46,011 bases of DNA, taken from NCBI GenBank assembly GCA_018970085.1, contig JAGWXD010000023.1, positions 1 to 46,011 of the forward strand. Direction: 5' to 3'. The number at the start of each line of letters is the position of its first letter. The first letter of the stretch is position 1. Below are positions 1-46,011 of the stretch, piece after piece. This DNA comes from Cyanobacteria bacterium REEB459 (GTDB lineage Bacteria; Cyanobacteriota; Cyanobacteriia; Phormidesmidales; Phormidesmidaceae). Under the pieces are notes generated by a model. It saw nothing but the letters and a program-made list of their open reading frames with translations, was not told the DNA's origin and ran no database searches. Position numbers and translations under genes: made by a program.

Positions 1-240
1 TCCAGAGGTAACCGAGGTGGTCAGGCGCTCTAGCCAGAGGGCCTGACGAAAGTAAGGGTCGAGGAAAAAGTCAAGGCTTTCAAAGATCAAGGTGAGGACA
101 ATCCCCACCGTGGTCAAAATCGAGATGGCGGCAAAGGCAAAGCACAAAGCCCTTACGACGGCCTCAATCTGACGACTACGCTGGCGATTAGAACGCCAAA
201 GACTAGAATCGGGAGGGCTAGGAGGAAACTCTGCGGTCAT
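1..240 (-). CDS. pstC: Phosphate ABC transporter permease PstC, N-terminal part (partial)
   Basis: Only the first 80 codons lie in the window; the gene continues off the left edge. The product begins with a Pro/Ser-rich, basic cytoplasmic leader of about 28 residues, followed by one hydrophobic helix at about residues 29-55 containing the AAISILTTVGIV stretch that is characteristic of the first membrane span of PstC permeases. PstC pairs with PstA as the inner-membrane channel of the high-affinity phosphate importer PstSCAB. The assignment rests on this one helix and its leader, so a related binding-protein-dependent permease (PstA, or a molybdate or sulfate permease) is possible. The ATG at 238-240 is the first in-frame start. 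The 379 bases upstream contain one phosphate-box-like octamer but no convincing tandem array. Confidence 0.7.
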   Translation of the reverse strand, partial: MTAEFPPSPPDSSLWRSNRQRSRQIEAVVRALCFAFAAISILTTVGIVLTLIFESLDFFLDPYFRQALWLERLTTSVTSG

Positions 241-619
241 CGGGTTAATCCTTTCCGAGAGCACTATGCAGTCAGGAACTGGTTTTCTACACTGCCACAA
301 AACTGGATTTGGGAAAACACCAGTTTCTTAACCTGGCGTTCATAGATGGGGCCTAACCCTGGTGAGGTGTTCTGGCCAGTCCAATATTGAGGTAGAAGGC
401 CCGTCCAGGCCCTACTTTGACCGATCAATCCTATCGTCAGGGCTATGGTCAAAGCAGCAATCATTTGCCGTGATAAATGGTTGCTGCGATCCCCAGAAAA
501 TAATCTATAACATGTGTTCAAAAAACGAGAATTTCAGGTTATTCTCCTTCCGTGGAATTACTTGACTCCATCCTACTTGTCTATAAATTCCCGTCCTGAA
601 AAATTGAAAGGATTAAAAC
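241..619. other. Intergenic region between divergent pstC and aqpZ
   Basis: No coding region is supported here; the short open frames on both strands have no recognisable protein features. The right end carries the aqpZ promoter candidate and ribosome-binding site. The octamer CTTAACCT at 327-334 matches one half-site of the cyanobacterial Pho box, but a second half-site at the expected spacing is missing. Confidence 0.5.
562..587 (+). promoter_or_regulatory. Candidate aqpZ promoter
   Basis: TTGACT (562-567) and TATAAA (582-587) resemble -35 and -10 hexamers, but the spacer is only 14 bases, shorter than the usual 16-18. The position is otherwise sensible: about 30 bases before the aqpZ start, which is preceded by a good ribosome-binding site, AAAGGA, at 607-612. 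Confidence 0.4.
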
Positions 620-1321
620 ATGGATCAAAATCTGAAAAGATACGGCGCTGAGTTCTTTGGAACTTTCTGGCTAGTCCTGGGGGGATGCGGTAGCGCCGTA
701 TTGGCAGCCGCCTTTCCAGATGTGGGTATTGGGTTGTTAGGCGTATCACTGGCCTTTGGTTTAACTGTGTTGACCATGGCCTTCGCCATCGGCCATATCT
801 CCGGTTGTCACCTGAATCCAGCGGTCTCCTTTGGGCTTTGGGCTGGCGGTCGTTTCCCCGCTAAAGACTTGCTACCCTACATTGTTTCCCAGGTTGCGGG
901 GGCAGTTGTAGCGGGTGGAGTTTTGTACCTGATTGCCAGTGGTAAGGCGGGCTTTGACCTATCTGCCGGTTTTGCCTCCAATGGCTTTGGTGAGCATTCT
1001 CCCGGCAAGTATAGCTTCCTGGCAGCCCTGGTCAGTGAAGTGGTGATGACTGCATTCTTTCTGCTGGTTATTATGGGCGCGACTGACAAGCGCGCACCCC
1101 AGGGTTTTGCACCCATTGCCATTGGCTTGTGCCTGACCCTGATTCACCTGATCAGCATTCCGGTTACCAACACCTCTGTTAACCCTGCCCGCAGCACCGG
1201 CGTTGCCGTCTTTGTGGGGGGCTGGGCAATTTCCCAACTCTGGCTGTTCTGGGTGGCTCCCATCGTGGGTGGCATCATTGGGGCTTCTATGTATCGCTTC
1301 CTGGGTAGCGAAGAAGATTAG
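620..1321 (+). CDS. aqpZ: Aquaporin Z, water channel
   Basis: This is a 233-residue inner-membrane water channel of the MIP family. Both NPA boxes are intact: NPA at residues 66-68 within CHLNPAVS, and NPA at 188-190 followed by Arg191. The residues corresponding to the E. coli AqpZ selectivity filter (Phe43, His174, Thr183, Arg189) are present as Phe46, His176, Thr185 and Arg191, which predicts a narrow, water-selective pore rather than a glycerol facilitator. Length and the six-helix pattern match the family. The start is fixed by an AAAGGA ribosome-binding site seven bases upstream. The gene is monocistronic: it has its own promoter candidate and a strong intrinsic terminator about 50 bases after the stop. 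Confidence 0.96.
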
Positions 1322-1373
1322 GGCTTACCCACTTTGATTGGCCTCCCCCCCGACCAGGGGTTCTAGACCTGAC

Positions 1374-1412
1374 CACTACGGTTTCCTATCCAGGGGCCGT
1401 AGTGTTTTTTTT
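1374..1412 (+). terminator. Intrinsic terminator of aqpZ
   Basis: The arms CACTACGG (1374-1381) and CCGTAGTG (1397-1404) form a perfect 8-bp stem, followed at once by eight T residues (1405-1412). This is a textbook rho-independent terminator. It also shows that the open frame reading through this point from 1338 is not the true 5' part of the next gene. Confidence 0.9.
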
Positions 1413-1493
1413 GGGGGTCACCGGGCGGTACCCTTAAAGTTGCCAACCCCACATCAAGGGCGTAGGGTATTGCAAAATTTTTTCCAGGATCCT

Positions 1494-2399
1494 ATGACAT
1501 CCATTTCCCAACGGCCCCATGAGTGGCTGGAGTATTATCGGCAGTTTCCCTATTTTTCTATCGATACCGTTCGAGATGGGTGTTATCCCCGCATCAGGGA
1601 GCAACCAAAACCAGCGACCAAGGCGATCGTGCTGGTCCATGGTCTGACCGACTCCCCCTACTTTATGACCGCCATTGGCGACTATTTTTTTGACGTCTTG
1701 GGCTATAACATCTATCTGCCCTTACTCCAATGCCATGGGCTGAAGCATCCCCAGGATATGCAGGGGGTAAAACTTGAGCAATGGCTGGCTAATGTCAGTT
1801 TTGCCGTTGACATAGCTGCCTCAAAGGCGGATCAAGTTGCCATTGGTGGGTTGTCGACCGGGGGTACCCTGAGCTTTTACACCGCTGTCAACAATCCCAA
1901 GATAACTGGTAGATTGTATCTCTTCTCTGCCGCCCTCGATCTGGCGGGACCCCAGGGGGACCTGGAAGAAATCCTGCTACGCACCTTTTTAGTGGATATT
2001 CTGGAACATCTAGACGATACCCAACCCCTGATTGGTAAACATCCCTACCGGTATGCTCGCACCGATATGAATGCGGCTCGAGAACTAGCCAGACTGATTC
2101 AGAAAACCGATCGCCTGATTCAAGGCTATCGGCAAACTCCCCTGGCCAAAGCAATCTTTGCTGCCCATTCCGAAGCGGATGTAACCGCCAATATTAGCGG
2201 CATTGAAGCCCTGCAAAGGGTAACGGTGGCCGATCAGTTTGACTTTTTTCGGATTCCTAAGGCCGCCGGGGTGGCTCACCCCAGTGTGGTGCTGAAGGAG
2301 CCGATTTACGCCCCTGATGCATCCGCCAGCGACTTTCCTCTAGAGTACGCAAACCCGGTGTTTCAGGCCATGGTTAGGGCGATGGGGGCCCTGGCCTAG
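1494..2399 (+). CDS. Alpha/beta hydrolase (S33-like carboxylesterase or lysophospholipase type)
   Basis: The product is a 301-residue cytoplasmic alpha/beta hydrolase. It has the oxyanion-side LVHGLTDS loop (His49-Gly50), a nucleophile elbow GLSTGG with Ser121, an acidic residue in AHSEADV (Asp229) and a His in GVAHPS (His262), so the Ser-Asp-His triad is complete. The pattern resembles carboxylesterase/monoacylglycerol-lipase proteins, but the substrate cannot be read from sequence. The open frame extends upstream to 1338, but that extension runs through the aqpZ terminator, so ATG 1494 is chosen as the start. No clear ribosome-binding site precedes it, which leaves the exact start uncertain. 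The gene sits between two monocistronic-looking neighbours. Confidence 0.82.
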
Positions 2400-2536
2400 A
2401 TGCCCTGGGGCCGCTCTGGCAAGAAATCTATATATTTCAAATCTATACATTTTATAGACTGGTAAGAATTTGGGCTATAGTACGTAGGCTAAATTTCTCC
2501 ATCCCCTTCGCACCTTACCCAGGTAGGGCCAGGCCG

Positions 2537-3649
2537 ATGAAACCTCTTCTCAAGCGCTTAACGGTTTTTGCAGTTTTTGCAGTTTTGGTGGCAAGAACAG
2601 CTGCCGCTGCAGCCTGCACGGGCATTTCCCTGACCAGCCAGGATGGCGGTGTAATCGTCGCTCGCACCGTTGAGTGGGCTCTAGGGGATGCCAAACATAA
2701 CCGACTTGCTGTGTTTCCCCGGGGCAAGGCCTATCGGGCTCAAACCCCAGAGGGCACCAATGGTAAGGCCTGGACTGGCAAGTTCGGCTTTATATCGGTA
2801 TCGGCCTACGATCAACCCTACGGCCCAGACGCCATGAATGAAAAGGGCCTGTATGTAGGTGTTTACTATTTTCCTGGCTATGCCAGTTACCACAAATTTG
2901 AGCCAGCCAAGGCCGGTAACTCCATGAGTGTGGGAGACTTTATGCAGTGGCTGCTGTCGTCTTTCCAGAGCGTCGCTGAAGTTAAGCAAAATCTTCGCCA
3001 GGTAGTGGTGGTCAACGTGGATGATCCCCGCTTTGGCGGTGCTCCCCTGCCCTTTCACTGGAAGATTGCTGACTCTACCGGGGCCAGCATTGTGATTGAA
3101 ATTGTCAATGGTGGAGAGGTAAAGGTCTATGAAACCTTCCGGGGCATCATCACCAATTCCCCTACCTACGACTGGCAATTGACCAATCTGCGTAATTATA
3201 TTAACCTCAGTACCCAGCAGCCCAAGCCGGTAACCATTGACAACTTTACCTTTTCTCCCTTTGGCGGGGGGGCTGGCCTGGTAGGGCTACCTGGTGATTT
3301 TACCCCTCCTTCCCGGTTTGTTCGGGCTGCCGCCCTGACCGCCACAGTGCGCCCCTTGGCCACATCAGAAGATGCGGTTTTCGAAGCGTTTCGAATTCTC
3401 GATAGCTTTAGTATTCCAGTTGGGGTAACCGCCCCTCAGGGTAGCACCCCCCAGGATATTGAAAGTGCGACTCAGATCACCGTTGCCTCTGATTTGACCA
3501 ACCGGCGCTTCTACTTTCACACCATGAGTAACCGCGAAGTTCGCATGATTGACCTGGCTAAGATTAACTTTGCCACGGTTAAAGAGCAAATGATTGATGG
3601 TGATGGTGGCCAGAAGAATATGGTGCGGGAAATCTCTGTGACCAATTAA
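2537..3649 (+). CDS. Secreted linear amide C-N hydrolase (choloylglycine hydrolase / penicillin V acylase family)
   Basis: This is a 370-residue Ntn-hydrolase with an N-terminal signal peptide (basic MKPLLKR, a hydrophobic run to about residue 20, then an alanine run). Cleavage at the alanines would expose Cys27, the family's N-terminal nucleophile. Arg43 falls 16 residues after Cys27, as Arg17 does in penicillin V acylase; the following acidic position is Glu46 rather than Asp, which is common in the Gram-negative branch. NEKGLYVG and the [13 protein letters not shown] segment are typical of the family. It probably acts in the periplasm on an N-acyl amide such as an acyl-homoserine lactone, but the substrate is not predictable. 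The signal peptide contains a 9-bp tandem repeat coding VFA-VFA. Confidence 0.9.
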
Positions 3650-3655
3650 AGTCAG

Positions 3656-3689
3656 CTTGAGTAGGACTCAAGGCCAGGCATTGCCCTGG
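3656..3689 (+). terminator. Paired hairpins after the amidase gene
   Basis: CTTGAGT (3656-3662) and ACTCAAG (3666-3672) form a 7-bp stem, and CCAGG/CCTGG (3674-3678, 3685-3689) form a second. They begin 7 bases after the stop codon. No U-tract follows, so this is either a weak terminator or a 3' stability element. Confidence 0.35.
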
Positions 3690-3758
3690 TGAAGGTTGCC
3701 TGAAGGGCTGGTACAATAATTGCTGCAAACTGAGTCTGGCCTAGTTTCAACGATCGCC

Positions 3759-4142
3759 ATGATTAACCTGCAACCAGCTGCTCTAGAAGAGTTGCGGCGA
3801 CTACTCAAACAACAGACTACCCTGCCCCGTCAGGTACGCCTTTCTTTGCAGGCTGGGGGGTGTGCCGATTGGACCTACTGCCTCAGCCCGGTGGGACTTG
3901 AACCATCCCCCGGTGTCGATGAAATCAGCCTCAGGTGGGGGGAGTTCGATCTGGTCGTGCCCACTGCGGCCCTGCCCCAGATCGAGGGGCTGACCATTGA
4001 CTATGCCGAAGACTTAATGGGGGGCGGGTTTCGCTTTATTAATCCCCAGGCGGTCTATAGTTGTGGCTGCGGTAATTCCTTTTCTACTGTGGCTTCAGAA
4101 CCCAGGACTGACTGTAGCGGTGTGTCGTCGGCCTCTAGCTGA
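3759..4142 (+). CDS. HesB/IscA-type iron-sulfur cluster carrier
   Basis: This 127-residue A-type carrier protein receives Fe-S clusters from the assembly scaffold and hands them to apoproteins. The three ligand cysteines are present: Cys35 in GGCADWTYC, and Cys102 and Cys104 in the C-terminal CGCGNSF motif. The family signature EDLMGGGFRFINP is intact just before them. The ATG at 3759 gives the usual family N-terminus; the open frame extends upstream to a TTG at 3720, but those residues look non-coding. An unusual tail of about 20 residues follows CGCGNSF, rich in Ser and Thr, and this tail overlaps the opposite-strand DUF58 gene by 88 bases. Confidence 0.9.
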   Translation: MINLQPAALEELRRLLKQQTTLPRQVRLSLQAGGCADWTYCLSPVGLEPSPGVDEISLRWGEFDLVVPTAALPQIEGLTIDYAEDLMGGGFRFINPQAVYSCGCGNSFSTVASEPRTDCSGVSSASS

Positions 4143-5314
4143 GCGGCCAGGGGAATCTGAGCATCGATCCAGCGACAGGTGTGGTCTGCCAGACCAGGTG
4201 GGCCGACTCCCCATAGGATTTGTTTGGTACCGGCGGGTAGGCCGGCAGTGGGCTCCGGCCCGGCGGTAATCCACAGCAGGACCGAGCCGGGTAGGGTCAC
4301 CAGGGTTGGGCCAGGGCTAGGCAGGATGGTGGCCAGGGCTGCCAGTACCGCCGATCGCTCCTCCAGGCTGATGCCTGAGCCAGTTTGCGACGGCAGCCAT
4401 AGCCTGGCCGACCATCCCTGTTGGTGGAGATAGCTGTAAAGAGAAGCCGCAACAATCACCGCCTGTTCAAAGTCTGGCCCTAACCAGGGGGCGGTGGTGT
4501 TAAGGGCAATCAGGGGTGGGGTGGGGGGGCGGCAGGGCTCCAGCTCCCGGAGCCGAAAATCGCCGTAGCGGGCGCTGGTGCGCCAGTGGATGAGACGGGT
4601 GGGATCACCCCAGCGGTAAGGGCGCAGCGATCTGGTTAGGCCTTCCTGACGCCCCTCTGGGTAGGGGCGATCGGCGGGTGCTGCCCCAGCCTGGCTGAGA
4701 CTATGCAACCAGGGGCAGCGGCGCAGGGGCAGGATCTGGGGATAGACCAACACCCTGGCCGGTGCCCTCCATGCTCTGCGACTCCAGCATAGCCCTAGGG
4801 GGGCGGCGCTTCTCAGTACCAGCTGGGGCCAGCTGTAGCCCCCTCGCTGGCGAGTTGTCAAGGTGTAGGCCAGGCGGTGGCTGTGGCCGGCTGCCAGGCT
4901 GTCTACCGCCACAGGGGCGATGGAACCCAGCTCCTGGGGAATGGGGTCAAGTAGCTGCCAGGGTCCCTGGCGAAACAGCCGGGGATTGTGCAAACGGATG
5001 ACCATGACCAGGGTTTCTCCTGCCATGACAGGCTGAAGTGGCTGCCGTTCGACCACCAGCCCCCGGACCTGACGGCGGCTGAGGGGGGCTGCGATCGCCA
5101 GTAAAGCCAGCAAGACACCACTGATCACATAGAGCCAGCCCGCCAGGGTATTGGTGGCAGCGGCAAAGAAAGCTATCGCCAGGGCCAGCAGCAGCCAGCC
5201 ACTGTAGGCAGGGTTGACCCAATGGTTTTCTAGAGCCTGGGTGAGGGCTTCCAGCTGTCGCTGTAGAAAGGGCATCGGGCTCGCCCAGGTTCTGATAATG
5301 CCAACTAGTCTCAT
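4055..5314 (-). CDS. DUF58 domain-containing membrane protein
   Basis: A protein of about 419 residues with two N-terminal transmembrane helices and a long cytoplasmic or periplasmic region ending in a vWA-like fold. It carries the DUF58 signature: an RWGDPTRLIHWRTSARYG block followed by the REL-E motif. DUF58 proteins are usually encoded with MoxR-type AAA ATPases and transglutaminase-like proteins, but no such partner is adjacent here. The start is placed at ATG 5312-5314 (MRLVGIIRTW); a further-upstream ATG at 5374 would run into the neighbouring gene's coding region. The first 31 bases upstream separate it from the divergent DUF3119 gene. The last 88 bases overlap the Fe-S carrier gene on the other strand. 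Confidence 0.85.
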   Translation of the reverse strand: MRLVGIIRTWASPMPFLQRQLEALTQALENHWVNPAYSGWLLLALAIAFFAAATNTLAGWLYVISGVLLALLAIAAPLSRRQVRGLVVERQPLQPVMAGETLVMVIRLHNPRLFRQGPWQLLDPIPQELGSIAPVAVDSLAAGHSHRLAYTLTTRQRGGYSWPQLVLRSAAPLGLCWSRRAWRAPARVLVYPQILPLRRCPWLHSLSQAGAAPADRPYPEGRQEGLTRSLRPYRWGDPTRLIHWRTSARYGDFRLRELEPCRPPTPPLIALNTTAPWLGPDFEQAVIVAASLYSYLHQQGWSARLWLPSQTGSGISLEERSAVLAALATILPSPGPTLVTLPGSVLLWITAGPEPTAGLPAGTKQILWGVGPPGLADHTCRWIDAQIPLAAQLEADDTPLQSVLGSEATVEKELPQPQL

Positions 5315-5345
5315 AATAGAATCTATGCTAATTGTCTGACTGCCT

Positions 5346-5729
5346 ATGTCTTCCCCCGATTCCCTACCCACCACCGAACTCTCTCCCCACTATCCTATAC
5401 CCCTGGTGGTCCTGGCCCTAGCCCTGCCTTTGCTGTGGCTGCAACTCTGGCTAGGTATAGCGGTGGCTATTTTTGGCGGGTTTTTATTGGTTCAGACCCT
5501 GACCCTGAGGCTACGATTTACCTCCACCGCCCTGGAGGTTTACCGCCAGCAAACCCAGATTCGCCATTTTCCCTATGCCGACTGGCAGTACTGGCAGGTG
5601 TTTTGGTTACCCGTGCCGATTCTGTTTTACTTTCGAGAAGTTAACAGCATTCATTTTCTACCCATGCTTTTTAAGCCCGCCGAGTTGATCAGCTGTTTAG
5701 AGCGCCACTGCCCCAATCCCAGGGATTAA
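5346..5729 (+). CDS. DUF3119 family protein
   Basis: This is a 127-residue membrane-associated protein of a family restricted to cyanobacteria and plastid-bearing organisms; its biochemical function is not known to me. It has one or two hydrophobic segments at about residues 17-52, then a conserved soluble part with LRLRFTSTALEVYR, a WLPVPILFYFREVNSIHFLP block and a C-terminal Cys-containing helix. The gene starts 31 bases from the divergent DUF58 gene and lies 79 bases upstream of the DUF3086 gene on the same strand; in my recollection these two families neighbour each other in other cyanobacteria, which suggests a shared process. Confidence 0.85.
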   Translation: MSSPDSLPTTELSPHYPIPLVVLALALPLLWLQLWLGIAVAIFGGFLLVQTLTLRLRFTSTALEVYRQQTQIRHFPYADWQYWQVFWLPVPILFYFREVNSIHFLPMLFKPAELISCLERHCPNPRD

Positions 5730-5808
5730 GCTGACTAGGGCCCTCTGAGACGGTTGCAGAATCTGCTAGGCTGGCAATATCAGGCACCGGTGTTGTTTAA
5801 GGATCTCC

Positions 5809-6861
5809 ATGGCTGCTGACGATTTACCTAAATCAGACCCCTTAAATGTTTTCGCTAAGGGCGGTGAACTGCCCAGCCCCCTCGATCTTAAGTCCGACTG
5901 GAACAGCCGCATTGAGGCTCTAAAACAGCAGGAAGCCGACCTGAAGCGCACCATTGCTGATCTGCAGGGGACGGCCCGAGGATTGACCACCGATCAGATG
6001 GGTCAGTTACAGGCTGATCTAAAGCGCCTGATTGCCCAGGGTACCCTGGACCTGGAGCAACGGCAGCGCGGCTTGCAGTTGGAAATCGAAAAGCTTGAAC
6101 GCCGCCAGGAGCGCATTCAGGCAGAGATGCGGTCTACCTTTGCCGGTACTTCTCAGGACCTGGCTATGCGCTTGCAGGGATTTAAAGATTACCTGGTGGG
6201 TAGCCTACAGGATTTAGTGACCGCCGCCGAACAGCTTAATCTTGCTCCCCAGACTCCGCCCCCTGGCCCCGATCTCTCCCCAACCCCCGCCGCCCCCACC
6301 CCCCTAACTCCAGGGTTTGCTGCCAATACTTTTGAGGACCAGAGAGATCGTATTCGTAGTCTGTTAGACCAGTACCGCATGCGACCGGACTACTACGGGC
6401 CGGCCTGGCAGTTTCGTCGCACCTTTGAACCGATCCACGCCGAACGGGTTGGCAACTGGTTTTTTAGCCAGGGGGGACGGGGGGCAATTAAGAGTATGGG
6501 TAGCCGCCTGCAAAACGTGCTGGTGGCCTCAGCGGTAATTTCGGTTTTATTTAGCCTCTACGGCGATCGCCTGCACACCCTGGTGCTTTCCCATAGCCCA
6601 GAGAGACTGGGAGACTGGCGGCGGGGTCTGCAGGATTGCCTGGGCATTGCTCGCGGAGATTTTGGGACGGGTCAAGGGGTGATGCTGTTTGATGCCCCCG
6701 AACCCCTAGCTCAACGGGCCGACCGGTTGACCCGAGAAGGGCAATTACCCCTGATCCTGGTAGACGAAGCTGAGGCCGTCATTAGCCTGGCCCTACTCCA
6801 GTTTCCCCTATGGTTAGCCTTTGCTCCCGACCCCATGAATCCCATGGACTACCCTCTCTAG
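5809..6861 (+). CDS. DUF3086 domain-containing protein
   Basis: A 350-residue cyanobacterial protein of unknown function. Residues about 27-150 are a long, highly charged coiled coil, followed by a Pro-rich linker (PQTPPPGP...PTPAAPTPL). The C-terminal half is the conserved DUF3086 core, with RMRPDYYGPAWQFRRTFE, an AERVGNWFFSQGGRGAIKS motif and an LPLILVDEAEAVISL strand. The coiled coil followed by a compact globular domain suggests a scaffold or adaptor, but this is inference. The ATG at 5809 begins a normal N-terminus. It probably shares a transcript with the DUF3119 gene upstream, and it ends 90 bases before the convergent heme oxygenase gene. Confidence 0.85.
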   Translation: MAADDLPKSDPLNVFAKGGELPSPLDLKSDWNSRIEALKQQEADLKRTIADLQGTARGLTTDQMGQLQADLKRLIAQGTLDLEQRQRGLQLEIEKLERRQERIQAEMRSTFAGTSQDLAMRLQGFKDYLVGSLQDLVTAAEQLNLAPQTPPPGPDLSPTPAAPTPLTPGFAANTFEDQRDRIRSLLDQYRMRPDYYGPAWQFRRTFEPIHAERVGNWFFSQGGRGAIKSMGSRLQNVLVASAVISVLFSLYGDRLHTLVLSHSPERLGDWRRGLQDCLGIARGDFGTGQGVMLFDAPEPLAQRADRLTREGQLPLILVDEAEAVISLALLQFPLWLAFAPDPMNPMDYPL

Positions 6862-6951
6862 GGCTCCAGGGAACTACTAGGGATTAGTCAATGACCCATT
6901 TGTGGGGGATTTTAGCCGCAGTTGATCGGCCTGGTTCCCCCATCACCCGGG

Positions 6952-7665
6952 CTATTCCGCCGTCGCCAGTTCGGTGCTGCCCCGCCGGGTACGGGTGGTC
7001 AGACTGTTAAACAGCATCTGGCCGATGGCTTTAATCAGGTTACCTTCTAGCTCTTTGAACATCACCATATTGAGGCCAAAGGCATCGTTGGCCTCCTGAA
7101 CGATTCGGGCGATCATGGCATCTTCTAGGGGGGCTTGATCAACGGATTGCCGGTAGCGAGCCTTGAACCCCTTCTCATCAGGAATTTCGGGAAACTCGTA
7201 GAAGGCTGTGCCCTGGCCATCGTTCAAATTCATGGCTCGCTGGGCAATGCCCTTGAGGATTTGCCCACCGGAGAGATCGCCAATATAGCGGGTATAGGAG
7301 TGGCTAACCAGCAGTTCAGGCTGGGTATGGGCCACCTGACGCACCCGGTCCACATAGGTCTGGCCACCCTCCGTCAGGCTAATCTGATCGCGCCAGGTAG
7401 GACCGTAGTAATAAGCCAGGTCGGTTTCCAGGGAAGCCCTACGGTACAGTTCAGGAAAGTACACGGTGGAGACCACCGGATGATCTTTATAGCGATCCAA
7501 CTCTTCTTCCATGGCCCCGTAGATAAAGTAGAAATTGGCCACCAGTTTTCGGTAGGACTGCTTTTCTACAACGCCGCGCAAAAAGCAGCGGACAAAGCCC
7601 ATGTTTTCTGCCATGGTGTGGGCTTTTTTGGTGCCTTCACGCAGTTCAGCCGATAAATTAGTCAT
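6952..7665 (-). CDS. ho1: Heme oxygenase (biliverdin-producing)
   Basis: The 237-residue product opens heme to biliverdin IX-alpha, CO and Fe(II) using reduced ferredoxin. Biliverdin is the precursor of phycocyanobilin for phycobilisomes and phytochromes. The proximal heme ligand is His16 in the KKAHTMAEN motif, and the flexible distal helix carries the GDLSGGQ motif (residues 129-135). The length matches cyanobacterial HO1 of about 240 residues. The start follows the normal MTNLSAELREGTKKAH N-terminus. The gene is preceded on the same strand by comF, 141 bases away, so it probably has its own promoter. Paralogues (HO2, used at low oxygen) have the same motifs; I name it ho1 on overall similarity. 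Confidence 0.95.
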   Translation of the reverse strand: MTNLSAELREGTKKAHTMAENMGFVRCFLRGVVEKQSYRKLVANFYFIYGAMEEELDRYKDHPVVSTVYFPELYRRASLETDLAYYYGPTWRDQISLTEGGQTYVDRVRQVAHTQPELLVSHSYTRYIGDLSGGQILKGIAQRAMNLNDGQGTAFYEFPEIPDEKGFKARYRQSVDQAPLEDAMIARIVQEANDAFGLNMVMFKELEGNLIKAIGQMLFNSLTTRTRRGSTELATAE

Positions 7666-7806
7666 GCTAAGGGTCTCACTCTAAACCAGGGTTATTTTTA
7701 AATCACATTAATGGTTAACTTAGACCGATTTGGCAAGGGTTTCTATTACAAATTCTTACGAACCGGGCCACCGGCTGGTGATCTGGCTGGGGCTAAGGGG
7801 TTGGAC

Positions 7807-8523
7807 TCAACTCTTGGCTCGGGCCAGGGACGACTGCCATGCCTCAGTCCTGGCCAGGGTACACATACCTGCGACCCTAATGCCCCCGGCTCGTAAAACC
7901 TGGGTTGCGGCCTGAGCTGTAGCACCAGAGGTAAAAATATCGTCCACTAGCCATACCGATCGCCGGCGCAGGTAGGTGGCCTGGCTGGGATTGATGGCAA
8001 AGGCCTGGGCCAGGTTTTGCTGGCGGGCCCTGCGGCTGAGATGGTGTTGCGCCTCGGTTGCCTGTACCCGCAGCAACCCTTGGGGGCACAGGGGCACGGT
8101 ACTGATACGACTCACCCAGAGGGCCAATAACTCTGCCTGATTAAAGCCCCGCTGTTGCAGCTTGCTGGGGTGCAGGGGGATGGGCACCAGCGTCAGGGGT
8201 AAAGAAGACCCTACTGGGCGATGGGCTTGCCAGGTTTGGCCCAGTTCCCGGCCCAGCCCTGGGGCTAGATGGTGCTGGCGATCGTACTTAAAAACCCCAA
8301 TTGCCCGCCTTAAGTGGCCTTCATATCGTCCCCAACTGATCACCGGTAGGTCAAACTGACTGGCCTGTAGGGGGGTAGATAACTGACACAGGCGTACCTG
8401 GCGTTCACAGCAGGGGCACAGCCAGGTCTTGGTGGGGCGCTGACAGAGGGGGCAGGGCGCTGCCAGAAAAAGGGTTAACAACTGATGTCGTGCCTGCTGC
8501 CATAGGCTTTGCCCCGTCCCCAT
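7807..8523 (-). CDS. comF: ComF family phosphoribosyltransferase-like protein
   Basis: A 238-residue protein with an N-terminal zinc-ribbon (Cys24, Cys27, Cys36, Cys39: CPLC...CPCC) and a C-terminal type I phosphoribosyltransferase fold. The PRPP-binding signature is present as VWLVDDIFTSGAT near residue 195. ComF homologues in naturally competent bacteria act with the DNA-uptake machinery and probably bind single-stranded DNA and helicases; in cyanobacteria comF is needed for transformation in some strains. It lies 72 bases downstream of the CLC gene on the same strand and may be co-transcribed with it, although the two have no known link. The ATG at 8521-8523 is the only reasonable start. 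Confidence 0.88.
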   Translation of the reverse strand: MGTGQSLWQQARHQLLTLFLAAPCPLCQRPTKTWLCPCCERQVRLCQLSTPLQASQFDLPVISWGRYEGHLRRAIGVFKYDRQHHLAPGLGRELGQTWQAHRPVGSSLPLTLVPIPLHPSKLQQRGFNQAELLALWVSRISTVPLCPQGLLRVQATEAQHHLSRRARQQNLAQAFAINPSQATYLRRRSVWLVDDIFTSGATAQAATQVLRAGGIRVAGMCTLARTEAWQSSLARAKS

Positions 8524-8595
8524 CGAGCCTAGCTCCCGTTCAAGCTGTCTGGCTTTAGGGTGCCCACTTGCCAGCCCTGCTATACCAGGGTAGGC

Positions 8596-10521
8596 CTACA
8601 CCACCAGGGGGGTATGATCGGCTTGTAGCGACGACTCTAGAGACTCCGGGCTGGGGGAGGAGCTGAGGTCTGAAGGGGGTATAGAGGCAGGGCTGACCTC
8701 AAGTAATTGTATTAATCGCCCCACTTCAGCCAGGCTAGCGGCCAGACTAATGCCCTCTTGAGTGAGCAAACCGACTATCTGGTGGGGAGGGTCTTGGGTC
8801 AGGACGGGAAGCTGGTGTAAGCCCCGGGTAGTCATCCGGGCGATCGCCTCGGTCAGGGGGTCTTCTTGGTAGGCCTGCTGGAGATCGGTGGAGCAGACGG
8901 TGTAAATGGGCTGCTGCAGCTGGGTCAGGGGATCGATGCCATCCTTAATGCGATGCAGACAACCGATGGTGTCCTGGAGGGTGAGGACACCCACCAGCTG
9001 GTGGTTCTCGACCACCAGGGCACAGTGACACCGTTGATTAATTAAGGCCTGGGCGGCAACTGCTAGGCTGGTATGGCTCTCCAGCACCAGGGTGACGGGG
9101 CTCAAGGCTGCCGCCACCGGCAAATCGGCGGGAAAGCGCAGAGGCAGCCCAGCGTTGCTATCTTGTTGTTCGCCATCGGAATCCAAGCGGGGGCTCCGCA
9201 ACCGCTCCACCAGCCAGGTACTGAGGCTAACGGCAGCCATCAGAGGCAGAATGATACGGTAATCCTGGGTTAATTCAAACAATAACAGAATCGCTGTCAA
9301 TGGAGCTCGTGCCGTACTGGCCAGGACCGCTGCCATGCCTACCATGGCGTAGGCGGGGGGGGAGGCGATGTAGGTTTGCAGTTGGGGTAGGACGATTGCC
9401 AGTAACTTGCCGTAGGCCGAACCCAGGGATGCTCCCAGGAACAGGGCGGGGGCGAAGATGCCGCCAACAAACCCGCTGCCACAGCTGATTGCCGTCATCA
9501 CCAGCTTCAAGAACAGTAAGGTGGTGACAAAATGCAGGGGTAGCTGCACATCCTGCAGGATCGATTCCACGGTTTCGTAACCCACCCCGAGAATTTGGGG
9601 GTATGGCAGGGCGATCGCTCCCAGGACCAACCCCCCCAGCAGCGGGTGAAGGGGTTGGGGAATGGTCGCTAACCAGGCTAATCCCCTGACCTTGCCTTGA
9701 AAGCACCGTTGGGCCACCCTAATGGCCTGTTCAAACAGTAGAGAAACCAGGCTGGCTAGTACTCCCAGGCCAACGTAAAGGGGTAACTCTAGCAGACTGC
9801 GGGTTTCATAGGCGGGTAGGGCAAAGGCTGGTTTGACCCCCAGGCTAATTTGGGTAATCCAGGCGGCAACCACCGCTGCCAGTAAAACCACGCTAGCGCT
9901 GGAGGCAACAGAAATGGTGCCCAAGACCACCTCCAGGGCAAAAAATACCCCCGCGATTGGGGCATTAAAGCCCGCGGCCAAGCCCGCCGCTGCCCCTGCT
10001 GCCAATAACAGATGTTGACGCTCCTGGGAGACCTTGAGGGCCCGACCCAGGCCAATACTGAAATTGGCTCCTATTTCTACGCTGGGTCCCTCTGGTCCCA
10101 GGGAGGCACCGCTACCCAGGGAAACCGCGGCCGCTACCATTTTGCTGAAGGGTTTGGAAAATGTCAGAGATCGCCCATGCTTCACCGTCGATAGCAGGGC
10201 CCCCAAGCCAGGACCAAAATCCTTCAGCCGCCACCGCATGCAGCCGACCACTAGCCCCCCCATCAGGGGAATCAGCCCCAGGGTCCAGTGTCCCCAGGCC
10301 GATAATTGCCCCAGAACGGGGCTAAACATCAGGTAGTAGGTGCCCTGGATCAGAGTACGAAATAACACTACCCCCAGCCCCGTGCCACTGCCTACTAAGA
10401 CCGCTAGCAGTAGCAAAATAGTTTCTGGACTGGTGCGCAGGCGCTGGAACCAGGGGATTAGACCCATGGTGGCGGGCTGGTGGGGGCCTGTTTTAAGTTC
10501 TAGATCAGGAGTCGCGGTCAT
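8596..10521 (-). CDS. CLC-type chloride channel or Cl-/H+ antiporter with CBS domains
   Basis: A 641-residue membrane protein: CLC core of about 430 residues, then two CBS domains at about residues 465-605 that usually sense adenine nucleotides. The gating motif GSGASLGPEGP holds the external glutamate (Glu144). GFNAPIAGVFFALEVV and GSGFVGGIFAPALFLGAS supply the other conserved loops. The position aligned with the internal proton glutamate of E. coli ClcA (Glu203) is Val198, as in CLC channels, and the GSGIP loop reads GPGLG. This leaves open whether the protein is a channel or a weakly coupled antiporter. It lies upstream of comF on the same strand. Confidence 0.92.
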   Translation of the reverse strand: MTATPDLELKTGPHQPATMGLIPWFQRLRTSPETILLLLAVLVGSGTGLGVVLFRTLIQGTYYLMFSPVLGQLSAWGHWTLGLIPLMGGLVVGCMRWRLKDFGPGLGALLSTVKHGRSLTFSKPFSKMVAAAVSLGSGASLGPEGPSVEIGANFSIGLGRALKVSQERQHLLLAAGAAAGLAAGFNAPIAGVFFALEVVLGTISVASSASVVLLAAVVAAWITQISLGVKPAFALPAYETRSLLELPLYVGLGVLASLVSLLFEQAIRVAQRCFQGKVRGLAWLATIPQPLHPLLGGLVLGAIALPYPQILGVGYETVESILQDVQLPLHFVTTLLFLKLVMTAISCGSGFVGGIFAPALFLGASLGSAYGKLLAIVLPQLQTYIASPPAYAMVGMAAVLASTARAPLTAILLLFELTQDYRIILPLMAAVSLSTWLVERLRSPRLDSDGEQQDSNAGLPLRFPADLPVAAALSPVTLVLESHTSLAVAAQALINQRCHCALVVENHQLVGVLTLQDTIGCLHRIKDGIDPLTQLQQPIYTVCSTDLQQAYQEDPLTEAIARMTTRGLHQLPVLTQDPPHQIVGLLTQEGISLAASLAEVGRLIQLLEVSPASIPPSDLSSSPSPESLESSLQADHTPLVV

Positions 10522-10629
10522 TCACCCAGGCCGTCGCAGGAACAGACTTTATTTTCTATTGTGACTGCTATTCGGCCGATTGAGACAGACAGAGGCAGGA
10601 ATTACCTACCCACCCGCGAGACTAAGGGG

Positions 10630-11367
10630 CTATGGGGCCAGAAAAAACTCCAGCCCCACCCCAAAATGATCGGCAATTCCCCTTAGATTTTCCAGGCTAT
10701 CGGGCCAGGCGAAGCTGCCCTGGAGGCTGATGGCATCGGGGTGGGCGATACAAATATGATCAATATTAGAGTGCTGGCCATCAATCAAGCGCCGTACCGG
10801 ATCATTGTCTCCAAAGGTGAGGCAATCCAGGTTAGCCTCTGCCAGGGCCTGACGCAGGGCCTGCTTATTTCGGCGTGAGCCGTAGTAGGGTAAGACGTTC
10901 AGGTCCTGGTTAAAATCCCCCGCTACGATCAGCATAGCCTCTGGGTAGGTGGCTTGCAAGGACTGCCAGTCCGCCTGTCGGTCTCTAAGGGCGGCCATAA
11001 AAGCCTGCTCATGGCTAACGTCGGGATAGGGATTGTCTGGTAAAGGTAAGACCATACCGTAGATTAGCCAGGTTGACCCTGTCTGCAACTGCATTAAACC
11101 ACAGGCACTGGTAACAGGATCCCGGGTGATGATGGGAATTAAAGGCTGGTTTCGCACCCAAATCTGAACATGCCGTTGCTTCGGATCGCCAGCCGTAGCA
11201 GCGGGCTGACTGGCGACGCCATAGTATTCAGGTCCTGGGCCCATGTCCAGGTTTGTCTCGGTGAAGACCCAGATATCAGCGTTGACCCGAGCAATCCATT
11301 GCTGTTGCTGAAGAGCTTTAGGACTACCGGATATAACCTGCTCAAGATTCCAGGTGGCGATTTTCAT
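10630..11367 (-). CDS. Endonuclease/exonuclease/phosphatase (EEP) family hydrolase
   Basis: A 245-residue protein of the DNase I/exonuclease III metal-dependent superfamily. It has the N-terminal MKIATWNLEQ motif, an acidic TETNLDMG motif, the catalytic GDFNQD segment, an SNIDHI motif and a terminal DHFGV histidine block, so the metal-binding and catalytic set appears complete. The family cleaves phosphodiesters in nucleic acids, lipids or nucleotides; the substrate of this member is not predictable. It has no signal peptide. It lies 230 bases downstream of the SH3 protein gene. A GTA-N8-TAC sequence lies at 11397-11410, just upstream, but this motif is expected about eleven times in 46 kb by chance. 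Confidence 0.85.
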   Translation of the reverse strand: MKIATWNLEQVISGSPKALQQQQWIARVNADIWVFTETNLDMGPGPEYYGVASQPAATAGDPKQRHVQIWVRNQPLIPIITRDPVTSACGLMQLQTGSTWLIYGMVLPLPDNPYPDVSHEQAFMAALRDRQADWQSLQATYPEAMLIVAGDFNQDLNVLPYYGSRRNKQALRQALAEANLDCLTFGDNDPVRRLIDGQHSNIDHICIAHPDAISLQGSFAWPDSLENLRGIADHFGVGLEFFLAP

Positions 11368-11597
11368 GCCTGATTAATGCTTGCCGGGGTGAAACTGTAA
11401 CAAACTTTACTAAAGCCTGTTCATTAAACCCTTGTATAGCATTTGCAATACAAAGCCCCGGAAAATCAAGCCAGCCAGTATATTTATCACCTTAGGGGGC
11501 GTGCACTCAGAGGCTTGTAGCGACTGCCTGATGGTGGTTGACCCAGGCGACCGAATCAGGTAAGACCCAATGCTACATTAAACCACTGACCAAGCAG

Positions 11598-12044
11598 CTA
11601 GTTGGATGCAGGGCGCAGATTACCCGACTTAATCCAGCCTTCTTTGCCGCTGGTCACCGATCGCACCTTAACCCAACCCTGGTTGGCTGGTTCCTCTAAG
11701 ACTAAGACCGCTTCCTTATAGTCTAAGCCCCCAACCTGGGGGCGATCTATCCCTGGACCCTGGCGTAGTACTAGGCCAATCGGCTGAGTCACCACTGCCG
11801 GGTAACTGTTAGCCTCAGGGGGCGGCGTAGCCGCAGCGGGCTGGGGGGCGGCCACGGGGGCTGGGGCTACTGGATCTGCCGCCTTCATCTCTGCTGATTC
11901 GTTAGTGTAGACGGGTTTGGGTGGCAACACCGCCAGGCGTCCCATAAAGTAGCGCACTGTAACAATGCTAGCCACAGACAGCAACATGATGGCACAGGCC
12001 AGGCCCAGTATTAGTTTTGAGAGGGCCAGCAAAAATCTACTCAT
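11598..12044 (-). CDS. Membrane-anchored SH3 domain protein
   Basis: A 148-residue protein with an N-terminal transmembrane helix at about residues 8-30, a Pro/Ala-rich linker of about 45 residues and a C-terminal bacterial SH3 (SH3b) domain with the pattern GLVLRQGPGIDRPQVGGL...VLVLEE...GWVKVRS...GWI. Such SH3b domains often bind peptidoglycan, so a role at the cell wall on the periplasmic side is plausible but not shown. The gene starts 54 bases after ycf46 ends, on the same strand, with an 8-bp-arm hairpin (12075-12093) between them; they are probably co-transcribed. Confidence 0.75.
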   Translation of the reverse strand: MSRFLLALSKLILGLACAIMLLSVASIVTVRYFMGRLAVLPPKPVYTNESAEMKAADPVAPAPVAAPQPAAATPPPEANSYPAVVTQPIGLVLRQGPGIDRPQVGGLDYKEAVLVLEEPANQGWVKVRSVTSGKEGWIKSGNLRPASN

Positions 12045-12074
12045 AGGGCAACCAGCGGGATTTCTAAAGCCTGT

Positions 12075-12093
12075 GCTGCTATGGTATAGCAGC
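12075..12093 (-). repeat. Inverted repeat between ycf46 and the SH3 gene
   Basis: GCTGCTAT (12075-12082) and ATAGCAGC (12086-12093) are perfect 8-bp inverted repeats separated by three bases. No U-tract follows on the transcribed strand, so a terminator is unlikely; an RNA stability hairpin or protein-binding dyad is possible. Confidence 0.5.
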
Positions 12094-12098
12094 TGGCA

Positions 12099-13622
12099 TC
12101 AATCGGTATCTTCAAAATTAGTCGCAAACCCGGCGGCGGGGGTATCTCGGCGGGACGCCAAACGCGCCTTGCCGGCTGCGGCCCAGGCCTGGAGCACCTC
12201 AATTTGCTCCCGGGCAGTGCGGGCCAGGGGGACCATTTGACTGGCGGCTGTTAGCATATCGTCGGTGGTAAAGTCTCGCCCCTGGCTAAATCCTAGATGC
12301 ATGGCCTCAACAATAGTCTGTTCAATCTCAGCGCCAGAAAAATCTGGGGTTTCATAGGCCAGCCGTTGGATATCGTAATTTTTTAGGCTGTGGGGCCGCA
12401 GGCGCCCCAGGTGAACTGTAAAAATCGCCTGGCGTTCTGACTGACTGGGTAACCCAACGAAGAAAATCTCATCAAATCGACCCCGACGCAGCAGTTCGGG
12501 AGGTAACACCTGAATATTGTTTGCCGTCGCCACGACAAAGACCGGTGAGGTTTTTTCCGCCATCCAGGTAATTAAGGTGCCAAATACTCGACTGGTGGTA
12601 CCGGCATCGCCCCGACTATCCAGACCGCCAAAGGCTTTGTCGATTTCGTCAATCCATAGCACACAGGGAGCCAGGGCTTCGGCCAGTTGAATCATCTGGC
12701 GAGTCCGAGATTCTGACTCTCCCACCAAGCCGGCAAAAAGCCGCCCCACATCCAGTCGCAACAAGGGCAGATGCCAGTGATGGGCGATCGCCTTGGCCGT
12801 TAGAGATTTCCCCGTGCCCTGGATACCAATCAGTAACAACCCCCGGGGATAGGGTAGGCCGTACTGGCGAGCCTGATCAGAAAAGGCGGCACCCCGTTTT
12901 AGTAACCAATCCTTGAGATTATCCAGGCCGCCAATATCAGAGATCTGGGCCTGGGCCGGGTAGTAATCAAGGATCTGGGTCTGACGGATGGTCTGACGTT
13001 TTTCTGTCAACACCAAATCTAAGGCCCGCTCATCCACCCCGCCGTAGCTGGCAACAATGCGCCCTAGGACCCGACGAATGCGTTGGAGGGAGAGGCCCTG
13101 ACACGACCGCACCAGATCATCTAGCAACCTCGAGGGTAGTTGTATATTGGTGGAACCCAGAGTTTGCTGAATTTCCTGGCGAATCGTACCGGGGGCAGGC
13201 AAGGTAAATTCCAGTACCGTAATGGTTTCCGCCAGTTCCTGAGGGATGTTTATCTGGGTAGATAGAATCACCAGGGTTTTAGGTTGGGATTTTAACAACC
13301 GAGTCAGGTTGCGTAATTTGCGAGAAACTCCGATATCCTCTAAAAACCGATCAAAGTCCCGCAAAATAAATACCCCAGTGGCGGTGGTCGGCAGTTTTTC
13401 CAGGAGTTCTAGAGCCTGCAGGGGATTGCGGCGGCCAAAGCCAGCATCATTGAGATTACCCTGGTAGCCCTCGACAAAATCCCAGGTGTAGACCGCCCAG
13501 TCCCCCTGTTCTCTGGCCCCAGCCCTGATTTCTGCTTCGACCCGTTCTTCTTCGGGGGTAGCAATGTAGATTACCGGGTAGCGAGCCCTGAGTAGTAGTC
13601 TTAATTCTTCAATAAAACCCAT
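12099..13622 (-). CDS. ycf46: Ycf46-type AAA+ ATPase
   Basis: A 507-residue AAA+ ATPase of the Ycf46 family, conserved in cyanobacteria and red-lineage plastids. Residues 1-220 form the N-terminal domain with a degenerate P-loop-like fold ([13 protein letters not shown]...[12 protein letters not shown]). The active AAA domain follows: Walker A GIQGTGKS at 266-273, Walker B VLWIDEID at about 321-328, and the second-region arginines RRGRFDE at 379-385. Work on the cyanobacterial protein has linked it to regulation of photosynthesis and carbon dioxide uptake, but its substrate is not established. It is divergent from the ubiA gene, with 194 bases between them, and is followed on its own strand by the SH3 gene. 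Confidence 0.9.
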
Positions 13623-13816
13623 AGGTCAAGTAGGGAGCGAGCAGCAAAGGTAAGCCATCTCAACAAGCTGGCGACTACAGCCACCCGGTGATTACCAAAG
13701 CCGGGCCTGTGCTTCATCTTCAACGCCATTACCGCTGCCGTCAATGGGTCAACTAGGTGATTTCCCCAGCCCCCGGCCCGCTATGCTGAAGACACTGCCT
13801 TTTTCTGCTGAGTTCT

Positions 13817-14701
13817 ATGGTTAGCCCTTCTGGTCGGCGGTCTTCCAGTTTGGTAGCGATTATCCGCCTGTTACGTTGGGATAAGCCCAGCGGTCGTTTG
13901 ATTTTAATGATTCCTGCCCTCTGGTCGGTGTTTTTGGCTAACCCTGGACACCCCCCCTGGCCCCTGGTGGGCATTATGGTGGTCGGCAGCCTGGTCACCA
14001 GCGCCGCGGGCTGCGTTGTCAATGATCTATGGGACCGCAACATTGATCCCCAGGTGCAGCGTACCCGTCAGCGGCCACTAGCCGCCCGGGACCTATCGGT
14101 GACAGTGGGCTTGGTGGTGTTGGCCATCGCCCTGGTGTGTGCCTATGGTCTTTCCCGCTATCTCAGCCCGCTCAGCTTTTGGCTGTGTGTTCTGGCCCTC
14201 CCGGTAATTGTGCTCTATCCCCTGGCTAAACGGGTGTTTCCCGTTCCCCAACTGGTGCTTTCCCTGGCCTGGGGGTTTGCTGTGTTAATTCCCTGGAGTG
14301 CCGTCACCAGTACCCTGATGCTGCCCGCCTGGGTGTTGTGGCTGGCGGTAGTCCTCTGGACCCTGGGGTTTGACACCGTCTACGCCCTACCCGATCGCGA
14401 GGATGACCAGCGCTTAGGAATCAACTCCGCCGCCCTTTTTTTTGGCGACCATACGCCAAAAGTCGTGGGTCTGTGTTTTTTCGCTACCTGGCTGTTACTG
14501 CTCTGGTTGGGCCGGCTGCAGATGCTGGCCTGGCCCTACTGGGTGGGGCTGGCCGTAGCCTTGGTGGTCTGGGGCCGCCAGACCTACCAGCTGAGCTGTT
14601 ACCAACCTGCGGGTTCAAAACTCTATGGCCAGATCTTTCGCCAAAACGTTCAGCTAGGATTTATGGTGTTGGGGGGAATCCTTGTAGCCACCCTCCGGTA
14701 A
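13817..14701 (+). CDS. 4-hydroxybenzoate polyprenyltransferase (plastoquinone pathway UbiA type)
   Basis: A 294-residue integral membrane prenyltransferase that attaches a polyprenyl chain (solanesyl in cyanobacteria) to 4-hydroxybenzoate in plastoquinone synthesis. Two Asp-rich Mg-diphosphate motifs are present: NDLWDRNID with Asn69, Asp70, Asp73 and Asp77, and DREDD at 193-197. The remaining sequence has eight or nine hydrophobic helices, as in UbiA. Related homogentisate and chlorophyll prenyltransferases share the fold, but the LRWDKPSGRLILMIPALWS N-terminus favours the 4-hydroxybenzoate branch. A rhodanese gene starts 5 bases after the stop and is certainly on the same transcript. Confidence 0.9.
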   Translation: MVSPSGRRSSSLVAIIRLLRWDKPSGRLILMIPALWSVFLANPGHPPWPLVGIMVVGSLVTSAAGCVVNDLWDRNIDPQVQRTRQRPLAARDLSVTVGLVVLAIALVCAYGLSRYLSPLSFWLCVLALPVIVLYPLAKRVFPVPQLVLSLAWGFAVLIPWSAVTSTLMLPAWVLWLAVVLWTLGFDTVYALPDREDDQRLGINSAALFFGDHTPKVVGLCFFATWLLLLWLGRLQMLAWPYWVGLAVALVVWGRQTYQLSCYQPAGSKLYGQIFRQNVQLGFMVLGGILVATLR

Positions 14702-14706
14702 AACCT

Positions 14707-15066
14707 ATGACCTTTGCGTCTAACCCCCTGCCCTACAGCGATCTGTCCGTAGAACACCTGGGTCAGTACCTGGCGGCCCCCCAGGGAAACTGGCAGTTAA
14801 TTGATGTGCGCGAGCCAGAGGAACTGGCTCTAGCTAGTTTGCCGGGGTTTACCAACCTTCCCCTGAGTCAGTTTGCCCGATGGTCAGAGACCATGGCTGG
14901 TCAGTTCCAGGCCCAGCAGCCTACGGTGGTGCTCTGTCACCATGGCCGCCGTTCCGCCCAAATGTGTCTGTGGCTAGCGCAGCAGGGATTTACCCAACTC
15001 CATAATGTGGCCGGTGGTATTGACGCCTATGCCCTGGTGGTAGACCCTTCTGTACCTCGCTACTAG
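14707..15066 (+). CDS. Rhodanese-like domain protein
   Basis: A 119-residue single-domain rhodanese. The active-site loop is CHHGRRS with Cys77 as the sulfur-carrying nucleophile, and the first-strand motif LIDVREPEE and the terminal VAGGIDAYA are intact. Such proteins move sulfur between donors and acceptors or act in redox sensing; the target is unknown. ATG 14707 is chosen because the preceding gene stops at 14701 and the rhodanese fold begins at this point; the open frame itself extends further upstream inside ubiA. The stop codon overlaps the opposite-strand GerMN gene: both stops lie within CTAG at 15063-15066. Confidence 0.9.
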   Translation: MTFASNPLPYSDLSVEHLGQYLAAPQGNWQLIDVREPEELALASLPGFTNLPLSQFARWSETMAGQFQAQQPTVVLCHHGRRSAQMCLWLAQQGFTQLHNVAGGIDAYALVVDPSVPRY

Positions 15067-15677
15067 AGCACCAGGGCATAGCCGCGCTGGGTAAACTGCA
15101 CGGTCTTTATACCCCAGTCAGGTTGATCGATGAGGGTCTTTCGCAGGCTACCGAAAAGGGCCTTTTGCTCACAAAGAGAAAGGGATTGTAAGGACCTAGG
15201 GGAATCGCGACTAACCCTTAGATCAAGGATGGCCGTGGAGCCTTCGACCCTAACCCGGTAACCGGATAGGGTCAGATCGGCAATGGGGTTTTCCGCCAGC
15301 ATCAGACCTACAGTAGCCGCCAGACCATTGGCCCGGGGCACCTGCACCGGGTCTGGTTGGAAGCGATCGCACTGGCTATCTAGATAGTAAAGGGTCACCG
15401 TCAGCGGGTCGGCGGGTACTACCAGTCGGCGGGCTCTGAGCTTCAGGGGGTGCTGGGCTGCTGCCAGGTCTATAATCTGATCGGCCAGGGGGAGGAAGGG
15501 GGAGGGCGGCAGCGAGGGCCTACAGCTCACCCCCATTAAGCCACTGACCCCCAGTACCAGGCTGACCCCCAGGGCCCAGCCCCGAGAAAATTTCCCCTCA
15601 AGGCTGTGGCGAGTCGACCGGATACCGCTATGGTAAGGACGGTGATACAGGGACCCGGATAGAAGGCGGTCAATCAT
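15063..15677 (-). CDS. GerMN domain protein, probably exported
   Basis: A protein of up to 204 residues with a cyanobacterial GerMN-like core: [11 protein letters not shown], then an [16 protein letters not shown] strand set and a [14 protein letters not shown] helix. GerMN domains occur in spore germination proteins and in cell-envelope proteins of non-spore-formers; here a periplasmic role is likely. A hydrophobic stretch at about residues 33-52 is followed by Cys53 (GLMGVSC), which could be a weak lipobox or an anchor, but the -3 position is Gly, not Leu. The ATG at 15675-15677 shares the tetranucleotide CATG with the pyrB start on the other strand; a downstream start cannot be excluded. 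The gene fills the space between the rhodanese and pyrB genes exactly. Confidence 0.7.
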
Positions 15678-16689
15678 GAGCAATGCATCCTGGAATCGAC
15701 GGCATGTGCTGTCTCTGGCAGACTTTACCCTAACGGAACTGGAAACCGTTGTCCAAACAGCGGTCAGCTTTCGAGAAGTGCTTTCCCGACGTACCCCCAA
15801 GGTGCCAGCCCTGCAGGGCGTAGTGGTAACCACCATGTTTTTTGAATCATCCACCCGCACTCGCAGTAGTTTTGAACTGGCAGCCAAGCGCCTATCGGCA
15901 GAGGTGCTGAACTTTACCCCAGGCACCTCCTCCCTAAGTAAGGGGGAAACCATTCTGGATACTGCTAAGACCTACCTGGCTATGGGGGCCAATCTGATGG
16001 TAATCCGCCATCAAGACTCTGGAGTACCCCAGGTGATCGCCAGGGCCATGGATCAACTCAATAGTGGCGTCGGCGTCCTCAATGCCGGAGATGGGTTGCA
16101 TGCCCATCCCTCCCAGGCCCTGCTAGATTTATTTACCTTGGCCCTGGTCTTGAATCCGGACAATCCCAGCACTAGTTTATTACAGGGCAAAAAAATTGCC
16201 ATTATTGGCGATATTTTGCATTCCCGGGTGGCCCGATCTAACCTCTGGAGTTTATCTACCTGCGGGGCTGAGGTTCATCTGGCTGCGCCCCCTACCCTAC
16301 TGCCCCCGGGTTTTGCTGAGGCGTTTGCAAACCAGTCTGATCGGCCTGGAGAGCGTTCCATTGTGCAGCATAGTAGCCTGGCTCCAGCCCTGCACCAGGC
16401 TGATTTTGTCATGGCTCTGCGGCTGCAGCGGGAGCGCATGGCTCAGCACTTGCTGCCCAGCCTGCGGGAATACCAGCAGCACTTTGGTCTGACCCGAGAT
16501 CGTCTCATCTGCTGCCGACCGGGGGTGAGAATTCTCCACCCCGGGCCGGTCAATCGAGGGGTGGAAATCAGTTCAGACTTAATGGATGATTCCAGCCTTA
16601 GTTTAATTAGCGACCAGGTCCGTAATGGGGTGGCCGTACGCATGGCCCTGCTTTATCTGATGGGGGTGGGTAAGACCGCATCGGAGTAG
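15676..16689 (+). CDS. pyrB: Aspartate carbamoyltransferase, catalytic subunit
   Basis: A 337-residue enzyme that makes N-carbamoyl-aspartate from aspartate and carbamoyl phosphate, the committed step of pyrimidine synthesis. The carbamoyl-phosphate motif [10 protein letters not shown] (about residues 58-67) and the [12 protein letters not shown] segment identify it; the C-terminal [10 protein letters not shown] motif for aspartate binding is present. No regulatory subunit gene (pyrI) is nearby, as usual in cyanobacteria. Its substrate is supplied by CarB, encoded at 29.5-32.8 kb. The ATG at 15676 gives the standard N-terminus. Its promoter must lie inside the divergent GerMN gene if that gene truly starts at 15677. 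Confidence 0.96.
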
Positions 16690-16730
16690 GTACACTTGCC
16701 TGGCTCGTCACCCCCGACTCACGGGTAGAT

Positions 16731-17084
16731 CTACTCTCGGGTAGACAAACTAAAGTTTCGGAACTGCTGGGCCTGCTCTTCAATCCGACAGGCGATGCGA
16801 TCGCAAACCAGGCTGCAGAGATCAAAAATCAACAGATCAGCAATACTGTAGTAGGCAGAGGTGCCCTTGGTCCGGCGATTGAGAATGCCCGCCTGCACCA
16901 TCACCTTCAGGTGCTTGGAGACATTAGCCTGACTGGTCTGGGTCGCTTCCACCAGTTCTTGAACACAGCGCTCCCCCCCTTGCAACACGTTCAAAATTCG
17001 CAGGCGCATGGGTTCTCCCAGTACGTCAAAGTACTCTGCCACCTGCTGAACCACCTCAGGGGGAACAGTGTCAACCACAGCCAT
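16731..17084 (-). CDS. ArsR-family transcriptional regulator
   Basis: A 117-residue winged-helix repressor of the ArsR/SmtB family. The recognition helix is TSQANVSKHLKVM, followed by the wing segment NRRTKGTSAYYSI. The classical ELCVCDL arsenic site is absent (the region reads GERCVQELVEA) and no DxH zinc pair is visible near the C-terminal helix; it has scattered Cys (ERCVQ, DLCSLVCDR) that could form a different metal or thiol sensor. The start is placed at ATG 17082-17084, which gives MAVVDTVPPEVV; the upstream reading frame is AT-rich and non-coding. A 14-bp dyad lies 21 bases upstream and could be its own operator. The gene points toward pyrB's end. Confidence 0.88.
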   Translation of the reverse strand: MAVVDTVPPEVVQQVAEYFDVLGEPMRLRILNVLQGGERCVQELVEATQTSQANVSKHLKVMVQAGILNRRTKGTSAYYSIADLLIFDLCSLVCDRIACRIEEQAQQFRNFSLSTRE

Positions 17085-17105
17085 GGCTTTCCTGAACGAA
17101 GACGC

Positions 17106-17119
17106 TAAAGAATACTTTA
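17106..17119. promoter_or_regulatory. Dyad upstream of the ArsR gene, possible operator
   Basis: TAAAG (17106-17110), AATA, CTTTA (17115-17119) form a perfect 5-4-5 inverted repeat inside AT-rich DNA between the start codon and the likely promoter of the regulator gene. ArsR proteins often repress their own gene through such a dyad. The repeat is short, so the assignment is tentative. Confidence 0.4.
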
Positions 17120-17212
17120 ACAAATTTTTTATTTTTACCACCAGCCCCAGGGCTAATCAGGGTCTCCCTGTAGAGTAGAAAGCAGTTCTCCATACCCTGA
17201 CTGGAGGTGGCT

Positions 17213-18613
17213 GTGTCTTCTTTTCAGACCCTTCAACCCCCCCTGAAATTTATTCCCCACCACTATCGCGATTGGGTCAGGCGAGGGGGCTACGCCCTAT
17301 TGCCCCTGTTGTTACGGGTGCGGCTCCAACCCTGGTTGCCCGCCGGTATCTGGCCTGTTACCTGTAAAAATCCTGAGCTACTGGTCAAGGCTCTGCACCA
17401 GTTTCAATCCGGAGAAACTCGCCTGTTGCTGGCCTTTCGCCACAGTCAGGTGGATGATCCCCTATGTCTGGCCTATTTGTTTTCCCGGCTAGTGCCCCAG
17501 ACCGCCCGACAGCAAGGCCAGCCCCTAAGGCAGCCAATCCATAGTTTCTTTATGTACGATCGGGGCATGCCCCTCTGGGCCGGTGCCTGGCTAGAGTGGT
17601 TTTTTGCCAGTCTCGGGGGGGTCCCAGTGCATCGTGGCCGCCGCCTGGACCTCAAGGCTCTGAAGACAGTCCGCCACTATTTGCTGGCGGGACAGTTTCC
17701 CCTGACCATTGCCCCAGAGGGGGCAACCAACGGCCACGGAGAGGTGATCAGTCCCCTCGAGGCCGGCACGGCCCAGCTGGCCTTTTGGGGGGTGGAGGAT
17801 CTGGCTAAAGCCCAACGATCAGAGCGGGTGATGCTGTTGCCGATAGGATTGCAATATTTTTATCCCCAGCCTGACTGGTGTGCCCTAGACCGCCTACTAA
17901 GCGGCTTAGAGGCTGACTGCGGTTTACCCGAGGGGGGCCGCCCCGATCTCCACGGGCGATCTCCCCAGGCCTACTATCAGCGCCTAGCCCATTTGGGTTC
18001 CCACCTGCTGACCCAGATGGAAGGGTTCTATGGCCAGTTCTATGGCCAGCTCTGGCCCGAGGCCCAGACTCCTGATCGCCTTGATCTAGGCGATCGCCTC
18101 CAACCTCTGCTAGAACGCGCCCTGACCATAGCCGAAGCCTTTTTCCACCTACCCGGCCAGGATAGCCTGGAAAATCGCTGTCGCCAGCTAGAGGAAGCAG
18201 GCTGGGCCCGGATCTATAGAGAAGACATGGGTAATCTTGCCAATCTCTCCCCCTTTGACCGGGGTCTAGCCGACTGGATAGCTCAGACCGCCAGCTTGCA
18301 TATGCGCCATATGCGCCTGGTGGAGAGTTTTGTAGCGGTTACGGGAGATTACGTTAAAACCCGACCCAGCTTTGAACGATTGGCAGAAACCAGTTTGATC
18401 CTATTTGATCTGGTGGAACGGGTAAAGGGAACCCCTGTACCCAGACGTCCCCAAATGGGGCGGCGCCACGCAGTGATTACGCTGGCCGACCCCATCGATG
18501 TCAGTCAGCGCTGGCCCGCCTATCGGGCCTCTCGGACCGCCGCTAAAGCCGCGGTGGCCCAACTCACCGAAGATTTACAGACCGCCCTAGAGGGTCTGGT
18601 TGAGCAGACCTGA
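17213..18613 (+). CDS. PlsC-like 1-acyl-glycerol-3-phosphate acyltransferase family protein
   Basis: A protein of about 466 residues with an N-terminal PlsC-type acyltransferase domain: the catalytic HX4D box FRHSQVDDPL (His77, Asp82 from this start) and a glycerophosphate-binding-like APEGATNG motif near residue 170. The C-terminal 250 residues are specific to a cyanobacterial subgroup and are not assigned; they include charged helices but no clear membrane span. The family acylates lysophosphatidate or a related lipid. The GTG at 17213 is preferred over the GTG at 17207 because the ribosome-binding site GGAGG (17203-17207) then lies five bases before it. The gene is divergent from the ArsR regulator, but nothing shows that the regulator controls it. 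Confidence 0.8.
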   Translation: MSSFQTLQPPLKFIPHHYRDWVRRGGYALLPLLLRVRLQPWLPAGIWPVTCKNPELLVKALHQFQSGETRLLLAFRHSQVDDPLCLAYLFSRLVPQTARQQGQPLRQPIHSFFMYDRGMPLWAGAWLEWFFASLGGVPVHRGRRLDLKALKTVRHYLLAGQFPLTIAPEGATNGHGEVISPLEAGTAQLAFWGVEDLAKAQRSERVMLLPIGLQYFYPQPDWCALDRLLSGLEADCGLPEGGRPDLHGRSPQAYYQRLAHLGSHLLTQMEGFYGQFYGQLWPEAQTPDRLDLGDRLQPLLERALTIAEAFFHLPGQDSLENRCRQLEEAGWARIYREDMGNLANLSPFDRGLADWIAQTASLHMRHMRLVESFVAVTGDYVKTRPSFERLAETSLILFDLVERVKGTPVPRRPQMGRRHAVITLADPIDVSQRWPAYRASRTAAKAAVAQLTEDLQTALEGLVEQT

Positions 18614-18661
18614 AGCCCTGGCCTCCGGGTCCTTGTTTCGCAGATAAACTCGGTCCAGGGC

Positions 18662-18681
18662 GGTGGGGCCTAGGCCCCACC
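18662..18681. repeat. 20-bp perfect palindrome between the acyltransferase and rsfS
   Basis: The sequence GGTGGGGCC-TA-GGCCCCACC reads the same on both strands. Flanking CAGG and CCTG partly extend the symmetry. It begins 48 bases after the acyltransferase stop. With no loop and no U-tract it is a poor terminator but a very stable potential cruciform or dimeric protein-binding site. Confidence 0.8.
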
Positions 18682-18751
18682 CCTGATCCAGAGATTGGTA
18701 ACTAAGGCTATAGTCTAAGTATTCCTTACCTTATATAAACGTCCCTTGCCT

Positions 18752-19201
18752 ATGATGCATGCCCACCCTCAACCGACCCCTATGACCCCAGCCCTCTCCC
18801 CGTCGGTGACTCCCCTAGCTGATCAGTCCTTCCAACTTGCCTACGATATTGCTGCCGCCGCCGATCAGCGCAAGGGCTCTAACATTGTCATTTTGCCCGT
18901 GGCAGATGTATCTTACCTGGCCGATTACTTCGTTATTATCACCGGTTTCTCCACCGTTCAGGTGCGGGCCATTACCCGATCTATTGAAGCCAGTCTGGAA
19001 GAGCAATGGCAACGTCAGCCCCTGCGGCTGGAGGGGCAATTAGAGGGCAGCTGGGTGGTGATGGATTATGGCGATGTAATTGTCCATATATTTTTGCCCG
19101 AAACCAGGGATTTCTACGATTTGGAAGCCTTTTGGGGCCATACTCCCGCCCTTGTTTATCAGCCAGCTCTGAGCCCTACCCCCTCACCACCGGGCCGCTA
19201 G
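18752..19201 (+). CDS. rsfS: Ribosome silencing factor RsfS
   Basis: The product of about 149 residues belongs to the Iojap/DUF143 family. RsfS binds ribosomal protein L14 (uL14) on the 50S subunit and blocks joining of the 30S subunit in starved or dark cells. The core is intact: ADQRKGSNIVILPVADVSYLADYFVI, TGFSTVQVRAI and the VVMDYGDVIVHIFLPETRDFYDLEAFWGH block. The N-terminal 25 residues (Pro and Ser rich) are not conserved; ATG 18752 is chosen, but ATG 18755 or 18782 would serve. The Pro-rich tail is also variable. It is the first of three co-oriented genes (with CGLD27 and asparaginase). Confidence 0.9.
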   Translation: MMHAHPQPTPMTPALSPSVTPLADQSFQLAYDIAAAADQRKGSNIVILPVADVSYLADYFVIITGFSTVQVRAITRSIEASLEEQWQRQPLRLEGQLEGSWVVMDYGDVIVHIFLPETRDFYDLEAFWGHTPALVYQPALSPTPSPPGR

Positions 19202-19330
19202 GGTACCCCTATCGGGGCCAATGATTGGCTGCTACAGGCCGCAGTAGCCACCGTCGCCTGGGGCCCGGAAAGATTCCTAATCGGATGGAATTCGTTTAGG
19301 CTATAGCTAGGTTTTTAATCAACAGTGGCT

Positions 19331-19819
19331 ATGGCGCAGCTATGTCCAGTTCCGGCTGAACAACAGCCCATCAACGAGTATCAAGATGTGCGGCAGTCCT
19401 GGTTCTATAGCTGGGGTGGGCGGCATTTGGTGGCCTACCTGCGCCCAGTGGTGGGGTTGTGGTGCCTCAGTTGGGTAGTGGTTGGTCCAATGGTGGGAGC
19501 CAGTTTTTTCCCCAGTCGCCAGCCCCTGTTGTTTGCCCTCACCGCTGCCCTGGGTGCCTTAATTTTGCCGACCTTGGCTCTGCTCCAACTCTACGTGGGG
19601 TGGGCCCATGTGGCTGGGCGACTGCGTCAGGCCACCGTACCCTACGAGGAGTCGGGCTGGTATGACGGCCAGCTGTGGGTGAAGCCAGAGGACATTCGTA
19701 ACCGCGATCGCCTGATTGTGGACTACGAGGTCAGGCCGGTATTGCAACGAATTCGTTACACGTTGGGGACGATTGGTGTACTTTTTGGGCTAGGGCTACT
19801 GGTCTGGTGCCAGCTTTAA
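19331..19819 (+). CDS. CGLD27 family membrane protein
   Basis: A 162-residue protein of the CGLD27 (DUF1230) family, found in cyanobacteria, green algae, plants and diatoms. It has three hydrophobic helices (about residues 30-48, 55-80 and 140-160) and the signature RQATVPYEESGWYDGQLWVKP followed by RDRLIVDYEVRPVLQRIRYTL. In algae, loss of CGLD27 homologues has been linked to iron-starvation or chloroplast stress responses, but the molecular role is not known. ATG 19331 is used; a GTG at 19325 is possible. It follows rsfS by 129 bases and is followed by a hairpin that could be a terminator. Confidence 0.85.
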   Translation: MAQLCPVPAEQQPINEYQDVRQSWFYSWGGRHLVAYLRPVVGLWCLSWVVVGPMVGASFFPSRQPLLFALTAALGALILPTLALLQLYVGWAHVAGRLRQATVPYEESGWYDGQLWVKPEDIRNRDRLIVDYEVRPVLQRIRYTLGTIGVLFGLGLLVWCQL

Positions 19820-19839
19820 TCCTTGGTTTAAGATTACGG

Positions 19840-19865
19840 GGGTCACCTCCATAGTGACCCTTCTT
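19840..19865 (+). terminator. Probable terminator after the CGLD27 gene
   Basis: GGGTCAC (19840-19846) and GTGACCC (19854-19860) form a perfect 7-bp stem with a 7-base loop, followed by TTCTT. The T-tract is short and interrupted, so termination may be partial, allowing some read-through into the asparaginase gene. Confidence 0.6.
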
Positions 19866-19891
19866 CCACCGTTCTTCCCCAGGGCCCATCT

Positions 19892-20854
19892 ATGACCAGC
19901 AGTCGGGTTAACCGCCATCAAAGCAAGGAATTAGCCATTCAGCTTCTGCGTGAAGGTATTGTGGAGTCAACCCACATTGCCCATGTAGTGGTCTGTGACC
20001 ATCGGGGCCGGAATCTGTCTGTTGCTGGCAATGCCGAGCTGGCCAGCTTTGTCAGGTCTGCCCTGAAACCCTTTCAAGCCCTGGCAGTGGCCAATTCTGG
20101 AGCGCTGGAACGCTACGGTTTAAGCGATCGGGCCCTGGCGATTATGTGTGGTTCTCACCAGGGCGAACTGGGTCAGGTACGCCAGGTGTTTGAAATTTTA
20201 TGGCGCTGTGAGCTTGATGCCGGAGATCTGCGCTGTCCGGTACCGCTGGGGCGAAAAAGTCCCCTGGAGCATAATTGTTCTGGCAAACATGCCGGTATGC
20301 TAGCCCTTTGCCAGCAGCAAAGTTGGCCCCTGGACAGTTACCTGGACCGCAATCATCCTGTTCAGAAACTGGTTCTTTCTCGTTTGGCCGATCTGCTGGG
20401 GATGCCCGCCGATGAGTTTATTGTGGCCCACGACGACTGCGGAGTGCCCACCTATTTTATGCAAATTCGGCAAATGGCTACCTTGTTTGCCATGCTGGCC
20501 TCAGGTAATAACCTGGATATGGAGCGCATCATTCGCGCCATGGTCCATTATCCTGAGATGGTCGGGGGAGATCATAGTTTTGACACCCAGTTGATGCAGT
20601 TGACCCGCGGGGCTCTGGTGAGTAAGGCTGGAGCTGAGGGGATTCAATGCATTGGTCGGGTAGGGGAAAGCCTGGGACTGGCTATTAAGGTGCTCGACGG
20701 CAGCCGTCGGGCCAAGTATGCCACGGCTATCTTTACCCTCAAACAATTGGGTTGGATTGGCCCGGCAGAAGCCGATGTTCTGGCGGAAACCTACCTCCAT
20801 ATCGGCCGATTTAGTCGCCTGGATGTGGTGGGGGAACTGCCCCTAATGTATTGA
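19892..20854 (+). CDS. L-asparaginase, ReAV-like (class 3) type
   Basis: A 320-residue enzyme that hydrolyses L-asparagine to aspartate and ammonia. It belongs to the rhizobial/'asparaginase II' family, not to the E. coli type. Residues that form the active centre in the Rhizobium etli enzyme (Ser48-Lys51, Ser80, Cys135, Lys138, Cys189) match Ser56-Lys59 (SALK), Ser88 (CGSHQ), Cys129-Lys132 (NCSGKH) and Cys183 (HDDCG). The two cysteines and a lysine hold a zinc ion in that structure. No signal peptide is present, so the enzyme is cytoplasmic. It is the third gene of the rsfS group. In a cyanobacterium it could recover nitrogen from asparagine. Confidence 0.92.
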   Translation: MTSSRVNRHQSKELAIQLLREGIVESTHIAHVVVCDHRGRNLSVAGNAELASFVRSALKPFQALAVANSGALERYGLSDRALAIMCGSHQGELGQVRQVFEILWRCELDAGDLRCPVPLGRKSPLEHNCSGKHAGMLALCQQQSWPLDSYLDRNHPVQKLVLSRLADLLGMPADEFIVAHDDCGVPTYFMQIRQMATLFAMLASGNNLDMERIIRAMVHYPEMVGGDHSFDTQLMQLTRGALVSKAGAEGIQCIGRVGESLGLAIKVLDGSRRAKYATAIFTLKQLGWIGPAEADVLAETYLHIGRFSRLDVVGELPLMY

Positions 20855-20863
20855 GGGCCGATC

Positions 20864-20883
20864 TGCTCTGATGGACCAGAGCA
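20864..20883 (+). terminator. Hairpin after the asparaginase gene
   Basis: TGCTCTG (20864-20870) and CAGAGCA (20877-20883) form a 7-bp stem with a 6-base loop, nine bases after the stop codon. No U-tract follows, so it may be a weak terminator or a 3' protective hairpin. Confidence 0.4.
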
Positions 20884-20914
20884 CCAAGTGTGACCTGATC
20901 AAGATAATAACTAT

Positions 20915-20940
20915 TTTCTATGACTACTTTCTATGACTAC
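20915..20940 (+). repeat. 13-bp tandem duplication over the HAD gene start
   Basis: TTTCTATGACTAC occurs twice in direct succession (20915-20927 and 20928-20940) without a mismatch. Each copy holds an ATG; only the second (20933) is in frame with the phosphatase. The first ATG (20920) opens a 14-codon frame that ends inside the gene. Confidence 0.95.
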
Positions 20941-21766
20941 TCAGATTCGGTTGCTGGTTCTTGATATTGACGGCACTCTGGCGGGGGACTCTAACCAGGT
21001 TAGCCAGCCAGTGCTGGATCGTATTCAAGCGGTCCGGCAGCGGGGCATTGAGGTGGCGATCGCCACTGGCCGCATGTACCAGTCGGCCCTGCGCTTTCAC
21101 CGTCTGATTGGCTCCACCTTACCCCTGATTGCCTACCAGGGAGCCCTGATTAAAAGCCCCCAGAGTCAAGTTCTGCATCGCCATACCCCCTTACCCCGTT
21201 CCCTTACCCTGGAGCTCCTTGCCTACCTGACTCCTCTGGAGGACCGGCAAGACCTCTCTATTCATCTCTATCTAGATGATCAGCTTCACGTCCGGCAAAT
21301 TATTGCCGATACCCAGGCTTATGCCCAGCGATCGGGGATTGAGCCTCTAGCGGTGGGGGACCTGGCTACCCTGATGGCTGCTAACCCCGCCCTGGAAACC
21401 ACCAAACTATTGGCCCTGAGTAGCCAGAGTGATCGCCTGGTGGCTGTGCTTGATCACCTTAACCAGCGTTATGCCAATACGGATCTGTACCTGACCCAAT
21501 CGATTGAATCCTTTGTGGAGGCTACCCATCCCCTGGCCAATAAAGGGGAGGCGGTCCGGTTTTTGGCCGAAGAACTCCTGGATTTGGAACCGCACCAGGT
21601 GATGACCATCGGCGATAACTTTAACGACCTGGAGATGCTGCGCTACGCTGGTGTGGGTATTGCGATGGGCAATGCCCCCAGCGCCGTCAAGGCAGCGGCC
21701 GACTGGGTGGCTCCGGGGGTAGAGGCTGAGGGGGTAGCGGTGGCCCTAGAGCAGTTTTTGCTGTGA
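20933..21766 (+). CDS. HAD-IIB (Cof-type) phosphatase
   Basis: A 277-residue HAD-superfamily phosphatase. Motif I is LDIDGTL with nucleophile Asp11 and acid/base Asp13; motif II/III segments are AIATGR and GEAVRFLAEE; motif IV is TIGDNFNDLEML. The long insert between motifs II and III is the C2B cap of the Cof subgroup, which acts on sugar phosphates, nucleotides and flavins; the natural substrate is not predictable. The ATG at 20933 fits the standard N-terminus (MTTQIRLLVLDIDGT). The start lies in the second copy of a perfect tandem repeat, so a recent duplication has placed a competing ATG 13 bases upstream. Confidence 0.9.
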   Translation: MTTQIRLLVLDIDGTLAGDSNQVSQPVLDRIQAVRQRGIEVAIATGRMYQSALRFHRLIGSTLPLIAYQGALIKSPQSQVLHRHTPLPRSLTLELLAYLTPLEDRQDLSIHLYLDDQLHVRQIIADTQAYAQRSGIEPLAVGDLATLMAANPALETTKLLALSSQSDRLVAVLDHLNQRYANTDLYLTQSIESFVEATHPLANKGEAVRFLAEELLDLEPHQVMTIGDNFNDLEMLRYAGVGIAMGNAPSAVKAAADWVAPGVEAEGVAVALEQFLL

Positions 21767-21816
21767 TCGCTGGCCCAGGTTAGTCGCCCCCATGGCGCGG
21801 GGTGGGCAGAGAAACC

Positions 21817-21845
21817 TTGATAGTGCATTTGCACTGAACTATGAT
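21817..21845 (+). promoter_or_regulatory. ruvB promoter with LexA-box-like dyad
   Basis: TTGATA (21817-21822) and TATGAT (21840-21845) are near-consensus -35 and -10 hexamers with a spacer of exactly 17 bases. The spacer contains the perfect dyad AGTGC-ATTT-GCACT (21822-21835). The published cyanobacterial LexA box is RGTAC-N4-GTWCB; this site has the same 5-4-5 geometry with one symmetric substitution in each arm. Position inside the promoter fits repression. Confidence 0.6.
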
Positions 21846-21871
21846 GGGGGGGCACGCCCGCGGCAGATTCT

Positions 21872-22948
21872 ATGGCTATTGTTTCCTCCCATAACTCCGA
21901 CCCCTCCGCCAAGCCACCGCGATCGCCCCAGCCGGCTGCTCTCTCAGCAGATGCTGCTTCCCTGGTGCAGCAAGGGAGCGCCCAACCACCAGAAACGGCT
22001 CTGGTGGAGGACCACCTGCGGCCTCAGCGATTGCAGGATTACATTGGTCAATCGGCCCTTAAACAGGTATTAGACATTGCCATCCAGGCGGCTAAATCTC
22101 GCCAGGAGCCCCTTGATCACCTGCTTCTTTACGGCCCTCCTGGATTGGGGAAAACCACCATGGCCTTGATTCTGGCCCAGGAAATGGGGGTCGCCTGTAA
22201 AATTACCACCGCCCCGGCGCTGGAGCGTCCCCGGGATATTGTCGGTCTGTTGGTGAATCTGAAACCAGGGGATGTACTCTTTATTGACGAAATTCACCGG
22301 CTGCCCCGGGTGACCGAAGAAATTCTCTATCCAGCCATGGAGGACAGTCGCCTGGATATCACCATTGGTAAGGGCCAGGCCGCTCGCACCCGCAGCTTGC
22401 CCCTTGCTGCCTTTACCCTGGTGGGGGCCACCACCAGGGTAGGGGCCCTGTCCTCACCCCTGCGAGATCGCTTTGGCCTAGTGCAACGGCTACGGTTTTA
22501 CGACACCGATGAACTTACCCAGATTGTGCTGCGCACTGCTGAGGTGCTGAAAACTCCTCTGCACCTGGCGGGGGCCGAAGAAATTGCCCGTCGAGCCCGG
22601 GGGACGCCCCGCATTGCCAACCGCCTACTACGCCGGGTGCGGGACTACATGGAGGTGAAAGCTCCAGGGTTGATTACCGCTGCAGTCGCAGCCCAGGCTC
22701 TAGAGCTATTTAACGTTGATCCCCGGGGTCTAGACTGGACAGATCGCCGGCTACTTTCGGTGATTATCGAAAACTTTGATGGTGGCCCGATTGGGCTGGA
22801 AACCATGGCGGCGGCCACAGGGGAAGATAGCCAAACCATTGAGGAGGTGTATGAACCCTACCTGATGCAGATCGGCTACCTGCAGCGCACTCCCCGGGGG
22901 CGGGTGGTGACCGCCGCTGCCCGTCGTCATCTGGGCTACGGCGACTAA
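21872..22948 (+). CDS. ruvB: Holliday junction branch-migration helicase RuvB
   Basis: A 358-residue AAA+ motor that forms hexameric rings and, with RuvA, drives branch migration of Holliday junctions in recombinational repair. Walker A is GPPGLGKT at residues 88-95, Walker B is [10 protein letters not shown], sensor 1 is LVGATTR and the arginine finger region SSPLRDRFG is present; the C-terminal winged helix ends in LGY. An N-terminal extension of about 45 residues, Ser/Pro/Ala rich, is longer than in E. coli and typical of cyanobacterial members. ruvA is not adjacent. The gene has its own strong promoter with a LexA-like dyad, and its stop interlocks with the opposite-strand STAND gene. Confidence 0.97.
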
Positions 22949-25900
22949 TCCAGCCTGGCCCCCAGGGCTCTAACCAGAGCCAGGGTGGCCGTCGATAGAC
23001 CGCTAACTCCGGTCATATTCACTCCAGCGTAGGGGAGACCCGCCTGGATCACCTGCTGACAGGGCCCTGTCGGCAAGATCCAGAGACGAATTTCTGAGTC
23101 CTGACTGATGGTCATTACCCGGCTGCGATCGCTACTGACCACCGCTGCCCAGATATCTTGCCGGTGCCCCCCTAACCGGCACGGATCGGCCCCGGCGATC
23201 AGGGGCCAAATGCTTAGCACACCAGCCCGACTGGTAATCGCTAAGGCCTGGCCAGTGCCGTCCAGGGTGACGGTGTGCAACCATTCCCCCAAAGGAGCCT
23301 GCCAGTGCCCCAGTTGGGTGCCGCTATCTAGGTCCCACCAGCATACCCGGCCGTCGTAGCTGGCACTAATCAGCCGATCCCCCGTCAAGCTCAAGGCCAG
23401 GCTGTGCACCTGGCAACGATGACCCCTCAATACCCTACGACAACTCCACTGTTGCAGATCCCAGAGGCAAATGGTGCCATCTCGCCCCCCACTGATCAGC
23501 TCGGGGGCAGGGTTGGCATTTAGCCCCAGGGCGGTGGGGTTAAAGCTTAAGGCCGAGGCAGGGCCGCCATGACCAGGCAAGGTGCCCATGGTTTTGCCGC
23601 TAGCCACCTGCCAGAGACCTATGGCCCCAGTCAAGCCGGCGGCGGCCAGCCATTCTCCCCGGGGGCTCAGGGCTATCAGGGTAGCGGCTTCTGGCAAGAT
23701 TTCAACCGGCCTGGCCTGGCCCCCGGCCCGCCACCCCTGGCCAGACCAGAGGGTAATGGTGTGATCGGCCCCGCTACTGGCCCACCACTGCCCGTCATCA
23801 CTGATGGCCAGAGCATGGAGACGACCCTGCTGGGGGTCGATCAGCAAGGGTAGGGGGTCCCTGGAGGGATCCTGATCTAGGGGCCAGATGCGAATCTGGT
23901 GGTCGGTGTGGGCTGTCATCAGGTAGTTATTGGCTGCCCCAAAGGCCATGGCACAGACGCCATAGGCTTGTCGCAGAAAACTTTGCAGCAGTTCTCTGCG
24001 GTGGGTGTGCCAGAGCTGTAATCCAGCGTCATGGCCGGTTATCAGGTAGGTGCCGTCAGGGCTAAATTGTAAGCTCCAGGCCGGGGTGGCCAGGGCCGGC
24101 CCAAGTTGATGGCGGCGGCGGTGCTGAATATCCCAAAGGGTGAGGCTAACATCTTGACGGCTACAGGCCAGATAACGGCCATCGGCACTAACGGCCAGAG
24201 CTAATACCCCCTGCATGTCGGTGGGGACTGCCCATTCAGCATCGCCAGTGGCTAGCGCCCAGAGGGTCAAACCGTAGTCGTCATAGCCGGCGGCAAAGCC
24301 GAGGGGGGGGGAGCCGAGATCGCCCGGGGGCGAGAAAAACCCCGTGGTCCGAATTGAGACCCCAGGCCTGGCCTGGAAACTGGCCCCTAGGGTTGCCTGG
24401 GGTAGGTCCCAGAGGTAGGCGGTCTGGTCTTCCCCCAGGCTAATCAGGCGATCGCCGGCTGGATTAAAACGGAGTTCCTGAATCGACCCCCGATGAGCTG
24501 TCCAGTGACGCTGACAAACCCCTGAGGCTACTTCCCACAGATAGATTTGCCCCTGGTGGTTGCCCGATGCCAGCAGCTCTCCGTTGGCGGTAAAGGCCAG
24601 GGACGTCACCCGGCTGGGGGCAAGGTTGAGACGATCGGCTGGGCCCGGGGCGGCAACCGGGTAGAGCCAGAGTTGACCGGTACTGGTGCCCACCGCCAGG
24701 GTTTCACCGTCTGGGCTAAAGCAGAGGGCTGCAATCAACATCGGTGGGTCAGCCAGGGTAATCACCTGGAGGAGGTGTCCCTGGGTCAGGTGCCACCACC
24801 ACAGCCGTCCCTGGCTATCTGCCGCCACCAGACCATGACCATTGGGGCTAATTGCCAGAACCGGGTCAGCATCCAGGGGGGTAGCAAAGGCCGTGTGGTG
24901 AAACCGGGCTGATTCAAAATTAGCCCCCTGCAGGTTGATCTGGCTTAGATCGCCGTCCCAGATATCCAGGTGGGAAAAATCCGCACCCCTGAGCCCCACC
25001 CCCAAACCTTGGTAAAGCCGGATTAAGTTAGCCGGGCCGTAGCCCGGTTGAGCCAGGGCCAGCGGCCTGAGAGCCTGATACAGGCGCTGACATTTTTGCT
25101 GGCGATCGCCGCTGCTGGCCAGGTCGACTGCCAAAGCCTGAATCAACAGCTGGCAGAGCCGCTGCTGCTGCTCTGATGACCTGGCCCTAGGGGCTGTCAT
25201 GGTGATCAGGGGCAGACGATGGAACCAATCTAGCTGTTCGCTTCGCAGTTCCTCCACCAGGCAGATCTGCAGTTGGTTTAGAGCTTGCCAGGCCACCGGC
25301 TCGGGCAGATCAATAACGGTGTCTCCCAGGACCGGGTCGGCTTTGGCCCGGCACAGCGATCGGGCAATCAAAGACTGTAGAACCGATGTACCCGGGTAGG
25401 CTGGCATATCTGCTTTTAAACTGGCCAGACTGAGGGGGGTGGGGGCCAGGGCTAACCAATATAGGAGTTCTCTCTCTTCCCTAGAAAGCCTATCCATCAA
25501 AGGTTGCAGGGTTTGATCGGAGCGATCGGCTAGAGATCGGTCTGTTTGCTTTAGAAATAAAGACACCTGTCCCTGATAGAGGTCTTGAAGCGAACTGGCA
25601 AGGGCTTTTAAGGCCAGGGGTAACCCGCCATAGCGGTGGTTGAACCCAGCCCAATCTTGGGGTGTTCCGCTAACCTTGCCCTGCTGAGCCAGGAACCCTT
25701 TAACGGCCCTATCGGTCCAGCCCTGTAGGGGGTAGTCCCGCACCCGCGGCCCCGACCAATGGGCAAAGTCTTGAGGTTTCTCCTGGCTGATGCAGAGAAT
25801 ACAACTGCGATGTTGACTGGTGGCCAACTGCTGCAGCAGGGCCGATATCCCTTGTCGGCCCGCCCGATAGGTGCCCGCTAGTTGCTGGGGAGCAAATAGC

Positions 25901-26610
25901 TCTTCTAATTGATCGATCAAGATCAGAGCGGGGCTCTGACGACACCGTTCAAGGATTCGCTCAGCTAGAGGGGTGGACCGATCTGCTTGGGGGTCGGGGT
26001 CGGCTGCCAACCAATCCCCCAGAGCCTGCAACACCTGATCATCAGTGGTCTGATCGCAGAGTAGGAGGTACCCTACCCGGTCAAAATCGGCCTTCAGCCT
26101 CTGGGCTAGATAAATTGCCAGGGAGGTTTTTCCTGAACCCGGTAGCCCCCATAGCAAAATCAGGCGACAGCGATCGGCTCGAACCCACTGGAGCAGGTGC
26201 TGACAATCCGCCTGCCGTCCCCATAGTTCCGTTTCATCGAGGGGAGGTAAGGCTTGTAGGGCGATCTGCATCTGGCCTACCCTGGTCCCTGGTGACGATG
26301 GGGGAGGGGTAGCCAAGGTTTGGGCTGCCCAGGTTTGCAGTACGTTTTGTAAATTGCGTTTATTTAGTTTAATACCCTCTTGGCGGCTATCCACCAGCTC
26401 AGACAGAAAGCGCCATAGCTTTGGTCCAACATCTTTCTTTAAATAGTCTTCAGAATAGCCAACCGATAGGCTGGCGATGGCGGTGTAGGTTTGGTTCTCC
26501 CAGGCACCCTTTAACACCAGCCGCTCCACATCCTTAAGGGGCCGACCCTTTTGCGTCAGGGCCATCTGGTTGATTAGTGTGGTAATCTCCTCAAAGTCCA
26601 TAGCGGGCAA
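22945..26610 (-). CDS. STAND-type NTPase with N-terminal helical domain and WD40 repeats
   Basis: A 1,221-residue protein in three parts. Residues 1-100 form a helical domain resembling the HTH found at the N-terminus of vWA-MoxR-associated (VMAP) systems ([23 protein letters not shown]). Residues 125-500 are an NB-ARC-like STAND ATPase: Walker A GLPGSGKT (155-162), Walker [14 protein letters not shown] (228-240), a GLPLALK motif near 329. The usual sensor SREKP reads SQEKP (275-279), losing the arginine. A short pentapeptide-like stretch (541-575) precedes about 12-14 WD40 blades to the C-terminus. STAND proteins switch from autoinhibited monomers to oligomers when the repeat domain binds a ligand; the target is unknown. 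The effector domain, if any, is not recognised. Confidence 0.88.
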
Positions 26611-26679
26611 ATGGAGCTGGGGGCCGATGCAGGTAACCAGGATCTTATAGCAATCCTTCCGGAGTTAGGGGCGGGGAGG

Positions 26680-27972
26680 TTAAATTCCATTGGTGTAGTA
26701 TTCACGGGTGCCCTTGGCATCCAGGGCCTGCCCCAGTCGCTCCAGGGCATGCACGTAGGCGGCGGTACGAAGGGAAATTTTAAGGGTTTCAGCCCGCTGC
26801 CAGATCTGATCAGCCTCCGTTACCATCATTGTCTTCAGGCGGCGATGAACATCCTCAATCGACCAATACAGGCCATTGCGATTTTGTATCCATTCAAAAT
26901 AGCTAACGGTAACCCCGCCGGCGTTCACCAGGATATCGGGAAAAACCTGAATACCTCGGGCGTCTAAGATAGCGTCGGCGGCGGCGGTAATCGGCCCATT
27001 GGCTACCTCAAAAATATGGCGGGCCTTAATCTGACTAGCATTGTCTGCCGTAATTTGGTTCTCTAAAGCCGCTGGAATCAGAATATCTACCTCCAGGCTC
27101 AGCAGTTCTGCGTTGCTGATCAAGGCGTGGGCTTGACTCAGATGGCAGACACTGCCCTCGCAATAGACCGCCTTAAGACTGCGGCTAGAGGCTTTAAAGG
27201 CTTGAATACTGGGAATATCTAACCCCTGGGGCAGAAAGATACCCCCCTGGGAGTCACTCACCGCTACCACCCGATAACCAGCCTCAAATAATAATCTGGC
27301 CAGCATACTACCGGCATTACCAAATCCCTGGAGGGCCACGGTGGTGTGCTGGGGAAGGCGACCGGAGCGAGCCATCATCGCCTCCAGGACGTAGAACGCT
27401 CCCCTGGCGGTGGCGGTCTCCCGGCCCTGGCTACCTCCCAGACTGAGGGGTTTACCGGTAATCACCGCCGGGCTCAGGCGGCGGGCGATAATGCTGTACT
27501 GGTCCACCATCCAGCCCATGATCATGGCGTTGGTATACATATCGGGGGCGGGAATATCGACATCGGCACCGATAAAGTCAGCGATCGCATCAATATATCC
27601 CCGACTCAAGCGCTCTAGCTCTAATCGGGAAAGCTCCTTAGGATTGACCGTAATTCCCCCCTTAGCGCCCCCCAGGGGTAAATTTAGAGCAGCACACTTA
27701 AAGGTCATCCAAAAGGCCAGGGACTGCACCTGATCCAGGTTGACATCGGGGTGAAAACGAATGCCCCCCTTAGTCGGTCCCCGGGTGTCATCGTAGCGTA
27801 CCCGATAGCCCTGAAATATCCGCAGAGAGCCATCGTCCATGCGCACAGGAATAGCCACTATCAGACTAGCCTTGGGGGCCTTTAGCCGTTCCGCCGCATC
27901 GGCAGAAATCTTGACGTATTGGAGAGCAGCGGTGAGGCGACGGTTAGCATCGCAGAGGGTAGAAGTCAGCAT
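26680..27972 (-). CDS. gdhA: Glutamate dehydrogenase (Glu/Leu/Phe/Val dehydrogenase family)
   Basis: A 430-residue enzyme interconverting glutamate and 2-oxoglutarate plus ammonium. The substrate-binding lysine in GPTKGGIRF (Lys68), the catalytic lysine in GGAKGGI (Lys104) and Asp144 in PAPDMYTN are present, and the dinucleotide fold shows GFGNAG at 216-221. Cofactor preference cannot be read with confidence. In cyanobacteria this enzyme is a minor ammonium-assimilation route beside glutamine synthetase. ATG 27970-27972 is chosen as start; the frame remains open upstream into the pentapeptide gene on the same strand, but those residues are not family-like. It lies 28 bases downstream of that gene and may be co-transcribed. 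Confidence 0.93.
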   Translation of the reverse strand: MLTSTLCDANRRLTAALQYVKISADAAERLKAPKASLIVAIPVRMDDGSLRIFQGYRVRYDDTRGPTKGGIRFHPDVNLDQVQSLAFWMTFKCAALNLPLGGAKGGITVNPKELSRLELERLSRGYIDAIADFIGADVDIPAPDMYTNAMIMGWMVDQYSIIARRLSPAVITGKPLSLGGSQGRETATARGAFYVLEAMMARSGRLPQHTTVALQGFGNAGSMLARLLFEAGYRVVAVSDSQGGIFLPQGLDIPSIQAFKASSRSLKAVYCEGSVCHLSQAHALISNAELLSLEVDILIPAALENQITADNASQIKARHIFEVANGPITAAADAILDARGIQVFPDILVNAGGVTVSYFEWIQNRNGLYWSIEDVHRRLKTMMVTEADQIWQRAETLKISLRTAAYVHALERLGQALDAKGTREYYTNGI

Positions 27973-28000
27973 ACCTAAAGGGTAATCTAAAAACCCAGGC

Positions 28001-28432
28001 CTAATCCCCCCCCACGCTGATCGGAGTACCCACAATATCTGCCTGGGTGAGGTTAGCCCCCACCAGAGAGGTCCCCTTCACCTGGGCAAAGTAAATCTGG
28101 GCCCTGGTTAGGTTAGCCTGGTCCAGGGTGGCCCCATCAAGGGTAGCATTGGTTAAAAAGGCCTGGCTAAGATCGGCTCGGGTGAGGTTAGCCCCGGTTA
28201 AATCAGCTCCTTCTAGATTAGCCTCCACCAGGGTGGCAGCGCCCAGATCAGCCCCCCGTAAATCGGCTCCAATCAGATGGGCCTGGGTGAGTTGGGCCCC
28301 CGACAGGTCACAGCCCTGACAGAGATTGGTCTCAAGCAGCTGTTTCACCTGCAGAGGATTTTCAGCCCTTAGGGGTAAGGTCCACAGCACCGGCAGAATT
28401 ACTGCAATACTGGCTAGTGTCATCAGTTTCAT
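28001..28432 (-). CDS. Secreted pentapeptide-repeat protein
   Basis: A 143-residue protein with a signal peptide (MKLMTLASIAVILPVLWTL, cleavage probably after LRA) followed by a short helix and about 16 pentapeptide repeats of the A(D/N)LXX form that build a right-handed beta-helix. The LCQGCDLSGAQL segment near residue 35 holds a CxxC-like pair and is common in cyanobacterial members. Location is probably periplasm or thylakoid lumen; no enzymatic function is known for this type. ATG 28430-28432 is preferred because it starts the signal peptide; an upstream ATG at 28453 adds seven non-conserved residues. It lies upstream of gdhA on the same strand. Confidence 0.85.
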   Translation of the reverse strand: MKLMTLASIAVILPVLWTLPLRAENPLQVKQLLETNLCQGCDLSGAQLTQAHLIGADLRGADLGAATLVEANLEGADLTGANLTRADLSQAFLTNATLDGATLDQANLTRAQIYFAQVKGTSLVGANLTQADIVGTPISVGGD

Positions 28433-28652
28433 GGCGATTCTCCTGACTATCACCCCAACTCTCTACCTGGGGAATCGGAGTGGCCTGAGGCAGTGATTGA
28501 CGATGGTGGGCCATCTGTCCGCCTGGGGGAGTGGAAGCTGGTTGGCTGGAGTCGACCCCGAATTGAGCAGCTAGCTGCTTTCTATCAATCACCGATGCTT
28601 TGATCTTGCCATAGGGCTGCCCACCGGGTAGGTCGGAAAGCCGTACTGTCAT
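28362..28652 (-). CDS. Small hypothetical protein (low support)
   Basis: An open frame of about 96 codons from ATG 28650-28652, not recognised. The first half (SDLPGGQPYGKIKASVIDRKQLAAQFGV) has a plausible protein composition; the second half is Ser/Gln/Pro rich and overlaps the start of the pentapeptide gene by 71 bases in another frame. It may be a real upstream gene, or a chance frame in an otherwise empty leader region. No ribosome-binding site stands out. Confidence 0.25.
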   Translation of the reverse strand: MTVRLSDLPGGQPYGKIKASVIDRKQLAAQFGVDSSQPASTPPGGQMAHHRQSLPQATPIPQVESWGDSQENRHETDDTSQYCSNSAGAVDLTPKG

Positions 28653-28816
28653 CAAACTAATTGTCAGGCAGCCTGGATGCCAGGTGACAACAGCAGCCCC
28701 GATGGCTTATGGGCTCAGTTACGGATTAAGGGCTACCCATTCAAGTATTGCCACCACCTCACCGGACCTGCCCCATCAGCCAGCCTATAATACGAAAACT
28801 ATTTGGCAAGAGTTCT
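28433..28816. other. Divergent intergenic region between pentapeptide and DUF554 genes
   Basis: Apart from the weakly supported small frame, I see no gene, RNA or strong hairpin here. Both flanking genes are read outward, so promoters for both should lie in this stretch. Confidence 0.4.
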
Positions 28817-29581
28817 ATGCTTAGCCTGTGGGCTAAAACCAGTGGCACCTGGATAAACGTCCTAACCATTATGCTAGGCACCGGCCTGGGGCTGAGGTTG
28901 CGCCGTAGTCTCCCCCCCACCATGCAACACATCATTACCCAGGCCCTGGGTCTGACCACGATTATGCTGGGGATTGGCATGGGCCAGAGTCTGGCCAGAG
29001 TCAGAATTGGTGTGATTGACGGGGTAATTTTTGGTTTAGTGATATTGGTGGTAGGGGGCCTCTTGGGAGAGTGGTGGCAGCTTCAGGACCGGCTTAGCCA
29101 ACTGGGGGACTGGCTCAAATCCCAGGTCAAAGGCGGGGGTAAGTTTACTGAGGGGTTTGTAGCCGCCAGCCTGCTGTTTTGTATTGGCCCTATGGCAATT
29201 TTGGGTAGCCTTAACAATGGCCTGGTGGGCGATGCTACCCTGCTTAGTCTGAAAGCCACCATGGATGGTCTGGCCGCCATTGCCCTCACCGGTAACTACG
29301 GCGTAGGCGTCGGGTTTTCAGCCTTGCCGGTATTACTACTGCAGGGGGGATTATCCCTGATAGCCAGTCTTTCGGGACTAGTGCTGACCAGTCCGGCTAG
29401 CAATACCTATATTTTGAGCATCACTGGTATTGGGGGACTGATGATTATGGCCCTGGGGTTAAATTTACTAGAGGTTGTACAGATTCGCCTGGCCTCCTTT
29501 TTGCCCGCCTTGGTCCTGGGTCCTCTAGCGATCGCCCTGGTTACAGCCCTATCGGGGGTCAGCAATATATTCTTGAATTGA
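28817..29581 (+). CDS. DUF554 family membrane protein
   Basis: A 254-residue integral membrane protein of the DUF554 (YdfK/YqgA) family, with about seven hydrophobic helices. Conserved glycine-rich motifs of the family are seen: GTGLGLRLR near the N-terminus, LGIGMGQSL, and [16 protein letters not shown] in the middle. The function is unknown; a transport role has been suggested for the family but is not shown. The ATG at 28817 begins the family-typical N-terminus; the frame is open to 28748 but those residues are polar and non-conserved. The last 33 bases overlap the 3' end of carB on the opposite strand. Confidence 0.85.
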
Positions 29582-32500
29582 CTTGACCTCCAGGGGGTGT
29601 TGTTGCAAGGACTGAATAGCTGAGGCAGTGGCCTCAGCTCCGGCGATGGTGGTGATAATGGGCACCTTATAGGACAGCGCGGTGCGCCGAATGGAGCGAT
29701 CGTCCTCCAGGGCGGCGCTGCCCACAGGGGTGTTGATAATGAGTTGGATCTCATTATTTTTAATCGCATCCTCAATGTTAGGGCGGCCCTCGTGTACCTT
29801 CAGAATCAGGTCTACGGTCAGGCCCTCATCCATCAGGGCGGCTCGGGTGCCAGCCGTAGCAATTAGGCGAAACCCTAAACCAGCCAGGTTTTTAGCTACC
29901 GGAATAACGGCGGCTTTGTCTCGGTCGTTCATAGAGATAAAGATGGTGCCGTCCATCGGTAGCCGTTGATAGGCTCCCAATTCTGCCTTGGCAAAGGCTT
30001 TACCAAAGTCCACATCAATCCCCATGACTTCGCCGGTGGACCGCATTTCTGGTCCCAGTAGGGCGTCGGTGCCGGCGAACTTCTCAAAGGGCAACACCGC
30101 CTCCTTGACAGCAATATGCTGGGGGATGACCTCTTGGGTAAAATTCAGTTCCGCCAGGGTTTTACCCGACATCACCCGCACCGCCAGTTTGGCCAGGGGA
30201 CGGCCGATCGCCTTAGAGACGAAGGGTACGGTACGGGAGGCGCGGGGGTTAGCCTCGAGAATGTACACCTGACCGGCCTTAACGGCGAATTGAATATTCA
30301 TCAGGCCGATCACCTGCAACCGCCGGGCCAGTTTAACCGTCCAGTCCCGAATCGTGGCCAGGACGTCAGGAGATAGGGTAATGGTGGGCAGGGAGCAGGC
30401 CGAATCCCCGGAGTGGATGCCGGCCTGCTCGATATGCTCCATAATGCCGCCAATCACCACCTGGCCAGTGTGGTCGGCGATCGCGTCCACATCCACCTCG
30501 ATGGCATTCTCCAGAAACTTATCGATCAGGATGGGATGGTCGGGCTCCACCTGCACGGCATAGGTCATGTAGTGTTCCAGGTCGGCGTCGGAGTAGACCA
30601 CTTCCATGGCCCGACCCCCCAGTACGTAGCTGGGCCGCACCACCACCGGATAGTTAATGGTCTGGGCTACCTTGAGGGCCTCCTGGAAACTACGGGCCAT
30701 CCCGTTGGCCGGTTGGAGAATAGCTAATTCCCGCAGAATAGCTTCGAACCGCTCCCGGTTCTCGGCGGTGTCAATGGAATCGGGGGAGGTGCCCCAGATG
30801 CGGGTGACGGGCTGGTCCGGAGCAGTGGCCAGTTGATTGGTCAGGTACTCCTGCAGGGGTAGGGCTAGCTTCAGGGGGGTTTGGCCGCCAAACTGAACGA
30901 TAACACCGATGGGGTTTTCTGCCTCAATGATATTCAGGACGTCTTCCTTGGTGAGGGGCTCGAAGTAGAGGCGATCGCTGGTGTCGTAGTCGGTGGAGAC
31001 GGTCTCGGGATTAGAGTTCACCATGATCGTCTCATAGCCGTCCTCCTGCAGGGCAAAGGAGGCGTGGCAACAGCAGTAGTCAAACTCAATACCCTGGCCA
31101 ATGCGGTTGGGGCCCCCGCCTAAAATCATTACCTTGGGGCGATCGGAGGGTAGGATTTCGCTTTCGCTTTCGTAGGTGGAGTAGTAGTAGGGGGTAAAGG
31201 CTTCAAACTCAGCGGCGCAGGTATCCACGGTTTTGTACACCGGTATTACCCCTAAGCCCTTACGGTATTGGCGGACGGTATCTTCGTCGGTGTGGGTAGC
31301 GTAGGCGATCTGGCGATCGCTAAAGCCCTGACGTTTAATCGCCCTTAGTTGATCGGCGCTGAGGGCATTCAGGGCAGTCCGCTTCAGGAACTTTTCGGTC
31401 TTCAGCAGACCGACCATCTGGTTGAGAAACCAGGGATCGATACCGGTGAGGTCATAGATCTCCTCCACCGTCAGCCCCAGTTGCAGGGCGTGACGCAATT
31501 CAAAAATCCGTTCTGGATTGGGGGTGCGCAGCTTGGGACGAATTTCGTTGAGGCTGGGAAGTTTTTCAGAGCGATCGCAGCCCCAGCCGGCCCGGCCGAT
31601 TTCCAGCGATCGCAGGGCCTTCTGAAAGGATTCCTGAAAGGTACGGCCAATGGCCATGGCCTCCCCCACGGATTTCATCTGGGTAGTCAGGGTAGGACTG
31701 GTACCGGGAAACTTTTCAAAGGCAAAGCGGGGAATTTTAGTGACGACGTAGTCAATGGTGGGCTCAAAACTGGCGGGGGTCTTCTTGGTAATGTCGTTAG
31801 AAATCTCATTCAGGGTGTAACCCACCGCCAATTTGGCGGCAAATTTAGCGATGGGGAAGCCAGTGGCCTTAGAAGCCAGGGCCGAACTGCGGGAGACCCG
31901 CGGGTTCATCTCAATTACAATCACGTCGCCGGTGTCAGGATTAACCGCAAACTGAATGTTGGAACCGCCGGTTTCCACCCCAATTTCCCGAATAATCTTA
32001 ATTGAGGCATCCCGCAGCCGTTGGTATTCTTTGTCGGTAAGGGTTTGGGCGGGAGCCACCGTAATCGAATCGCCGGTGTGCACCCCCATGGGGTCCAGGT
32101 TTTCAATGGAGCAGATAATCACCACGTTATCCGCCAGGTCCCGCATCACCTCCAGTTCGTACTCTTTCCAGCCCAGCAGAGATTGCTCCACCAAAATTTG
32201 GGACACCGGGCTGGCGTCCAGGCCGGAGCGGGCAATGGCCTCAAACTCCTCCTGGTTGTAGGCAATACCACCGCCGGTGCCCCCCAGGGTAAAGGCGGGG
32301 CGAATAATCAGCGGGAAGCTACCAATCTGCCGACCAATCTGGCGAGCTTCCTCCAGGGTTTCCGCCAGACCGGAGGGGCACACGCCTACCCCAATCCGTT
32401 CCATGGCTTCCTTGAAGAGTTTACGGTCCTCGGCCATTTCAATGGCGTTCAGTTTAGCCCCAATCAGTTCTACCCCGTAGCGCTCTAGGACACCGGTTTT

Positions 32501-32809
32501 AGCCAGGGTAACCGCGATATTCAGGGCTGTCTGCCCCCCCATGGTGGGCAACATGACATCGGGGCGTTCTCGCGCAATTACTCGCTCAACAAATTCGGGG
32601 GTGAGGGGCTCGATATAGGTGCGATCGGCGGTCTCTGGATCAGTCATGATGGTGGCCGGATTGGAGTTCACCAGCACCACCTGGTAACCTTCTTCCCGCA
32701 GCGCCTTACAGGCCTGGGTGCCGGAGTAGTCGAACTCACAGGCTTGACCAATGACGATGGGGCCAGAGCCAATCAGCAGGATTTTATGGATGTCATCGCG
32801 GCGGGGCAT
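29549..32809 (-). CDS. carB: Carbamoyl-phosphate synthase large subunit
   Basis: A 1,086-residue enzyme that makes carbamoyl phosphate from bicarbonate, ATP and ammonia delivered by the small subunit CarA; the product feeds pyrB and arginine synthesis. It shows the internal duplication of the family: each half starts with a pre-ATP-grasp segment ([19 protein letters not shown] and [20 protein letters not shown]) and contains an ATP-grasp domain with [14 protein letters not shown] or [14 protein letters not shown]. The C-terminal MGS-like allosteric domain is complete. carA is not in the window, as expected for cyanobacteria with scattered pathway genes. Upstream lies a perfect 17-bp tandem repeat, each copy holding a possible -10 element. 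Confidence 0.97.
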
Positions 32810-32824
32810 AGGGCTTAGGAAGAT

Positions 32825-32858
32825 CCCAACTATTCTAAGGGCCCAACTATTCTAAGGG
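32825..32858 (-). repeat. 17-bp tandem duplication in the carB leader
   Basis: CCCAACTATTCTAAGGG occurs twice head to tail (32825-32841 and 32842-32858), starting 16 bases upstream of the carB ATG. On the carB strand each copy contains TAGAAT, close to a -10 hexamer; TTGCCA lies 15 bases before the first. Confidence 0.95.
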
Positions 32859-33005
32859 GTATCGGTTCGTGGCAACGGCTGAGTCGGGGGACAATCTGCC
32901 TGAATAGTCCTGGACTTTAGGCCTATGTCAGGGTTCTCTGAAGTTAAGGAAAGAAACCAGGATTGGTTGCAGAGTGTAACAACTAGGGCTAAAGTGCTGA
33001 CCTGA

Positions 33006-33863
33006 TCAGCCTGGCCACTCCAGGGCCCAATGGCCCAGCAGACCCGTCCGAAAATCATTCAAAATGCGCTTGGCGGCCCGTTCTTGGTCCTGCTGAAAGC
33101 GATCGACCGCCAACTGAGCTAGAAAGTCTTCACCACTATACCGATTCAGGTCAAGGCCATAGCGGTTTTCCAGGGTCGGACCGTAGCGATCTCCAGGGAC
33201 GGCGGGTAAGGTCTTCAGTAGATCCAGAAAGGCAGCGGCGGTGCGCTGGTGATCGTAGGCGGCGGCACCAATATCGTCACAAATCGCCAATTTCAGAGCC
33301 GCCTGCTGGTCAGCCAGGCGGGCTGGCATCACCCCCGGCGTATCCAGCAAGTCCAGATCTTCTCCCAGGCGAATCCAGCGGAGCTGACGGGTGACTCCCG
33401 CCCGCCGGGCACTGTCTACCACCCGGCGGTTTAAAAGACGATTAATCAGCGCTGATTTACCCACATTGGGAAAGCCAATCACCACCGCCCGAATCGGTCG
33501 GGGTTTCATGCCCCGGGCCTGGCGGCGCTGATTCACCAGTTGACCGGCTTGCTGGGTAGCCTGGGTGATTGCCCTAATGCCCTGGCCCTGCTGGGCATTG
33601 GTAAACAGGGGAAGCTGACCCTGGGACTGCAACCAGCCTTCCCAGGCAGCTTTGGCCGCCGCTGAAATCATATCAACCCGGTTGAGAACCAGTACCCGTC
33701 CCCGAGTTCCCACCCACTGATCTAAGCGGGGATGGCAAGTGGCCAGGGGAATGCGGGCATCCCGTACCTCTAGCACCACGTCTACTCGACTGAGCTGCTC
33801 CATCAGGGCTTTTTCAGCCTTAGCAATGTGGCCTGGATACCACTGAATATCAGGGGATGTCAT
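33006..33863 (-). CDS. rbgA: Ribosome biogenesis GTPase RbgA/YlqF type
   Basis: A 285-residue circularly permuted GTPase that acts in late assembly of the 50S subunit. The permuted motif order G4-G5-G1-G2-G3 is visible: G4 as LNRVDMI (Arg in place of the usual Lys), G1 as GFPNVGKSALINRL, G2 threonine in RAGVTRQLRW and G3 as DTPGVM. The N-terminal WYPGHIAKA motif is the family signature. The C-terminal helical domain binds rRNA and ends normally. The gene is upstream of carB on the same strand with a 196-base gap that includes the carB repeat, so it probably has a separate transcript. The start at 33861-33863 fits the family. Confidence 0.93.
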   Translation of the reverse strand: MTSPDIQWYPGHIAKAEKALMEQLSRVDVVLEVRDARIPLATCHPRLDQWVGTRGRVLVLNRVDMISAAAKAAWEGWLQSQGQLPLFTNAQQGQGIRAITQATQQAGQLVNQRRQARGMKPRPIRAVVIGFPNVGKSALINRLLNRRVVDSARRAGVTRQLRWIRLGEDLDLLDTPGVMPARLADQQAALKLAICDDIGAAAYDHQRTAAAFLDLLKTLPAVPGDRYGPTLENRYGLDLNRYSGEDFLAQLAVDRFQQDQERAAKRILNDFRTGLLGHWALEWPG

Positions 33864-33993
33864 GGTGGGTAGGGGTTAGTACTTAACCGTATCCTCAAAG
33901 TTGAGGCCAAAGCCATAGAACCACAGTTATACTTTACAAGAGCTATAGTTTACAGGCAGACGTTGACCCCCTGATCCCAGGAGCTGTCGGTTT

Positions 33994-35238
33994 ATGACGA
34001 GACTGGAAGCCGCCGCCGCTGAGGCGAAAATATTAGCGTTAACACCCTCTGCCCAGGGCCGATGCCCAGAACCGGTGCCCCTCACCCAGGCCAGTGGTCG
34101 AATTCTGGCGGAGGCTGTGACCAGTAATCTGGATATTCCCCACTGGGATAACTCCGCCATGGATGGCTACGCTCTTAGATCTGAGGATGTGAGCAGGGCC
34201 AGTCCGGAGTCTCCCGTAAGTCTGACGGTAACCCAGAGCATTGCGGCGGGGCCGGCGGCGGTAGCGGCGATCGCCCCGGGACAGGCAGCCCGTCTATTTA
34301 CCGGCGCGATGCTGCCCCCGGGGGCTGACACCGTGGTGATGCAGGAAGTCACCCACCGTCAGGGCGATCGGGTAGAGATTCAGGTGGCTCCTCGACCAGG
34401 AGAATTTGTGCGGCAGCGGGGGAGTTTTTACCAGGCGGGCACCCCCTTAATCACTCCAGGGATCCGCCTGGGCGGCCCAGAAATTGCTCTCCTGGCGGCA
34501 GCTCAATGCTCTCAGGTGCAGGTCTTCCCCTATCTGCGGGTGGCGATTTTATCCACCGGCGCTGAACTGGTAGCCATAGACACCCCCCTGCAACCCGGCC
34601 AGATTGTAGACTCAAATCAGTATGCCTTGGCGGTGCTGGTCCAGCAGGCTGGGGCTATGCCTTTACCCATGGGCACCGTGGCCGATCACCCCGAGGCCCT
34701 GGCCAGAGCTATTACCACCGCCCGCCTTAAGGCCGATATGGTGATTTCCTCCGGCGGTGTATCGGTGGGGGATTTTGATTACGTTGACAGTACCCTCAAG
34801 GATTTGGGGGCTACCCTCCACATTCAGTCCGTTGCCGTCAAACCGGGTAAGCCCCTAACCGTAGCCACCCTGCCGCCGTCGCCAGACAAGCCTGCTATGC
34901 TCTATTTTGGCCTACCGGGTAACCCGGTCTCGGCTCTGGTGAGTTTCTGGCGTTTTGTCGAGCCAGCTCTGCGCAAACAATCGGGGCTTAGGGACCACTG
35001 GTCTCCTTGCTTTATTCAGGCCCATACCACCCAAGCCCTGCAGTCGGAGGGCAATCGAGAAACCTATCTGTGGGGTAGGCTGGAGGCGGGGTGCCAGTTT
35101 TATCCGGCTACCGGTAGCTATAGTTCTGGCAATCTGGTCAACCTGGCCGGTACCAATGCCCTGGCGGTGGTGCCCCTGGGCACTAAGGTCCTGGCAGCCG
35201 GTGACCCCGTTACCGTGATGCTGGTGGGGCAGCGCTAG
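33994..35238 (+). CDS. moeA: Molybdopterin molybdenumtransferase MoeA
   Basis: A 414-residue enzyme that inserts molybdenum into adenylated molybdopterin to complete the cofactor used by nitrate reductase. Signature blocks are present: DNSAMDGYALR, ARLFTGAMLPPGADTVVMQE, the central STGAELV and the SSGGVSVGDFDYV motif that binds the pterin phosphate; the C-terminal beta domain ends normally. No other moa or moe gene is adjacent. The start at ATG 33994 gives a normal N-terminus. It is divergent from rbgA and its stop interlocks with the opposite-strand MerR-like gene within CTAG at 35235-35238. Direct repeats of TTTACA precede the gene at 33933 and 33949. Confidence 0.95.
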   Translation: MTRLEAAAAEAKILALTPSAQGRCPEPVPLTQASGRILAEAVTSNLDIPHWDNSAMDGYALRSEDVSRASPESPVSLTVTQSIAAGPAAVAAIAPGQAARLFTGAMLPPGADTVVMQEVTHRQGDRVEIQVAPRPGEFVRQRGSFYQAGTPLITPGIRLGGPEIALLAAAQCSQVQVFPYLRVAILSTGAELVAIDTPLQPGQIVDSNQYALAVLVQQAGAMPLPMGTVADHPEALARAITTARLKADMVISSGGVSVGDFDYVDSTLKDLGATLHIQSVAVKPGKPLTVATLPPSPDKPAMLYFGLPGNPVSALVSFWRFVEPALRKQSGLRDHWSPCFIQAHTTQALQSEGNRETYLWGRLEAGCQFYPATGSYSSGNLVNLAGTNALAVVPLGTKVLAAGDPVTVMLVGQR

Positions 35239-35714
35239 GGACCCTTGAAGCTCTGGCGAAACTTTTCAAAATCAATGACGTTAGAGCGATTGCCGCGATC
35301 GGGAAAAAGCATCAGGCTACCATCTGCCAAATCCAGGGGCACTAGCCGGTATTGACCCATCAAGTGGCGGGTCTTACTAATTAACTCCAGGATTTGAGGA
35401 GGAGTACTGGATCTGGGGCGAACCCAGTTAACCACGCCGTTGGCAATGATTAGCTGTTTATCGCGCAAGCTCGGGGGAAATCCCTGTTGCTCAAAATAGT
35501 CCAGAATTCTACGAATCGCCTGGAAGGAAAGGTGCTGCCGCAGATGGCTAATGGCTCGAATTTCCAGGATTTGCTCCCAGGAATAAACCACCTCCCCATG
35601 GGGTGGCAACCCTACCCGATGAGGAATCACCATACCGATTTTTTCCAGGTAGGCCAGACGACCAGAACTGCTGCGGGCTAAAACAATGACATGACGGCGA
35701 GGGAACCAATCCAT
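35235..35714 (-). CDS. MerR-like HTH protein
   Basis: A 159-residue protein whose first half resembles a MerR-type winged helix-turn-helix: GRLAYLEKIGMVIPHRVG (helix and wing) and YSWEQILEIRAISHLRQHLSFQAIRRIL. The usual MerR dimerisation coiled coil and effector domain are not evident; the C-terminal half is a small unassigned domain ending in NVIDFEKFR. It may be a DNA-binding regulator of a cyanobacterial subtype or a structural relative. Its target is unknown. The ATG at 35712-35714 gives MDWFPRRHVIVLAR. A 317-base gap separates it from the divergent NIL-ferredoxin gene; the stop overlaps moeA by four bases. Confidence 0.65.
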   Translation of the reverse strand: MDWFPRRHVIVLARSSSGRLAYLEKIGMVIPHRVGLPPHGEVVYSWEQILEIRAISHLRQHLSFQAIRRILDYFEQQGFPPSLRDKQLIIANGVVNWVRPRSSTPPQILELISKTRHLMGQYRLVPLDLADGSLMLFPDRGNRSNVIDFEKFRQSFKGP

Positions 35715-36031
35715 GACAGAGATGCTGCGAACTCAGCACTATATGTAGGGGTGATATGGTTTAATTTACGCTACATGTTTAGTCAGGTCCGGAGGGTTTC
35801 ACCCCTCACCTGAGGGCAAATCCATCCCTACAGGCGGATGAGTAGATGGATTAAGGGTTTTAGAGAACGTTAATTTTTGTGACAACCTTAGCGATGACCG
35901 GGCTCTTTACAAAGCCTTAGCCCAGGCTGGATGGTTGTGCGGCCCAGTACCAGGTCCAGGGGTTGGCGCTGGGGCCTAGAATGAATCCATCCCCCTCTAG
36001 GAACTCTAACCAACCATATGCAGGGCTAACC
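35715..36031. other. Divergent intergenic region before the NIL-ferredoxin
   Basis: No gene or RNA is recognised. One inverted repeat ATCCAT/ATGGAT lies at 35820-35825 and 35846-35851, and a GAGGG/CCCTC pair lies near 35800. Neither has features of a known riboswitch. Confidence 0.4.
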
Positions 36032-36436
36032 ATGAAAAAAAGGGTTAAGCTAACTTTCCCAAAGCGGGCCGTCCATATGCCCATTACCTATCGCCTGGCT
36101 AAGGATTTTAACATTGCTGCTAATATCATTCGGGCTCAGGTTGCCCCCAATCAGGTGGGTACCCTGGTGGTAGAGTTATCCGGCGATATCGATCAGCTAA
36201 ACGACAGCATAGACTGGCTCGAGGCTCAAGATATTAATGTTTCTGGAGCCAGTGGAGAAATCGCCATAGATGAGGCTCTCTGTGTCCACTGCGGTCTATG
36301 CACGGGGGTCTGTCCCACCCGGGCCCTTACCCTTGATCCCCACAGCTTTAAGCTCAGCTTTAACCGCAGTCGCTGTATTGTCTGCGAACAGTGTATTCCC
36401 ACCTGTCCGGTACAGGCCATATCTACCAATCTCTAG
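36032..36436 (+). CDS. NIL domain and 4Fe-4S ferredoxin protein
   Basis: A 134-residue protein with an N-terminal NIL domain (residues about 1-75, as in methionine importers MetN) followed by a bacterial-type ferredoxin with two [4Fe-4S] motifs, CVHCGLCTGVCP and CIVCEQCIPTCP. Similar proteins occur in cyanobacteria and methanogens, where they have been linked to sulfur metabolism such as homocysteine or methionine formation; the role here is unproven. ATG 36032 is chosen: MKKRVKLTF is a standard NIL start, while the open frame beginning at 35963 adds non-conserved residues. It is followed by pyrG in the convergent orientation, 25 bases away. Confidence 0.88.
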   Translation: MKKRVKLTFPKRAVHMPITYRLAKDFNIAANIIRAQVAPNQVGTLVVELSGDIDQLNDSIDWLEAQDINVSGASGEIAIDEALCVHCGLCTGVCPTRALTLDPHSFKLSFNRSRCIVCEQCIPTCPVQAISTNL

Positions 36437-36461
36437 GTGGGTAGGCTAGTACCAGCCAGGC

Positions 36462-38129
<1,668 letters not shown>

Positions 38130-38301
38130 TTAGGTTAGAGAGTCGTCCAGCCCAAATTATGCCACCCAGGGTGGCCAGCCTGACCCGTCAGGGATGGGGC
38201 CAGTCTTGGCCGCAGCCGGGGGAATTGCCGTGGGAAAACGGCGTCGCGGTTGTCCTTACACCCGGCTCAGGCGACCAGTTCTGGTCCTTTAGTCTGGTAA
38301 C

Positions 38302-39171
38302 TCAGTCTGGCAGAATGGCCCTATCGATACCCGTTTCTTCTAAACTCAGGGGGTCTCGTTTTAGGTTTCTAACCCTCAGGTCCCGGTAAAAATCTTGCTG
38401 AGAGAGCTCTACCTTGGACTGGGCGGAGAGGAACAATAATCCCCAAAATACCCCAACTCGCTCATGGATAGCGGCGGCGTGCTCGGTTTCAAATTCGTGA
38501 TTGGACTTCAGGTCGGCGGGTTGAAACTGGGGCCATTGTTCTAGCAAATGTTCAAAGTCTAACCAGCGCTGGTCCTGCTCCAGGGTGTCCCAGTAGGCAT
38601 CTATAAACATTTCCAGGGCAGCGGCGATTTCCGATAGGTTCTCCTGGTGAGCCAGTTGGGCGATCGCTCGCACAGCCTGGCGCTTGGCCTGGGGCCGGGG
38701 ACGGCGGGCTCGGGATTTGGGGATTTGGTCGGCCATTACCGCCGCAATCGTCTCCAGTTGTTGGATTAACTCCTGCAGGGTGACCCGGCGGCGTTGCGGA
38801 GCCGGGGCCGTAGCCCGTCGATGCAGTCGCTGCTCCAGGTTACGGGGTAGGGTGAGGGCTGCCAATTCCGGTTCTTGGTCCCAGAGTCCTTCCTCCGCCT
38901 GCTCTTCACTGGCCTGGGCCTCCGACCGGACCATTGTGTCGGCCTTCAGCAACACCAGCATAGAGGCATAGAGAAAGGCTTGGCCAGACTCTGACAGGTT
39001 AGCCTCATAGGGGGTACGCCCCTGCCCCGCCAGGATTTCGGCCCGGGCCTTGAGACTCTGGAGAAAGCGATCAATGACCTCAATCACCTTGACGTTCCAG
39101 GGGTCAATTTCTCCCTGTTCGGCCAGGTCAATTAAAAAGGCAATGGCGGTTTCAGCCAGAGAAGAAGACAT
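38302..39171 (-). CDS. scpA: Segregation and condensation protein A
   Basis: A 289-residue kleisin that bridges SMC heads with ScpB to form the chromosome-condensing complex. Typical blocks are the N-terminal LIDLAEQGEIDPWNVKVIEVIDRFL, LSESGQAFLYASMLVLLKADTM, and the C-terminal winged helix around FWGLLFLSAQSKVELSQQDFY. The central charged linker is variable, as in other ScpA proteins. scpB and smc are not adjacent. The start is at ATG 39169-39171. A 10-bp tandem repeat (39288-39307) lies about 120 bases upstream. It precedes pyrG on the same strand. Confidence 0.92.
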   Translation of the reverse strand: MSSSLAETAIAFLIDLAEQGEIDPWNVKVIEVIDRFLQSLKARAEILAGQGRTPYEANLSESGQAFLYASMLVLLKADTMVRSEAQASEEQAEEGLWDQEPELAALTLPRNLEQRLHRRATAPAPQRRRVTLQELIQQLETIAAVMADQIPKSRARRPRPQAKRQAVRAIAQLAHQENLSEIAAALEMFIDAYWDTLEQDQRWLDFEHLLEQWPQFQPADLKSNHEFETEHAAAIHERVGVFWGLLFLSAQSKVELSQQDFYRDLRVRNLKRDPLSLEETGIDRAILPD

Positions 39172-39287
39172 AGGGAGAACTTTAAAGATTGACCGGCGAA
39201 AAGATCGAGCGGCGATCGCTGGGGGGCAATTGACCCATACCCCTGGGCCTTGAGAATTAAATCAGATTAAGGTCAGAATAAGTCCAA

Positions 39288-39307
39288 ATATTTCCATATA
39301 TTTCCAT
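39288..39307 (-). repeat. 10-bp tandem duplication upstream of scpA
   Basis: ATATTTCCAT occurs twice in tandem (39288-39297, 39298-39307) without mismatch, in AT-rich DNA upstream of scpA on the minus strand. On the scpA strand the unit reads ATGGAAATAT. Confidence 0.95.
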
Positions 39308-39365
39308 CCAAGGCACCCGGTGCTATTCCCAAGGATTTTAAGCTATTTCTTACCGATTGGCATAG

Positions 39366-39728
39366 TCAGGCGTAGGCCTGGTCACTATCGCTAGTTTTGG
39401 GCGAACTATCGGCGGCGGGTAACAGCAGGCTTTGCTCCTCCAGTTGTACCCGATAGCGCTCCACATCCTGTTCTAGTTCTTGAATGCGGAGTTCCCGGTT
39501 CTGTACCTGTTTGCCTACTGATAGGTAGCCCTGTACTTGGGCCCACACACTAAACACCCAGGCCAGCACTGCCCCAATCCCCATGGCAATGATCAGCTCT
39601 ACACAGAGGGGAGCTTCTACATCCAGTCCTCTAGCGATGTGAATTAGGACCGGCTCGGTGTTTTCAATCCCAAAAAGCACCAGTGCCAGAGCAATGACAA
39701 AAATGACAACAAAGTTAATCTGTTTCAT
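39366..39728 (-). CDS. LapA domain membrane protein
   Basis: A 120-residue protein of the LapA (DUF1049) family with two transmembrane helices (about residues 5-24 and 42-66) and a cytoplasmic coiled coil (about 72-103, NRELRIQELEQDVERYRVQL). E. coli LapA works with LapB in controlling lipopolysaccharide synthesis through LpxC; whether the cyanobacterial protein does the same is not shown. The start at ATG 39726-39728 is clear. It is transcribed in the same direction as scpA, with a 194-base gap after it that has no gene, and after the DUF3153 gene with 150 bases between, so it is probably on its own transcript. Confidence 0.85.
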   Translation of the reverse strand: MKQINFVVIFVIALALVLFGIENTEPVLIHIARGLDVEAPLCVELIIAMGIGAVLAWVFSVWAQVQGYLSVGKQVQNRELRIQELEQDVERYRVQLEEQSLLLPAADSSPKTSDSDQAYA

Positions 39729-39878
39729 GGTTGTGGATGCTAACTGTTTACCCCTATTCTACGCGGCTATGGCAAAAGGGCCCGGGGCGATCGCTCCCCC
39801 CCTGGTCTCTCCTTACTATCTGCTCCCTATTAGGGCCGGGTTAACCATCGACAGTGGATACAGGGCCTCATTCTAGGC

Positions 39879-40703
39879 TCAACCTGGGGTTTTACCAGAG
39901 GTTTCCGGGGTTTTGCCAGTCAAGGGCGCAGCCAGGAGTCGATAGCGCAAAACATAGCCCAGCACCACTATCAGGGCAATGATCAAGCTGCCAATGCCGA
40001 CCACGTCAGGCAGCCAAAAGATGACATCAAGATGGTTCAAAGCTCCTGGCTGCAACTGCCAGGATAGCTCTCCGGCAGGGGAGATAGCCGCCGCCTCAGG
40101 ACTCGAAGCCAGCACCCGACTACCCCAGGGAGTCACCAGTCTGAAGGCCAACCTAACCCAGCTTTGGCTGGCCTCTGTCGGCCCCTGCCCGGGTATATGC
40201 CTTAAGGAGTGCAGATCGAAGTCACCAACAAGGTGGTTACGATTGACCAGCAGCCAATGGGTCTGGTGAATTTTCAGGCTCACAGGCAGGGGATTAAGCG
40301 GCGATCCCATGAGCCTATCAATAGAGGCCATGGCGGTCCAGGTTTGGCTAAAGCGTTGCTCTAAATCTTGACTATTGACGAAGGGCACAACCAGATCCAA
40401 CCGGTCAGGGGTTCGACTAAGGCGACCGCCTAACGGCCTTACCTGTTTTTGTAAAGTTGTCAGCCAGGTCTCCAGGTTAGGGCTAGTCAGTAACCCTTGG
40501 CCCTGACTCAGGTGTATAGATTGAACAATCTGACCGCCGCCCTGGTAATCAAAATGGACGGTTAGGTCTGATGCCAAACATCCGCTCATCGATAAACCCA
40601 GCCCTAAAACCAGCAGCAGGGATAACCCCATCGATCGCTGCTTCAGCCTTAACCCAAGGGCCAGAGCGATCCTGGCTAGGCTATCGAGGTGCGGAAGCAA
40701 CAT
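39879..40703 (-). CDS. DUF3153 family lipoprotein
   Basis: A protein of about 274 residues from a cyanobacterial family of unknown function. A signal segment (SMGLSLLLVLGLGLSMSGC) ends in a lipobox-like MSGC, suggesting an N-terminal lipid anchor; one transmembrane helix near the C-terminus (VGIGSLIIALIVVLGYVL) adds a second anchor. The middle part is a beta-rich domain (DLTVHFDYQGGGQIVQSIHL). The start is uncertain: ATG 40701-40703 gives a 24-residue leader before the signal, while ATG 40629-40631 (MGLSLLL) would place the signal directly at the N-terminus and may be the better choice. It follows the M23 peptidase gene by 13 bases and is co-transcribed with it. Confidence 0.78.
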   Translation of the reverse strand: MLLPHLDSLARIALALGLRLKQRSMGLSLLLVLGLGLSMSGCLASDLTVHFDYQGGGQIVQSIHLSQGQGLLTSPNLETWLTTLQKQVRPLGGRLSRTPDRLDLVVPFVNSQDLEQRFSQTWTAMASIDRLMGSPLNPLPVSLKIHQTHWLLVNRNHLVGDFDLHSLRHIPGQGPTEASQSWVRLAFRLVTPWGSRVLASSPEAAAISPAGELSWQLQPGALNHLDVIFWLPDVVGIGSLIIALIVVLGYVLRYRLLAAPLTGKTPETSGKTPG

Positions 40704-40716
40704 GGTTGAGACCCCA

Positions 40717-41415
40717 TCAGCGTCCGCCTGAGCGGGACACAACGGCTTGCTGGCTGAGGTACATCGCCTGCAAAACTAGGGCCGGATCAACCCAGCCACC
40801 CTGGTATTGAATACCCCAATGCAGGTGGGGGCCGGTAGTGCGTCCGGTCATGCCGACGCGACCAATCCGGGCGCCGGCGGCAATCAGTTGTCCCTGACGA
40901 ATTTGAACGCCCCCGTCACGGTCGATTAAAAAGCTGCCGTGGCTATCCTTTTCCACCTGACCGTGCATATGGCAATAGATATGAGTCCAGGCTCCCGACT
41001 TAATGGCAACCGAGGTACCGCAGGCCCCTTGATCTTCTACCCACAGCACCTCACCAGCCCACCAGCTACGAACATAGCTGCCATCAGGGGCGGCCATATC
41101 TAAGCCATAGTGAAACCGTTGGTTGCCAGTGTCAGGGTCGGCCCGATAACCAAAGGGAGAAGTGTAGGTTTGAAAATTTTCTACAGGGAAGGAAGCCCTA
41201 GCCCACAGAGCTGCCGTACTGGAGGCACTGCTATTGCGGCTGGAGAGAGCGATGGACTGGGCCTGGGCCGAGATCGCCAGGGGAGCACTAACCACCGGTG
41301 CTAGCAGGGTGAGGACAACCACAAGCCGCCTGCATAGCCAGCTATAGGGCTGATGCCAGTCCGGCTGACGACTATGGGGAGGACGACAAAGGTTTGCAGA
41401 AAACCAGTTGATCAT
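40717..41415 (-). CDS. M23 family metallopeptidase
   Basis: A 232-residue exported peptidase that probably cuts peptide cross-links of peptidoglycan. A long N-terminus is followed by a hydrophobic segment (LVVVLTLLAPVVSAPLAISAQA) that serves as signal peptide or anchor. The LytM domain has its zinc-binding histidine and aspartate in HYGLDMAAPDG, a second histidine in IYCHMH, and the catalytic HLHW motif near the C-terminus, so the active site is complete. The start is placed at ATG 41413-41415 (MINWFSANL); an upstream ATG at 41439 adds eight residues. The DUF3153 lipoprotein gene follows immediately, suggesting shared work at the cell envelope. Confidence 0.88.
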   Translation of the reverse strand: MINWFSANLCRPPHSRQPDWHQPYSWLCRRLVVVLTLLAPVVSAPLAISAQAQSIALSSRNSSASSTAALWARASFPVENFQTYTSPFGYRADPDTGNQRFHYGLDMAAPDGSYVRSWWAGEVLWVEDQGACGTSVAIKSGAWTHIYCHMHGQVEKDSHGSFLIDRDGGVQIRQGQLIAAGARIGRVGMTGRTTGPHLHWGIQYQGGWVDPALVLQAMYLSQQAVVSRSGGR

Positions 41416-41810
41416 GTGGCAGGGGTGAAATAGAAGCAAAACAATTTTTCCTTAGGTTACCGCAAATAAGCGGAGAGGGCGGGTGTTTACAAACCTTCAG
41501 AGCAATTTTGAGGGGCAATTTTAGGGGCAACTCGAGGACTGGACTGGCCAAAACCAGGACCAGAGAGGTTTATTCGCCATGGCAGAATATAAATAAATTC
41601 TTAAACTATCTGCCTGACCCACCTCCACCAGAGCTGAATTTGAAACGTTGCTTATAATTTGTATAGGAATTGTAGGATTTCACTGTTCTTTCTTCATTCT
41701 TGGTGCTAGTCTACAATAGCGTCTATGTATCGATGTAAAACTAGCTGCCTGGCAGAGTTAGGGAATAGGGTTCGGGACGGCTGTAACTGGCAAAATAATG
41801 CCCCTCTAAA
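41416..41810. promoter_or_regulatory. Regulatory region upstream of rpaA
   Basis: This 395-base divergent spacer holds no gene. A TATAAT hexamer lies at 41653-41658 and TACAAT at 41712-41717; neither has a clear -35 partner, which is common in cyanobacteria. Three imperfect 12-bp tandem units (AGGGGCAATTTT type) occupy 41499-41534. The long distance from TATAAT to the start codon would give rpaA a leader of about 145 bases. Confidence 0.4.
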
Positions 41811-42545
41811 ATGATGCCTCGTATACTCGTCATCGATGATGATTCAGCGATCGCAGAGTTGGTTTCTGTGAACCTAGAAATGGCCGGCTATGATGTGAAT
41901 CAAGCTGGCGATGGGGTTAAGGGCCAGGCTCTAGCGGTCCAGCTGATGCCCGATTTGATTATGTTGGATTTAATGCTTCCCAAAGTGGATGGGTTGACTG
42001 TTTGTCAGCGACTCCGTCGCGATCGCCGCACCGCTGATATTCCCGTACTAATGTTAACGGCCCTGAGTCAAACCCAGGACAAGGTAGACGGTTTCAACGC
42101 TGGAGCCGACGATTATTTAACCAAGCCCTTCGAACTGGATGAAATGCTGGCTCGGGTCAGGGCCTTGTTGCGCCGCACTGATCGCATTCCCCAGGCGGCC
42201 AAGCACAGCGAAATTTTGAATTACGGTCCCCTTACCCTGATTCCAGAGCGCTACGAGGCCATCTGGTTTGACCAAACGGTTAAGCTCACCCACTTAGAAT
42301 TTGAGCTGCTGCACTGCCTATTGCAGCGCCACGGCCAAACCGTCTCCCCCAGCCAGATTCTGCAAGAAGTTTGGGGCTACGAGCCCAACGACGATATTGA
42401 GACCATTCGGGTCCACGTACGTCACCTGCGAACCAAGCTCGAACCCGATCCCCGCCATCCGAGGTATATTAAAACCGTCTACGGTGCAGGCTACTGTTTA
42501 GAGTTGCCGGCCCTGGTTCAACCAGTGGAAGAATTTGCATCCTAG
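41811..42545 (+). CDS. rpaA: Response regulator RpaA
   Basis: A 244-residue OmpR-type response regulator. The receiver has the acidic pocket VIDDD, phospho-acceptor Asp53 in MLDLMLPK, Thr in MLTAL and Lys in TKPFE; the winged-helix domain has the family signature [20 protein letters not shown] and [25 protein letters not shown]. The sequence fits RpaA, the circadian output regulator phosphorylated by SasA and dephosphorylated by CikA that drives dusk gene expression; it was first described for phycobilisome energy transfer. It differs from RpaB in the N-terminus. Two successive ATGs (41811 and 41814) are both possible. recR begins 35 bases after the stop. Confidence 0.85.
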
Positions 42546-42568
42546 ATATTTATCCCTCCATACTGGGC

Positions 42569-42583
42569 AGGAGAAATTCTATT
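42569..42583 (+). promoter_or_regulatory. Ribosome-binding site and AUU start of recR
   Basis: AGGAG at 42569-42573 is followed by seven bases and then ATT at 42581. The spacing is ideal for initiation at that codon, and the codons that follow match the conserved RecR N-terminus. Confidence 0.6.
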
Positions 42584-43174
42584 TATACCCGTCCCCTGGC
42601 TCGACTGATCGAAGAATTCCAGCGTTTGCCTGGGGTCGGCCCCAAGTCTGCCCAACGCTTAGCTTTGCATATTCTAAAGCGGCCCCAACCCGAAGTTCAA
42701 GCCTTGGCCCAGGCTCTTCTGGAGGCTAAAAGTCAGGTAGGTCATTGCTCTATCTGTTTTCACCTGTCAGCGGAGCCTATTTGCGATATCTGTAATGCCA
42801 CCAGTCGAGACCAGCGAGTGCTCTGCGTTGTCGCTGACTCCCGTGATGTGATTGCTATTGAAAAAACCCGAGAATATAAGGGTAAATACCACGTATTGGG
42901 GGGCCTGATTTCTCCGATGGATGGCATTGGACCTGAGCAACTGAGCATCAGTGCCTTAGTCCACCGGGTCACTAAGGAGGCGATCGAAGAGGTGATTATG
43001 GCTATCAGCCCCAGTATTGAGGGAGACACCACTACTCTTTATATCGGGCAGCTCCTCAAGCCCTTCACCCGGGTCACCCGAATTGCCTTTGGTTTACCCA
43101 TGGGGGGTGATCTAGAATACGCCGATGAAATCACCCTGGCCCGGGCGTTAGAAGGTCGGCGAGAACTAGAGTAG
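42581..43174 (+). CDS. recR: Recombination mediator RecR, probable AUU start
   Basis: The 197-residue product acts with RecF and RecO to load RecA at gaps. From the proposed start it reads (I)[24 protein letters not shown], the expected N-terminal helix-hairpin-helix, then a zinc finger with four cysteines (CSIC...CDIC), a Toprim domain ([26 protein letters not shown]) and a C-terminal Walker-B-like part. No ATG, GTG or TTG precedes this conserved N-terminus in frame. ATT at 42581-42583 lies seven bases after an AGGAG ribosome-binding site (42569-42573), so I place the start there. The first standard start codon, TTG 42626, would cut off 15 conserved residues. It is on the rpaA transcript. 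Confidence 0.85.
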
Positions 43175-43432
43175 GGTTTACCTTAGCCAGCCAGGTCAGG
43201 TAACCAGGCCCAGAGCATAGGAAGATTGGAAGGACCTGGCAAAATCCATCCTTTGCTGTTGCCCCCAGGCCCACTCAGGGGTCCCGGGCAGCTACCCCCG
43301 GCAGTCTTGAGAAGGAAAATCAGCAATGATTGAAAATAATCCCGATGGGGCGTTCCCGTCTAGTGATAATCTGAAAGGTGGCGCTTTGGAATCTAACAGT
43401 GCCATAGAAGTCGCTAGATAAGCTGATCATAG

Positions 43433-44902
<1,470 letters not shown>

Positions 44903-44912
44903 ACCGATAGAG

Positions 44913-44945
44913 AGTCAGACTTCTCCTCTAACGAGAAGTCTGACT
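44913..44945 (+). promoter_or_regulatory. 13-bp perfect hairpin between atpB and atpC
   Basis: AGTCAGACTTCTC (44913-44925) and GAGAAGTCTGACT (44933-44945) pair perfectly with a 7-base loop, ten bases after the atpB stop. No U-tract follows, so full termination is unlikely. The hairpin could stabilise the atpB message or reduce atpC expression to match the 3:1 subunit ratio. Confidence 0.85.
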
Positions 44946-44977
44946 GACTGCCTACGTTAACCTATCTGATTTTCCCT

Positions 44978-45385
44978 ATGGCCCTAACTGTTCGTGTAAT
45001 TGCTCCAGATAAAACCGTCTGGGACTCTGAGGCTGAGGAGGTCATTCTGCCCAGCACTACCGGTCAGCTTGGCATTCTGCCTGGCCATGCTCCTTTGCTA
45101 ACCGCTTTAGACATCGGAGTGATGCGGGTTAAGGCGAATAAAACCTGGACTCCCATTGCCTTGATGGGGGGGTTTGCCGAGGTGGACAGCAATCAGGTTA
45201 TTATTCTGGTAAATGGTGCAGAGCGGGGCGAAAGCATTGATGCAACCACTGCCCGCGCTGCCTATGAAGCAGCAGAAGCTGAGCTGGCTCGGGTTAATCC
45301 TGAAGATAAGCAAGCTGTGATTCAAACCCGTCAGGCAGTAAAGCGAACCCGGGCTCGGTTGCAGGCTTCCGAAGGCCTTAAGTAA
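44978..45385 (+). CDS. atpC: ATP synthase F1 subunit epsilon
   Basis: The 135-residue epsilon subunit, part of the central stalk and an inhibitor of ATP hydrolysis in the dark. The N-terminal beta sandwich is typical (LTVRVIAPDKTVWDSEAEEVILPSTTGQLGILPGHAPLLTAL), with the conserved LPGHAP motif; the C-terminal two-helix domain is Ala/Glu/Arg rich. Length is normal. It is the second gene of the atpB-atpC operon, 75 bases after atpB. A single beta subunit of three per enzyme pairs with one epsilon, so expression should be lower, which may be the purpose of the preceding hairpin. Confidence 0.96.
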   Translation: MALTVRVIAPDKTVWDSEAEEVILPSTTGQLGILPGHAPLLTALDIGVMRVKANKTWTPIALMGGFAEVDSNQVIILVNGAERGESIDATTARAAYEAAEAELARVNPEDKQAVIQTRQAVKRTRARLQASEGLK

Positions 45386-45416
45386 GGTCGAAAACCTCAA
45401 GCCTCCCAGCCAGGGT

Positions 45417-45511
45417 TGGCACTCGCTCACTGGCCTTAGCCAGTGCTATGCTTTGGTGATTTAAACAACTATGGGGTACCAGCGTACCCTATAGTTGTTG
45501 AATGAGTGCCA
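45417..45511 (+). other. Three-way-junction-like fold downstream of atpC
   Basis: An outer 8-bp pairing, TGGCACTC (45417-45424) with GAGTGCCA (45504-45511), encloses two hairpins: CACTGGC/GCCAGTG (45428-45434, 45439-45445) and a 16-bp stem of 45464-45479 with 45484-45499 (one G.U pair, loop CAGC). A third hairpin, GGCTAT/ATAGCC, follows at 45512-45526. No U-run is present. It could be the operon's 3' end, a small RNA, or a mobile-repeat remnant. Confidence 0.7.
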
Positions 45512-45719
45512 GGCTATTTCATAGCCAGAGTGCTTAGCTTAGATTTCGGCACTGGTCAGCGATTATCTTAAATGGCAAGTAGGGTTGTCAAAAACTGGCT
45601 AACTCGGCTTTGACAAACATAACCGTAGTCCTGAGTAATTAGGAGAGACTTCAGGGTCTAAGGGGGAGCAGAAGGGCTTGAACTCAAGTCAAACAGTTCA
45701 CACACAGGACCGAGAGCTG

Positions 45720-45868
45720 ACCGGTGATCTAAGGTGTAAGACAAAATGTGAAGGAGCCACGCAAATACTGGGAGGGTTCTGACCCACCCCTAGGCCGTTG
45801 CAGGTGGCTAGGACACCTATTCCAAGTCAGAGGAAACTAGAGCTCCGACTGGCGGCCTGCAAGAGCCT
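45720..45868 (+). ncRNA. Possible group II intron remnant (domains I-III part)
   Basis: The stretch with TCTAAGGTGTAAG, AAGGAGCCACGCAAATA, GGGAGGG-TTCTGA-CCCACCC, GGTGGCTAGGACA and GTCAGAGGAAACTAG closely recalls the region upstream of the maturase gene in cyanobacterial group II introns. It is not translatable and is strongly structured. I see no 5' GTGCG end and no domain V in the window, so at best it is a truncated or interrupted copy. An IS982-family element begins where domain IV would be expected. Confidence 0.4.
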
Positions 45869-45892
45869 GCTTAACCTGAGTTCGGGTTAAGC
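45869..45892. repeat. Inverted repeat at the transposase stop, candidate IS end
   Basis: GCTTAACC (45869-45876) and GGTTAAGC (45885-45892) are perfect 8-bp inverted repeats around TGAGTTCG. The transposase stop codon lies in the right arm. The sequence could be the terminal repeat of the insertion sequence or a transcription stop at its edge. Confidence 0.5.
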
Positions 45893-46009
45893 CGATGGGG
45901 GAAGAGCGAAGTCAAGATTGAGCGAGGGCTTCTTGGGCTGATGGCAGTAGGCAATCAAGCCACAGAGAACATTGACCATAAAGTTGGCGGGGCTGCGATG
46001 CCTGGAATG
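45887..46009 (-). mobile_element. IS982-family transposase, C-terminal end (partial)
   Basis: Forty codons and the stop (45887-45889) are in the window; the gene continues beyond the right edge. The residues read [21 protein letters not shown] and then [13 protein letters not shown]. This matches the usual C-terminus of IS982-family DDE transposases of cyanobacteria (EHSRHRS...N...L.GL.AY...KKPSL). The stop codon is followed, within a few bases, by an inverted repeat that may mark the end of the element. Whether the element is intact cannot be judged from this fragment. Confidence 0.8.
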
Positions 46010-46011
46010 CT

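Follow-up and report, generated by a model that had tools for sequence, protein, structure and literature searches.

A conserved dyad in the ruvB promoter of a cyanobacterial genus, most likely a variant LexA operator

What is the inverted repeat inside the ruvB promoter of Cyanobacteria bacterium REEB459, and does LexA act on it? In the window (the whole stretch of 46,011 nucleotides analyzed), the plus strand carries TTGATA at 21817–21822, a 17-bp spacer, and TATGAT at 21840–21845, upstream of a frame at 21872–22948 whose Pfam matches (PF05496, PF17864 and PF05491) identify it as the 358-aa Holliday junction helicase RuvB. The first-pass annotation had pointed to this pair of hexamers, and it does have the best promoter score in positions 14001–30000 (10 of 12), a region in which promoter-like sites occur in a chance number (8 observed, 7.9 expected). 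The dyad, AGTGCATTTGCACT, occupies 21822–21835 on the same strand and ends 36 bases ahead of the ruvB ATG (21872). It had been described as a perfect 5-4-5 dyad. The dyad is indeed there, but its pairing extends to 6-2-6 (AGTGCA-TT-TGCACT) and begins in the −35 hexamer, the final base of which is dyad base 1. It therefore covers the −35 end and the spacer of the predicted promoter, an overlap to be looked for in a LexA operator. The stretch from the −10 hexamer to the start codon (21846–21871) would hold the transcription start and a short ruvB leader.

Perfect dyads are common in the window (77 of the 5-4-5 type and 21 of the 6-2-6 type over 45,998 positions). Since the dyad alone is not rare, it is conservation that places the element beyond chance. 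The exact 18-bp core TTGATAGTGCAWWTGCAC stands ahead of ruvB in 23 of the 26 genomes of the genus, in a single copy each and at no other place. Likewise, 23 of the 26 carry an exact TTGATAGTGCANNTGCAC, once per genome and upstream of ruvB. Allowing up to two mismatches, TTGATAGTGCANNTGCAC gave 66 matches in the 26 genomes against 30 for a control; these are the 23 exact ones at ruvB and 43 with two mismatches, of which one is at ruvB of G002 and 42 are at other places. When the 23 genomes are anchored on TTGATA, which belongs to the pattern that defines them, the mean share of the commonest base is 97% over a 29-bp block (positions 0 to 28), compared with 53% in the 60 bases upstream and 81% in the 31 downstream. 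Within the dyad, variation is limited to the center, which is AA or TT, and to the final position, where 21 genomes have C and two have T. The −10 hexamer reads TATCAT, TATGAT or TATTAT, and TTGATA lies 55 to 57 bases from the ATG, in all 23. The block is better conserved than the lexA promoter, where the best 29-bp block reaches 84%. It is clear that the ruvB element is real and strongly constrained, and the earlier suggestion that a LexA-like dyad in this promoter is under selection is borne out; conservation ahead of the same gene in relatives is also what a LexA operator should display. The three genomes of the genus without the exact element, G002, G015 and G021, form one clade in the RuvB tree (99/90; G455 was excluded from the tree). 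G002 has a displaced dyad, AGTGCATGTGCACC, farther from its −10. G015 and G021 have TATGAT and ruvB, and no dyad upstream of ruvB.

The likeness to the cyanobacterial LexA box is close and specific in its exceptions. The dyad fits the published consensus AGTACWNWTGTACT (PMC3091678) throughout save positions 4 and 11, and the annotated single symmetric mismatch per arm is confirmed at just these positions: against RGTAC and GTWCB, the arms are AGTGC and GCACT. It shares with that box (also written RGTACNNNDGTWCB) the 14-bp dyad, the spacing, A at 6, T at 9 and the overlap of a repair-gene promoter, and differs symmetrically in G at 4 and C at 11. Both of these bases are absent from the 48 predicted sites in Table 1 of PMC3091678, 47 of which have T at position 11. 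Scored with a profile of those 48 sites, the window dyad reaches 7.9 and most dyads of the genus 5.5, while the lexA and recA boxes of the source genome reach 16.6 and 9.8. Ten of the 91,996 14-mers of the window (both strands, dyad counted) attain the score of the dyad.

The source genome encodes LexA (one LexA-domain match, PF01726, E 1.4e-24), and the Ala-Gly, Ser and Lys of self-cleaving LexA are present by eye (residue roles from PMC3091678). Upstream of its lexA gene stands GGTACAATTGTTCT. A lexA gene was found in 25 of the 26 genomes of the genus; none was found in G021, whose assembly is 87% complete, and the missing gene may be an assembly gap. The lexA box matches RGTACNNNDGTWCB without mismatch in 23 of the 25. 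The other two are G015, whose box is at least two mismatches away, and G006, which has no lexA-box reading, its lexA match beginning at residue 21. No AGTGC arm is seen at lexA in the 23 genomes with the box. In G015 and G021, which have lost the ruvB dyad, lexA has a degenerate box or was not found, respectively, within a single clade and with G021 incomplete; G015 retains a LexA-like box at recA. Many genomes of the genus encode a second LexA-like protein (~35–46% identity), and the source genome gave no second match.

For recA, matches were found in 19 of the 20 genomes of the genus searched, and the box was read at one (best) locus per genome, most genomes having several. Two to four recA matches were present in 18 of the 20, with one in the source genome and none in G005. 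The box is GGTTC-N4-GTACT, one mismatch from consensus, in 15 of the 19, and AATTC-N4-GTACT in G014; in G001 and G003, no box was seen at the single recA locus read. In G006, the box is AGTGC-AAGC-GTACTATACT versus GGTTC-AAGC-GTACTATACT in relatives (in full, AGTGCAAGCGTACTATACT, where several relatives read GGTTCAAGCGTACTATACT). The recA match of G006 carries one in-frame stop, and G006 adjoins the source organism in the RuvB tree, weakly (90/68). The stretch SPAPIQSRL, which we take to be the LexA recognition helix, is identical in all the LexA proteins compared, 10 from the genus and 8 from elsewhere in the family.

We also scored the 100 bases upstream of ruvB in other genera with the profile of published sites (PMC3091678, Table 1), using 100 dinucleotide shuffles each. 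The best score had p ≤ 0.05 (uncorrected, with relatives not independent) in 21 of 32 non-g1 genomes of the family, 7 of 22 in the wider class and 20 of 25 in the genus; for p ≤ 0.01 the numbers are 9, 4 and 1, respectively. At least one genome at p ≤ 0.05 occurs in 11 of the 13 other (non-g1) genera of the family, with none in g164 and g165 and mixed results in g2 and g8. The LexA-like boxes of the other family genomes lie 29 to 84 bases ahead of the ruvB ATG. Scoring left out G046, for which no start was found, G014, whose upstream stretch was short, and G456, where the start had been misread and TATAGTACATTTGTCTAG lies ahead of the true ruvB start; no match to ruvB was obtained in G031, G440, G444 and G457. 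The boxes take several forms. TATAGTACATTTGT is common to most genomes of g3, g4, g6 and g166, and AGTACATTTGCCCT stands before ruvB in g33. Forms of AATACG-N3-GTTCT are found in four of six g2 genomes and in g9, some of them in a TTGAGT-17-TAGAAT layout.

Two genera have the layout of the window's ruvB promoter, a −35, 17 bp and a −10 enclosing AGTGC-N4-GAACY: TAGATA-GTGCATCTGAACCAGGA-TAAGAT in g163 (G435 and G436) and TGGATA-GTGCTGTTGAACTATTC-TATGAT in g5 (G029). An AGTGC arm also occurs in g7, opposite an ATACT right arm (AGTGCGTTTATACT). Since AGTGC stands in the recA box of G006 and in the ruvB boxes of g5 and g163, it appears to take the place of a LexA half-site at both recA and ruvB. 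The first-pass annotation had supposed that both arms changed together; with the same layout in g163 and g5 holding one AGTGC arm and one GAAC arm, stepwise change is the likelier. In the RuvB tree, the genus (100/98) and the pairing of g5 with g163 (96/98) are supported, and the fork between these two and the g2/g8/g9/g164 group is left unsettled. With that fork open and AGTGC also present in g7, the likeliest order would be that AGTGC appeared first opposite GAAC, and that GAAC then became GCAC in the genus.

On these grounds, we favor reading the conserved dyad as a LexA operator of ruvB that departs from the standard form and is probably weaker. A LexA dimer would most likely bind the dyad and, because the dyad overlies the −35 end and the spacer, would block RNA polymerase. 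After DNA damage, RecA would trigger LexA self-cleavage and ruvB would be expressed, which suggests that ruvB may be damage-controlled in this cyanobacterial group. Because both half-sites are GCAC rather than GTAC, GTTC or GAAC, binding at ruvB is predicted to fall short of that at lexA and recA; the promoter would then be leaky or released early. A further step, which we put forward tentatively and would not rate as high as even, is that the LexA of the family recognizes two kinds of half-site, GTWC/GAAC in the lexA and recA boxes and GCAC in that of ruvB, and that the ruvB operator has been fixed as a weak but symmetric site, giving Holliday-junction processing a release threshold of its own. 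One feature was unexpected: near-invariance is not obviously needed by a weak operator, and conservation exceeding that of the lexA promoter counts against the LexA reading.

That same conservation, in a single-copy block, beyond what LexA's own lexA promoter shows, is what lends weight to the main rival, in which some other dimeric repressor or activator owns the dyad and controls ruvB. Both half-sites, moreover, deviate at the position that is nearly fixed in the published LexA sites. However, ordinary LexA arms stand opposite AGTGC in the ruvB boxes of g5 and g163 and in the recA box of G006; it would be unusual for a regulator to act on just one gene besides its own; and the gene directly upstream of ruvB in the window encodes a HAD-type hydrolase, not a regulator. 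We consider this rival unlikely, at perhaps a third of the weight given to a LexA operator.

The occurrence of the dyad away from ruvB bears on how special the site is. The first-pass annotation had named beforehand, as signs against its idea, the absence of the dyad in close relatives or its occurrence apart from other repair genes. The dyad is kept in the relatives, but AGTGCN4GCACT has one match in the 3.24-Mb source genome, at ruvB, as many as a reversed control pattern. Without the promoter, as RGTGCANNTGCACY, the dyad occurs 76 times across the genus (26 genomes), versus 30 for a control pattern that, holding ACGT, is imperfectly matched. Of these, 25 are at ruvB (one in each of the 23 genomes, one in G002, and a further copy on a second contig of G014) and 51, still above the control, are elsewhere; the source genome has the ruvB site only. 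Among the non-ruvB sites listed, 41 have G or C in the center and nine have an AT-only center like the ruvB site. Three of the nine are inside an aldo/keto reductase gene (G007, G014 and G017; Pfam on the G007 copy), two inside histidine-kinase genes (G018 and G023), one each in a 991-aa frame (G002) and a 124-aa frame (G024) with no Pfam match, one apparently intergenic (G012), and one just ahead of a Peptidase_M23 gene (G011). The bare dyad is therefore not strictly limited to ruvB in the genus, and no second conserved promoter was seen among the nine AT-centered sites read. Across 386 genomes of the phylum, TAGTGCAWWTGCAC matched 49 (source genome included) versus 4 for the control. None of the 30 sites inspected with flanks by eye, out of 54 listed, resembled the ruvB promoter, and many had common coding-looking flanks resembling the aldo/keto reductase gene. 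TAGTGCAAATGCAC recurs in other cyanobacterial families, in a conserved stretch resembling that gene of G007 (L259–L266, L374–L376).

These dyads away from ruvB slightly lower the LexA-operator reading and slightly raise the case that the block is just a strong conserved core promoter, with the dyad a by-product and nothing bound to it. Both hexamers are conserved along with the dyad, and in G015 and G021 ruvB persists with a TATGAT but no dyad, as that case would have it. Sigma-70 promoter spacers are not usually so constrained, however, and here the dyad bases of the spacer are invariant in 23 genomes except for the central AA/TT, a change that spares the outer dyad. LexA-like boxes before ruvB in several genera also speak against it, and we regard a bare promoter as improbable, more so than another regulator. 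Very improbable is the shifted repressor specificity proposed in the first-pass annotation, by which the LexA of the lineage changed its DNA specificity and its regulon moved along: both arms do depart symmetrically from consensus, but the lexA boxes are consensus, the recA boxes are close to it, the presumed recognition helix is kept, and the genome has no second AGTGCN4GCACT.

A LexA operator at ruvB has partial precedents. As far as the available portions of PMC3091678 go, a high-scoring ruvB LexA site was predicted only in high-light Prochlorococcus; there too ruvB is predicted to be under cyanobacterial LexA, but the lineage is another one. Here, the LexA-like boxes before ruvB span the 11 genera of one family counted above. 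According to the same paper, ruvB is in the core SOS set of E. coli, whose LexA box is different, CTG-(TA)5-CAG. The arrangement also differs from E. coli, in that ruvA and ruvB are reported not to be adjacent in cyanobacteria (PMC5101192); directly upstream of ruvB here is the gene for the HAD-type hydrolase. PMC5101192, citing Domain 2004, further states that Synechocystis LexA does not regulate DNA repair. The main text of PMC4759255, as far as available, yielded nothing on a ruvB box, and titles and abstract openings yielded no literature on this one; nothing further was found on LexA half-site affinity in cyanobacteria or on the Leptolyngbya LexA/SOS response. With the role of cyanobacterial LexA in the DNA-damage response disputed, a conserved LexA-like ruvB operator offers a clean single-gene test, and the natural series of operator variants in the family offers a gauge of how half-site changes tune LexA.

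The wider LexA regulon could not be defined from patterns in the source genome, where RGTRCN4GYACY was not enriched (41 sites versus 39 in the control) and neither was RGTACNNNTGWWCY (10 matches versus 17). A distant search of phages with window positions 21700–22000 gave no match. A consensus LexA box, AGTACAATTGTTCT, does occur at G000:C52:24529–24542 (L253), overlapping TATAGT upstream of small reading frames, and is possibly a further LexA target. In G011 (C7, ~125528; L379:1450–1520), AGTGCATTTGCACT lies ~16 bases before a LexA-like AATGCAATTGTACT, upstream of the Peptidase_M23 gene or in an extended 5′ end of it; its relative G008 has no such AT-centered RGTGCANNTGCACY site among those listed. 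Finally, an inverted repeat (AGGGG...CCCCT) is often present between the −10 and the ATG of ruvB, in 21846–21871 of the window and the same stretch of the 23 genomes; it is absent in G006, 3 bp in the window, and 8 bp in G008 and G010.
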